A stretch of 48,646 bases of DNA. Source: Flavobacteriales bacterium. Lineage in GTDB: Bacteria > Bacteroidota > Bacteroidia > Flavobacteriales_D > Sanyastnellaceae. Shown here piece after piece: positions 1 to 48,646 of the stretch (positions are counted from its first letter, which is position 1; each line of letters opens with the position of its first letter). Made by a program: the position numbers and the translations under genes. Location: the NCBI GenBank assembly GCA_022447625.1, contig JAKVAX010000025.1, positions 1-48,646 on the forward strand. Reading direction: 5' to 3'. The notes under the pieces are model-generated. The model saw nothing but the letters and a program-made list of their open reading frames with translations, made no database searches and was not told the DNA's origin.

Positions 1-639
1 TGGCTGACTAAAGACAAAGGCTACAAAGTGAGTAAAAATCGTGTAGAACGACTTTACTACAAGGTTATGGGCTTGAGAGCCATTGCGCCTGGAACACACA
101 CTTCAAGACGCAACAAAGAGCATAAAGTCTATCCTTATTTACTGCGTAATCTTGAGATTACTCGCCCCAATCAGGTGTGGGCTACGGATATAACCTACAT
201 CCCGATGGCTACTGGATATATGTACTTGGTGGCAATCATCGATCTACATAGCAGATATGTTCTCAACTGGAGTGTATCTAACAGCATGGATGCCACCTGG
301 TGCACCGAAGCAATGAAAGAAGCGATTAGGAAGCACGGAAAGTCCGAGATCATCAACACAGACCAAGGAAGTCAGTTTACCTCTGAAGAGTTCTCTGGTT
401 TTGTTTTGAATGAAGAAATCAGACTCAGTATGGATGGAAAAGGTCGAGCAACAGAAAATGCGTTCATAGAAAAACTCTGGAGGAACGTCAAATACGAAAA
501 ACGGTACTTAAGTCCTCCTACAGATGGAATAGATCTCTATCAAAAACTCTCCGACTACTTTGAGTATTACAACCACGAAAGAAGACATCAATCGTTAGAA
601 GATCAAACACCCATATCTCGATATCAACGGGCTGCATAA
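1..639 (+). CDS. IS3-family transposase (OrfB), 5' end cut by window edge
   Basis: DDE integrase-type transposase, the catalytic OrfB part of an IS3-family element. The reading frame is open to base 1, so the true start lies outside the window; a GTG at 28 is not convincing as a start. Visible in order: the end of an HTH_21-like region (SRRNKEHKVYPYLLRN), then the rve core with the first Asp in WATDITYIP, the second in NTDQGSQFTS and the Glu in GRATENAFIEKLWRN, and the usual tail YYNHERRHQSLEDQTP. All three catalytic residues are present and there is no internal stop, so the visible part looks intact. OrfA and the left inverted repeat are outside the window. I do not assign an IS3 subgroup. 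The element has inserted into the gene that follows. Confidence 0.93.
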   Translation, partial: WLTKDKGYKVSKNRVERLYYKVMGLRAIAPGTHTSRRNKEHKVYPYLLRNLEITRPNQVWATDITYIPMATGYMYLVAIIDLHSRYVLNWSVSNSMDATWCTEAMKEAIRKHGKSEIINTDQGSQFTSEEFSGFVLNEEIRLSMDGKGRATENAFIEKLWRNVKYEKRYLSPPTDGIDLYQKLSDYFEYYNHERRHQSLEDQTPISRYQRAA

Positions 640-663
640 ACAAACGTATACTACATCAATATC

Positions 664-688
664 TGTCCTAAATAATGGGGTGTCTGCA
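664..688 (+). repeat. Right terminal inverted repeat of the IS3-family element
   Basis: Read outward-in on the minus strand this 25-bp stretch starts TGCAGACACCCC and ends TTTAGGACA. That matches the usual IS3-family end pattern, TG at the tip, an ACCCC block and a GGACA inner edge. It lies 24 bp after the transposase stop codon. The left copy is outside the window, so the repeat and the target duplication cannot be confirmed here. The element end would therefore be at about base 688. Confidence 0.7.
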
Positions 689-1817
689 TAGTATTACTGA
701 AAATACTACCAACAACAGATTTGCACTGCACGTCAGAGCTCCTTTGGATTTGACTCCTATAGCTGAAACTTGTTTCAATGCAAGTGATGGACAAGTCATT
801 GCTCAAGGTTTTGGGGATGCCCCATGGGATTATACGTGGTACGATGAAATGGGAAATACCATACGTGAAATGACTGGTATGATGACTGCAGATACGGCAG
901 AAGATCTAGCGCCAGGATTTTACCAAGTAGTCGTAACCAACCAAAGCGAGCAATGTAACACGGCTTCCGGTTTTGTTCAGGTGACCGCTGCGCAACAGGC
1001 TTCCATGGATGTGACTGTAAGCGCGGATCACTGTAACGCGACAGGTGATGGATCTCTATTCCTGTTTGGTCATGAAGACTATGTTTGGAATGTTGAGGTG
1101 ATTCATTCACAAAGTCAAGAAATCATAACCTTGGAAGGAATAACTGGTGACTCCCTCATCACTGAGCTTTCGCATGGTTTATATACCATCAATGCCAATA
1201 ATAACTGCGATAACCTAATTGTTATAGAAGACATAGACTTATCGGACGTAAATGCCGTGGTAGCTGACTTTGAGGCAAGTTCAACCAACATATCACTGAA
1301 CGATGATGGAGTTGTTATGTTCTTCAACACCTCGTCTGATAATGTAACACAAGCTCTTTGGGATTTTGGAGATGGTACCGCTGAATCTCTAGAATTTAAT
1401 CCCGTACATACATTCTTATCTGCAGGCATTTACGATGTAAAGATGACAGCTTCAAATGGTACGTGCGAAGATAGTACAACTACAACCGTAACGGTAACAG
1501 GTATAAATCCTGGAAGCGGCACCGGACTGCTGGAAGATATGACAAGTCTTTCTTCTGAAGAGATCGTAAATAAGCTAGATTTTGAGACCATTGCTAGCGA
1601 TGGATTCCTCAAGATTTCAAGCAGTCAACCCTTGGATGTTCCTGTGGATATTACCCTATTCTCGGCGGAAGGGAAATTAGTTCTTCAGCATACCTCTAGT
1701 GACTTCCCTGCAGAAGGTATTAAACTAAATATAGGACATCTTCCCGCAGGATATTTCATTTTAATTGTTAGCTCGTATGAAGTCCAATTAATAAATGATT
1801 CATTCATCAAGCATTAA
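689..1817 (+). pseudogene. 5'-truncated secreted PKD / T9SS type A protein, disrupted by the IS
   Basis: The frame opens at an ATG at 675, but the first residues (MGCLH) are encoded by the IS end and there is no signal peptide. From about residue 7 the sequence looks like the interior and C-terminus of a large flavobacterial cell-surface protein: a NRFALH segment, SprB/gliding-like beta-rich repeats with paired cysteines, a PKD domain (LWDFGDGTAESLEFNPVHTF) and a C-terminal T9SS type A-like domain (LFSAEGKLVLQH to the end). The upstream part, including the signal peptide, was presumably on the far side of the IS insertion. The remaining 380 codons are free of stops, which suggests a recent insertion. 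A short protein made from the IS-borne ATG would stay in the cytoplasm and is probably without function. Confidence 0.75.
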
Positions 1818-1847
1818 ATCGAATAGTCGAAAATCAATCTGAAACAA

Positions 1848-1874
1848 AAACCCCCGATAAATCGGGGGTTTTTT
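1848..1874 (+). terminator. Rho-independent terminator
   Basis: The arms CCCCCGAT and ATCGGGGG (1851-1868) form an 8-bp GC-rich stem followed by TTTTTT. It lies 30 bp after the stop codon of the truncated secreted-protein gene. Confidence 0.9.
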
Positions 1875-1880
1875 CATTAG

Positions 1881-2084
1881 GGAAGGCAACTTCAAGACCA
1901 AAAGAGACCTTAAAGTCTCTGCAAATACATATCCGATTGGACAATCCATTCTGTCAATATGCATCCTGTCTCCACAGCATAGGTAAGTAAGCCGAGAATT
2001 TTCTCAGCTGTGAGAACAATATCTTTCAGCCCTTCTGCCCAATGTTGTCATCAATGAAATTGATATTTTCTTCACCCCATTCTT
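1881..2084. other. Gene-free stretch with a possible decayed reading frame on the minus strand
   Basis: No intact gene is seen. On the minus strand a stop-free frame runs from 2047 down to a TAA at 1910-1912 and encodes a helical-looking peptide (GLKDIVLTAEKILGLL, then TEWIVQSDMYLQRL). A second minus frame, from about 2107 to the TGA following QKG, would join it if one base were added to the GGG run near 2034. This could be the remnant of a short gene broken by a frameshift. I recognise no family, and chance is not excluded. Confidence 0.3.
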
Positions 2085-3032
2085 TCACCCATGTTTCAGA
2101 CCAGTTTTTTGGCGCTTGATCAAATACTGAGTTAAGATGGGATTCAATCCTTCATTTATATCCGCTTCGACAAAATCAACATGGTACTGACCACATTTCT
2201 CTTTAAGCGCTTCATAAAATCCTCTCATGCTGCGCAGGTAGTTGTCTCTGATATCTACAGGGTTGGCTTTGATCTCTTCTCCACTTTCAAGATCTACGAA
2301 AGTCATTGGACGATTATCGAAATCGAAATCAAGCTCCGTCTTCTTGTCTACTACATGGAATAGGATCACCTCATGCTTATTATGACGAAGGTGCTGAAGC
2401 GCATCAAAAAGCTCGTCTGCTTGTCCGCTATTGTCAAGCATGTCCGAGAAGATGATAACCAGAGAACGTTTATTCGCCTGTTCCGCGATAGCGTGCAAAG
2501 CATCCACCGCAAATGTCTTACTCTTTCCCTTCTCTCCCACTGTATTCAACAGTTCTTCAAGGTGCGTGTAGAGGTAGCGATGGTGCGCTTGACTTGAACG
2601 CGCCTTGGTCTGTACATCCAGTTCGTCAGCAAAAAAGCTCAAACCAACGGCATCGCGTTGACGCTTGAAAAGTTCAATCAAAGCAGCAGCGGCGTAGACG
2701 CTGAACTTGATCTTATTGAACTGATTGCCTTCTTCAGAAACCGGACCAGGGTAATACATCGAACTCGAGTGGTCAATGACCAGCTGACAGCGGAGGTTTG
2801 TTTCCTCCTCGTAGCGCTTAGTAAAGAGCTTCTCCGTTCGAGCGTATAGCTTCCAGTCAATGTGCCGGGTTGATTCACCCTTATTGTACAGACGGTGTTC
2901 CGCGAATTCAACAGAGAATCCGTGGAATGGACTTTTGTGGAGTCCGGTGATAAAACCCTCCACAGCTTGCTTGGCTAGAAACTCTAGTCGTCCGAGCTGT
3001 TGGAAGTAACGTCTGTCAATATTCAATGCCAT
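2085..3032 (-). CDS. DUF58 / vWA-like protein
   Basis: 315-aa cytoplasmic protein of the DUF58 family, usual length. The N-terminal half has the family's typical block FHGFSVEFAEHRLYNKGESTRHIDWKLYART, and the vWA-like core starts with LVIDHSSSM, whose DxSxS matches a MIDAS metal site. A second strand, SLVIIFSDMLD, follows around residue 190. DUF58 proteins commonly work with MoxR-type AAA ATPases in assembly or chaperone roles, but no MoxR gene is in this window, so a specific job is not assigned. The gene is last in the minus-strand series dnaE - trxA - DUF58 and is separated from trxA by a hairpin terminator. The start is the ATG at 3032. Confidence 0.9.
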   Translation of the reverse strand: MALNIDRRYFQQLGRLEFLAKQAVEGFITGLHKSPFHGFSVEFAEHRLYNKGESTRHIDWKLYARTEKLFTKRYEEETNLRCQLVIDHSSSMYYPGPVSEEGNQFNKIKFSVYAAAALIELFKRQRDAVGLSFFADELDVQTKARSSQAHHRYLYTHLEELLNTVGEKGKSKTFAVDALHAIAEQANKRSLVIIFSDMLDNSGQADELFDALQHLRHNKHEVILFHVVDKKTELDFDFDNRPMTFVDLESGEEIKANPVDIRDNYLRSMRGFYEALKEKCGQYHVDFVEADINEGLNPILTQYLIKRQKTGLKHG

Positions 3033-3096
3033 CTACTTGGAATAACGTGAGGTCAAGAGATTTGTTCCGCCATTAGGCGAGAAAAGATTGGGTATA

Positions 3097-3128
3097 AAAA
3101 ATCCCTCCTAAAGATAAGAGGGATCTTT
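3097..3128 (-). terminator. Hairpin terminator downstream of trxA
   Basis: The arms ATCCCTC (3101-3107) and GAGGGAT (3118-3124) close a 10-nt loop and are flanked by A and T runs. On the minus strand the hairpin is followed by a T-rich tract. It lies between the trxA stop and the DUF58 start. Confidence 0.75.
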
Positions 3129-3147
3129 TAAGCTTATTCTATTAATC

Positions 3148-3465
3148 TTACAGAAGATTATCAATCTTCTCAGTCAGTACATTCTTAGGTACTGCACCTA
3201 CAGATTTATCAACCAACTCTCCATTTTTCAAGAAAACGATCGTTGGGATATTACGGATCCCGAATTTCGCAGAGATCCCTGGATTTTCGTCAACGTTTAC
3301 TTTACCAATAACGGCACGTTCTCCGTACTCACCATGCATTTCTTCCACGATAGGTGCTACCATACGACATGGTCCACACCATTCTGCCCAGAAATCGATC
3401 ATTACTGGTTTATCTGCATTAAGGACTAGCTCCTCAAAGTTCGCATCTGTTAATTCTACAGCCAT
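3148..3465 (-). CDS. trxA: Thioredoxin
   Basis: 105-aa cytoplasmic dithiol-disulfide oxidoreductase. The active site WAEWCGPCRM has the catalytic pair Cys30 and Cys33. The buried Asp (VMIDFW) and the cis-Pro loop (RNIPTIVFLKNGE) are present, and the length is that of a normal single-domain thioredoxin. It is encoded downstream of dnaE on the same strand. It has its own promoter-like sequence upstream (TTTTG and TACATTTG separated by 19 bp) and a hairpin terminator downstream, so it is likely transcribed alone. Confidence 0.97.
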   Translation of the reverse strand: MAVELTDANFEELVLNADKPVMIDFWAEWCGPCRMVAPIVEEMHGEYGERAVIGKVNVDENPGISAKFGIRNIPTIVFLKNGELVDKSVGAVPKNVLTEKIDNLL

Positions 3466-3494
3466 AATTCAAGCTTTGCGTGATATATGAATAT

Positions 3495-3526
3495 CAAATG
3501 TAAATTCTTAAAACCACTGAACAAAA
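3495..3526 (-). promoter_or_regulatory. Bacteroidota-type promoter of trxA
   Basis: On the minus strand TTTTG (3526-3522) is followed, after exactly 19 bp, by TACATTTG (3502-3495). This fits the known Bacteroidota primary-sigma consensus (TTTG, about 19 bp, TAnnTTTG). It ends about 30 bp before the trxA start codon. Confidence 0.7.
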
Positions 3527-3588
3527 CATTTGCCATTCCAAGTTTTGTGTCAATCTGACACGTTTTCTTGTACGGCTGTCATGCCTTG

Positions 3589-6500
3589 CTACTTCGTTAA
3601 TATTTGGTATCGGATGGCATCCATCCTTCCTAATTCATCTACTAATTCACTGGCGAGTTCCACTCGAGCACGTTTCGCAGGCATGGTAATCGCTGCGTTA
3701 ATGTCACGAATCTCCATGGTTACCGGAACGTTACCCGGGTATTTCTCTACCAATGATGCAATATCGGTTACTAATCGGTCATCGAGCTGAGCGAGGTCAA
3801 CAGTTACCTTCAACTCGCTGTTCATTCGTTCGCGAACGTCTGCCAATAGCTCAACGTGGGAGATCTTATACTCCAGCTCCCCAGTATCTCTAAAGGGCTT
3901 CTCACGAACCGTTCCTTTCAAGTACAAGAACCAATGCTCAACCAAGTACTCACGGAACCGAATGTAGTCATCACCAAAGAGGAAGAAGCGCTCTGAGTGC
4001 TCGTAATCTTCAATGGTGAAGTTACCATAAGGTTTACCATTCTTAGCCCTGCGATGCTCTACTGCGGTGACCATACCGCCGAATGACAGTTCTCTGCCTT
4101 TATGGCTGTCAATGTCTAGCAAGACCTTCATCCCTTCTGAAGAACAGAAGTGCTCCATTTCTACTCGGAAGTCGTCCAAAGGGTGCCCGGAAATGTAGAT
4201 ACCTACAACTTCTTTCTCCTTGTTCAACTTATCCAAGACCATCCACTCTTCCGCCTCCGGAATACGTGGTTCTGGAATTTCTACATCTGCCGATTCACCA
4301 AAGAGACTTGTTTGTGAAGAGTTCTCTGCCTCTTGCATCGCGTTTCCATAACGGATGGCGTTTTCAATCACTGTTCTCCCTTTATCATCTGGAGCGAAGT
4401 ACTGTGAACGCTTCCCATCATCAAAGCTGTCAAAAGCTCCACCGAGTGCAAGGCTTTCAAACACACGCTTGTTGCAGTCTTTTAAGTTGATCTTGCATGA
4501 GAAATCGAAGATGCTCGTATATCGCGACTCCTGGCGGTTTTCAACGATGCTATTCACCGCACCGCCTCCAACTCCGCGCATAGCGCCAAGTCCGAAACGA
4601 ATCGCTCCTTCATCGTTCACGCGGAACTTGTAGGCTGATTCATTGACATCCGGACCAAGTACAGGAATTCCCATACGTCGGCATTCCTCCATGAAGAAAG
4701 TCACCGACTTAATATCATTCATGTTATTCGAAAGCACAGAAGCCATGTATTCCTCTGGGTAGTTGGCTTTCAGGTAAGCTGTTTGATAAGCTACCCAAGC
4801 GTAACATGTAGAGTGCGACTTGTTGAAGGCGTAACTCGCGAAGGCCTCCCAGTCTTTCCATACTTTCTCAAGAATCTCGCGATCGTGTCCACGTTCATTC
4901 CCTTGATCAAGGAACTTCGGCTTCAGTTTCGCTAGAAGATCCAACTTCTTCTTACCCATTGCTTTACGCAGAGTATCAGCTTCACCTTTGGTAAATCCTG
5001 CCAAGCTCTGTGAGAGCAACATCACCTGCTCCTGGTATACCGTAATTCCGTACGTCTCTTCCAGGTATTCACGCATATCCTCGAGGTCATAAGTAATTTC
5101 CTCTTGACCGTGCTTACGGCGAATGAATGAAGGGATGTATTCCAGAGGTCCTGGACGATACAGGGCGTTCATGGCAATGAGATCGGCGAAGACCGTCGGC
5201 TTCAGCTCTTTCATGTACTTCTGCATCCCGGCAGATTCGTACTGGAAGATACCTACGGTTTCACCACGTTGGAAGAGTTCGTAGGTGGGAACATCATCCA
5301 ATGGGAAACTATCAGGGTCCAGATCAACACCATGGCGCTCCTTCACGTTCTTCACCGCATCCTTGATCAGGGTCAAGGTTTTCAATCCGAGAAAATCCAT
5401 CTTCAACAGACCGGCGTCTTCTGCCACGGCGTTGTCGAACTGGGTACAAGCCATGGCCGAATCTTTGGCCGTGGCAATCGGAACGAAGTTGGAAATATCG
5501 TCTGGCGTGATGATGACCCCACAGGCGTGAATACCGGTGTTTCGCACCGTTCCTTCCAGAACACGAGCGGTATTGATCGTACGTGCTTCGAGGTCATTTC
5601 CATTCGCCAATTCTTTGAACATCTTGGCTTTGTCTACTTCCTCCTTATTTCCCTTCAGCTTATCACTGAGCTCCTTCCCTTCTAGCTTGAAAAGTTTCCC
5701 CAGCTTGATATCTGGGATGAGTTTCGCCAGACGATCTGCATCTGGCAATGGTAACTCAAGTACACGCGCTGTATCACGCACCGATGACTTCGCTGCCATG
5801 GTACCATACGTGATAATCTGCGCTACCTGATTCGCACCATACTTCTCAATAACGTAGTCGATCACTTTCTGACGTCCTTCGTCGTCGAAGTCGATATCGA
5901 TATCAGGCATCGATACACGATCAGGGTTCAGGAAGCGCTCAAAAAGGAGATCGTATTTGATAGGATCGACATTGGTAATTCCTACGCAATACGCTACCGC
6001 GGAACCGGCTGCAGAACCACGTCCAGGTCCTACCGACACCCCCATTTCTCGTGCCTTGGTGGTGAAATCCTGTACAATCAAGAAGTACCCAGGGTATCCG
6101 GTATTGGCAATGGTAGCCAACTCGAAATCCAAGCGCTCCTCAATTTCTGGGGTGATTTCATCGTAGCGTTTCCTAGCTCCTTCGTAAGTCAAGTGACGAA
6201 GGAAATTGTTCTCACCACGTTTGCCACCATCTTCTTCGTCTTTCTGATCCACGAACTCTTCTGGGATGTCGAAGGCTGGAAGAAGTACGTCACGCGCTAA
6301 CTCGTATCGCTCAATTTTTCGAGCGATTTCGTTGGTTGTTTTGATCGACTCAGGAAGATCAGCAAACAATTGTTTCATTTCCTGTGGCGACTTCACGTAG
6401 AATTCGTCATTCGGGAATCCAAAACGGAACTCTCGTCCACGTTTCCCGATGTATTTCTTTGGCTTGTTTACGCTCTCAGCGTCCTTTACACAGAGAAGGA

Positions 6501-7764
6501 TATCGTGCGCTTCTGCCTGTTCTTTTCGAGTGTAGTAGCTGTTATTCGCTGCGAAGTACTTGACATCGTGCTTCTTGCAGAAACGAAGTAACACGTCGTT
6601 CACGGCTTGCTCTTCTTCCAGTCCGTGGCGGTTGAGCTCTGCATAGAAATCATCACCAAAATGCTCCTTGTACCAGATAAAGGCCTCTTCTGCCTGCTGC
6701 TCTCCAACATTCAGAATCAAGTAAGGAACCTCAGACCACAATCCTCCCGTGCTCACAATGAGATCTCCTTTGAATTCTAGTAAGGCCTCCTTGTCGATAC
6801 GAGGCACATAGTAGAATCCGTCAGTGTATGCCATGGAAGCAAGCTTCGCCAGGTTATGGTAGCCCGCTTTGTTCTTTGCCAAAACCACGGTTTGATAGCC
6901 GTCGTCTTTTTGACTTCTATCTGTGCGATTGCGACAGAGGTTGAATTCACATCCAACGATGGGCGTGATATCGGCAGCCAAGGCTTCTCGAACGAAGGTA
7001 AAAGCAGCCATCATGTTTCCATGATCACTGATGGCAATGGCTGGCATTTCCATTTTTTTCGCTGTGGCAACCAAATTCTTAATCTCCGTTACCGCCTGAA
7101 GGATGGAGAACTGGGAGTGACAATGCAAATGTACGAATGGCTCATCCGCAATGGCCTGATCGATTTCCGCGTTAGCGACGTGACCGAGATCAGTAGCCTC
7201 CTGATCCGCTTCAAAATTCGCTGCCTCTAACTTGGGCGCTTCATACTTGACTTGAGAAACATCCGGAATCTCTTCCAAGGTCACCACCTTGTGCGTGATC
7301 AGTCCGAAGAAACAACGAGAAGTTGCATCCACATCATAGGCCGCATCGTGGGCGTCATCGAACCCAACCCCGAAAAGTTTCTGGTGTAGCTCTGTCAGTG
7401 TAGGCCATTTGAACTTCCCTCCTCTTCCTCCTGGAATCGCACAGAACTCTGTAGCCTCATCCTTAGAGTCAATATCAACCTTCTCCGTCAACAACTCTGG
7501 CGGACGACCAACACGGATCAACTCACAGCCGACGATATTGATATCGAACTCCACATTGTGACCGACGATGTATTTCGCCTTGGCCAAATCTTCTTGGAAG
7601 GCATCAAGCACAGAAGTCAGCTCCTCTCCATCGCGTTCAGCACGCTCGGTCGTGATTCCATGCACCTTCGCCGCGTTGAACGGAATCGTGAATCCGTCAG
7701 GACGAACAATGATATTCCCTCGAGAGACCAGCTTACCATTTGGTTCATGGAGCTGCCACGCCAA
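3589..7764 (-). CDS. dnaE: DNA polymerase III alpha subunit with fused 3'-5' exonuclease domain; N-terminal 30 codons cut off by an amber codon
   Basis: Replicative DNA polymerase catalytic subunit. Bacteroidota DnaE proteins often carry a DnaQ-like proofreading domain at the N-terminus, and that is visible here: motif II (GHNVEFDIN) and motif III (HDAAYDVDA). A PHP domain follows (HLHCHSQFS at about residue 212), then the polymerase core with GPGRGSAAGS and the catalytic MPDIDIDFDDEGR, then a helix-hairpin-helix region and an OB fold near residue 1240. The stretch 3589-7764 is open for 1391 codons beginning with TTG. Just upstream is an in-frame TAG (7765-7767), then 30 more codons that begin with ATG at 7857 and hold motif I (FDTETTGLP). 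The intact protein would be 1422 aa with Gln expected at the TAG. Whether translation restarts at the TTG, reads through, or the TAG is a sequence error cannot be told here. Confidence 0.92.
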   Translation of the reverse strand: MAWQLHEPNGKLVSRGNIIVRPDGFTIPFNAAKVHGITTERAERDGEELTSVLDAFQEDLAKAKYIVGHNVEFDINIVGCELIRVGRPPELLTEKVDIDSKDEATEFCAIPGGRGGKFKWPTLTELHQKLFGVGFDDAHDAAYDVDATSRCFFGLITHKVVTLEEIPDVSQVKYEAPKLEAANFEADQEATDLGHVANAEIDQAIADEPFVHLHCHSQFSILQAVTEIKNLVATAKKMEMPAIAISDHGNMMAAFTFVREALAADITPIVGCEFNLCRNRTDRSQKDDGYQTVVLAKNKAGYHNLAKLASMAYTDGFYYVPRIDKEALLEFKGDLIVSTGGLWSEVPYLILNVGEQQAEEAFIWYKEHFGDDFYAELNRHGLEEEQAVNDVLLRFCKKHDVKYFAANNSYYTRKEQAEAHDILLCVKDAESVNKPKKYIGKRGREFRFGFPNDEFYVKSPQEMKQLFADLPESIKTTNEIARKIERYELARDVLLPAFDIPEEFVDQKDEEDGGKRGENNFLRHLTYEGARKRYDEITPEIEERLDFELATIANTGYPGYFLIVQDFTTKAREMGVSVGPGRGSAAGSAVAYCVGITNVDPIKYDLLFERFLNPDRVSMPDIDIDFDDEGRQKVIDYVIEKYGANQVAQIITYGTMAAKSSVRDTARVLELPLPDADRLAKLIPDIKLGKLFKLEGKELSDKLKGNKEEVDKAKMFKELANGNDLEARTINTARVLEGTVRNTGIHACGVIITPDDISNFVPIATAKDSAMACTQFDNAVAEDAGLLKMDFLGLKTLTLIKDAVKNVKERHGVDLDPDSFPLDDVPTYELFQRGETVGIFQYESAGMQKYMKELKPTVFADLIAMNALYRPGPLEYIPSFIRRKHGQEEITYDLEDMREYLEETYGITVYQEQVMLLSQSLAGFTKGEADTLRKAMGKKKLDLLAKLKPKFLDQGNERGHDREILEKVWKDWEAFASYAFNKSHSTCYAWVAYQTAYLKANYPEEYMASVLSNNMNDIKSVTFFMEECRRMGIPVLGPDVNESAYKFRVNDEGAIRFGLGAMRGVGGGAVNSIVENRQESRYTSIFDFSCKINLKDCNKRVFESLALGGAFDSFDDGKRSQYFAPDDKGRTVIENAIRYGNAMQEAENSSQTSLFGESADVEIPEPRIPEAEEWMVLDKLNKEKEVVGIYISGHPLDDFRVEMEHFCSSEGMKVLLDIDSHKGRELSFGGMVTAVEHRRAKNGKPYGNFTIEDYEHSERFFLFGDDYIRFREYLVEHWFLYLKGTVREKPFRDTGELEYKISHVELLADVRERMNSELKVTVDLAQLDDRLVTDIASLVEKYPGNVPVTMEIRDINAAITMPAKRARVELASELVDELGRMDAIRYQILTK

Positions 7765-7857
7765 CTACACCAGCCGTGGCCAGTTGTCAGTATCTGACAT
7801 CGGGGCTTTCCAGTCACGCGGAAGTCCCGTAGTCTCTGTATCAAAAATGAGAATCAT
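7765..7857 (-). pseudogene. Severed N-terminus of DnaE, including exonuclease motif I and the amber codon
   Basis: An ATG at 7857 opens a 30-codon frame that reads MILIFDTETTGLPRDWKAPM, continues with SDTDNWPRLV and ends at TAG (7765-7767). The next codons in the same frame read LAWQLHEP, the normal continuation of this domain (typical homologues have a run like IQIAWQLH here). The fragment holds the DxE metal ligands (Asp6, Glu8) of the DnaQ-fold nuclease. A single C-to-T change (CAG to TAG) would explain the stop. It sits right behind a good promoter. Confidence 0.85.
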
Positions 7858-7876
7858 ATCAGCAAGGGATGAATAT

Positions 7877-7906
7877 CAAAGATAGCTCACAGCACAGGGC
7901 TTTCAA
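7877..7906 (-). promoter_or_regulatory. Bacteroidota-type promoter of dnaE
   Basis: On the minus strand TATCTTTG (7884-7877) fits TAnnTTTG. A TTGA at 7906-7903 is in the -33 position with a spacing of about 18-19 bp. The ATG at 7857, the start of the full-length frame, follows at leader distance, which supports 7857 as the original start rather than the TTG at 7764. Confidence 0.6.
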
Positions 7907-7940
7907 GGGCGAGAATGTTAAAGGATTTGAACACGTTATC

Positions 7941-8238
7941 CACCGGACGTGGACCGTGGGACTGTGGACCGATTTTTTGGCGTCCGGCGTCCGCTAAATA
8001 AGTGAATTAGACTTCAACCGTACTACCCAGTGTAGAATATTCGTACCACATGCCCAGACCTTCCATTACAATTCACCTTCGGTCCACAGTCCACAGTCCA
8101 CGGTCTACAAACTTCCGGCGTCCGTTAAGTATGAAATAGACTTCAACAGTGCTACCCGGTTCAGAATATTCTTACCACATGCCCTAGACTTTTCATCACA
8201 AGTCACCTTCGGTCCACGGTCCACAGTCCACGGTCTAC
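7941..8238. repeat. Intergenic repeat cluster with GTCCACRGTCCAC units
   Basis: Within the 469-bp gene-free region 7858-8326 there are two direct copies of a unit of about 124 bp (7985-8108 and 8116-8238). Each starts CGGCGTCCG, contains AGACTTCAAC and TACCACATGCCC, and ends with iterated GTCCAC heptamers and CGGTCTAC. The copies are imperfect, roughly 80% alike by eye. A third block at 7941-7971 carries the GTGGACC heptamers in the opposite orientation, so the cluster has an inverted outer arm. No reading frame in it looks like a gene. Confidence 0.85.
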
Positions 8239-8326
8239 CATCGCGATATCGGAATCCCCTGACGTAACCTTTCCCCTCCGCTCCCAGTAAGAGAAAGCAA
8301 ATCCGCAAGGTTTGAAAACAATAAAC

Positions 8327-11300
8327 ATGCGATCAATTCTCACCACCCTATGCTGTTTGGTTGTTTGGGGGACTTACGCCCAAGACGATCAACTTGATTG
8401 TGGTTCACAATGGCTTCACGAAGAAATGTTGGAGCAGGATCCTGTGTATCACCGATCTTTCTTTGCATTGGAGCAACGTCTGCTTCAGATGCATAATAAT
8501 CCCGACCCTTCGCGTAATGATGAGATCTTTACGATTCCTGTTGTCATTCACATTCTTCATGAAGGTGAAGCCATTGGTCAAGGGAGTAACATTTCCGAAG
8601 AACAGATCATGAGTGCCATGACGGCGCTAAATGAAGACTTCCGAAAAATTGCTGGATCCAATGGTGACGGTGATGGTGTGGATGTTGGCATTGAGTTTTG
8701 TCTTGCGAGTCGTGATCCTGACGGTAACTCTACCACAGGGATCAATCGTGTAGACGCTTCTATTGTTGCTGACTACGCTGAAGAAGGGATTCAAGCCACT
8801 GGGGCTAGTGGAGCAGATGAAGAAACAGTGAAGGAACTTTCAGTTTGGCCGCGTGAAGATTACATGAATGTCTGGGTCGTGAACGAGATCGAAGACAACG
8901 ATGCTCTGAATGGAATTCAGGGCTTTGCTTATTTCCCGATCAACAGTGTACGCGATGGAATCGTGGTCTTACATAATGCCTTCGGAACAACGGGCAACAT
9001 CAAGCCAAACACTGCTTTGAATAGAACATATACCCATGAGGTAGGACACTACCTAGGGTTGTACCATACTTTCCATAATACTACCGATTGTGAACCTGAG
9101 ATCAGCTGCAGCACGCAAGGTGATCGCGTTTGTGATACTCCTCCAACACCGCTTGGAGGCAGTTGTAGTAGTCCGGCCTGTGGCGGCACGCAACAAGTAG
9201 AGAACTACATGGATTACACGTCAGAAAGCTGCCGTAACATGTTTAGTGCTGGACAAAAAGAACGCATGCGCAACACCTTGCTTGCTGACCGCGTCTCATT
9301 GCTTGATTCCTTTGGATGTGTTCCGGTATCTTCCATAGATGCTGGAGTTACTGCCATTGCCACTCCTGTGGGGAGCAGTTGTTCACCTTCCATCGAACCA
9401 GTGGTATTCTTGACCAACTTCGGTAGCACTGAGCTGACAAGTTGCGAAATCAACTATAGCATCGATAACGGAACGGCCTTCAGTTACGATTGGACTGGTT
9501 CACTTGCCTCAGGAGCATCTGTAGAAGTAACGCTAGGTTCCATGACTGCCGGTGTGGGCGATCACGTGTTCGCTGCTTGGTCTGATGATCCGAACAACGG
9601 CAATGACGAAAACAGCGGTAATAACGAATCAACCAGCGACTTCAGTATCTCAGATGCTGGTGGCGTTACCCTTGAAGTGACGGTTGACTTCTTCGGATCG
9701 GAAACCACTTGGGCCGTACTTGATGAAGGTGGAAACACCGTGGCTGAAGGTGGTCCGTACGTGAACAATCAACAAGGAACTACTTTCACTGAAAACATCT
9801 GTATTTCAGGCGGCTGTTACTCGCTTTGGATGTTTGATACCTACGGTGATGGAATGGGCTTTACTCAAGGTTCATACGTCATGTTTGATGCTGAAGGAAA
9901 CGAACTGCTTTCTGGTGGTGACGACTTTGGTCTAGAAATAGAACACCCTTTCTGTATCGAAGATGTGGTGGTTGAAGAGCCACCTGTTGCCAGCTTCAAT
10001 GCGACCAACAACGATGGTTGTGGGGTGGTTTATGCTAACTTCTTTGACACAAGCTCGGGTTCACCAACGTCTTGGTCTTGGAGTTTCCCAGGAGGAAGTC
10101 CTTCAAGTTCAACGGCGCAAAACCCGTCGAACATTTCATACGATTCACCTGGAACCTACAACGTCAGCCTAACGGTGTCAAACGCTGCCGGTTCAGATGC
10201 CCACACACTTAACGGACTTGTTTCTGTTGGTGATGGTCCAGACATCTCATTAACATTGATTGAACCTTCTTGTTTCAATACTAATGATGGTTCTATTAGC
10301 ACGAATGTCGCTGGTGACGGTCCTTTCACTTATGATTGGAGTACCGGTCATTCCGGAACTTCGATTAGTGCATTGAATGGTGGTTCCTACTCAGTGACGA
10401 TTACTGATGCGAATGGCTGTAGTGCTATCGCGGAAGCGGATTTAGATACACCAGCACAGATTTTCGTGAATATCAACAAGGTCGACGTCACTTGTAACGG
10501 TGATGATGACGGAATCGCAGAGGCCCTGGCCTCGGGAGGAAGCGGAAGCCTTTCCTACGCGTGGAGCACAGGCGCACAATCAAGCACGATTGATGGACTA
10601 GGTCAAGGAGTGTATGCTTTGACTGTTACAGACGATAATGGCTGTGAAGCAACTGCCAACACTTCTATTCAAGAACCACAGGTGCTTGAGGTAAACCTCA
10701 TCGACAATGACATTTCATGTGATGGTGCACTAGGCACTGCTGTTGTAGATCCTTCAGGTGGAACCGCTCCTTACAGCATCTCTTGGAGCAACGGTGATTC
10801 AGACGAAAACACCGAAGGTCTGAATGAAGGTGATTACGACGTTACCATCACTGACGCCAACGGATGTGCTCAAGAAGATAACTTTGAAATCACCGCTTCA
10901 GCTAGCTTGAACGTCAACCTTACCGTAACAGAAATCTCGTGTAACGGAATGACTGACGGTGCTGCCGTTGTAGAAGTATCTGGAGGAACAGGAAACTACA
11001 CTTACGCTTGGAGCACTGGCCACAGCTGGACAGGCATCAGCGGACGAGGTCCTGGCACCTACTCTATCACTGTTACTGACGATGAAGGATGTGACGGTTA
11101 CGCAGAATTCACTTTAGAAGAACCTGAAGTACTAGAAGTCACGGTATTCAAATCTGACATCTCATGTCACGGATTGAGCGAGGGTGCGGCGAGAGCCACA
11201 GCCATTGGCGGAACGGGGCGTTACAACTACCTATGGTCAGACGACCAGACAGGTCCAGTAGTAGAACACCTTGAAGCAGGTGCCCTAGCCATTGATGTAG

Positions 11301-12451
11301 AAGATAGCCGTGGATGTCAGACTTCAGAAGATCTAACGATTGTTGAACCTTCAGCTATCAGCGGAGGCGCTTTGATGGTCACCATGGAAACATGTGAAGG
11401 AAACAACGGAAGCGCTGTCATCAACCCTATGGGAGGAACCGGCGACCTTGAAATTCTTTGGTCAAACGGAAGTACAGGCAATTTGCTTGAAAATGCTGTT
11501 GCTGGAGTCTATACGGTTCAAGTAATTGACGACAATGGATGTAGCTTGAATTCGGAGGTGACCATTCCTTATGACTGTTTGGACGCTCCAGAAGCGACTC
11601 AACTTGACGATCAATCGTGTGATGCCTTTGATTTGACTATGGACAACACCATTAGTTGTGACCCAGTAGCAGGTGCATCGATGTACAACTGGAGATTCAT
11701 CAATGTTGCTGCAGGCGTCTTCACCGAAGAATACACCACAGGAAACAACCCACATTTCGAACTAAGCAACGTGACCAACCTTGGATACGCCATGAGCGTT
11801 GACGTGAGCGTACGTGTCATGAATGAAGCTGAAGCATGGTCTGAATGGGGAGCTTCTTGTCCGATCAACATGGCGGAAAAAATTCCACACACTGCGATCA
11901 CAGAAAGCGATTGTTCGCTGGGTAACATTCTAGTTGGAAGCATTATTTCAGCTGAGTACGTTACTGGCGCAGAGATGTATGAATGGAAATTCGTCTCAGA
12001 TAACGAAGAGATCATCTTCGAAAGCTTCCTCAATCAGTTGACGCTGACGGAAGTAAGTGGATTGACTGAAGGAATCACATATGATATTCAAGTTCGCACG
12101 ATGATTGGCGAGCTATGGAGTGCGTGGGGAAGCACTTGTGCTCTCATGTATGGTAATGATAATGGTTTGTTGGAGCACGGAAATGGCGACTTATCAATGG
12201 TTGTATGGCCTAATCCAAGTAACGGAGAAAAAATTTCTGTCTTTTTCCGGAACCTTCCTGGAGGTTCACCCGTAATAGAACTCGGAGTTTACGATGGAAG
12301 TGGTAAGCTCATTGAAAACAACACACTATCTATTAACACTCCCGCGAGGGAGCTTACCTACCACTTCAGCGAGAAACTCTCTGCCGGAATTTACTTCCTG
12401 CAGCTCCGTCTCCATGACCAAGTCTTTGAAGAGAAGTTGATTATTAGATGA
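8327..12451 (+). CDS. Secreted M43-type metalloprotease with PKD, SprB repeats and T9SS tail
   Basis: 1374-aa exported protein, using the ATG at 8327, which opens a clean signal peptide (MRSILTTLCCLVVWGTYAQ); a TTG 15 bp upstream is less likely. The catalytic domain has the zinc motif HEVGHYLGLYH at about 237-247 and a Met-turn ENYMDYTSE about 50 residues later, as in cytophagalysin/pappalysin (M43) peptidases. It is followed by a CARDB-like beta domain, a PKD domain (SPTSWSWSFPGG), six SprB-type repeats of about 63 aa (each with SC, GG(T/S), YxWS and DxxGC landmarks), fibronectin-like modules and a type A T9SS sorting domain (VVWPNPSNGEK to the end). It is probably secreted through T9SS and held at the cell surface. 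It is transcribed alone and ends at a strong terminator. Confidence 0.92.
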   Translation: MRSILTTLCCLVVWGTYAQDDQLDCGSQWLHEEMLEQDPVYHRSFFALEQRLLQMHNNPDPSRNDEIFTIPVVIHILHEGEAIGQGSNISEEQIMSAMTALNEDFRKIAGSNGDGDGVDVGIEFCLASRDPDGNSTTGINRVDASIVADYAEEGIQATGASGADEETVKELSVWPREDYMNVWVVNEIEDNDALNGIQGFAYFPINSVRDGIVVLHNAFGTTGNIKPNTALNRTYTHEVGHYLGLYHTFHNTTDCEPEISCSTQGDRVCDTPPTPLGGSCSSPACGGTQQVENYMDYTSESCRNMFSAGQKERMRNTLLADRVSLLDSFGCVPVSSIDAGVTAIATPVGSSCSPSIEPVVFLTNFGSTELTSCEINYSIDNGTAFSYDWTGSLASGASVEVTLGSMTAGVGDHVFAAWSDDPNNGNDENSGNNESTSDFSISDAGGVTLEVTVDFFGSETTWAVLDEGGNTVAEGGPYVNNQQGTTFTENICISGGCYSLWMFDTYGDGMGFTQGSYVMFDAEGNELLSGGDDFGLEIEHPFCIEDVVVEEPPVASFNATNNDGCGVVYANFFDTSSGSPTSWSWSFPGGSPSSSTAQNPSNISYDSPGTYNVSLTVSNAAGSDAHTLNGLVSVGDGPDISLTLIEPSCFNTNDGSISTNVAGDGPFTYDWSTGHSGTSISALNGGSYSVTITDANGCSAIAEADLDTPAQIFVNINKVDVTCNGDDDGIAEALASGGSGSLSYAWSTGAQSSTIDGLGQGVYALTVTDDNGCEATANTSIQEPQVLEVNLIDNDISCDGALGTAVVDPSGGTAPYSISWSNGDSDENTEGLNEGDYDVTITDANGCAQEDNFEITASASLNVNLTVTEISCNGMTDGAAVVEVSGGTGNYTYAWSTGHSWTGISGRGPGTYSITVTDDEGCDGYAEFTLEEPEVLEVTVFKSDISCHGLSEGAARATAIGGTGRYNYLWSDDQTGPVVEHLEAGALAIDVEDSRGCQTSEDLTIVEPSAISGGALMVTMETCEGNNGSAVINPMGGTGDLEILWSNGSTGNLLENAVAGVYTVQVIDDNGCSLNSEVTIPYDCLDAPEATQLDDQSCDAFDLTMDNTISCDPVAGASMYNWRFINVAAGVFTEEYTTGNNPHFELSNVTNLGYAMSVDVSVRVMNEAEAWSEWGASCPINMAEKIPHTAITESDCSLGNILVGSIISAEYVTGAEMYEWKFVSDNEEIIFESFLNQLTLTEVSGLTEGITYDIQVRTMIGELWSAWGSTCALMYGNDNGLLEHGNGDLSMVVWPNPSNGEKISVFFRNLPGGSPVIELGVYDGSGKLIENNTLSINTPARELTYHFSEKLSAGIYFLQLRLHDQVFEEKLIIR

Positions 12452-12485
12452 TATAGGGTGGAGACCAATTTACTTGGTCAATTAG

Positions 12486-12518
12486 AAAAGCCCGCGTCTC
12501 CTCGGAGAGCGGGCTTTT
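12486..12518. terminator. Bidirectional terminator between convergent genes
   Basis: The arms AAAAGCCCGC and GCGGGCTTTT pair perfectly, with an inner TCTCC/GGAGA stem. A and T runs on both sides let it work on either strand, and it lies between two convergent genes. Confidence 0.93.
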
Positions 12519-12546
12519 CGCTTTACCTATTTATGCTGTAGGTGGA

Positions 12547-13554
12547 TTAACCTTCTACTGGATAGACGATCTTAGTCTCGATGTCTTCAGGTGCTACAGT
12601 AGAGGGATCGTTCACGTATACTTCGTAAGGGAAGTAACGCATCTCTTGAGGGTTCTCTTTCATGTATGCTTCCATCATCTCCCAAGTTGAAGTAATACCT
12701 TCGTAAGGCCCTTTGTGGATCGTAGACAAACATTTTCCTCCTGGAATCTTCTCCATGATCATACCTTCTGGAACTTCAACACTATCCGCAACCGGAATAG
12801 ACATGGATAGGTCCATCACTCCGTCTTCGTAACCACGAGAGATACAGATAGGCATTCCTGCTTCAGCCATTTCTCTTTCTGCCATAAACGTAGCAATCAT
12901 ACCGTAAGCTGGTCCGTGAACTGCTCCATTGGCAAGATCCTCTTCAGTGACGTTGTCACGCTGCACAGAGATCACCCATACGTCAGACATCTCTTCTGAC
13001 ATTGGCGTGAATTTAGGCTTAGACTCTACGTAGGTCTTTAGCTGGGCTAGCCCTTTCTTGTAATCTTCCTCGACGGATTGACCACCAATCATAATCATTC
13101 CACGGATAAGGAATGGAAGGTCAAATCCTACCATATCCCATGTTACTTCTGTTCCACCTTCTACTTCTTTGAGTGTCCAGTTGGTGTGACCAGCTCCCAT
13201 AGAATTTCCTTCCGCGTCAGCGAAGCTCAATGTTTTTTTGATGCTGGTGTTTTCTACAGCTTCGATGATTTCCATCCCACCGTTTCCGGCTTTAGCTGAA
13301 GTCCAGTTCATCTGTGCTCCTACTCCGGCGTCTGCACCGTCATAAGTAGTCACCATAGTTTCATCGATTCCTTCCCAAGGGCTCCAGTTTGGCCATTGCT
13401 TAAAATCAGAAATCTCTGCGTAAATGCTTGATGGTGAGGCGTCAATCACCGTAGTTTGTGATGTGTCGGAAGAGCTTGGTCCAAGCGCACACATGATAGC
13501 ATACACTCCAAACAAAAGCCCCACGATGAGCAGCAGTGCTTTTAGAAATTTCAT
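12547..13554 (-). CDS. SRPBCC (polyketide cyclase-like) + GyrI-like effector-binding domain protein
   Basis: 335-aa protein with an N-terminal hydrophobic helix (MKFLKALLLIVGLLFGVYAI) that is a signal anchor or signal peptide. Residues about 35-175 form a START/SRPBCC ligand-binding fold with the usual opening (IDASPSSIYAEISDFKQWPNWSPW). Residues about 190-335 match a GyrI-like/AraC effector-binding domain (YEDGVMDLSMSIPV, then GGKCLSTIHKGPYE). This pairing is common in Bacteroidota and is thought to bind small hydrophobic ligands; the ligand is not known. It is single-gene, convergent with the protease gene and divergent from the DUF819 gene. Confidence 0.85.
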   Translation of the reverse strand: MKFLKALLLIVGLLFGVYAIMCALGPSSSDTSQTTVIDASPSSIYAEISDFKQWPNWSPWEGIDETMVTTYDGADAGVGAQMNWTSAKAGNGGMEIIEAVENTSIKKTLSFADAEGNSMGAGHTNWTLKEVEGGTEVTWDMVGFDLPFLIRGMIMIGGQSVEEDYKKGLAQLKTYVESKPKFTPMSEEMSDVWVISVQRDNVTEEDLANGAVHGPAYGMIATFMAEREMAEAGMPICISRGYEDGVMDLSMSIPVADSVEVPEGMIMEKIPGGKCLSTIHKGPYEGITSTWEMMEAYMKENPQEMRYFPYEVYVNDPSTVAPEDIETKIVYPVEG

Positions 13555-13678
13555 GACGTTGATCGTGGTTTGTAAGGTGCTGTCAAGTTAAACGAAATCG
13601 CCTAAATATTGGTTGGCGAGTCACTTGATTCCTACAAGTGCACATGCTTCGTTATATTGCCACACCAAAACAAGCCCG

Positions 13679-15226
13679 ATGATCTTTTCCGCTATCATTA
13701 CGAATGACGCTATTGTACTTGGTTTGCTGCTCGCAACCTTGGCTTTGATTTTCTACACATCAAACCATCCAAGTACCAAGGCTTTCTACAAGTACATTCC
13801 GTCTCTTTTGCTCTGTTATTTTATTCCAGCCTTTTACAACTCATTCGGCTTAGTTGATAGCACACAATCAGAGCTTTATTACGTGGCATCTCGCTACTTG
13901 CTGCCAGCCAGTTTGGTTCTCCTTTGCTTGAGCATTGACCTTAAAGCCATTGTGAATCTTGGCTCGAAGGCGGTAATCATGTTCTTCACTGCTACCATCG
14001 GTATCGTCATTGGTGGACCTGTCGCTCTTTGGCTCGTTTCAAAGATTGACGGGAATATCCTTCAAGCTGAGGTACAGAATGAGATGGTGATTTCGAAAGA
14101 GAGTTACGACCGCATTAATCTCGCTTCTGGTAACACGATTGCACAGGGTGATATTTTTATCTGGACTGACGCGCACGCGGAAGAAATTAAGATTCAAGTG
14201 GATAGTCTCTACAGCTCGTCATACAACGAAGCCGCGAACTCATATACAGCCGTAGCTAGTTTCGCTGCTATCCAGTTAGAATCGCAAGACACCACCTACC
14301 TCCCAACAATTCCAGCAGATGCCACCATGACCAATATGAATAGCGAATTCTGGCGTGGTCTTTCAACCCTCGCGGGTTCTTGGATTGGTGGGGGAGCAAA
14401 TCAAACAGCACTGAAAGAGATTAGCGATACTCCAGATACTCAGTTCTCTGCTATGGTGATCGTTGACGTCTTCGTTGCGAACATCTGGATGGCGTTCTTG
14501 CTGATTGGTGCCGGAATGTCAATTGCCCTGGATCGTCGTCTAAAGGCGGATAGCTCGGCTATCGAAGCCCTCAAGAAAAAAGTGGAAGACTACCAAGCGA
14601 GTATTGCCCGTGTACCAACTTTCACAGACATTTCAATCATTCTTGCTTTTGCCTTCGGTGGCGTCGCTATTGCGCATGCTTGGGCCGGTTGGGCCGGACC
14701 AGGTCTAGAATCCTACTTCAACGAGATCAAGGCGAGCGATCCAGATTCCATTGTGGTCTACTTGAGCTCTTTGGGTAGTAAGTTCTTCTGGATCATTATT
14801 ATTTCCACTATCGTGGGAATCATTCTCTCCTTCACCAAAGCGCGCAATTACGAAGGAGCAGGTGCCTCACGCATTGGGTCTATCCTATTGTATGTGTTGG
14901 TAGCGACGATTGGAATGAAAATGAATATCATTGAGCTAATCGACAACTGGACAAAATACTGGGCTGTCATCTTGATTGGTATTCTCTGGATGCTTGTGCA
15001 CATTACAGTATTATTGGTGGTTGCCAAGATCATCAAAGCGCCGTTCTTCTTCGTAGCTGTAGGTTCTCAAGCCAACGTTGGTGGTGCGGCCTCCGCTCCT
15101 ATTGTTGCTTCTGCGTTCTCTCCTGCCCTTGCCCCTGTTGGGGTACTACTAGCAGTGCTAGGTTATGCGGTAGGAACCGTAGCGGCCATTCTATGTATGG
15201 AGTTGATGCACTCTATCTACTTGTAA
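13679..15226 (+). CDS. DUF819 family integral membrane protein
   Basis: 515-aa inner-membrane protein with about ten hydrophobic helices. The ATG at 13679 is chosen because the first membrane helix starts directly after it; the 22 codons upstream look like leader DNA. Family features are the N-terminal ITNDAIVLGLLLATLALIF, the segment WIGGGANQTALKE, and the C-terminal GSQANVGGAASAPIVASAF, a glycine/alanine-rich motif like those of anion:sodium symporters. DUF819 (YjcL-like) proteins are presumed transporters; the substrate is unknown. A soluble loop of about 100 residues lies between the helices near residues 140-235. Confidence 0.88.
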   Translation: MIFSAIITNDAIVLGLLLATLALIFYTSNHPSTKAFYKYIPSLLLCYFIPAFYNSFGLVDSTQSELYYVASRYLLPASLVLLCLSIDLKAIVNLGSKAVIMFFTATIGIVIGGPVALWLVSKIDGNILQAEVQNEMVISKESYDRINLASGNTIAQGDIFIWTDAHAEEIKIQVDSLYSSSYNEAANSYTAVASFAAIQLESQDTTYLPTIPADATMTNMNSEFWRGLSTLAGSWIGGGANQTALKEISDTPDTQFSAMVIVDVFVANIWMAFLLIGAGMSIALDRRLKADSSAIEALKKKVEDYQASIARVPTFTDISIILAFAFGGVAIAHAWAGWAGPGLESYFNEIKASDPDSIVVYLSSLGSKFFWIIIISTIVGIILSFTKARNYEGAGASRIGSILLYVLVATIGMKMNIIELIDNWTKYWAVILIGILWMLVHITVLLVVAKIIKAPFFFVAVGSQANVGGAASAPIVASAFSPALAPVGVLLAVLGYAVGTVAAILCMELMHSIYL

Positions 15227-15304
15227 GAAAGCGCTGAAAGGAGGAAACATAAGCTCCTGAAACCCTGAGGGTGTCACTTCGTATATGGAGGCAAAAACAC
15301 CCTA

Positions 15305-15769
15305 ATGCGAACACTTATAACCACCCTACTTATTTGTGGCGCGTTGTGCATGAATGCACAAGACCGCGCTAACTTCTTGCTACGTCCTGTTGGCGCCTTT
15401 AGTGAGGCCAATGCTAAAGTTCTTTTTGACGACATGCGCTCGATGACTGTACGCACACTCACTTGCCATTACACCGCCAAAAGCAAAGAAATTTCCGTCA
15501 CCTCTGAAGGTGGTTTGGACATGACACACATGCTCAGATCACTAGAAAAAAAGGGATGGTTCATTGCCCTAGCAGGACCACTTCCTGATGGAAGTCCATA
15601 CCCAAAAGACTACATATTAAGATCAGTTCGCGAACGCTGGCTCACAGCACACCCTGAACTGCGTTCTGGTACTGGTCCGGTCATTTTCATGACCCAGAAA
15701 GAATACGACTCGATTCCCCAAGACAAATTGAACGGGGCGGCAGCTTCGTATGAGATCATTATTGAATGA
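15305..15769 (+). CDS. Small exported protein of unknown function
   Basis: 154 aa with a signal peptide (MRTLITTLLICGALCMNAQ) and a mature part of about 135 residues rich in charged and aromatic residues. I recognise no domain. Its TGA stop overlaps the ATG of the next gene (ATGA), so the two are translationally coupled and probably function together at the cell surface. No T9SS sorting domain or lipobox is present, so the likely location is the periplasm or outside. Confidence 0.8.
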   Translation: MRTLITTLLICGALCMNAQDRANFLLRPVGAFSEANAKVLFDDMRSMTVRTLTCHYTAKSKEISVTSEGGLDMTHMLRSLEKKGWFIALAGPLPDGSPYPKDYILRSVRERWLTAHPELRSGTGPVIFMTQKEYDSIPQDKLNGAAASYEIIIE

Positions 15770-17613
15770 GAGCAACGCTGATTGCCATATTATCTCTATA
15801 CGCATCTTGGTCATGGGCTCAATGTGACAATGACAACCTATACTACGCTGATGCTACTCCATTTTCGGCAGGCTCCACAGCAGTTGCCTACTGTATATGG
15901 GGTGGTGAGTATTACACCGTAGATGTTGTCTCAGGAGAGACCTATACTTTCAGCACTTGTGGCGGAAGTTGGGATACCGTTATCACCCTCTACGATGAAG
16001 ACGGTAACTACATTGACTACAATGATGACGCATGCAGCTGGCAATCAGAACTGTCATGGACTTCAACACTCAACGGCACTATTTGGGTTCTTATCGATGA
16101 ATATGGTTGTGACGACTATTATGGTTGCGGCGCCAACCTCTACGTAACATGGGAAGGCGCTGGAGATCCTCCTCCAGCCAACGACGATTGCTCCGGAGCT
16201 GAAATCATTGCCTGTGGCGACGTTGTGAATGGAAATACTGATACCGCCACTTGGGATTACGTGAGTGGATGCTGGACGAGCATTGGTGCTCCAGGACTTT
16301 GGTACTACTTTGAAGGTACCGGTGACTTCGTCTCTTTCATTTTATGTGAATCTGACTACGACACGAAGATCAACCTCTACAGCGATGAATGCGACAACTT
16401 AGTTTGTGAAATGGGGAACGACGATTCATGTGACTCTCAATCGCAGATTTCCATCGCTACACTTGAAGGCATTGACTACTTCATTCTCGTTCAAGGCTAT
16501 GGTGGGGCTACCGGAGACTTCGAACTCGAAGTAACTTGTGAACCCTACTTCTCAACGCTACACCAAGATTGCGGTGGCTCTATGACCATTTGTAACGATG
16601 AATCGTTCGGAGGAAACGCTGATGACCATGGTGATTACCAAGATCTGAATGCTACAAACAACGATTGTTTAACCTATGAGCATCAATCACAGTGGTTTAT
16701 CTTTTCACCTGTTACCACCGGAACTATTGAGTTCACTTTGGTACCAACAGGAGGTATCGACTACGACTTCGCTATCTGGGGACCTTACCCTGCTGATGAG
16801 ATCGTTTGTCCACCGTCAGAAGCTCCGCTTCGTTGTTCATATTCTGCCCTCTACGAGCCTACAGGCTTGGTTGTTGGTGCAGGAGACACCACTGAACCAC
16901 CAAGCGGCGACGCATGGGTAGAGGCTATTACCGTAGCAGAGACGGACCTGAACATGTACTATGTCATGCTCATCGACAACTACACTGCTGATAACACGGC
17001 CTATTCTTTTGATTGGGACCTGACAGGAGTAACTCTGGATTGCTCGTTCGCATTCCTCCCTGTTGAATTGACTGAGTTTGATGGTACGGTATACCCAGAC
17101 CGTAACGAGCTTCGTTGGACCACAGCTACAGAGCTAAATAACTCTCACTTCGAGATTGAACGCTCAACCAATGGCCTCAACTGGGAAGTCATTGGAGAAG
17201 TACTAGGTCAAGGAACTACTCAAGAGCAAACTAGCTACATCTACAACGATCGCACGCGTCCGTTTGGAACTGCTTATTACAGGCTACATCAATTCGACTT
17301 CAACGGTGAAAACGAATATTCACCAATGATTGCCTTCACGCACGAGGCTGATGCTGATATTCTGGCCCTCTATCCAAACCCTGGAAAAGGCCGCTTCAGA
17401 ATGGATATCAAGATGAAATTCGAGCAAGTAGTCTTGATTTCGCTGATGGATTTGAATGGTCGCCCAGTTTGGTTTGGTAGTTATGACTTGACCGAAGGAG
17501 TCAATCAATTGCAGCTTGACTTCACAAATATGGCCTCCGGAAGCTACATCTTAGATGTTTCCACTGCCGAGCAGTCAATAGCTGAGCAACGACTGATTAA
17601 AAAACCGAAGTGA
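15766..17613 (+). CDS. Secreted T9SS type A protein with PPC-like domains
   Basis: 615-aa exported protein (signal peptide MRATLIAILSLYASWSWAQ). The mature part begins with two beta-rich domains that resemble pre-peptidase C-terminal (PPC) folds (YTVDVVSGETYTFSTCGGSWDT, then a similar segment near residue 170 with SDYDTKINLYSD). A third beta domain near 260-425 has QSQWFIFSPVTTGTIEF. A short FLPVELTEFDG linker precedes the type A T9SS sorting domain (LALYPNPGKGRFRMDI to the end). No catalytic motif is seen, so an adhesive or surface role is inferred. The start overlaps the stop of the preceding small exported protein. Confidence 0.85.
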   Translation: MRATLIAILSLYASWSWAQCDNDNLYYADATPFSAGSTAVAYCIWGGEYYTVDVVSGETYTFSTCGGSWDTVITLYDEDGNYIDYNDDACSWQSELSWTSTLNGTIWVLIDEYGCDDYYGCGANLYVTWEGAGDPPPANDDCSGAEIIACGDVVNGNTDTATWDYVSGCWTSIGAPGLWYYFEGTGDFVSFILCESDYDTKINLYSDECDNLVCEMGNDDSCDSQSQISIATLEGIDYFILVQGYGGATGDFELEVTCEPYFSTLHQDCGGSMTICNDESFGGNADDHGDYQDLNATNNDCLTYEHQSQWFIFSPVTTGTIEFTLVPTGGIDYDFAIWGPYPADEIVCPPSEAPLRCSYSALYEPTGLVVGAGDTTEPPSGDAWVEAITVAETDLNMYYVMLIDNYTADNTAYSFDWDLTGVTLDCSFAFLPVELTEFDGTVYPDRNELRWTTATELNNSHFEIERSTNGLNWEVIGEVLGQGTTQEQTSYIYNDRTRPFGTAYYRLHQFDFNGENEYSPMIAFTHEADADILALYPNPGKGRFRMDIKMKFEQVVLISLMDLNGRPVWFGSYDLTEGVNQLQLDFTNMASGSYILDVSTAEQSIAEQRLIKKPK

Positions 17614-17658
17614 ACAAGGTAGCTTTGCAACTTGTCATTCTGTTGTCAATTGCACCCA

Positions 17659-18561
17659 ATGCTCAAGATCGCCTGGCACCCTTCTTACGCACACCCCCTT
17701 CCTCATGGACATCGCTTTCCTATGGAGAAATATGAGCTTCTTCCTGAGCAGCTCATCCATGAAGGCACCATTACTGAATCTAATTTATTCGCCCCCTCCT
17801 TGCTTGATGAAGCTTCTATTCTTCGCGTTCATGATGAAGAGTATTGGCTGAAACTCAAGGAACAACGCTTGAGTCGTAAAGAGGAACGTCGTACAGGATT
17901 CCCGCTAAGTCAGCAGCTGGTAGAGCGCGAAATTCGCATTATGCAAGGAACAGTTGACTGTGTTCATCATGCTTTTGAACATGGTGTGGCAATGAATATT
18001 GCTGGCGGCACACATCACGCCTACACTGATCATGGCGAGGGCTTTTGTCTTTTGAATGATTTAGCGCTAGCCGCGCGGAACGCTTTGCTTCAAGGAAAGG
18101 TAAAACGCATTCTATTCGTTGATCTGGACGTGCATCAAGGCAATGGTTCTGCAGAAATCTTTGAAGAAGATGAATCTGTGTTCACCTTTTCCATGCATGG
18201 TGCAAAGAACTATCCAATGCATAAGGAGGAAAGTGATCTAGACATTCCCTTACCAGACGGCACCGATGACAATCACTACTTATCTCTTCTGAAAGAAACC
18301 CTTCCTCGATTATTCGACATGGTTGAACCAGATCTTATCTGTTTCCAAACCGGTGTTGATGTTCTCGAGAGCGATCAACTAGGACGTCTAGGGATGACGA
18401 TTGATGGCTGCAGAGAGCGAGACAGAATTGTCTTGGAACGATGCCATGAAAACAACGTCCCAGTAATCTGCGCCATGGGAGGCGGATATTCAAAGGATAT
18501 TAGACTGATTGTAGAGGCTCATGCGAATACCTTTCGCTTGGCTCAAGAGATCTACTTCTAA
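17659..18561 (+). CDS. Histone deacetylase-family (class II-like) deacetylase
   Basis: 300-aa cytoplasmic zinc-dependent deacetylase of the HDAC/acetoin-utilisation family. The ATG at 17659 gives the usual start (MLKIAWHPSYAHPLPHGHRFPM); the TTG 27 bp upstream overruns the family boundary. The active-site histidine pair is in GGTHHAY (about 119-120), zinc ligands are in DLDVHQGNG (Asp157, His159) and GVDVLESDQLG, and the C-terminal GGGYS loop is present. Substrates of the bacterial family include acetylated polyamines, small amides and proteins; none can be chosen here. The gene abuts the convergent ribA with no gap. Confidence 0.93.
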   Translation: MLKIAWHPSYAHPLPHGHRFPMEKYELLPEQLIHEGTITESNLFAPSLLDEASILRVHDEEYWLKLKEQRLSRKEERRTGFPLSQQLVEREIRIMQGTVDCVHHAFEHGVAMNIAGGTHHAYTDHGEGFCLLNDLALAARNALLQGKVKRILFVDLDVHQGNGSAEIFEEDESVFTFSMHGAKNYPMHKEESDLDIPLPDGTDDNHYLSLLKETLPRLFDMVEPDLICFQTGVDVLESDQLGRLGMTIDGCRERDRIVLERCHENNVPVICAMGGGYSKDIRLIVEAHANTFRLAQEIYF

Positions 18562-19149
18562 TTAAAGCTTAATGCGCGAGAAAATGTGGCCCATGTTGTC
18601 TTGCTTCGTCTTCAAGTATGATGCGTTCTCCTCACCTGGATCAATCTCCACTGGCTGGCGAGAAATCACCTCGATTTCAGTGTCTTTGAATGAACTTACC
18701 TTCTCCGGATTGTTCGTGAAGAGGTTGATCTTCTTCACGCCCAAATCATTCAAAATCTGAATCGCAGGCGCGTAATCACGATCATCTGCATGGAAACCAA
18801 GAGCCAAGTTGGCTGCTATGGTATCCATTCCTTTGTCTTGGAGATTGTATGCTTTGACTTTGTTGACTAACCCGATTCCTCTTCCTTCTTGACGGAGGTA
18901 AATCAAGATTCCCCCATTCTCTCCAAAGTGACGCATGGCGTATTGTAGCTGTTGGCCACAATCACATCGTGATGATCCAAAGACATCACCTGTCATACAC
19001 TCTGAGTGGATGCGCACGTTGAAAACCTCCTGATTATCAGATGGCTTCATCAGCACAGTATGTGGGAAATCTGGGAATTCACTTTCATACACCATCATTC
19101 GGAATTCGCCTGATGATGTAGGCATTCGGGTCTCTGCGAGCTTTCTCAT
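18562..19149 (-). CDS. ribA: GTP cyclohydrolase II
   Basis: 195-aa stand-alone enzyme for the first step of riboflavin synthesis, GTP to 2,5-diamino-6-ribosylamino-4-pyrimidinone 5'-phosphate plus formate and pyrophosphate. The zinc cluster is complete: Cys51, Cys62 and Cys64 in CMTGDVFGSSRCDCGQQL. RQEGRGIGL supplies the catalytic Arg region and NNPEK binds guanine. Length and domain match RibA alone, so the RibB part found fused in many bacteria is absent here. A TACCTTTG promoter element lies about 40 bp upstream. I see no FMN riboswitch in the leader. Confidence 0.96.
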   Translation of the reverse strand: MRKLAETRMPTSSGEFRMMVYESEFPDFPHTVLMKPSDNQEVFNVRIHSECMTGDVFGSSRCDCGQQLQYAMRHFGENGGILIYLRQEGRGIGLVNKVKAYNLQDKGMDTIAANLALGFHADDRDYAPAIQILNDLGVKKINLFTNNPEKVSSFKDTEIEVISRQPVEIDPGEENASYLKTKQDNMGHIFSRIKL

Positions 19150-19190
19150 TCGATTAAAGGAACCTCAAAAAGAGGAATTTGTTCGTTGAG

Positions 19191-19198
19191 CAAAGGTA
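19191..19198 (-). promoter_or_regulatory. Probable -7 element of ribA
   Basis: On the minus strand TACCTTTG fits TAnnTTTG and ends about 40 bp before the ribA ATG. A clear -33 TTTG is not seen at the expected spacing. Confidence 0.45.
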
Positions 19199-19216
19199 CA
19201 GCTTTCCGAATCGCTT

Positions 19217-19234
19217 TTCCGCGCTAGCGAAATC
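19217..19234. repeat. Copy 1 of an interspersed GCGCTAGCG motif
   Basis: TTCCGCGCTAGCGAAATC, around the palindrome CGCTAGCG, sits in the short gap between ribA and the operon's last gene. An identical 18-mer lies inside the GH3 gene at 23289-23306, and a reverse-oriented 15-bp version is at 28369-28383. Confidence 0.6.
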
Positions 19235-20500
19235 CTACTTAACAAGAAATGGAAAGTTAGCCGTAGCTGCCTTCCCTCCTTCATCATGGACATACACGAA
19301 CAAACGGTATGCTCCTGGGTCAGAAGGAGCTGGAACTGAAAACTCCGTTCCCTCTGTAAAAGTATTGGTAAATAAACTCTCTGGACGCTCCTCATAATCA
19401 CCTCCAGCTTTTGTGTTGGTACTTTCAGGAATGATCTCGAGTTTGATAGAGAGCTTGTCGTTCTCCTTATCCTTCGTCACAAGCGTGAGGTCCATATTGT
19501 CACCCGTTTCAACGTTGACGCTTTCGAATCGTGTTTTACTGTTGACCTTGAACTCTGTAATGCTCGGAGCAAAGTTGCTCGGGTCCATTCCGTTCCAATG
19601 CTGGTAAAGCACGTCAATGGCCTCCGTCTTGCTCCCGTCTTCAAGGAATACACCGTACCAAGTTGGAGTCGTTTCTTGTTTCTGCCCCCAAAGGAAAACG
19701 TAAGATCCAACGCAACTACCGCGATCTTCTTTAATACCACTCTGGTAACGCTGGTAATACGACGATGCCTTCTCCGTAGAAGTTTGCTCAATTGGTGCAC
19801 CCCAAGTTGTTTTCTGAACTTCCCAGTGTCCTGTTGGTCCCCACTCTGTAACCATGTATGGGCCATCCCAACCGAATAGCTCGATATCGTATTTCAGTCC
19901 ATCAATTCCACCATAGGTGTTCACACCGAGTACGTCGATGCTTGGAGCGCGCTCTTTAATAAGTTGAACTTCTGCAACATCGATTCCAGCTGTAACGCAG
20001 CACGTGAGGTGATTCGGATCTTCTTCATGAATCATGGCAGCAATCTGTTCGGTCGCATCCCATACATTGATATCAGAGTAGAATAGGTCAACTTCGTTAC
20101 CAACACCCCACATCAATAGTGCTGGGTGATCTTTGAACTCACGCACCGCTTGACGAAATCCGTTCAACTGATCTTGCACAGCCCATTCGTCGCTGTAATC
20201 GAAGCCATGACGTTCGTGTGCCAACCAAAGTCCAAGCAACACGGTCAAACCATGTTCATGAGCCTCATCAAGGATAGCTTTGGCGTTATCTAGACCCCAT
20301 GTACGGATCGAATTTCCACCGCATTCTACAACAACATCCATATGTACATGGCCACCTGCTCCTTTGATGTAGAAGGGTTCACCATCTTTGAGAATTTCCC
20401 ATTGACCATTGATCAGACGTTTTTCAGTCTTTGTCGGTCCTTGAGCGTGAATGGCTCCAACGAATAAAACCGCCGCTAGGATGATCAATAACTTCTTCAT
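19235..20500 (-). CDS. Clan GH-A glycoside hydrolase (GH2-TIM/GH5-like), last gene of the beta-glucan operon
   Basis: 421-aa exported enzyme (signal peptide MKKLLIILAAVLFVGAIHAQ). The TIM-barrel domain fits clan GH-A retaining hydrolases: acid/base Glu136 in WGVGNEVDLF after strand 4, and nucleophile Glu219 in MVTEWGPTG after strand 7. Residues from about 325 form a beta-sandwich without a T9SS tail, so the protein is probably periplasmic. The exact GH family cannot be fixed from sequence reading. Its place in an operon with GH16 and GH3 suggests it cuts beta-glucan oligosaccharides or side branches. Its ATG overlaps the GH16 stop by 4 bp (ATGA). Confidence 0.85.
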   Translation of the reverse strand: MKKLLIILAAVLFVGAIHAQGPTKTEKRLINGQWEILKDGEPFYIKGAGGHVHMDVVVECGGNSIRTWGLDNAKAILDEAHEHGLTVLLGLWLAHERHGFDYSDEWAVQDQLNGFRQAVREFKDHPALLMWGVGNEVDLFYSDINVWDATEQIAAMIHEEDPNHLTCCVTAGIDVAEVQLIKERAPSIDVLGVNTYGGIDGLKYDIELFGWDGPYMVTEWGPTGHWEVQKTTWGAPIEQTSTEKASSYYQRYQSGIKEDRGSCVGSYVFLWGQKQETTPTWYGVFLEDGSKTEAIDVLYQHWNGMDPSNFAPSITEFKVNSKTRFESVNVETGDNMDLTLVTKDKENDKLSIKLEIIPESTNTKAGGDYEERPESLFTNTFTEGTEFSVPAPSDPGAYRLFVYVHDEGGKAATANFPFLVK

Positions 20501-22269
20501 GGTTTGATCAGCTTTTGGGTGCGAACTCCATCAACAGCGACTAAATGGACGATGTAAACACCAGGGGCGAAAACCTCAACAGTTGCGCTGCGTTCAGCGA
20601 CTGCTGTAGTACCAATTAGTCTTCCTCCGGCATCATACACCTCCAAAAAGTCGGCTGATGAATTCGATAATGTTATTGTATTTTCAACCAAGGCCAGTGT
20701 GCCTTCGATTTCCTTGTATTCAGCAACTCCTACTGGTACGCAATCCACAGCGATCAACGTAGGATCATCGGTATGGATCAGGTATCCGAGGGGTTGAGCG
20801 CTCAACATGCGCATTTGCAACTGATTGATCTCAGTAGGATCTACCGTTGGATTTGGTGCGCTTGTCACCGTGAAATAAACCTGCTCCCATTCGTAGGTAA
20901 CAGTGGTTTGTCCTTGAAGTGTGATGTAACTTCCTCCGAAAACCGAACCTCCAGACTGCTCTTCATTCATGAGTCGTAACTCAAGTGTTGTACCTGCAGG
21001 TGCATTTGTGAATGTTTTTAAGGCTAGTGTGCGTTCTCCTTCAGCAATTGGTGTTGCATCTGTAATCCCATCAATCGTAAATCGTACGAAGTCACCAGTA
21101 GTTCCTTCTCTCGTCCAACGGGTAGAAACAGAACTACCATTCACCGCATTTGGTGAAGGCAGCGGATCCAGAGAAACTGCTCCTGTCGCCGCAGACCAGT
21201 GCACACCGTAATGTGTTTCATTGTCAGACATGACAACCTCACACTCATTTCCTACGCGAATCGTTTTTGTGATTGTTGATTGACACTCTCCTGAACCAAT
21301 CGTCAAGTTGAGATCGTGCACTCCTGGGAAATCCCAGCTTACTACTACGTCTGCTGAGTTACCACCTGAAACAATTGTTCCTCCGTCTGTGCTCCATTGA
21401 TACTCCATTCCATCAACTGCTTTTGTGTTGTATGGAACCTCATCACCAAGGAAAGAATAAGGACGACCAGTAATGATTGCCATCTCGGGAACGTGGTAAA
21501 CACGCACGTAGTCAACGATCATATCTGCCTGCGAAGGCGTGGTCTCATCAGGGAATCCGGGGAACCAACCACCAACAGCAAGATTCAGAATGATGTGGAA
21601 GTCTTGATCAAATCGCCAAGGGAATGTTCCCTGGTCTTCTGGTGTTTTCACGCTGAACAACTGGCCGTCAAGGTACCAGCGAATCTCGTCGTGCTCCCAT
21701 TCAATAGCATAAGTATGGAATCCATCGGCCAATGACTGAGGAACGTTCACTGTCGCTCCTGTCAATTGGTTGTTCGGCCATTTTGGTCCGAAGTGAAGTG
21801 TCCCGTGATTGGTGAATACATCGTTCCCAATCACCTCAGTCACGTCAATCTCTCCTGATAGCGGCCATCCGCCATATTCACGTGTTTCTGGAAGCAGCCA
21901 AAACGCAGGCCAAAACCCTTGCCCTTCTGGCATCTGGATACGTGCTTCGATACGTCCAGACTTGAACGTTTGAAGATCACGCGTAACGATGCGTGCTGAA
22001 GTCCACTCAGGGGCTCCCCCTACTTCAAAATTGGCACGAATATGAAGGTTTCCATCAGACAAGAACACGTTCTCATCTTCGTTTGTATAGAACTGGAGTT
22101 CGTTATTTCCCCAGCCACATAGGCTAGGACAACCATCTCCGAGGTCAAATCCCCAATTCGAAAGATCTAGTGTAGATCCTTCAAATTCATCTGACCAAAC
22201 TAATTGCTCGCACTGCGCATTAAGCGTCAGGCTGAGCGCCAAAAAACCAACTACTCCTAAAAGTCTCAT
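20497..22269 (-). CDS. GH16 endo-beta-1,3-glucanase (laminarinase-like) with PKD and T9SS tail
   Basis: 590-aa secreted glucanase (signal peptide MRLLGVVGFLALSLTLNAQ). The GH16 domain covers about residues 20-260; its catalytic motif is EIDVTE (Glu140, Asp142, Glu145), preceded by the substrate-cleft pattern WPAFWLLPE. Typical laminarinase landmarks LVWSDEFEG, GWGNNELQFY and the closing DYVRVYHVPE are present. A PKD domain (YQWSTDGGTIVSGG) and a CBM-like beta-sandwich follow, then a type A T9SS sorting domain (LEVYDAGGRLIGTT to the end). It would be exported by T9SS to attack laminarin-type glucan outside the cell. ATGA overlaps join it to the GH3 gene upstream and the GH-A gene downstream. 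Confidence 0.94.
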   Translation of the reverse strand: MRLLGVVGFLALSLTLNAQCEQLVWSDEFEGSTLDLSNWGFDLGDGCPSLCGWGNNELQFYTNEDENVFLSDGNLHIRANFEVGGAPEWTSARIVTRDLQTFKSGRIEARIQMPEGQGFWPAFWLLPETREYGGWPLSGEIDVTEVIGNDVFTNHGTLHFGPKWPNNQLTGATVNVPQSLADGFHTYAIEWEHDEIRWYLDGQLFSVKTPEDQGTFPWRFDQDFHIILNLAVGGWFPGFPDETTPSQADMIVDYVRVYHVPEMAIITGRPYSFLGDEVPYNTKAVDGMEYQWSTDGGTIVSGGNSADVVVSWDFPGVHDLNLTIGSGECQSTITKTIRVGNECEVVMSDNETHYGVHWSAATGAVSLDPLPSPNAVNGSSVSTRWTREGTTGDFVRFTIDGITDATPIAEGERTLALKTFTNAPAGTTLELRLMNEEQSGGSVFGGSYITLQGQTTVTYEWEQVYFTVTSAPNPTVDPTEINQLQMRMLSAQPLGYLIHTDDPTLIAVDCVPVGVAEYKEIEGTLALVENTITLSNSSADFLEVYDAGGRLIGTTAVAERSATVEVFAPGVYIVHLVAVDGVRTQKLIKP

Positions 22270-24503
22270 TTTACAATCAGTGTTTCTTTCATATCTCCAA
22301 TCAAAACCCCAAATACCCCAGGTTCAACTACCCACTCGTTGTCAATTCCAACGAAAGCAAAGTCTTGCACCGGAATAGAGAACTGCACTTCTTGGCTAGC
22401 TCCCGCATCTAGTTGCACTTTGCGGTAAGCACGTAGTCGCTTCACGCTTGGCGTGATTGTGGCTACACTGTCGCTTACATAAACCTGAATGACATCTGAT
22501 CCAGCGAGTTCTCCTGTATTCTTAATCACAACCGAAACTTCTAAAGTTCCGCCCACAGCTAAGGTATCAGCAGACAAACTCAGATCGCTCATTTCAAACT
22601 TAGTGTATGACAATCCATCTCCGAACTCGTACAGTGGGTTCACCGCATTCGTAGAGAAATCGATGTGCATCATATCCGTGTATTTGTGGTCGTACGTAGT
22701 ATGCGCTGAAGGATATCTTGGGTAGGTAAATGGAAGGTGACCTCCAGGGTTGTGTTCTCCTAATAATACATCTACCAAAGCTCTACCTCCCTGATCTCCA
22801 GGCAACATCGCTAAAATAAAAGCATCAATTCCCTCAGGAAGTTCTCCAAACGTTCGTGGGCGCCCTTCGGCAAGGATCAGTGATGTCGGAACGGTCAATT
22901 CTCCTAGTTTACCAATCACTTCTATTTGATTTCCAGGAAGATAGAGGTCTTCAATATCACCTGGTGTTTCCGTGTAAGGTGTTTCACCTAAGAAAGCAAT
23001 CACGTGATCGGCGCTCACTCCTCGTGAAGTCAAGAATTGGTCATTCGTCATGTAGGTAACGCTAGCAAATAGCGACTGTACTTCTTCGAGGAAAGATGGC
23101 ATGTCTGGAGTATTGTACTGCGGATCTACTCCTTGCCAAGTACGCGTCCATCCACCGTTTAATACGTTTAATGAGTTTGCATTGTCACCAACCACCAGGA
23201 GACGTTCTCCACCATTTAGTGGCAGAGCGTTTTCATTCTTAAGCATTACGATGGACGCTCGAGCTGCTTCCAAGGCACTTGCACGCGCTTCCGCGCTAGC
23301 GAAATCAGGATAATCATCAAGAGAAGGCACCTTTGCGTCAAACAGACCAAGATCAAACTTCAATTGAAGAATACGACGCACAGATTCATCAATGCGTGCT
23401 TCTGCAATCTCTCCTTCTTCTACCAGCTCTTTCAAGAGCACTGGGAATTCAAGATCCGTTGGGACCATTGACATATCGATACCTGCATCAACCGCCATTT
23501 TGATTGCTTCTTTATAGGTAGCAGCTACTTTATGACGAGAAACGAGGTACTTGATGTCTTCCCAATCAGTCACTACCATGCCTTGAAATCCGAGCTCGTT
23601 ACGCAACAGGTCAGTCAAGATGGCTGGGTTCACGTGAACAGGAATGCCGTTCATTTCTCCAGAGTTGACCATGATGGTTTTCGCACCTCGGTTGATCGCT
23701 TCTTCGAAACCAGGAAGGAAGTACTCGCGCAATTGACGTTCAGGCACCCAAGCTTGCGTGCGGTCCTTACCAGAAAGCGTTACGCTGTATCCTAAGAAGT
23801 GCTTGAGACAAGCAGCTACGTGTACCGAATCAATTTCGTCACCAGAACCTTGGTAACCGTCAACCATGGCAGACCCCATGTCAGTTACCAGCTTCACATC
23901 TTCTCCGAAAGTCTCCCAGAAACGTGGCCAACGAGGGTCACGAGCAATGTCAAGCACTGGTGAGAAATTCCACGGAATTCCCGAGGCACGAACTTCATAG
24001 GCTGCTGTTTCAGCCAGCGATTTCACCATTGAAGTATCCCATGAACACGCCAGACCAATTTGTTGTGGAATCAGCGTACTATTGTCAGTGTATGTCACAC
24101 CATGAATCGCATCAATACCGTAGAGGACAGGAATCTGATTCGGTGTCTCTTTGGCTTTGTCTTGAATGCGTGTCATAAGATCTAACCAAAACTCTCTCGG
24201 GTAGCTATGACCACCACAGTTCAAGATTGATCCTACGTTCAAGTCAACAATCACTTCTTGCAGACTTAGCTCATCCATATGATGCGGTTCGACAGAAGCA
24301 TATGGCTCTCCTTCTAGGATCATATCAAGGGTAAGTTGGGTCATTTGCCCCACCTTTTCCTCCAAGGTCATGTTAGAGAGTAACTCCTCCACTTGGGAAT
24401 TCTCCTTCGTGGAAGAATTACTTTCATTTGGTTGTTCAACTGGCGAGCACGCTATTATCGCCACGCTAAAGATGTATAATATTATGTGGTTAGTTCGTAA
24501 CAT
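22266..24503 (-). CDS. GH3 beta-glucosidase lipoprotein
   Basis: 745-aa exo-acting beta-glucosidase that releases glucose from oligosaccharide ends. The ATG at 24503 is preferred over a TTG 15 bp upstream because it starts the lipoprotein signal peptide (MLRTNHIILYIFSVAIIACS; lipobox Cys at 19). The GH3 N-domain has KHFLGY, the nucleophile Asp in VVTDWED (about residue 313) and NFSPVLDIARDPRW. The C-domain (LLVVGDNANSLNVLNGGW) and a fibronectin III-like end (SDVIQVYVSD) complete the usual BglX-like layout. The lipobox suggests membrane attachment facing the periplasm or the surface. The start overlaps the stop of the upstream lipoprotein gene by 14 bp. Confidence 0.94.
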   Translation of the reverse strand: MLRTNHIILYIFSVAIIACSPVEQPNESNSSTKENSQVEELLSNMTLEEKVGQMTQLTLDMILEGEPYASVEPHHMDELSLQEVIVDLNVGSILNCGGHSYPREFWLDLMTRIQDKAKETPNQIPVLYGIDAIHGVTYTDNSTLIPQQIGLACSWDTSMVKSLAETAAYEVRASGIPWNFSPVLDIARDPRWPRFWETFGEDVKLVTDMGSAMVDGYQGSGDEIDSVHVAACLKHFLGYSVTLSGKDRTQAWVPERQLREYFLPGFEEAINRGAKTIMVNSGEMNGIPVHVNPAILTDLLRNELGFQGMVVTDWEDIKYLVSRHKVAATYKEAIKMAVDAGIDMSMVPTDLEFPVLLKELVEEGEIAEARIDESVRRILQLKFDLGLFDAKVPSLDDYPDFASAEARASALEAARASIVMLKNENALPLNGGERLLVVGDNANSLNVLNGGWTRTWQGVDPQYNTPDMPSFLEEVQSLFASVTYMTNDQFLTSRGVSADHVIAFLGETPYTETPGDIEDLYLPGNQIEVIGKLGELTVPTSLILAEGRPRTFGELPEGIDAFILAMLPGDQGGRALVDVLLGEHNPGGHLPFTYPRYPSAHTTYDHKYTDMMHIDFSTNAVNPLYEFGDGLSYTKFEMSDLSLSADTLAVGGTLEVSVVIKNTGELAGSDVIQVYVSDSVATITPSVKRLRAYRKVQLDAGASQEVQFSIPVQDFAFVGIDNEWVVEPGVFGVLIGDMKETLIVK

Positions 24504-25614
24504 CCTTGACAATCTCAATTCGGTGAATATTCACGCTTCCCTTGCCTTCAAATTCAAATCGTAACTGCTTGATACGACTCCAGAATTCTCCTTCAGTAGA
24601 GAAGTCTGAAAGTGGAATTGAAAACGTCTGTTTCCCATCTCCGCTTTTCTCTATGTAAGCTGAAAGCGCCTTTTTCTTGTGAGCGAAACTATAGGCTTCC
24701 ATGACCATCAGGAGGTCTCCATTATTGATGTTTCTCTCACCTACTTCGACCATTAGTTTCAGGTCGTCATACTTATCTGTGAAGTCTACTCCTTTCCATC
24801 CTGCCCAAGAAGTACCCATGCGCTGCCACTGGCAATTATCACATTGATCCCACTCGAGCTCGAGTGTATTTCCTCTTACGTTGAAGTCTCGGCTTTCATA
24901 CTTACCTAGACCCCATACCTTGTCAAAATCACCATCGAAAATGACCATGCGGTCATCTGCATCAATAGTATGTGGTGGGAATTCTTTTTTCTTGACAGAA
25001 CGTTCTTTATGCGCCTCAATTCGAATATTGTCAATGAGTACGCTTCCGTATCCTTGACATTCCATCACTAGTTGCTTCACATTACTCAGATCGATCCCAC
25101 AGGTTTGATAATCGAAACGGTTCATTGGCATGCGAAACTCTTGCCAATCTTCAGTAATTGGGTAGGTTTCAAGACAGTAACCTCCAGAAACAGCAGCGCT
25201 CATTACCCCTCCGTAGTCTTCCAAAAGGAACACGATGATTGGAATATTCGTCTTGTCTTCTATTGCACGGATATCCATCACCAGGTCAGCGGTCTCCATG
25301 ATTGTAAGCAGGTCTTTTGGCTGCCAGTTGTTCCAACCGATTCCCATTCCAACCCAATCACAAGAAGTCTTCGCCCACTCCAGCTTCAAAACGCTACCGT
25401 GCTCGTCTTTCTTGATACTCTTGAAGTCTTTGCAATCATCCTTCTCTAATCCCCAAACGTTATCCGTTGCGTCTTTATAGACAGTGGGCGCTTTGAAATA
25501 ACGCATACCGTCTTCCGGCCCGACCAAATTTGGGTCTTCTAAGGTCATCGTCTCGAATGTGATTCCACATCCAATCCACAAGAGTGCTAGCAATATGTAT
25601 GGCAGCTTTCTCAT
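24490..25614 (-). CDS. Lipoprotein with two CBM-like beta-sandwich repeats
   Basis: 374 aa. The start is the ATG at 25614, which overlaps the previous stop as ATGA; a TTG upstream is less likely. The signal MRKLPYILLALLWIGCG has a lipobox (Cys at 16). The mature protein contains two related domains (about 45-200 and 215-374). Each begins with a DxVWGL segment (TDNVWGLEKDDCKDF and DKVWGLGKYESRDF), has a LEWxxxxCxW strand and a GW turn, and closes with a VxIDNIRIE/VNIHRIEI strand. This resembles CIA30/galactose-binding-like carbohydrate-binding folds. It is probably a surface or periplasmic glycan-binding lipoprotein; the assignment is by fold features and context, not a named family. Confidence 0.8.
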   Translation of the reverse strand: MRKLPYILLALLWIGCGITFETMTLEDPNLVGPEDGMRYFKAPTVYKDATDNVWGLEKDDCKDFKSIKKDEHGSVLKLEWAKTSCDWVGMGIGWNNWQPKDLLTIMETADLVMDIRAIEDKTNIPIIVFLLEDYGGVMSAAVSGGYCLETYPITEDWQEFRMPMNRFDYQTCGIDLSNVKQLVMECQGYGSVLIDNIRIEAHKERSVKKKEFPPHTIDADDRMVIFDGDFDKVWGLGKYESRDFNVRGNTLELEWDQCDNCQWQRMGTSWAGWKGVDFTDKYDDLKLMVEVGERNINNGDLLMVMEAYSFAHKKKALSAYIEKSGDGKQTFSIPLSDFSTEGEFWSRIKQLRFEFEGKGSVNIHRIEIVKDVTN

Positions 25615-26666
25615 GGTGTCCAAGGTGTAAATCGAGTAAAGTTCACGTAATCAAGACCGTAACCAATGAAGGTGCTAGTTCCTTCCACAGAAAGGAGAAG
25701 GAATTCGACACTGATAATTCGGTCAACGTCTTGGTTTCCTGTACCATCAATATTTCCGAAGCCTCCTACCGTACTAAGGTTAAACGAGCTCAAAGGAATA
25801 GAAACTACTTTCCATCCTTTCCAGTCAACCAGAATCTCTGTGTTGTAGGTTCCTTCGTTGAAACGATCGTATTCTCCATCCAGGTTATCATCTTCTTGCA
25901 GACCAATCGACATACGCGTGTTCCCATCGCCGAAGCCATGAACGAGCATGTTGATGTACACGTGTTCCGGGTTTGTCGTTTGGAAATCAAAAGTGCTTCC
26001 AGCTGGAAGATCTTGTGACGCCGATGCGGTGGTGTTGATACCACAGATGAATACACTTCCTTGGTTATCGTAAGTCATTCGCCAGTGACCGTTCCCTTCT
26101 CCTGCGAACACTTGAATGAACTCAGGTGTGTCGAAGGTTGGGTCTTGCACGAAGTACGAACCATCAACATGCGCGTTAGTGGCAGCAGCTTCAGCGAATG
26201 TCCCCCATCCTGCAGCCTCTTCGAAGTCTCCAAGTAGAAGGTCAATCGACTGTTCAGGACGAATACCTGCAATGGTAATCGTATCTCCCCAAAGTGTATC
26301 TGGGTAATCAGCGAATGTCATGTACGTCAACGCTTCTTCTGATGAGAACAACGGCGCGAAAGTGATACTTCCGTTCCAGTTTGCTACCTCACCTGTTACA
26401 TCGCGTTCACGACCTGTGATCTCTTTACGAGCTCCCGATGTCATTCCCTCAACAGTAATCTTCCAATCTGTTCGAATGGTCAGTTGAGCAGAGAAATTCA
26501 CCGTCTCTCCCACGCCGAAGTCAACCGTCTCGCGGTCAGAACTTAACGTTTCTAGCACCTCGAATTCTCCGAAGATATCCTGAAGCTCAGGCCCTTCGAT
26601 CTCATCTTTACGACACGCTGTGAAAGCGACGAATGCGAGGATTGTGATATATAGAATTCGTTTCAT
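25611..26666 (-). CDS. Surface glycan-binding-type lipoprotein
   Basis: 351 aa with a clear lipoprotein signal (MKRILYITILAFVAFTAC, followed by RKDEIEG). The first part (about 30-145) has Ig-like/PKD-like strands, and the second part (about 145-350) a jelly-roll of the kind found in SusE/SGBP-type proteins, with FEEAAGWGTF near its start and YGLDYVNFTRF at its end. Position directly after the two porin-like barrels suggests that it hands glucan pieces to them at the outer membrane. I do not recognise a specific named family. The start shares one base with the preceding stop (TGATG), so it is translationally coupled. Confidence 0.78.
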   Translation of the reverse strand: MKRILYITILAFVAFTACRKDEIEGPELQDIFGEFEVLETLSSDRETVDFGVGETVNFSAQLTIRTDWKITVEGMTSGARKEITGRERDVTGEVANWNGSITFAPLFSSEEALTYMTFADYPDTLWGDTITIAGIRPEQSIDLLLGDFEEAAGWGTFAEAAATNAHVDGSYFVQDPTFDTPEFIQVFAGEGNGHWRMTYDNQGSVFICGINTTASASQDLPAGSTFDFQTTNPEHVYINMLVHGFGDGNTRMSIGLQEDDNLDGEYDRFNEGTYNTEILVDWKGWKVVSIPLSSFNLSTVGGFGNIDGTGNQDVDRIISVEFLLLSVEGTSTFIGYGLDYVNFTRFTPWTP

Positions 26667-28432
26667 CAGAAGAAAATATTAAAGAGTACAACCAACTGCT
26701 GGATGTCATATGCTCCACGCGGAATGTCTGCAGATTCGATCGTCGAAGAACGACCTTGAATAAGCAGGTGCGTATTCTGGTTGAATGTGTACTTCATTCC
26801 AGCCAGCACAGTTTGATCACTCAAATCAATATCCAATTGCTGGTAGTCAGCAATCTCACTAAATGCGTTTCTCATCGCCATGTACTCCGTTCCTTCGGCA
26901 TTCAAGTTAATTACGCCTAGTTCTAGGAATAGATCTTGAGTCACCTCGAAAGAAATACCGGCTTCGAGGAAGATGCTTGTCAGATCAACCTCACCAATTC
27001 CTTCTAGCGCTTCTACTGGAGCGTCAATGGCATCACGAGAAGTTGCTTCGTAACGTCCACCTAACTCTACAATCAACCGGTTCTTACCTCCGTAGAGTTC
27101 ATTTAATGCAAAACGTCCGCTTAGATCTAAACGTGTGAAGTTTCTGAATTCACTTGTTCCTTCACCGTTCACCTCTGTCAACAAGGCTAGGTTCGCTTTT
27201 ATCGAACGAATTGCTGTTGAATCCGTTCCATAGTCGATTCCACCCCGAAGTCCTTGACGGTTTGGTGTAGCATCGCCATAAGGGGAAACATTATTATAAG
27301 CAGGAAGGAATGGCTGAAGTTCAGGAGTGATTGTCAGGTTATACAATCCAACATCAGTTAGCACATCAAACACGTTAAATGCACGTGGCGCTTCATTATT
27401 TCCTTGGAAGCTGAAGTTTTGTGGCAGCGATCCAGAAACAATTCGACGACTCTGTGCTCCGGGTGATCGGAAACCAGAACGAACAAATAGATATTCTCCG
27501 TAGAAACGAAGCTTGTCTTCTGTGTTACGACGAACCCCCAACTGGAAGAATACATCAGAAGTATCTTGAGGCGCTTCATTGATTTCCTCGTAGCGAGACA
27601 TGCTTATTCCCCCTTCACCGTAGAAAATGAGGTCAAGGTCTTCAACAGGCTTCAGTTTTGCGTTGATCGTGTGCACCGTCGTCGCTTTCATCTCTTCTGA
27701 GAATTGAGCCGTCTGCGCCACATCAAACATTCCAACCAAGTTGTAGCCAATTTCGCCAAAGCCTTTACGGCCGTAAACCATGCTTCCCCCACCAATCAAT
27801 CGATCTGGAGTAAAGAAGAAGTCTGTCTGGCGATTCTTCGCGAGGAACATATCAAATCCGAGCGTATTACCTTTTCCAGGTAGACGTAGTTTGAAATCTG
27901 TCTGAACCCCTTGCTGGCGCCAGCGATTGTTCCGGTAAAACTGTTCGTACTGAATGATGTCTTCGTAAACATGAAGACTTGACATTCTGTGTTGACCAAG
28001 GTCAGCGTCGCTATTGTACAGCGTAAACGGTGTCATTTTCAAATCCAGGTCACCAACACGGTAGCGCACCTTTCCTTTGACTAGACCACGGATATATAGT
28101 TCACGGAAACCAAAGCCAATACCAGCTCCCCAGAATCCATCCAAGTCACTTGTTACACGAGTAAGTACTCGGATTTCAGTTGACGGATTTGGGTTTACTT
28201 GGAATCCGAGATCGAATAGCGCATAACCAGTCATTTCTTTACGCGCGTTCACGGTATCTGCCGCCAAGGTGTCACCATTGATTATGGTCTGACGGTACAA
28301 ATCTCCACCAATCTCACTGTTTTGCATGTAGAATCTTCCGGCTCCGTATACCTGGAATTTCTCATTCTGCGCTAGCGCGGAAATGCTTAACGATGAGATG
28401 AGGATCAAGAATATGTATTTCGTAATTCTCAT
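26666..28432 (-). CDS. Porin-like outer-membrane beta-barrel, 588 aa
   Basis: Signal peptide MRITKYIFLILISSLSISALAQ, then alternating hydrophobic/polar strands and short turns throughout, ending VVLFNIFF, the terminal Phe expected of a BAM-assembled barrel. There is no SusC features set (no carboxypeptidase-regulatory-like domain, no TonB plug, too short at 588 aa). A family name is not recognised. The context, between an inner-membrane sugar symporter and glycan-binding lipoproteins, points to an outer-membrane pore for glucan oligosaccharides; this is inference. It is linked to the next barrel by a one-base stop/start overlap (TGATG). Confidence 0.8.
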   Translation of the reverse strand: MRITKYIFLILISSLSISALAQNEKFQVYGAGRFYMQNSEIGGDLYRQTIINGDTLAADTVNARKEMTGYALFDLGFQVNPNPSTEIRVLTRVTSDLDGFWGAGIGFGFRELYIRGLVKGKVRYRVGDLDLKMTPFTLYNSDADLGQHRMSSLHVYEDIIQYEQFYRNNRWRQQGVQTDFKLRLPGKGNTLGFDMFLAKNRQTDFFFTPDRLIGGGSMVYGRKGFGEIGYNLVGMFDVAQTAQFSEEMKATTVHTINAKLKPVEDLDLIFYGEGGISMSRYEEINEAPQDTSDVFFQLGVRRNTEDKLRFYGEYLFVRSGFRSPGAQSRRIVSGSLPQNFSFQGNNEAPRAFNVFDVLTDVGLYNLTITPELQPFLPAYNNVSPYGDATPNRQGLRGGIDYGTDSTAIRSIKANLALLTEVNGEGTSEFRNFTRLDLSGRFALNELYGGKNRLIVELGGRYEATSRDAIDAPVEALEGIGEVDLTSIFLEAGISFEVTQDLFLELGVINLNAEGTEYMAMRNAFSEIADYQQLDIDLSDQTVLAGMKYTFNQNTHLLIQGRSSTIESADIPRGAYDIQQLVVLFNIFF

Positions 28433-30411
28433 CAGAAGAATACTTTAAGTTCTATTGTTGTCTCCGTACCAGAAATATCATCCTGAACGAAGTTTTCGTC
28501 TTTTTGAGTGAATCGTTTGTGTCTGATGTACAGACCTGAGCTCTTCGAAAGCCTAACATCTAGTCCTACTCCGAATGAAGTAGATCGCTGGTCAATTGGA
28601 CCTGCGGCTGCAGTGGTTGTTCCTGGGTAATTCGAACCAGCAATTGGCGTTCCATCCAAACCATAACTGTCGAAATCGCCAGAAATATCTTCTACCGTAG
28701 CTCCTGCAAGGTTGCCATTGAGATCGCGATAGTAGATGTTGTTCGTTCGATCGTTTCCTTTGATCGTTTCCAATCCAACACCCACGCTCAAGTCTAACCA
28801 ATCACGAATAGGGGTGATGAAATCAAACTCGTGGTAATTGGTTCTCAGGTATGCTTCGTCATTGAAGATGGGAAGCAAGCTCAATCCATCACCAACAGAG
28901 CCACTCATTCCGTTGTAAAGAAGGTAGATCGGGTGATCTAGCACATCTACACGTTGTTTGATTTGGTACTGAAGGGTATTGAATCCTAGCAAGCTCTGAG
29001 GAAGTCCGAGCGAATCAACATGAGTAATGAAGACATCTTCAGCAACACCTCTGTAGAAAGCGCTCCAACGGCCGTAGGGTCCAATTTGCTGCGCAAATGG
29101 AGCAAAACGCGATAAGGCAAGTCCATTGATCTTATGTCCGAAAGACAATCGATTCGACGCACGCTCCAATTCCTCAGAAACCATGTTTCCGATGGATATA
29201 TGGGTTTTCTCAAAGTCAGCGAAAAGGTTGAATGAGAATCCTTGACGGTTGTTTAAGATTTGGCCAACATCTGTGATACTCCCAGCGAACGCAGCAGCCC
29301 CACCTCCACCAGTAACAATCTGCCCCGCGTCATCATCAGTGATGATCTGAGTGTTTGACGACAAGAAGTTACCGAAGTAGTTCACGAATTCCGGCGCTAG
29401 CCTGAAGACATCAATATCTCCAGAAAGCCATGGAGTAATCTTGTTTACGCTCACATTTACGCGAACAGCTTCTCCGTAATCAAGCTCTTGCATCGGAGAA
29501 AACAAGCTTCCAATCCCCGCTTCTGCATTAACTGCAATCTTATCATTCGCCCAACGGCCATTGATCGTATGGAGGCTAATCCCTGCCTTTTGAGTCGCAA
29601 TCGAATCAGTGTACAGCAGGTAGTTCATTGTGTTTACACCAACGAAACCATTTTCAAAACTCTTACGCAAACGACCACCATAGCTCGAGGCAGGCAAGGC
29701 ACGACCAAAGGTGGTGGTTGCTGCAGTCTTACCAAACATTAAGCGTGCACTTAATCCAGCCGGAAGATCAGTCAGGTCAAAAAGTGCTCCTTTGAAAGCT
29801 TGATTAGCCCAACGACCGTCTCTAGAGATATCTCCACTCTGCATGTAGATATCCGCACGCTCAGAGCCTTGTCCGTTTCCTTCCCAGGCCCAGCGTTCAA
29901 AGAGACTAAATCGGTTGTATCCTACGAAGCTAGAGAACACCATATCACTCACCTCAACCCAGTTGATCCCTCCTAGCTGGAAACCGATCGTCGCGTATTC
30001 GGTTGGAACGGTTCCATAGAGGCTGATTCCGAGGTTCAGGTTATTTGGTACACTACCGCTGCTTCCTGTGAAGTGCGAGTAGAGTGCATAATCCATACTA
30101 ATTGAAGCACCGCCTCCAGGACGAATGCTTGCAGTCATCAAAAAGATCGGTGGATCACGGTACACATCTCCAACTCCGAAAACGTATGGAGGTGTGTTAG
30201 CGAATTGGTTATCCGGTAGAACTTGGAAGTTCTGATCTAGGCTTCGATTGAAACCGTAGAAACGGTAGTAACCATTCAAGGAGAATCCACTGATGCGTTT
30301 TGACAGTTTGTACTCTTTGTCTTCATTCCCTTTCCAGTCTAGGGTATCAGATACCGCTAGCGAGGGAACGCTGAACAACAGTGCTATAATCAAAACAACC
30401 TTCTTCATCAT
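28432..30411 (-). CDS. Porin-like outer-membrane beta-barrel, 659 aa
   Basis: The start is taken as the ATG at 30411 (MMKKVVLIIALLFSVPSLAVS, a normal signal peptide); the second ATG at 30408 is equally possible, and the upstream GTG-type extension is unlikely. The mature chain has many amphipathic strands (SGFSLNGYYRFYGF near the N-terminus, TTIELKVFF at the end) and a C-terminal Phe, as in outer-membrane barrels. It shows no SusC domain signature and is about 350 residues shorter than a SusC. Together with the neighbouring 588-aa barrel it may form the outer-membrane uptake route of this locus. The family is not recognised. Confidence 0.8.
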   Translation of the reverse strand: MMKKVVLIIALLFSVPSLAVSDTLDWKGNEDKEYKLSKRISGFSLNGYYRFYGFNRSLDQNFQVLPDNQFANTPPYVFGVGDVYRDPPIFLMTASIRPGGGASISMDYALYSHFTGSSGSVPNNLNLGISLYGTVPTEYATIGFQLGGINWVEVSDMVFSSFVGYNRFSLFERWAWEGNGQGSERADIYMQSGDISRDGRWANQAFKGALFDLTDLPAGLSARLMFGKTAATTTFGRALPASSYGGRLRKSFENGFVGVNTMNYLLYTDSIATQKAGISLHTINGRWANDKIAVNAEAGIGSLFSPMQELDYGEAVRVNVSVNKITPWLSGDIDVFRLAPEFVNYFGNFLSSNTQIITDDDAGQIVTGGGGAAAFAGSITDVGQILNNRQGFSFNLFADFEKTHISIGNMVSEELERASNRLSFGHKINGLALSRFAPFAQQIGPYGRWSAFYRGVAEDVFITHVDSLGLPQSLLGFNTLQYQIKQRVDVLDHPIYLLYNGMSGSVGDGLSLLPIFNDEAYLRTNYHEFDFITPIRDWLDLSVGVGLETIKGNDRTNNIYYRDLNGNLAGATVEDISGDFDSYGLDGTPIAGSNYPGTTTAAAGPIDQRSTSFGVGLDVRLSKSSGLYIRHKRFTQKDENFVQDDISGTETTIELKVFF

Positions 30412-32099
30412 GCTATTCCGATTGGTGAAAACATTACCCACAGAATTATCACTAAAGCCACCAAGATCATCGTCAATAATAGATCGCGTTTTACGGCTGG
30501 TTGTTTCATAAATTCCTTGTTACGGTCAGCCATTGTCAAGTACAAGATGGCTTGACGGTCATGCTGTACTCCCCGACTTCCAACAAAATGCACAATCGAG
30601 GAAATGAAGAAGAGGATCAATGCGAAGTGTAAGAAATTGATTGAGACAAAGCTGTCGATAAGACCTCCTTTCTGTACTGAAAGTATTGCGTTTCCGGCAG
30701 CATCTGTAGCTGTCATGAATTCAAGCGCGAGACGCACACAGCCGACCACAAAACCAGTCCAAAGTGCTAATATCGCCCCGCGATGGTTGACTGCTGGAGT
30801 TAAGATTCCAAACAGAAATACCGCAGCAATCGGTGGCGATATGTACGCTTGAATACTCTGAAGGTATTTGAATAGTCCTCCGTCAGACATCATGTTTTCC
30901 ATAAGCGGAATCCAAGCCAAACCGATGACCACTAATACCGCTGTAGATACTTGCCCGATGTATACTAGACGACGCTCACTCAAATCTGGATTCCAAATTT
31001 TGAAGAAGTCCATTGTCACTAGCGTGGAACAAGAGTTGAATACACTACTGAGCGAGCTCATTAAAGCCGCAAGCAGTCCAGCTGCGACCAGTCCTTTCAA
31101 ACCTACCGGAAGGTAATTCGCTACCATAGCAGGAAGTGCCGCATCGTATAGAATCTCGCCGTCTTCTCCAAGAAGAAGCGTACCGTCTTGTGTGAACAGT
31201 CCAAAAGCTACCACCCCGGGCAACACGAATAAGAAAATAGGAAGTAGCTTCAAGAAGCCAGCAAAGATCGTTCCTTGACGCGCATTTGCAGGATCTTTAG
31301 CAGAAAGCACACGTTGTACGATAAACTGGTCAGTACACCAGTACCACACACCAAGAATAGGCGCTCCAAAGAGAATTCCCGTCCAAGGGTAGTTAGTATC
31401 AGTGTTTGGTCTCCAAAGACTTAAGTAGTCTGTAGCTTTCGAATCGCCCACATCAGCGGTAATTGACGTCATCATAGCATCCCATCCACCAAGTTGATCA
31501 ATACCAAAAGCGGTGACTGCAATCGCACCACCGACCAGTACGAACATTTGCACCATGTCAGTGTATACCACTGCTTTCAAGCCTCCGAAAATAGTATAAA
31601 CTCCTGTAGCAATCACCACGAGTACTGCTCCTGTCCAGAAATCAATACCAAGCAATTGCTCGAAAACGAGTGCACCAGCGAAGATGGTCACAGAGATCTT
31701 CGTGAGAACATATGCGAGAATTGAGATGACACTCAAGTATCTGCGAGCTCCACGAGAGTATCGTTTCTCGAGGAATTCAGGCATCGTAAACACTCCACTT
31801 TTAATGTAGAATGGTACGAAAACCCAACCAAGAAGTAGAAGAATAAGCGCTGCAAGGATTTCAAACTGTCCATTGACGAAATCCCCACGTGCACCCGAAC
31901 CGGCAAGACCGATTAGGTGTTCAGATCCGATGTTGGAAGCAAACAGTGAAGCACCGATAACAAACCAGCCACTGTTCTTACCTCCAAGGAAGTAGGCGTC
32001 CGACGATTTCTCCTTGCGTTCTTTTCTTGTGACATAAAAAGCCACAGTAAAAATGAGCAAGAAATAAGCGCCGACTACCAGAAAGTCGAGCGTATCCAT
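30408..32099 (-). CDS. Sodium:glucose symporter-like transporter (SSS/SGLT family)
   Basis: 563-aa inner-membrane sodium/solute symporter with about 14 helices. SGLT landmarks are the opening LVVGAYFLLIFTVAFYVTRK, the segment GASLFASNIGSEHLIGLAGSG near residue 50 and GGLKAVVYTD near residue 175. These resemble vSGLT-type sugar symporters more than proline or pantothenate carriers. In the operon it would carry glucose released by the GH3 enzyme into the cytoplasm; the substrate is inferred from family and context. It starts 4 bp after the stop of the secreted CBM-like protein gene and its stop overlaps the start of the first barrel. Confidence 0.92.
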   Translation of the reverse strand: MDTLDFLVVGAYFLLIFTVAFYVTRKERKEKSSDAYFLGGKNSGWFVIGASLFASNIGSEHLIGLAGSGARGDFVNGQFEILAALILLLLGWVFVPFYIKSGVFTMPEFLEKRYSRGARRYLSVISILAYVLTKISVTIFAGALVFEQLLGIDFWTGAVLVVIATGVYTIFGGLKAVVYTDMVQMFVLVGGAIAVTAFGIDQLGGWDAMMTSITADVGDSKATDYLSLWRPNTDTNYPWTGILFGAPILGVWYWCTDQFIVQRVLSAKDPANARQGTIFAGFLKLLPIFLFVLPGVVAFGLFTQDGTLLLGEDGEILYDAALPAMVANYLPVGLKGLVAAGLLAALMSSLSSVFNSCSTLVTMDFFKIWNPDLSERRLVYIGQVSTAVLVVIGLAWIPLMENMMSDGGLFKYLQSIQAYISPPIAAVFLFGILTPAVNHRGAILALWTGFVVGCVRLALEFMTATDAAGNAILSVQKGGLIDSFVSINFLHFALILFFISSIVHFVGSRGVQHDRQAILYLTMADRNKEFMKQPAVKRDLLLTMILVALVIILWVMFSPIGIA

Positions 32100-32103
32100 G
32101 TGC

Positions 32104-33495
32104 TTACGGCTGGATGAACAGTGTCTTCTGTTCGCTCACTCCCGCGTCGCTTGTCACATGAACAGTATATAGTCCTGTAGATAGGTATGAAAGATCGATC
32201 TGCATTTGAGTCTGCATGATCAAATCACTAGCTACTAGCGAGCCCATTGAATTATAGACATCATAACGCTCAAGCTGTTCGCTAGCCTTGATGTTTACAA
32301 GTCCTGTTGTAGGGTTCGGGTAGATTTCAAGGTCAATTGAAGACTGCTCTTCTACATTCACCAAGGTCTCTACAATGAGGTTGTCAATGTAGAAGGTTTC
32401 AGCAAGCTCTTGTCCTGGTTCGATTAGAATAACGAAGTCAGTTGCGTTCGGAGCTCCTTGGATTGGTGCAAGATCAAGAGAGAATGTCTCCCACTGAAGA
32501 GATGTTGTGGTTACGAATTCTCCTAGGATCAACTCCAATCCGAAATCATCCTGAATAGAGAATAGGACCGTGCTGGGCGCAGCTGGATCCCAGAAATCGA
32601 AGTATAAGGTTGTTGTTTCACCAACTGGAATATTAAGTGCCTGTGCGAAATTTCCGACTACAACGTCATCCGGAGCACCTCCATTACGTGCATATTCCAA
32701 ACACTTGTCATCTTGGTCAAGTGCAGGATCTGGGAAGATAGACATACGACCGTCAGTGTATTCGATTACGAATCCATCGTTATCACAATCAGCGTCCATC
32801 AATACAAAGTCTGCCTCGTTGTATGCTTCACAAGGTGCTTCAGCACGCTCAGCCCCCATAAGGTTATCAAAGTAGTATGTTTCAGAAACGTTCACTCCAG
32901 GATTAAATAAAAGAACCATTTCATCACAATCAACATTAGCTGTTGGTGCATCTGGCCACCAACCTGCATTCGCACCATCAGTCCATGGCTGTCCTGTAAG
33001 TGTGAATTCAAGTGTTTCCCATTCACCACCAGTTGTAGTAATCGCTTGATACTCCGAGTGACGTCCACCTGGGTAGCCATTACTTTCTGCTAGCTCTGCG
33101 TTCTGAAGTGAAATTTGAACCGTGATTCCAGGAACGGGAGCATATACATCCATAGTCATTGTTTTCTCACCAGCTAAGTATGGAGCGAGGTCACCCAATT
33201 CACCACTATCAATGAGAATCACATCATATGTTTCGGATGGGTTACGCGTGTATTCTGCACAAGAAGGACTGTCATTAACGTCGTTAGGTCCGGGGTTCAC
33301 CGCGTACTGGAGAAGTGTTCCGTGCCATCCTGGCCATTCCATTCCTCCGATTCCGTTGTTCATTTGTTGCGGAAAAGGAATATTCAATCCATAAGTCACT
33401 GTTCGAACGTCGTCGAACGAATCATACATCTCCTGTGCTGTTACGAGCGAGCAGGTCATTAATGTTGCTACGAGCACTGCGTATATCTTCTTCAT
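32104..33495 (-). CDS. Secreted CBM-like protein with T9SS tail, first gene of the beta-glucan operon
   Basis: 463-aa exported protein (signal peptide MKKIYAVLVATLMTCSLVTAQ). Two related beta-sandwich domains (about 22-215 and 222-380) both end in an ETxYxDNL strand (SETYYFDNLMGAE, AETFYIDNLIVET), as in carbohydrate-binding jelly rolls. A type A T9SS sorting domain follows (LEIYPNPTTGLVNI to KTLFIQP). It is probably displayed at the cell surface and binds glucan. No catalytic motif is seen. The 184-bp region upstream holds the TGATGTAGT repeats, shared with the divergent regulator gene. Confidence 0.83.
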   Translation of the reverse strand: MKKIYAVLVATLMTCSLVTAQEMYDSFDDVRTVTYGLNIPFPQQMNNGIGGMEWPGWHGTLLQYAVNPGPNDVNDSPSCAEYTRNPSETYDVILIDSGELGDLAPYLAGEKTMTMDVYAPVPGITVQISLQNAELAESNGYPGGRHSEYQAITTTGGEWETLEFTLTGQPWTDGANAGWWPDAPTANVDCDEMVLLFNPGVNVSETYYFDNLMGAERAEAPCEAYNEADFVLMDADCDNDGFVIEYTDGRMSIFPDPALDQDDKCLEYARNGGAPDDVVVGNFAQALNIPVGETTTLYFDFWDPAAPSTVLFSIQDDFGLELILGEFVTTTSLQWETFSLDLAPIQGAPNATDFVILIEPGQELAETFYIDNLIVETLVNVEEQSSIDLEIYPNPTTGLVNIKASEQLERYDVYNSMGSLVASDLIMQTQMQIDLSYLSTGLYTVHVTSDAGVSEQKTLFIQP

Positions 33496-33549
33496 TTGTA
33501 AAGGTTTGTGAGCAAGTTAATGTAGGATTAAAGAATCGGCAACAACCGC

Positions 33550-33679
33550 ACTACATCGTAACCACATCTGATTAAAAACACACTACATCATCAGTACATC
33601 ATTCTGCGATTATTTGAACTAAATTCCTTTGTAATATAAAGGTTTTTAACGACTTTCACTCCACCTTAGCACTACATCA
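33550..33679. promoter_or_regulatory. Divergent control region with four ACTACATCA-type boxes
   Basis: On the plus strand: ACTACATCG at 33550-33558, ACTACATCA at 33582-33590, AGTACATCA at 33593-33601 (11 bp after the previous) and ACTACATCA at 33671-33679, directly before the regulator ATG. Read towards the operon the pair is TGATGTACT then TGATGTAGT, 87-106 bp upstream of the 33495 ATG. The same spaced pair occurs upstream of the 42595 gene. It is a candidate binding site for the neighbouring LuxR-HTH regulator. Confidence 0.65.
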
Positions 33680-36511
33680 ATGAACGTTAGACTACTTTCA
33701 CATTTTATTGGTTTGCTGTTCGCATTGATGCTTACATGTGATGTATCATTCGGACAGACCGAAGGGACTTCTAAAGTCATCAACTTCAAAAAGTCTGACT
33801 ATGAGGGTGGTAGCCAAACTCGTGAGATAGCTCAATTAGACAATGGCTACATCGTTGCCGCGAATAATGATGGGCTTTTGCTTTACGATGGAGTTGAATG
33901 GCATCTGTATCGCCAACCAAATGGAACTATCCAGCGTTCCATCGCCTTGGATGGCTCTAAGGTATATTGTGGTGGACAGAACGAGCTTGGTTACTGGGAC
34001 TTTGAGCAGCGCTCACCAGAATACATTTCCCTAATTGACCAAATCCCAAGTAATGGACGTCAATTCGGTGAAGTGTGGGAACTCCAGTTCCAAGATGGCA
34101 AGTTATTCGCTCGCTGTGAGAATCATTTTCTCATCTTTAACAGAAATGACCAGAGCTGCTCTATCAATTACAAAGGTGAACGATTAGTCAAAAGCATCAG
34201 TGGTCCGCTCCTTCACTTTCGCGATTCTGTAGCCTTTGATGTGATCAACAACAACGCTTTTCGAACACTGCCGACCGATGAGGGGGAATTTGTTGACATT
34301 GTCATTCTTCAAGATGGCACAGAAATCATTTTTACTGTAGGAAACGGAGGTACTCCTTTAAACGACGAAGATGATGCTCGCCTGACTGGATTAAACGATT
34401 TATTGAGGAGATACTTCGTCAACACTATCATTGAAATCAAAGACGGATATTTGTTTACGACTCGTCGCGGAGGAGTCATAATAACTGATTTTAATTTGGA
34501 CATCACGGGGCAAATAACGGTATCCGAGGGTCTCCAACGAAATGATATTCTTGCCTCCTTCCTTGACTCCAATGACGACGTTTGGTTAGGAACGACCAAT
34601 GGAATCGACGTACTGAACACAAGTGCTCCGTACCACAAACTCTCTCCAGATGGCTTCCTCAAAGGCGCGGGGTACGCTTGCTTGAATTATAAAGGGGATA
34701 TGTACTTCGGTACAAATAACGGTTTATTCAAGGCTGAACCAGAAAGCTTCAATCAGTACTCCATGGTAGGCGATTTAGTTGGTCAGGTTTGGGGCCTTGA
34801 TGTTTACGATGATATTCTTTGGATTTCACATCAAGATGGTCTCTTTACTTATGATGGAAAAATATTAACACATCTATACAATGGCATAGGAACTTGGCAG
34901 GTAGTCAAACTTGGCTCCAACGAGGACGTATTAATCTCTGGCCATTATGACGGACTTGGCCTCATCCAAAAACAACAAGATACCTGGAAATTCATCGATC
35001 GCATCACAGGGATTGATCAAAGTGCCCGTATCATGGCTGAGGAGGACGAATCTACTTGGTGGGTTAGTCATCCATACATCGGAGCATGGAGAGTCGAATT
35101 CAATGATCTCTTGCATCCAAACGTACAGTTCTATGATCAGGAGAATGGATTTCCTAGCAACCAAAAGATCTATGTAGAGCGCGTTGGAGACAATCTCATC
35201 TTTACGTCTGAAGAAGGGCTGTATACATATGACACCGACAAAGACACTGTCAAACCATTGAAGGGGATTGAGGAGCACTTCCCTACAACACCATCATTCA
35301 GACGAGTATTCAATGGGCCCAAGGAAGATATGTGGTTCATTACCGAAACGGAATTTGGAATCATGAATATCACAGAATCTGCCATTGACAAGACCGTCAG
35401 TGTAGCCGCGATTCCGGAATTGAAGCAAAAGCTTGTGAATGGATTTGAAAGTACAGAATTCATCAATGACAGCGTAGCCTACATTGGAGCAGAAGACGGT
35501 TTCATTTCCATTGATCTAAACGACTTGAGTCGTTATCTCGAAAAGACCCCTTCCCTCACCCTCCGAACCGTTGAATCACTCAATAACGATACGATATATT
35601 ATTCCACACTGAATCAAAATGAGAATGTCTTAGAGTTAAACAAGGCAGAAGCCTCATTCCGCATTCGATTCAGATCTACGTCATTTATTCAAGAGCGCGC
35701 CATCTCCGTACAAACTCGATTGGAGGGCTTCGAAGACGAATGGACCGTAGACGACGGAAGCTATTTCAGGGACTACACCAACCTACCAGCCAATGACTAC
35801 ACTTTCGTTGCAAGAATTGTGGATGGTAACGGCACGGTACTTTCTTCAACCTCTTTCAACATTGAGGTACAATCAGCGTGGTATTCTTCAACGATCGCCG
35901 TTTTCTCATGGATCACCCTAGGCGCAGTAATTTTAGTCCTTGTATACCTCTCCAACGAACGCAAATACAAAAAGGAGAAGGCGGCTCTGGTCATTGAAAA
36001 GGAGAAAGAACTTCAAGAACAAAAAAACCAGAGTGTGCAGGTTATCGATCAGATCCGTAGCGAGCAACTAGAATCTGAGATTGCCCATAAGAACAAAGAA
36101 CTTGCTTCAGCTACTATGCATCTTGTACAAAAAGGGAAGCTACTTCAGGGAATTAAGGATGGACTTCAAGGAATCAAAATTGATGATGGAGAAAAGGCAT
36201 CCAAAGAGATCAGAAGACTCATCAAGGTGATCAACAGTGATATGAAGCTTGATAACAACTGGGATCAGTTCGAATTACACTTCGATCAAGTACACGTTGA
36301 CTTTTTGAAGAGACTCAGAGATCAATTCCCTCAATTGACACCAAATGACCATAAGCTCTGCGCCTACCTCCGAATGAACCTTACAACGAAGGAAATCGCA
36401 ACCATCATGAACATTAGTGTTCGTGGTGTAGAGATTTCAAGGTATCGTCTCAGAAAGAAACTGGGAATAGACAAAGAGGTGAACCTCACTGAGTTCATCC
36501 TCAATGTCTAA
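33680..36511 (+). CDS. Membrane-spanning PUL regulator: beta-propeller, Y_Y_Y, TM, coiled coil, LuxR-type HTH
   Basis: 943-aa one-component sensor/regulator. It has a signal peptide (about 1-25), a periplasmic beta-propeller of the two-component-regulator-propeller type (about 30-640), a Y_Y_Y domain (about 660-735, ending YTFVARIVDGNG), one membrane helix (about 740-757) and a long cytoplasmic coiled coil. A LuxR/GerE-type HTH ends the protein (about 884-943, LTPNDHKLCAYLRMNLTTKEIATIMNIS). There is no histidine kinase or receiver domain, so a ligand signal would pass straight to DNA, as in SusR-like regulators. It is divergent from the glucan operon and converges with a GH16 gene after a 6-bp gap. 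Confidence 0.9.
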   Translation: MNVRLLSHFIGLLFALMLTCDVSFGQTEGTSKVINFKKSDYEGGSQTREIAQLDNGYIVAANNDGLLLYDGVEWHLYRQPNGTIQRSIALDGSKVYCGGQNELGYWDFEQRSPEYISLIDQIPSNGRQFGEVWELQFQDGKLFARCENHFLIFNRNDQSCSINYKGERLVKSISGPLLHFRDSVAFDVINNNAFRTLPTDEGEFVDIVILQDGTEIIFTVGNGGTPLNDEDDARLTGLNDLLRRYFVNTIIEIKDGYLFTTRRGGVIITDFNLDITGQITVSEGLQRNDILASFLDSNDDVWLGTTNGIDVLNTSAPYHKLSPDGFLKGAGYACLNYKGDMYFGTNNGLFKAEPESFNQYSMVGDLVGQVWGLDVYDDILWISHQDGLFTYDGKILTHLYNGIGTWQVVKLGSNEDVLISGHYDGLGLIQKQQDTWKFIDRITGIDQSARIMAEEDESTWWVSHPYIGAWRVEFNDLLHPNVQFYDQENGFPSNQKIYVERVGDNLIFTSEEGLYTYDTDKDTVKPLKGIEEHFPTTPSFRRVFNGPKEDMWFITETEFGIMNITESAIDKTVSVAAIPELKQKLVNGFESTEFINDSVAYIGAEDGFISIDLNDLSRYLEKTPSLTLRTVESLNNDTIYYSTLNQNENVLELNKAEASFRIRFRSTSFIQERAISVQTRLEGFEDEWTVDDGSYFRDYTNLPANDYTFVARIVDGNGTVLSSTSFNIEVQSAWYSSTIAVFSWITLGAVILVLVYLSNERKYKKEKAALVIEKEKELQEQKNQSVQVIDQIRSEQLESEIAHKNKELASATMHLVQKGKLLQGIKDGLQGIKIDDGEKASKEIRRLIKVINSDMKLDNNWDQFELHFDQVHVDFLKRLRDQFPQLTPNDHKLCAYLRMNLTTKEIATIMNISVRGVEISRYRLRKKLGIDKEVNLTEFILNV

Positions 36512-36517
36512 TATTTT

Positions 36518-38614
36518 CTAGTTACAGATTTGCCCGAATCCAGCCAAGAAAGCAAGCAGATCCGCTGCATTGACTACTTGATCTCCATTGATATCTTCGA
36601 CACAGCTAGCCGTAGCAAACAAACAAGACCCATCGTCAACTGTAGCTAGCGCATTGTAGTTATCCGCATCTTCATACGTACAGCCGAAAAGCAGATCTCC
36701 AACACATAGGTTAGGATCGTGTGCAGCATATGGGTTAAAATTAGCTCCTAAGGGATCATTGCACCCTGCACATGGGTCACAGCTAGCGAAACATGAAACC
36801 TGTATCACTAGATCTGTAAGAGGCAATTCAAGTTCTCTCATTCCACCAACAACACAAGATCCAGATGGTGACTCATTCACTCCATCTCCAATGAATCTGT
36901 ACTGCATCGTCTCGCCACCGTTTAACGTCACATCTAAAGCCCAAATCCCCCAACCTTGTTGGATCATTGGCACCGTTCCAGTGAAGAATGGCGAGATAAT
37001 TTCAACGTCCATAGTCGATGCGTCAATATCGAATGCATCTACCTGGAACGTTACTGCGATTTCAGAAGCGACACATGCCGCACAAGAGTTGAAACAAACC
37101 ACATCCAGAATCAAAGGCATACCCATTTGTTGTGTAATTCGGTTCGTAAACACTTCGTCGTTACCATATGTGGTTATCGTGCAGCTCGCTCCAACTGGGA
37201 AATACTCTATGGCACCACTCCACCCGTTGGTAGTGAATTTGTACTCATGATTCCCTATTGGCAGATCGAGCATTGTCTCATAAATACCGTCTTGATCTGG
37301 ATCCGAAAGCTGATTGCATGCGCCACACCATGAATTGAAGGTACCATTCAAGTGCACTTGATCTGATGGAGAAAGCCCCATCTGCGACATGTCAACTCGG
37401 AAAGTTGTGGCATAGAGACAACTGCCGTTGTCTGAGGTAGCATTCGAGTCATAATTAGACGCATTGATATCAGTACACCCTTCATTGTTGTTTGAAGGAC
37501 AGAAGGTGCAGGAATTAAAGCACACCGGAGGGATTGATGTTGGCTCGAATCCATGATTCACGAAGCGGTTTACATATGTATTGATTCCGTCGTAGGTGGT
37601 GATTGTACAGGGGTCTCCAGAGTTAAAACCCTCTACGATACCGTCCCATCCGTTGATGACGTATTTGTATTCGTGAATGCCCGGAGGTAGGTTAATTGTA
37701 GATGTCCAAACTCCATTTCCTTGGTTGGTCATAGGAGAACATACACCACACCAACTATTGAACGAACCGTTGAGGTGAGGGATGTCACCGGCATTTACAT
37801 TTTCCTCTGATAGATCCAGTGTAAAGGTCACTGGATTTGTTTCGGGTGCATATTCGTATACACGCACATAATCCACCTGCATTTCTTGAGGGAAAGTGGT
37901 ACTTGCATCAGGAGCCCCAGGCCAGTTCCCCCCCACCGCAACGTTAAGGAGGAAATAATAATCTTGAGCAAAGAGCCATTCGTATTGCGGTGGTACTTGT
38001 GAACGTTCTAAGCTGAAGTAGAGAATATCATCAAAGTACCACTCAATGTTGTCAGGATACCAGACAATGGCGTAGGTATGGAAATCGTCTGCCAATGAAG
38101 CTCCAGCATCGTACGAACCACCGATGGAAAGCACATCTCCTACCGTACCTTGATGGGTAGTTCCATGTAGGATATTTGGTTCGTTCCCCACAATCTCCAT
38201 GATATCGATCTCCCCTGGCCAAAACTGACCTTCAGGAAGCATCCAAAAGGCCGGCCATAACCCTTGGCCAGTCGGAAGCTTCATTCGCGCCTCCATTTTA
38301 CCATATGTCCAGTATTGCTTGTTCAGCGACTTGATCCTTCCACTGGTGTAGTTCATTCCACCTATAGACTGCTCTAGTGCACGGATATGGAGCATTCCAT
38401 CTTCAACAAACACATTGGTTTCATTGGAGGTGTAATATTGAAGTTCATTGTTCCCCCATCCATTCAATCCGAATTGGGCACCAGTACCCAGATCATAGGT
38501 CCAATTGGTGATATCGAGTTCTGTTCCATCGAACTCATCACTCCATACCAGAGACCAATCTTGAGCAGAGACAAAAAGTGGGCAAAACGCCAGTAATAAC
38601 AATAGTTTTCTCAT
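36518..38614 (-). CDS. GH16 beta-1,3-glucanase with CBM-like modules and dockerin-like tail
   Basis: 698-aa exported laminarinase-type enzyme (signal peptide MRKLLLLLAFCPLFVSAQ). The GH16 domain (about 20-260) has GEIDIME (Glu135, Asp137, Glu140). Three CBM20-like modules of about 100 aa follow; the first two have a FNSWCG motif and Cys-rich ends (CFNSCxxC). The C-terminus has two repeats of the GCxDxxAxNY type, then an EF-hand-like dockerin segment (DINGDQVVNAADLLAFLAGFG). This ending is shared with the two binding proteins upstream and the protein at the right edge, and differs from the T9SS type A tail on the GH16 at 20497. The gene has its own position between convergent regulator and terminator. 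Confidence 0.92.
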   Translation of the reverse strand: MRKLLLLLAFCPLFVSAQDWSLVWSDEFDGTELDITNWTYDLGTGAQFGLNGWGNNELQYYTSNETNVFVEDGMLHIRALEQSIGGMNYTSGRIKSLNKQYWTYGKMEARMKLPTGQGLWPAFWMLPEGQFWPGEIDIMEIVGNEPNILHGTTHQGTVGDVLSIGGSYDAGASLADDFHTYAIVWYPDNIEWYFDDILYFSLERSQVPPQYEWLFAQDYYFLLNVAVGGNWPGAPDASTTFPQEMQVDYVRVYEYAPETNPVTFTLDLSEENVNAGDIPHLNGSFNSWCGVCSPMTNQGNGVWTSTINLPPGIHEYKYVINGWDGIVEGFNSGDPCTITTYDGINTYVNRFVNHGFEPTSIPPVCFNSCTFCPSNNNEGCTDINASNYDSNATSDNGSCLYATTFRVDMSQMGLSPSDQVHLNGTFNSWCGACNQLSDPDQDGIYETMLDLPIGNHEYKFTTNGWSGAIEYFPVGASCTITTYGNDEVFTNRITQQMGMPLILDVVCFNSCAACVASEIAVTFQVDAFDIDASTMDVEIISPFFTGTVPMIQQGWGIWALDVTLNGGETMQYRFIGDGVNESPSGSCVVGGMRELELPLTDLVIQVSCFASCDPCAGCNDPLGANFNPYAAHDPNLCVGDLLFGCTYEDADNYNALATVDDGSCLFATASCVEDINGDQVVNAADLLAFLAGFGQICN

Positions 38615-38630
38615 GTCACTAAGTTAAAGA

Positions 38631-38656
38631 AAAAGGGGCTCCGAAAAGCCCCTTTT
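38631..38656 (-). terminator. Terminator of the 1303-aa binding-protein gene
   Basis: The arms AAAAGGGGCT and AGCCCCTTTT form a 10-bp stem around a 6-nt loop. It lies 28 bp downstream of the stop codon at 38684. Confidence 0.9.
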
Positions 38657-38683
38657 GTTGTAGTTAAGATCACGTTTTATCCA

Positions 38684-41600
38684 TTAACAAGATGTTCCGA
38701 ACGCTGCCAAGAACTGTAGAAGGTCAGCTGCATTCACGATACCATCTTGGTTGAGATCTTCAGGACAATCACCTCCTGTCGTGAACGTACATGAACCATC
38801 ATCAGTGTTCGCTGATGCGTTGTAGTTATCTGCGTCTGGGTATGTACACCCAAATGCAATCGGTGTCATACAAGAACCATCATCAGACCCAGCGAATGGG
38901 TTATATTCTGTAGATAGTGGATCAGTACAACCTGCACAAGCATCACACTCTCCGAAGCAGACAAGTGCAAGCACTTCATCAGCCCCACCAACAGTATGTG
39001 AACGGTTGTACGCGCCCAATCCATCATCAACACCACACTCCATAGGAACAGTTTCTCCTCCTGCGAAGTCATTTCCGTTGATGTACTTGTATTGGATAGT
39101 TTCTCCTTCTCCGATAGTTACAGAGAACTCGTAGATACCGTAACCTAGGTAAGTCATTGGTGTAGCAGATGCGTCCCATCCTTGGAATGAACCAGCGATG
39201 TGAACTCCTTCTGCAGCTACCATTTCGTTCCACATGTCAACTCGGAATGTTACATTGTAGAATGCAGATGGACAAGCGTTACAGCTTTCCCAGCATACAG
39301 CTCCTACTGTAGTATCACCACTAACAGATACTAGACGGTTTGTGAATCCGCCACCAGATACTGTACAAGGCTCACCACCAGCGAAGATCTCGTCAGTTGT
39401 TCCGTCTACGATGAACTTGTATTCATTGTCACCGTTTGTCATTGTTACTGTAACAGTGTAAACACCGTCCATATCAGCGTCATCCATTGGGTTTGCGTTA
39501 GGGTTCCATCCGTTGAATGCACCGAACACACCAACTGTAGTGAATGCTCCAGCGTACTGGTTCATATCTACGTTTAGTGTCACTAGGTAAGAGCAAGATC
39601 CATCATCGATTGTTGCTGCTGGATTGTAGTTCTGAGCTGCACCGTCAGTACATCCAGATACGTTTAAGTTATCACAAACACCACACTCTTCCCAACAGTA
39701 ATCAATTGTTGATTGGTTTCCGGTTACTTGGATGAAGCGGTTAGTGAAACCAAAGTTTGTCACTGTACAAGGCGCGTCAACCATCATTGACTCGAATATT
39801 GTACCATCAACAGTATAAAGGAACTCGTAAGTACCCTCCTGTAGAGGAACGATGAGTTCCCAGATACCACCACCTTGATCGAACATTGGTGCACAGTTTC
39901 CACACCATCCGTTAAACTGACCGTTTAGGTTCATTTCAGTAAATGCTGCACCGTAGTTACTCATGTCAACACGGAAAGTCACGTCGAACACACAGCTACC
40001 ATCATTAACAGTTGCCGCTGGATCGTAGTTGCTTGCTGTAGCATCGTTACATCCAGGAGTTTCTCCTGTAGTACAGGCGTAACAGCTGTTGAAACATACT
40101 GTGTCAAGAACAACGTCTGCTGCCATCACGTCAACAGTACGGTTAGTGAATCCATCACCATTAGTGATTGTACATGATTCACCTCCAGCGAAGTTTTCTT
40201 GATCGTTCCAGTTATCGATAGTGAATTTGTATTGCTGAAGACCATTAGTCACAGCGAAAGTACCAGTCCAAACTCCGTCCATGTCATCATCTGTAAGCTG
40301 GTTACAGTCACCACACCATCCGTTGTAAGCTCCTGACACGTTCACGTATCCGAATGAAGCTCCGTATTCGTTCATATCAACTGAGAATGAAACCAAGTAA
40401 GAACAAGATCCATCATCAATTGAAGCTGCCATGTCGTAGTTAGCAGCAGCAGGATCAGTACATCCTTCTACTCCACCACCTGTGCATCCTGTACAAGTAT
40501 CGTAAGCATCTCCCGTTACGTCAGGTGAACCTACTGTCCATAGGCGGTTTGCGAAGTTCGCTCCATCTGTAATTGGCGTACAAGAAAGATCTTGAGGCAT
40601 GTTGTCTAGTAGGTTCTCTTGAACTCCGTCAACAACCCATAGGTATTGCATGTCAGCAGCTGGTGCTGGATCTAGTAACACCGTCCACGTTCCATCTCCG
40701 TTGTCTGAAGCTACTGGGCCTCCTGCAGGATCCCATCCCCAAAATTCTCCTGTCATACGAACTTCTGTTGGCATTCCGTCACACACTTCTACTGTCAATG
40801 ATACAGAAGTTGCTACACCGTCTCCGTTACAATCACCACAAGTATCGTAGTAATCATCAGTTACGTTAGGAGCTCCAACAACCCATAGACGGTTTGCGAA
40901 GTTTGCTCCATCAGTAATTGGTGTGCATGATAGGTTTACCACTGCGTTGTCAAGAACGTTTTCCTGAACACCATCAAGAACCCATAGATACTGCATGTCA
41001 GCAGCTGGCGCTGGATCAAGAGTTACAGTCCAAGTTCCGTCTCCGTTATCAGCAGCGACTGGGCCTCCTACTGGATCCCATCCCCAGAACTCTCCTGTCA
41101 TACGAACTTCCATTGGAGTTGCGCCACACACATCAACTGTCAAGGTGAGAGGAGAACCACCTCCTCCTCCGTCGCAGTTTCCACATGTGTCATATACGTC
41201 TCCTGTTACGTCTGGTGAACCTACAGTCCATAGACGGATTGCGAAGTTTGCCCCATCAGTCACAGGCGTACATGAAAGATCTACTACTGCGTTGTCAAGC
41301 ATGTTCTCTTGAACACCATCAACAACCCATAGGTATTGCATATCTGCTGCTGGCGCTGGATCAAGGGTTACTGTCCAAGTTCCATCACCGTTATCTGAAG
41401 CTACTGGGCCTCCTGCTGGATCCCATCCCCAGAATTCTCCTGTCATGCGAACTTCTGCTGGAGTCGCATCACATACGTCAACTGTCAACGCAACCGAAGT
41501 AGCTACTCCGTCTCCATTACAGTCTCCGCAAGTATCGTAGTAATCTCCAGTTACATCCGGTGATCCTACAGTCCATAGTCGGTTTGCGAAGTTCGCTCCG

Positions 41601-42595
41601 TCAGTAACAGGTGTACATGCGAGGTTAACAACTGCGTTATCAAGCATATTTTCTTGAGTTCCATCAAGAACCCATAGGTACTGCATATCAGCTGCTGGCG
41701 CTGGATCAAGAGTTACAGTCCAAGTTCCGTCTCCGTTGTCTGAAGCTACTGGGCCTCCTGCTGGATCCCATCCCCAGAATTCTCCTGTCATGCGCACCTC
41801 TGTTGGCATTGCATCACATACATCCACAGTCAATGTCAATGGTGGAATTGGACATGGCTCACAAGAATCGTAAACATCACCGTTCACATTTCCTGAACCT
41901 ACAGTCCAAAGACGATTTGCGAAGGTTGCTCCGTCTGTCACAGGCGTACATGATAGATCAACAACGGCGTTATCAAGAAGATTTTCTTGAACGCCGTCAA
42001 CAACCCATAAGTACTGCATGTCTGCTCCTGGCATTGGATCAAGAGTCACTGTCCAAGTGCCATCTCCATTATCTGAAGCTACTGGACCACCTGCTGGATC
42101 CCATCCCCAGAATTCTCCTGTCATGCGCACTTCTGTTGGCATTGCATCACAAGCATCCATTGTAAGAGTGATTCCCGTTGCTGGTGCACAGTTGTCTGAG
42201 AAGTTAACGTCGAAGTCAGCTGGACTAAGTTGCCAGTTACCTCCGAATGACGCTTTACTCCATAGTACATTTAAACTAACGATTGCAGGGGCAGTACCCC
42301 ATGAAAGTGTACGACTGAGTACACCAGGCACAGATGCATCTATAGCAGAAATGGCAGCACCACTTCCTCCAGGGATGATCAAATCATCTACGGCATCAGC
42401 ATCAGCTGACTCTACAGAAACGATCATGCTCGTTGCATCAACATTTGCGATGGTTACGAAGACAGAAGAAGCGACTTCTGCCGGAATTCCGAGGTGATAG
42501 ACTTGAGTGTCACAGTAAGGTGACGTCTGGGCGAACCCCCAAGACGCAAGTCCAAAACACATCAGAAGGCTTAAAATAAATCTCTTTGATTGCAT
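38684..42595 (-). CDS. Large secreted carbohydrate-binding-like protein (five type A + four type B modules) with dockerin-like tail
   Basis: 1303-aa exported protein (signal peptide MQSKRFILSLLMCFGLASWGFAQ). After an N-terminal beta-domain (about 25-140) come five nearly identical modules of about 112 aa (about 142-700), each with RMTGEFWGWDP, DNGDGTWTVTLDP and ADMQYLWVxDG. Four modules of another type follow, each opening with a VDM motif and having a FNGW or FQGW turn and a CFxxCxxC end. Single GCTDxxAxNYDP units stand between some of them. The C-terminal cassette is two GCT-type repeats, then CPEDLNQDGIVNAADLLQFL. No catalytic motif is seen. The modules look like starch/glucan-binding beta-sandwiches; function is inferred as binding glucan outside the cell. 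It has an upstream pair of TGATGTAGT boxes. Confidence 0.85.
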   Translation of the reverse strand: MQSKRFILSLLMCFGLASWGFAQTSPYCDTQVYHLGIPAEVASSVFVTIANVDATSMIVSVESADADAVDDLIIPGGSGAAISAIDASVPGVLSRTLSWGTAPAIVSLNVLWSKASFGGNWQLSPADFDVNFSDNCAPATGITLTMDACDAMPTEVRMTGEFWGWDPAGGPVASDNGDGTWTVTLDPMPGADMQYLWVVDGVQENLLDNAVVDLSCTPVTDGATFANRLWTVGSGNVNGDVYDSCEPCPIPPLTLTVDVCDAMPTEVRMTGEFWGWDPAGGPVASDNGDGTWTVTLDPAPAADMQYLWVLDGTQENMLDNAVVNLACTPVTDGANFANRLWTVGSPDVTGDYYDTCGDCNGDGVATSVALTVDVCDATPAEVRMTGEFWGWDPAGGPVASDNGDGTWTVTLDPAPAADMQYLWVVDGVQENMLDNAVVDLSCTPVTDGANFAIRLWTVGSPDVTGDVYDTCGNCDGGGGGSPLTLTVDVCGATPMEVRMTGEFWGWDPVGGPVAADNGDGTWTVTLDPAPAADMQYLWVLDGVQENVLDNAVVNLSCTPITDGANFANRLWVVGAPNVTDDYYDTCGDCNGDGVATSVSLTVEVCDGMPTEVRMTGEFWGWDPAGGPVASDNGDGTWTVLLDPAPAADMQYLWVVDGVQENLLDNMPQDLSCTPITDGANFANRLWTVGSPDVTGDAYDTCTGCTGGGVEGCTDPAAANYDMAASIDDGSCSYLVSFSVDMNEYGASFGYVNVSGAYNGWCGDCNQLTDDDMDGVWTGTFAVTNGLQQYKFTIDNWNDQENFAGGESCTITNGDGFTNRTVDVMAADVVLDTVCFNSCYACTTGETPGCNDATASNYDPAATVNDGSCVFDVTFRVDMSNYGAAFTEMNLNGQFNGWCGNCAPMFDQGGGIWELIVPLQEGTYEFLYTVDGTIFESMMVDAPCTVTNFGFTNRFIQVTGNQSTIDYCWEECGVCDNLNVSGCTDGAAQNYNPAATIDDGSCSYLVTLNVDMNQYAGAFTTVGVFGAFNGWNPNANPMDDADMDGVYTVTVTMTNGDNEYKFIVDGTTDEIFAGGEPCTVSGGGFTNRLVSVSGDTTVGAVCWESCNACPSAFYNVTFRVDMWNEMVAAEGVHIAGSFQGWDASATPMTYLGYGIYEFSVTIGEGETIQYKYINGNDFAGGETVPMECGVDDGLGAYNRSHTVGGADEVLALVCFGECDACAGCTDPLSTEYNPFAGSDDGSCMTPIAFGCTYPDADNYNASANTDDGSCTFTTGGDCPEDLNQDGIVNAADLLQFLAAFGTSC
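40500..42172. repeat. Five tandem repeats of 333-345 bp within the 1303-aa protein gene
   Basis: The string GGATCCCATCCCC recurs at 40728, 41073, 41418, 41763 and 42096, giving periods of 345, 345, 345 and 333 bp. The copies are near-identical at DNA level over long stretches, mostly differing at third codon positions. Confidence 0.93.
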
Positions 42596-42688
42596 TGTAT
42601 TTTGGTTTGGTTAGGCCATGATTTTCTATCTCACCGATTTCACAGCCCTGTAAAGATACTTCTTGACCTCCTCTCAGGCTAAAAATTG

Positions 42689-42786
42689 ACTACATCATGA
42701 CTACATCAAACCACTACTTTCCAACTCATCATGTTTATTTACATACCTGTATTTCAATATTTTACAGAATTTACCTCACTACATCA
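42689..42786. promoter_or_regulatory. ACTACATCA boxes upstream of the 1303-aa protein gene
   Basis: Boxes at 42689-42697 and 42700-42708 (both ACTACATCA, 11 bp apart) and at 42778-42786. The tandem pair is 94-113 bp upstream of the 42595 ATG, nearly the same place as the matching pair in front of the beta-glucan operon. A partial ACTAC occurs directly after the pair. The rest of the 301-bp gap 42596-42896 holds only the terminator of the next gene. Confidence 0.65.
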
Positions 42787-42852
42787 CTTACGACTTTAAC
42801 CGTACAACACAACGAGATAACGTAGAATTTACACTTTGTACTTGTTTAAATC

Positions 42853-42878
42853 AAAAAAGGGGCCGAAGCCCCTTTTTT
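42853..42878 (-). terminator. Terminator of the 1031-aa binding-protein gene
   Basis: The arms AAAAAAGGGGC and GCCCCTTTTTT pair perfectly over 11 bp around a CGAA tetraloop. It lies 19 bp after the stop at 42897. Confidence 0.95.
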
Positions 42879-42896
42879 GATGAGTTCAAAATCTGT

Positions 42897-45800
42897 TTAA
42901 CACGGTGTTCCGAATCCAGCTAGGAACTGCAGTAAGTCTGCAGCATTGACGATTCCATCGCTGTTCAAGTCTTCAGGACAGTCATTTCCAGCAGGCTGGA
43001 AAGTACATGAACCATCATCTTCATTGGCAGATACATCATAGTTCTCCGCATCAACATAGGTACATCCGTAAACTACAGGAGTTACACATGAAGCGTCATC
43101 GCTGATTGCGAAAGGGTTATACTCTGTAGAGAATGGATCTGTACATCCTGCACAAGCATCACATTCACCAAAACATACTGATACACTTACGTCAGAAGTC
43201 ATAAGTTCGATGATTCTGTTGTATCCTCCGAATCCGTCATCGGTTCCACACTCCACTGGGACCGATTCCGCGTTAGCGATATCATTACCATTCACAAACT
43301 TGAAAGTGAGGGTTGAGTTACCTGTAAATGCTGAAGAGAACTCATAAATGCCATAGCCTAGATAGTTCATTGGAGTAGATGTAGGATTCCATCCTTGGAA
43401 GTCACCTACGATGTATACACCGTTAGCGTCAACCATTTCATTCCACATATCCACTCTAAAGGTCACATTGTAAGTACAAGAACCGTTATCAATTGTTGCA
43501 AGCGGATCAAAGTTCGTTGCGTTCATGTCTGTACATCCAGGCACACCTACTACGCAGACATCACATGAACTGAAACAATGCACAGGGATCGTTTCATTCA
43601 TCATTCCAACCGTCCATGCTCTGTTGTAACCACCGAAGCCATTATCAACGCCACATTCCATAGGAACGGTCTCTTCTCCAGCGAAATCACTTCCATTTAG
43701 GTATTTGTATTCAATAGAAGCATCTTGGTCCAGCATTACTGTCACTGCCCAGACTCCTCCTCCCATATCTGTTAAAGGCGTCGCAGAAGCGTCAAATCCG
43801 TTGAAGTTACCTACGAGGTACACTCCTGTTGGATCGACCATTTCATTCGTCATATCTACTTCAAACGTCACATCAGCGGAAGGTACGTTACAAGCTTGAC
43901 ATGAAGCGAAACAAACTACTGGTACTGTTTCGTCCGTTCCTCCAGGAGTGTGCGAACGGTTAAAACCTGAGGCACATTCACCAGGTACTGATTCATCCTG
44001 TCCCCAAACGTTTCCATTGATGAACTTGTATTCAACAGATTCTCCTGGCGTTAATGATGCGGTGTAAGTCCAAATTCCATTCCCTTGATCTACCATTAAC
44101 GTTGCTCCTGGATCCCATCCTTGGAAGGCACCTGCGATATGGACACCTTCAGGCGCTACAGGCTCCTCTGACATATCAACCTGGAAAGTAACGTTAACAT
44201 CAGGAGTATCACAAGAAACACAACTACTGAAGCAGTGACCTGGAATCGTCTCATCTGCCGCTCCAACGGTCCATTCGCGATCGAAACCACCGAAGCCATT
44301 ATCAAGACCACAATTCGCCGGAACTATCTCCTCGTTTGCGAAGTTTGGTCCGTTGAGGTATTTATATGTTACAGAAGTTCCAGTAGCGATTGCAGTAGTG
44401 AATTCCCAAATTCCACCTCCAAGGTCTGTCATTTGATCAAGACCTGCAGTAAATGGTGGATCTTGGAATGAACCAACGATAAACACACCGATAGGATTGA
44501 CAACTTCGTTACTCATATCTACTTGGAATGTCACATTGACAAGCGATCCAGAACAAGCGTCACACCCGCCGAAACAAACAGGATTTATAACGGTAGGGCT
44601 ACTCACACAGTCAATGGTACGCGCAAGAACTCCTCCACCTTGCATGTCATCTGATCCACATTCCATTGGAACAACTTCTTCTCCCATTGAAGTATTGCCA
44701 TTGACAAATCTGTACTGAAGACCCGTTCCAGAAGGAACAGTAATGTCTTTGGTGTAAATACCACCTCCGGCATCTACCATTGGGTCTGCCATTGGATCCC
44801 AGCTATTGAATGTTCCTACTACGTGAATACCGCTGGCATCAGTGGTTTCGTCAGACATATCTACCTGAAGAGTAACTGTAATATCTTCGGCAGCGCCACA
44901 AGGATCGCAGCTCGCGAAACATACTACTGGAATCGTCTGGTTAGCACCAGCAACCACTAGCTCACGGTTATTATTTACTGCACATGCTCCAGGTACTAAT
45001 TCATCCTGTCCCCATGCGTTACCATTGATGTATTTGTATTCGTATGCTCCATCTGTCAATACAGCACTGTAAGTGAATACACCGTCCATATCACTGTCGT
45101 CCATTGCTGTTGCAGCTGGATCCCAGCCTTGAATGCTCCCTGCAATGTGTACCCCTTCTGCCGTCAAACAAACCTGGTTCATATCTACTTGGAAAGTAAT
45201 GAGGTACTCACAGCTCCCATCATCTTCTGTAGCTGCTGGATCATAGTTCTGAGCATCAACGTTTGTACAACCTGGAACAGCACCAACGACACATGCAGCA
45301 CATGAACCGAAGCACACAACGTCTTCTGTTTGGTCCATCACACCCACTGTTACCGTTCGGTTGTTATCGGTAGCACATTCTACAGGGACTGTTTCGTCTT
45401 GTCCCCAAACATTTCCGTTAAGGAACTTGTAGCCCAGAGTCAAACCTTGGTCCATAGGAACAGTTACACTCCAGATTCCGCCACCCTGGTCGGCCATCGG
45501 TGTTGCTCCAGGATCCCATCCTTGGAATTCACCAGTTACGTGAACGCCAGCTGGATCTACCATGATCCCTGTCATATCTACTTGAAGCGTTACGTTTGAT
45601 TGTACAGGTGCACAAACAGTGCAGGCTCCAAAACAAACCAGATCTAAGGTTTCGTCGCTCATGCCAACTGTATGCGCTCGGTTTCCACCTACAGCACATC
45701 CACCAGGTACAGATTCATCAAGTCCCCAGGCATTTCCATTAATATACTTGTAGTTAATTGTGCTTCCGGCCACAATAGAAATTGTCGTTGACCAGATGCC

Positions 45801-45992
45801 TCCTCCTTGATCAGCTAGTGGGGTCATCGCAGGATCCCATCCTTGAAAATCACCGGCAACGTGAACTCCGTTGCCGCTTACAGTTTGCTCAGACATGTCG
45901 ACTTGGATTGTCACATTGACCTGAGCGCTTAGCCAGACTGAACTCGCGAAAATTGCGCACAGCGTCGTTAGGCTCTTGAATAACTTATTCAT
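42897..45992 (-). CDS. Secreted protein of eight tandem CBM20-like modules with dockerin-like tail
   Basis: 1031-aa exported protein (signal peptide MNKLFKSLTTLCAIFASSVWLSAQ). It is almost entirely eight modules of about 100-110 aa. Each opens with xVTxxVDM, has a GxFQGWDP-type turn, an EYKYINGN or similar strand, ExVPxxC, and a CFxxCxxC end. The first six modules are close to one another; GCTN/GCTD spacer units occur twice. The C-terminal cassette is GCTDPFSTEYNPFAISDDASC, another GCTY unit, then CPEDLNSDGIVNAADLLQFL. The fold looks like CBM20/E-set starch- or glucan-binding domains with added disulfides. No enzyme motif is present. It lies downstream of the MFS gene, with two palindromic boxes in the gap between them. 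Confidence 0.85.
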   Translation of the reverse strand: MNKLFKSLTTLCAIFASSVWLSAQVNVTIQVDMSEQTVSGNGVHVAGDFQGWDPAMTPLADQGGGIWSTTISIVAGSTINYKYINGNAWGLDESVPGGCAVGGNRAHTVGMSDETLDLVCFGACTVCAPVQSNVTLQVDMTGIMVDPAGVHVTGEFQGWDPGATPMADQGGGIWSVTVPMDQGLTLGYKFLNGNVWGQDETVPVECATDNNRTVTVGVMDQTEDVVCFGSCAACVVGAVPGCTNVDAQNYDPAATEDDGSCEYLITFQVDMNQVCLTAEGVHIAGSIQGWDPAATAMDDSDMDGVFTYSAVLTDGAYEYKYINGNAWGQDELVPGACAVNNNRELVVAGANQTIPVVCFASCDPCGAAEDITVTLQVDMSDETTDASGIHVVGTFNSWDPMADPMVDAGGGIYTKDITVPSGTGLQYRFVNGNTSMGEEVVPMECGSDDMQGGGVLARTIDCVSSPTVINPVCFGGCDACSGSLVNVTFQVDMSNEVVNPIGVFIVGSFQDPPFTAGLDQMTDLGGGIWEFTTAIATGTSVTYKYLNGPNFANEEIVPANCGLDNGFGGFDREWTVGAADETIPGHCFSSCVSCDTPDVNVTFQVDMSEEPVAPEGVHIAGAFQGWDPGATLMVDQGNGIWTYTASLTPGESVEYKFINGNVWGQDESVPGECASGFNRSHTPGGTDETVPVVCFASCQACNVPSADVTFEVDMTNEMVDPTGVYLVGNFNGFDASATPLTDMGGGVWAVTVMLDQDASIEYKYLNGSDFAGEETVPMECGVDNGFGGYNRAWTVGMMNETIPVHCFSSCDVCVVGVPGCTDMNATNFDPLATIDNGSCTYNVTFRVDMWNEMVDANGVYIVGDFQGWNPTSTPMNYLGYGIYEFSSAFTGNSTLTFKFVNGNDIANAESVPVECGTDDGFGGYNRIIELMTSDVSVSVCFGECDACAGCTDPFSTEYNPFAISDDASCVTPVVYGCTYVDAENYDVSANEDDGSCTFQPAGNDCPEDLNSDGIVNAADLLQFLAGFGTPC

Positions 45993-46016
45993 AGCTTGGT
46001 TTGGTTGGTTTTCTAA

Positions 46017-46040
46017 CGGCTGCTTCGCAGGAAACAGCCG
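46017..46040. promoter_or_regulatory. 5'-leader hairpin of the 1031-aa protein gene
   Basis: The arms CGGCTG and CAGCCG close a loop of 12 nt about 25 bp before the ATG. There is no T run, so it is not a terminator. It may stabilise the mRNA leader or be chance. Confidence 0.3.
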
Positions 46041-46075
46041 CGACTAATTGGTAATTGGGTATAAGTTAGCCAAAA

Positions 46076-46118
46076 AAAGTGTATTTCGGACACTTTGTTC
46101 GTGTGCGAAACACACTTT
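46076..46118. promoter_or_regulatory. Two GTGTNYTTCRNACAC-type palindromes
   Basis: Box A (46079-46093) reads GTGTATTTCGGACAC within a longer AAAGTGT/ACACTTT palindrome. Box B (46101-46115) reads GTGTGCGAAACACAC; its reverse complement is GTGTGTTTCGCACAC. Together the two boxes also form one large inverted repeat. They lie 87-126 bp upstream of the 1031-aa protein start and downstream of the MFS stop. They look like a regulator operator. Confidence 0.6.
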
Positions 46119-46181
46119 ACAACTAAACCAAGCGTTTCAAAGCCGTTGTTCAGTTGTTAGTTATATGTAGATGATTTTAAT

Positions 46182-47528
46182 CTAGGCGATCGCTCGTTTA
46201 TCTCGAATCAGCAGATTTGATAATCCGGCAAGAATCAAACTGATTCCAGCCAGCATCATGGTGTTGATAATGCTATCACCAAGAAGAGCCTTGTAGACCA
46301 AGTTGATACCTCCAAGCGCTGCCACGATCTGAGGAATCACGATAAACATGTTGAAGATCCCCATGTAGACGCCCATTTTCTCAGCTGGAATAGAACTGGA
46401 GAGCATGGCGTATGGCATTGATAATATACTTCCCCAGGCAAACCCGATAAGAGTGAACGAAATTATGAGCCCGTCGCTTGTCGATTCATTCCATACTCCC
46501 ATGAGTAGGAATCCGACCCCCCCGAGCACAAGACTGACAAGATGGGTGAGTTTTCTATTGATGCGCATACGCGCTGCCAGGAAAGACAAGAGCAGCGCAA
46601 AAGCCATGGAGCTCAATCCATACACTCCGAATGCACTACTCACGGCATTGGCAGCTTCATTGTAAGCAATGTCCATAGCTTCGTAGTTCGCAGCATCAAC
46701 TGCAGGTTTTGGCGCATTATACACTGCCTCCGTCAAAGCGGGAGTCGAAAAAGACCACATCGTGAAGAAAGCAAACCAGCTGAAGAATTGAACCACGCCA
46801 AGTTGCACCATGACCTTAGGCATTTTTGCTATGTTGGAGAATATCTCAGTGATTCCCGCCATGAATCCAGAGTTCTCCGCCTTTTCCTTTTCGAACGCCT
46901 CCATATTCTCTGGAGGGTCTTCAGAGGTAGTGAATACGGTGTAAAGAATACTGGCAAGAAATACAAAAGCACCAATTGAGAAGGACACATAAACTGAATC
47001 TGGGATCACTCCAGGTTCACTCGTATTAGAAACTCCTAGCTTCGTCACCAACCATGGAAGATTTGAGGCTACCCAAGTACCTACACCTATGATCAATGTC
47101 TGGATGATGAAGCCATATGAGCGCTGCTCATCGTCTAGCTTATCTGCAACGAGGGCACGGAATGGTTCCATACTAATGTTAATCGAGGCATCAAGTACCC
47201 AGAGGAAACCAGCCGCCATCCACAAGGCCGAGCTATATGGTACAAAGAATAGCGCTAATGAGCTCAGAATAGCACCTAACAGAAAGTAAGGTCGTCTTCT
47301 CCCCCATCTTGGGCTCCAAGTTCTATCACTGAGGTATCCGATAATGGGTTGTACAATCAAACCGGTCAATGGGGCGGCAATCCACAACAGTGGAATATCA
47401 TCTTTTCCTGCGCCTAGCGTTTGAAAGATTCGTGACATATTTCCGCCTTGCAAAGCGAAACCAAATTGGATACCAAGGAATCCGAAACTCATGTTCCAGA
47501 TCTCCCAGAATGACAGTCTTTTCTTCAT
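46182..47528 (-). CDS. MFS sugar transporter (SLC45/GPH-like)
   Basis: 448-aa inner-membrane transporter with 12 helices. It has the signature DRTWSPRWGRRRPYFLLG between helices 2 and 3 that is found in Bacteroidota glucoside/maltose-type MFS carriers related to sucrose transporters. Other landmarks are MSFGFLGIQFGFALQ in helix 1 and SMEPFRALVAD in the 4-5 region. It probably carries di- or oligosaccharides in symport with protons. It ends in TAG. A GTGTACTTCATACAC palindrome lies about 35 bp upstream of the ATG. It probably serves uptake in the same sugar-use network, but the sugar is not known. Confidence 0.88.
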   Translation of the reverse strand: MKKRLSFWEIWNMSFGFLGIQFGFALQGGNMSRIFQTLGAGKDDIPLLWIAAPLTGLIVQPIIGYLSDRTWSPRWGRRRPYFLLGAILSSLALFFVPYSSALWMAAGFLWVLDASINISMEPFRALVADKLDDEQRSYGFIIQTLIIGVGTWVASNLPWLVTKLGVSNTSEPGVIPDSVYVSFSIGAFVFLASILYTVFTTSEDPPENMEAFEKEKAENSGFMAGITEIFSNIAKMPKVMVQLGVVQFFSWFAFFTMWSFSTPALTEAVYNAPKPAVDAANYEAMDIAYNEAANAVSSAFGVYGLSSMAFALLLSFLAARMRINRKLTHLVSLVLGGVGFLLMGVWNESTSDGLIISFTLIGFAWGSILSMPYAMLSSSIPAEKMGVYMGIFNMFIVIPQIVAALGGINLVYKALLGDSIINTMMLAGISLILAGLSNLLIRDKRAIA

Positions 47529-47563
47529 GTGGTTCTAGTGAATTCCGCATAAGTTAACAAAAT

Positions 47564-47578
47564 GTGTACTTCATACAC
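47564..47578. promoter_or_regulatory. GTGTACTTCATACAC palindrome upstream of the MFS gene
   Basis: Perfect 5-bp arms GTGTA and TACAC with the centre CTTCA. It matches the two boxes at 46079 and 46101 in spacing and centre (YTTCR). It lies 36-50 bp upstream of the MFS start, where an operator would act. Confidence 0.55.
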
Positions 47579-47658
47579 TATCTAAGCGGCATCTGTGCAA
47601 AAAGAAAGAGCCCACCTTACGATGAGCTCCTTCAATTATTTGGTTGACTCGTAGAGTC

Positions 47659-48646
47659 TTATTCACAAGAAGTTCCGTAGACACTCAAGAATGTCAAGAG
47701 GTCAGATGCTGCGATTTCACCGTCGTTATCGAAGTCTCCGACACACTGGTTGAAACAGCTTCCATCATCTGTGTTTGCGTATGGGTTGTAGTTACTAAAA
47801 GCTGGATCAGTACATCCTGCCATCACCGCTACACAACCACCGTTGTCAGTGTTTGCCGCTGGATCGTAGTTGAACGCTGTTGGGTCAGTACATCCAAATA
47901 CAGTTGCGATACAAGAACCATCATCAACGTTCGCAGATGGATCGTAGTTCGTTGCCGTTGGATCAGTACATCCGTTCACAGCTGCGATACAAGAACCGTC
48001 GTCAACTGTTGCTGCTGGATCGAAGTTCACCGCTGTAGCATCAGTACACCCAGGTACGTCACAATCAAACACACAAGAACCATCGTCAGTTGTAGCTGTA
48101 GGATCGTAGTTCGTTGCTTCAGTGTATGTACAACCGCTCACGATACAAGAACCGTCGTCGATTGTTGCCGAAGGATCGTAGTTGTCAGCGAATGGGTTCG
48201 TACATCCTGCACAAGATGAGAATTCACAGCTTCCATCATCACACATTGCTGCTGGATCGTAGTTACATGCTCCTGAATCTGTACATCCGTCAGGAAGCAT
48301 ACAAGAACCATCATCACATACGGCTGCTGGATCGTAGTTACATGCTGATGCGTCAGTACATCCGTCAGGAAGGATACAAGATCCATCGTCACATACCGCT
48401 GCTGGATCGTAATTACATGCTGATGCGTCAGTACATCCGTCAGGGAGGATACAAGATCCATCATCACATACTGCTGCTGGGTCATAATTACATGCTGATG
48501 CGTCAGTACATCCGTCAGGAAGGATACAAGATCCATCATCACATACCGCTGCTGGTTCGTAATTACATGCTGATGCGTCAGTACATCCGTCAGGAAGGAT
48601 ACAAGATCCGTCATCACATACCGCTGCTGGGTCGTAGTTACATGCT
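47659..48646 (-). CDS. 3' part of a repeat protein with GCTD/NYDP/DDGSC units and dockerin-like tail (5' end outside window)
   Basis: The frame is open to the right window edge, so the start and signal peptide are outside. The visible 329 residues are one long series of 25-38-aa units of the form GCTDxxAxNYDPxAxxDDGSC. The first visible units are near-perfect 25-aa repeats, the later ones more diverged. The last 33 residues form an EF-hand-like segment (CVGDFDNDGEIAASDLLTFLSVYGTSCE). An internal ATG at 48300 is just an Ile-to-Met change in one repeat, not a start. The units have paired Cys and acidic DDG turns, so calcium binding and disulfides are likely. It is probably exported and may be an adhesin or stalk; function is not known. 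Confidence 0.85.
   Translation of the reverse strand, partial: ACNYDPAAVCDDGSCILPDGCTDASACNYEPAAVCDDGSCILPDGCTDASACNYDPAAVCDDGSCILPDGCTDASACNYDPAAVCDDGSCILPDGCTDASACNYDPAAVCDDGSCMLPDGCTDSGACNYDPAAMCDDGSCEFSSCAGCTNPFADNYDPSATIDDGSCIVSGCTYTEATNYDPTATTDDGSCVFDCDVPGCTDATAVNFDPAATVDDGSCIAAVNGCTDPTATNYDPSANVDDGSCIATVFGCTDPTAFNYDPAANTDNGGCVAVMAGCTDPAFSNYNPYANTDDGSCFNQCVGDFDNDGEIAASDLLTFLSVYGTSCE
48281..48646. repeat. 75-bp tandem repeats in the right-edge protein gene
   Basis: GTACATCCGT recurs every 75 bp at 48281, 48356, 48431, 48506 and 48581. The copies differ at only a few bases each, and the array runs off the window. Confidence 0.95.

Follow-up and report, generated by a model that had tools for sequence, protein, structure and literature searches.

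A module of four genes, encoding two large predicted outer-membrane barrels (A and B) and two lipoproteins (LP1 and LP2), lies in a beta-glucan operon of a Flavobacteriales genome and belongs to a family of 129 non-redundant loci. This A-B-LP1-LP2 module is probably a complex for glycan uptake across the outer membrane, which takes the place of SusC/SusD and works without a TonB-dependent transporter. The gene order, the conservation, the correlated divergence, the lack of a recognizable plug, the enzyme families, and the exclusion of strong SusD proteins within the bacterium's own family were all computed directly.

The operon and its proteins

The window is the whole stretch of DNA that we analyzed (48,646 nucleotides of contig JAKVAX010000025.1). 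From position 33495 down to 19235, nine ORFs lie on the minus strand, each overlapping its neighbor or separated from it by a few bases, in agreement with the preliminary description of a nine-gene operon. Using Pfam and NCBIfam, we found the order to be a T9SS-tail protein, an SSF symporter, two barrels, LP1, LP2, GH3, GH16, and a GH-A enzyme. The first protein (32104..33495; Por_Secre_tail, E = 2.8e-13) probably binds glycans at the surface. The second (30408..32099; PF00474, E = 2.3e-88) was described as a sodium symporter, and it is indeed SGLT-like: it matches human SGLT1 (E = 6.7e-113) and the sodium/glucose cotransporter 2xq2 (E = 1.3e-74).

The three glucanases noticed at the locus were also identified by family. 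The GH3 beta-glucosidase (22266..24518; PF00933, E = 1.8e-75) has an exo-beta-1,3/1,6-glucosidase as its top NCBIfam model (E = 4.4e-141, which is under that model's cut-off). The GH16 endo-beta-glucanase (20497..22269; PF00722, E = 3.6e-21) ends in a T9SS tail (TIGR04183 from NCBIfam, E = 4.1e-7, above the cut-off), which suggests that it is at the surface. The GH-A enzyme (19235..20500) is, judging by its whole-length match to a solved member, a GH158: residues 31-420 align to residues 32-423 of the chain in 9oro ("Glycoside hydrolase family 158"; E = 3.8e-96). It also matches 6pal (E = 9e-76), which we take to be a GH158 structure. This enzyme begins with a signal-like sequence and has no T9SS match in Pfam or NCBIfam, and a lipobox is present in just 3/110 of the GH158 homologs. 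It is probably periplasmic.

A Y_Y_Y/LuxR-type regulator is encoded divergently on the plus strand (33680..36511; PF00196, E = 1.7e-5, above the cut-off, and PF07495, E = 2.9e-5, below the cut-off). Its position is kept in close relatives, and it is likely to be the operon's sensor. A second GH16 with CBM48-like modules (36518..38614, minus strand; PF00722, E = 2.8e-27) adjoins the operon. Thus the usual trait of a PUL, glycan enzymes clustered with lipoproteins and a regulator, is seen here in GH158, GH16, GH3, LP1, LP2, and the Y_Y_Y/LuxR protein.

What is missing from the locus is SusC/SusD: as first noticed, there is no Pfam match to these families, SusD included, among the nine proteins. 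Two unfamiliar barrels stand in their place, barrel A (28432..30411; 659 amino acids) and barrel B (26666..28432; 588 amino acids). Neither has any Pfam or NCBIfam match at E ≤ 0.1, which covers the plug and CarboxypepD_reg domains, and both of these domains are absent at E ≤ 0.01 from the 69 A and 63 B homologs that we scanned. AlphaFold2 models both proteins as plug-less barrels of 22 strands (strands of at least 8 residues for A, with pLDDT 80.5 and pTM 0.81; strands of at least 10 residues for B, with pLDDT 88.8 and pTM 0.86). A sequence search of the PDB returned nothing for A and one chance-level match for B (E = 0.71). In fold searches, the usher 9fxs was the top match of A (Z = 15.1, rmsd 5.0 over 355 residues), followed by another usher and OprP (Z = 13.6). 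The usher 9fxs was also the top match of B (Z = 16.0, rmsd 5.0 over 345 residues), tied with the exporter AlgE (3rbh; Z = 15.9, rmsd 6.0 over 322 residues). These fold matches are generic barrels only, so the pore role of A and B is putative. We found no convincing homology of A to B (hhalign 24%) or of A to one SusC sequence (hhalign 1.4%).

LP1 (25611..26666) is a lipoprotein whose C-R-K-D-E sequence resembles a surface-export signal, and it has no clear family in Pfam or NCBIfam. Among 154 LP1 homologs (not dereplicated), we detected a lipobox in 130, and 126 of those 130 have an acidic residue at positions +2 to +6. LP2 (24490..25614) probably consists of two CBM-like domains, as suggested by weak similarity to CBM30 (residues 84-191, E = 6.2e-4) and Exop_C (residues 242-367, E = 6.5e-5), both below the Pfam cut-off.

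Distribution of the four-gene module

Across 100 related genomes, with the window's own counted, we found barrel A in 51 and barrel B in 50. The exceptions to pairing were two genomes with A and not B (G029 and G038) and one with B and not A (G016); G055 is one of a few genomes in which the two matches are on separate contigs. Among the 129 non-redundant loci, B directly follows A in the same order in 127 of the 128 with a readable next gene, and this pairing exceeds chance. LP1 directly follows B in 118/119 readable loci, and LP2 is third after A in 95/112, including two loci of the GH9 type. The lipoproteins accompany the barrels, which supports the preliminary description.

Glycan enzymes co-occur with the barrels in many genomes; for instance, GH158 is found in 107/129 loci. 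The symporter does belong to the window's operon, but it is optional in the wider system, with an SSF label in just 27/129 loci. What is conserved is A-B-LP1-LP2, in most cases accompanied by GH158. Other versions of the module adjoin sulfatases, GH18 (chitin), or GH9 (cellulose). We labeled SusC-like proteins with phmmer and four SusC queries. SusC/SusD-like labels appeared in 2/129 loci, with a SusC-like protein only at L216 and SusD only at L128. The SusD beside the module at L128 counts against the idea that the module replaces SusC/SusD.

Pairwise distances of A correlate with those of B (r = 0.91), LP1 (0.88-0.89), and LP2 (0.83), and less with those of GH158 (0.70-0.73) and GH3 (0.67). 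A thus diverges with B, LP1, and LP2 more than with the enzymes, which is the pattern expected of a complex. On the other side, B correlates with GH158 (0.77-0.78) almost as well as with LP1 (0.78-0.80), which counts against a complex. Also, copies of A of the sulfatase type are spread over more than one clade, which counts against our preferred reading.

SusD in the family and alternative explanations

The window's genome (3.9 Mb, 99.8% complete, a draft in 76 contigs) contains two SusC-like proteins above the cut-off of TIGR04056. The first is paired with SusD and adjoins two alpha-amylase genes; the second is paired with SusD-like_2 and adjoins two S51 peptidase genes. Both pairs lie away from the operon, and neither looks like a beta-glucan locus. 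No beta-glucan pair was found in a genome search that ran without PF12771. With one pair assigned to a starch locus and the other to a peptidase S51 locus, we rejected them as a likely route of laminarin uptake.

To define strong SusD proteins, we used E < 1e-20, a cut-off that was chosen after seeing the discovery data and kept unchanged for 53 new genomes from the family. We also split the A proteins at 560 bits; this value was set with the scores in view but with the genes at those loci still unseen. Among the new genomes, strong SusD occurs in 0/8 with a high-scoring A, 8/9 with a low-scoring A, and 27/36 with no A. The difference between the high-scoring group and the group without A has P = 1.4e-4 (Fisher's test, ignoring kinship). 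Together with 28 discovery genomes, strong SusD is absent from all 36 family genomes with a high-scoring A (again ignoring kinship). The 560-bit split assigns partial matches (G016, G029, G055, and G057) and the divergent G014 to the low-scoring group. Sulfatases are present at 9/9 low-scoring loci and 0/8 high-scoring loci, which suggests that SusD coexists with the module where the module serves another glycan. (These loci were labeled without a CBM48 profile, and several of the "GH16b" labels are probably CBM48 proteins.)

We fetched 18 strong-SusD regions. SusD was labeled in 16 of them, 15 of those 16 contain GH3 or GH16, and none of the 18 contains GH158. Our GH16 labels come from home-made profiles, which have CBM48-like modules in common with other proteins; all seven of the GH16 labels in SusD loci that we checked with Pfam hold. 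Some genomes of the family have neither the module nor strong SusD. Outside the family but within the order, there was no exclusion, with strong SusD in 5/13 genomes that have the module and 7/26 that do not.

These data bear on an alternative that we consider unlikely: that the barrels serve as auxiliary porins for diffusion, or as scaffolds that keep surface enzymes in position, while import is carried out by a TonB-dependent transporter encoded elsewhere. The genome does have 31 further partial TonB-receptor-like matches (to TIGR04056, under its cut-off, many to the N-terminal domain only), and one such transporter could be the sugar carrier. Furthermore, Cytophaga hutchinsonii without CHU_1277 or CHU_1276 has less cell-associated beta-glucosidase activity, which is read in that report as disturbed enzyme presentation (PMC5553014). 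However, no beta-glucan SusC/SusD pair turned up in the genome, and the lack of strong SusD in 36/36 family genomes whose A scores high is easier to reconcile with a module that replaces SusC/SusD than with one that assists it.

Another alternative, very improbable in our view, is that A and B belong to machinery for secretion or assembly, which would put GH16 and the binding proteins on the surface and have no role in uptake. Two operon proteins have T9SS tails, and an usher tops the fold matches of both barrels, with AlgE tied for B. But these usher and AlgE matches have identities of ~9-13% and are mixed with import barrels and porins in the fold results. Also, the module occurs with very different enzyme sets and its trees follow those sets, which argues against a general secretion machine, as that should be independent of the substrate. 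Finally, an ordinary PUL whose susCD was lost or misassembled is scarcely credible: the assembly is a draft in 76 contigs and one laminarin PUL without susCD is on record from a MAG (PMC10108472), but the identical arrangement is found in a single-contig relative (G002), which contradicts loss for the genus and, with the same order in many families, rules out an assembly gap, and only 2 of the 129 loci have SusC/SusD-like labels.

Proposed route of uptake and known systems

For the uptake complex that we favor, we infer import, complex formation, topology, substrates, and, from the missing plug, TonB independence. Laminarin would be cut at the surface by GH16, which has the T9SS tail, and the chains would be caught at the cell surface by LP1 and LP2. 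One or both of the large barrels would provide passage for the oligosaccharides, GH158 and GH3 would degrade these to glucose in the periplasm, and the SGLT-type symporter would carry the glucose inward with sodium. Flow across the outer membrane would be downhill, drawn by periplasmic hydrolysis. With other enzymes, the same cassette would handle sulfated glycans, chitin, and cellulose, and the cellulose version would be of the chu_1276-1280 type.

The locus shares GH3, GH16, and both T9SS and lipoprotein surface proteins with the SusC/SusD laminarin PULs of the same bacterial family, but it has two plug-less barrels instead of a TonB-dependent SusC and SusD, and it adds GH158. Maltoporin, chitoporin, and OprD/Occ are plug-less outer-membrane barrels too, and are among the fold matches of A and B. 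These porins have 16-18 strands and are often trimers, and they are not known to have a dedicated lipoprotein pair. In contrast, the models of A and B have ~22 strands, and we found no sequence relation.

The closest published case is the "atypical PUL" chu_1276-chu_1280 of C. hutchinsonii. As described in PMC12016534, it comprises two outer-membrane protein genes, two SGBP-like proteins, and an endoglucanase, without SusD; growth on cellulose requires or strongly depends on its genes; and the SusC/SusD homologs elsewhere in that genome are not used for cellulose. Both it and the window have two consecutive outer-membrane protein genes without SusD (for the window, according to the barrel models) and an endoglucanase in the cluster (GH16 and GH158 in the window, GH9 at L279 and L280). 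The SGBP-like pair has beta-sandwich or CBM-like domains, to which the weak CBM30 and Exop_C matches in the two halves of the window's LP2 may correspond. The window adds GH158, GH16, GH3, the SGLT-type symporter, and the divergent regulator. The preliminary description held that the locus may be an undescribed class of uptake system. It lacks SusC/SusD, but its class has probably been described in part already, as chu_1276-chu_1280 has the same layout and matters for cellulose use according to that report (PMC12016534).

It is somewhat more probable than its opposite that Bacteroidota have a second general, TonB-independent importer of glycans across the outer membrane, parallel to SusC/SusD. 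This would be a cassette of two barrels and two lipoproteins that comes in interchangeable versions, which would serve beta-1,3-glucan, cellulose, chitin, and sulfated glycans. As the laminarin importer, it would have replaced SusC/SusD throughout entire genera of Flavobacteriales from marine and freshwater habitats. An odd cellulose-use cluster of a few cellulose eaters appears to be generalized to many Bacteroidota that eat laminarin or other polysaccharides, and the puzzle of cellulose use in C. hutchinsonii becomes a problem for a family of ~130 non-redundant loci. Surveys of glycan use take SusC/D genes as markers (PMC6298971), and CAZyme loci without susCD have been named merely CAZyme clusters (PMC10108472). 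If the module imports glycans, then SusC/D-based surveys overlook organisms that consume laminarin, along with the transporters that they use. The module also poses a physical problem, namely how oligosaccharides get through the outer membrane when TonB supplies no energy. Within the class, the B family is present in 49/395 genomes.

That chu_1276-1280 is a relative of the module is likely, judging by layout and residue positions rather than protein alignment. The GH9-type module at L279 and L280 has the same layout as chu_1276-1280. In CHU_1279 (375 amino acids), the six residues tested for binding were W89, F92, F180, Y253, F256, and F343; as reported in PMC12016534, Y253, F256, and F343 matter and the effects of 89, 92, and 180 are negligible. 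When paired by motif and spacing, the GH9-linked LP2 protein P0004 (380 amino acids) has Y89, F92, F180, Y255, F258, and F349 at or near these six positions, and P0003 has Y90, F93, F180, Y256, F259, and F350. The positions of P0004 with the same numbers as in CHU_1279 (89, 92, and 180) are the negligible ones. The LP2 of the window scores 80.6% with hhalign over 311 columns against a GH9-type LP2 profile that was built from just two sequences.

The beta-glucan operon and its barrels

Open reading frames of the window include nine minus-strand genes, running from 33495 to 19235, whose ends overlap or nearly touch. In order from 33495, and as identified with Pfam and NCBIfam, they encode a protein with a T9SS tail, an SGLT-type symporter, barrel A (659 amino acids, start ATG at 30411), barrel B (588 amino acids), two lipoproteins (LP1 and LP2), a GH3 enzyme, a GH16 enzyme with a T9SS tail, and a GH-A enzyme. 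A Y_Y_Y/LuxR regulator at 33680 is divergent from the operon. A sequence search of the PDB identified the GH-A enzyme as GH158 (9oro, E = 3.8e-96; 6pal, E = 9e-76) and found human SGLT1 and SGLT2 to be the closest solved relatives of the symporter. This bears out the preliminary description of a single operon with GH16, GH3, a GH-A enzyme, two barrels, lipoproteins, and an SGLT symporter. GH158 is a family of endo-beta-1,3-glucanases. In the available text of PMC10108472 and PMC10877868, the enzymes listed for laminarin PULs include GH158. Adjoining the operon and an MFS transporter are two very long CBM48/CBM20-like proteins (38684-42595 and 42897-45992), with no catalytic domain in Pfam.

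Neither A nor B from the window has a Pfam or NCBIfam match at E ≤ 0.1. When 69 homologs of A and 63 of B were scanned singly, no plug, TonB-receptor, or CarboxypepD_reg family was found at E ≤ 0.01. The homologs did have generic barrel or unnamed matches: OMP_b-brl (6), DUF3575 (2), and MipA (1) for A, and OMP_b-brl (4), DUF2490 (4), and OmpA_membrane (1) for B. In AlphaFold2 models (pLDDT of 80.5 for A and 88.8 for B), we counted 22 long strands in each barrel from the DSSP strings, and the stretch before the first strand is too short for a plug. Low-confidence loops of A, or long conserved loops of both proteins, could still fold inside the barrel. Because fold searches return many different barrels (ushers, AlgE, OprD, and TonB-receptor barrels), we consider both A and B to be large barrels without a close relative among solved structures. 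The lack of a recognizable plug argues against the use of TonB energy.

In LP1 homologs, a charged stretch resembling R-K-D-D-E follows the lipid cysteine, with at least one acidic residue in 126 of the 130 with a detected lipobox; it is similar to the signal for surface export in Bacteroidota lipoproteins. Most LP2 homologs lack such a stretch (32/77 have it). GH158 is likely to be periplasmic, because just 3 of 110 homologs have a lipobox and no T9SS match was found in the copy from the window. (Copies were not dereplicated for the LP1 and LP2 counts.)

We propose that surface GH16 cuts laminarin, that LP1 and LP2 hold the chains, and that oligosaccharides would pass through the barrels. Periplasmic GH158 and GH3 would then finish off the oligosaccharides, and the SGLT-type symporter would take up glucose with sodium. 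We infer laminarin as the substrate, as well as all of the transport steps. A periplasmic endo-glucanase fits with the import of fairly long chains.

A four-gene module across genomes

We collected gene neighborhoods from related genomes, named genome contigs (the best 80 of 161 relatives), four genomes from other classes, and a class survey. Removing near-identical copies (95%) and requiring A of at least 500 amino acids reduced 168 loci to 129. These were gathered by A or B, so the presence of both is partly by construction. B lies directly after A in 127 of 128 readable loci; at the sole exception, L070, the ORF taken as the next gene was an antisense one, and a separate search finds B there. 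LP1 is next after B in 118/119 loci. The third position after A, readable in 112 loci, is occupied by LP2 in 95 cases, including two of the GH9 type; another LP1-like protein stands there in 6 and other genes in 11. GH158 was labelled in 107/129 loci and an SSF symporter in 27/129.

The window's operon has no SusC/SusD, as the preliminary description had it, and SusC/SusD is rarely beside the barrels at other loci: using phmmer with a few queries, SusC/SusD-like labels appeared at just 2 of the 129 loci (SusD at L128 and a TonB-receptor-like ORF at L216). L128 (185-16004) has SusD and GH16 upstream of GH158-A-B-LP1-LP2, which is a hybrid or transitional arrangement.

Distance matrices of A are correlated with those of B (0.91), LP1 (0.88–0.89), and LP2 (0.83), each over 82–93 loci, and more weakly with those of GH158 (0.70–0.73; 42–82 loci) and GH3 (0.67; 42 loci). 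For B, the correlation with GH158 (0.77–0.78) is near that with LP1 (0.78–0.80). B is present in 49/395 genomes of the class sample, and A is present in 6/395 genomes of the phylum sample.

Within the first two sets of loci, a Nudix/NrtR-type regulator adjoins the module 58 times (L078:5833-6570 is an example), so regulation there is unlike that by the window's Y_Y_Y/LuxR gene. A conserved lipoprotein of ~278 amino acids (e.g., L124:8970-9803) follows LP2 or GH3 in 41/129 loci, often with K-Q-S-D-P after the cysteine; the one copy searched had no Pfam or PDB match. L141 (PBNL01000046.1) bears a plainly Bacteroidota module locus in a record titled Euryarchaeota archaeon, which is probably a mislabelled bin.

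Distribution relative to SusD

We defined strong SusD as a PF07980 match at E < 1e-20, a threshold chosen post hoc in the first set of genomes from the window's family. In that set, 4/39 module genomes have strong SusD, versus 15/22 others (P = 5e-6, Fisher's exact test, which ignores relatedness). In all four exceptions (G012, G039, G054, and G056), the module loci include sulfatases. Across 114 family genomes, A is present in 56 and a PF07980 match of some strength in 98; in module genomes these matches are mostly weak, like the window's starch-locus SusD.

Splitting A at 560 bits, strong SusD is absent from all 28 genomes with high-scoring A in the discovery set. Among 53 new family genomes, it is present in 0/8 with high-scoring A, 8/9 with low-scoring A, and 27/36 without A. 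Sulfatases are found at 9/9 low-scoring and 0/8 high-scoring loci, although several contigs are short and this content was seen after the SusD counts. Some genomes have neither the module nor strong SusD. Two genera of the family (g14 and g18) each include genomes in the module state as well as genomes in the SusD state, and the swap therefore cannot be traced to a single ancient split. Elsewhere in the order there is no exclusion (5/13 module genomes have strong SusD versus 7/26 without the module).

We fetched 18 strong-SusD regions, 15 of them in genomes that lack the module and 3 in genomes that have it, and 16 received a SusD label. Of these 16, 13 contain GH3 and 15 contain GH3 or GH16, leaving a single contig of 4.5 kb. 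All seven GH16 labels checked were confirmed by Pfam. None of the 18 has GH158. According to the available text of PMC6794258, laminarin PULs with SusC/D are strongly expressed in Cryomorphaceae, in keeping with the SusCD state of some relatives.

Another SusC/SusD pair, at L213 (G000:C3:50000-66000), consists of SusC (7564-10611) and SusD-like_2 (6209-7558). Immediately after the pair come two genes for cyanophycinase-like peptidases of family S51, one of which has a T9SS tail. This pair possibly imports cyanophycin or a related peptide.

Probable other substrates and a likely relative in Cytophaga hutchinsonii

In one small order (ten genomes), some genomes have as many as three copies of B, each beside its own set of enzymes. 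The copies in G572 are two with GH16/GH3 (L277 and L278) and one with GH9 (L279). Those in G502 are one with GH9 (L280), one with GH18 and glucosamine-6-phosphate-isomerase-like proteins (L281), and one with no enzyme label (L282). When A sequences are placed in a tree, both GH9 copies fall in one supported clade and the four GH18 copies in another together with L282, whereas those from sulfatase loci are spread over more than one clade. At one chitin-type locus, the gene just upstream of A (L299:5160-6917) encodes a fusion of a GH18 chitinase with an OmpA-like domain. Sulfatase versions of the module (L325-L333 and L097-L106) often include a formylglycine-generating enzyme. Because sulfatase loci also hold GH158-like enzymes, the glycan targeted there may still have a related backbone.

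The GH9 copies, arranged as barrel-barrel-LP1-LP2-endoglucanase, share the layout of chu_1276-chu_1280 from C. hutchinsonii, going by the published description. According to the available portion of PMC12016534, chu_1276 and chu_1279 are required for cellulose use, which is markedly affected when chu_1277 or chu_1280 is lost, CHU_1278/1279 are SGBP-like, the cluster lacks SusD, and the SusC/SusD homologs of C. hutchinsonii are not involved. The suggestion of an undescribed class of uptake system therefore stands only in part: this precedent is known, but the beta-1,3-glucan version, its breadth, and its exclusion with SusC/SusD seem to be unreported in our searches of the open-licence PMC literature, in which we did not find a description of a two-barrel, two-lipoprotein laminarin module. 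The papers found do mention one laminarin PUL without susCD in an NS4 MAG, with such loci named CAZyme clusters (PMC10108472), and loci with several CAZymes but without susCD (PMC10811738).

Over nearly their full length, the GH9-type A and B from L280 share 26% and 29% identity with their counterparts in the window, and LP1 of the GH9 type can be matched to that of the window in two segments (25% and 32%). In CHU_1279 (375 amino acids), six aromatic residues were tested, of which Y253, F256, and F343 were important and W89, F92, and F180 had negligible effects (PMC12016534, available portion). Pairing by motif and spacing, the corresponding residues in P0004, the GH9-type LP2 of G572 (380 amino acids), are Y89, F92, F180, Y255, F258, and F349.
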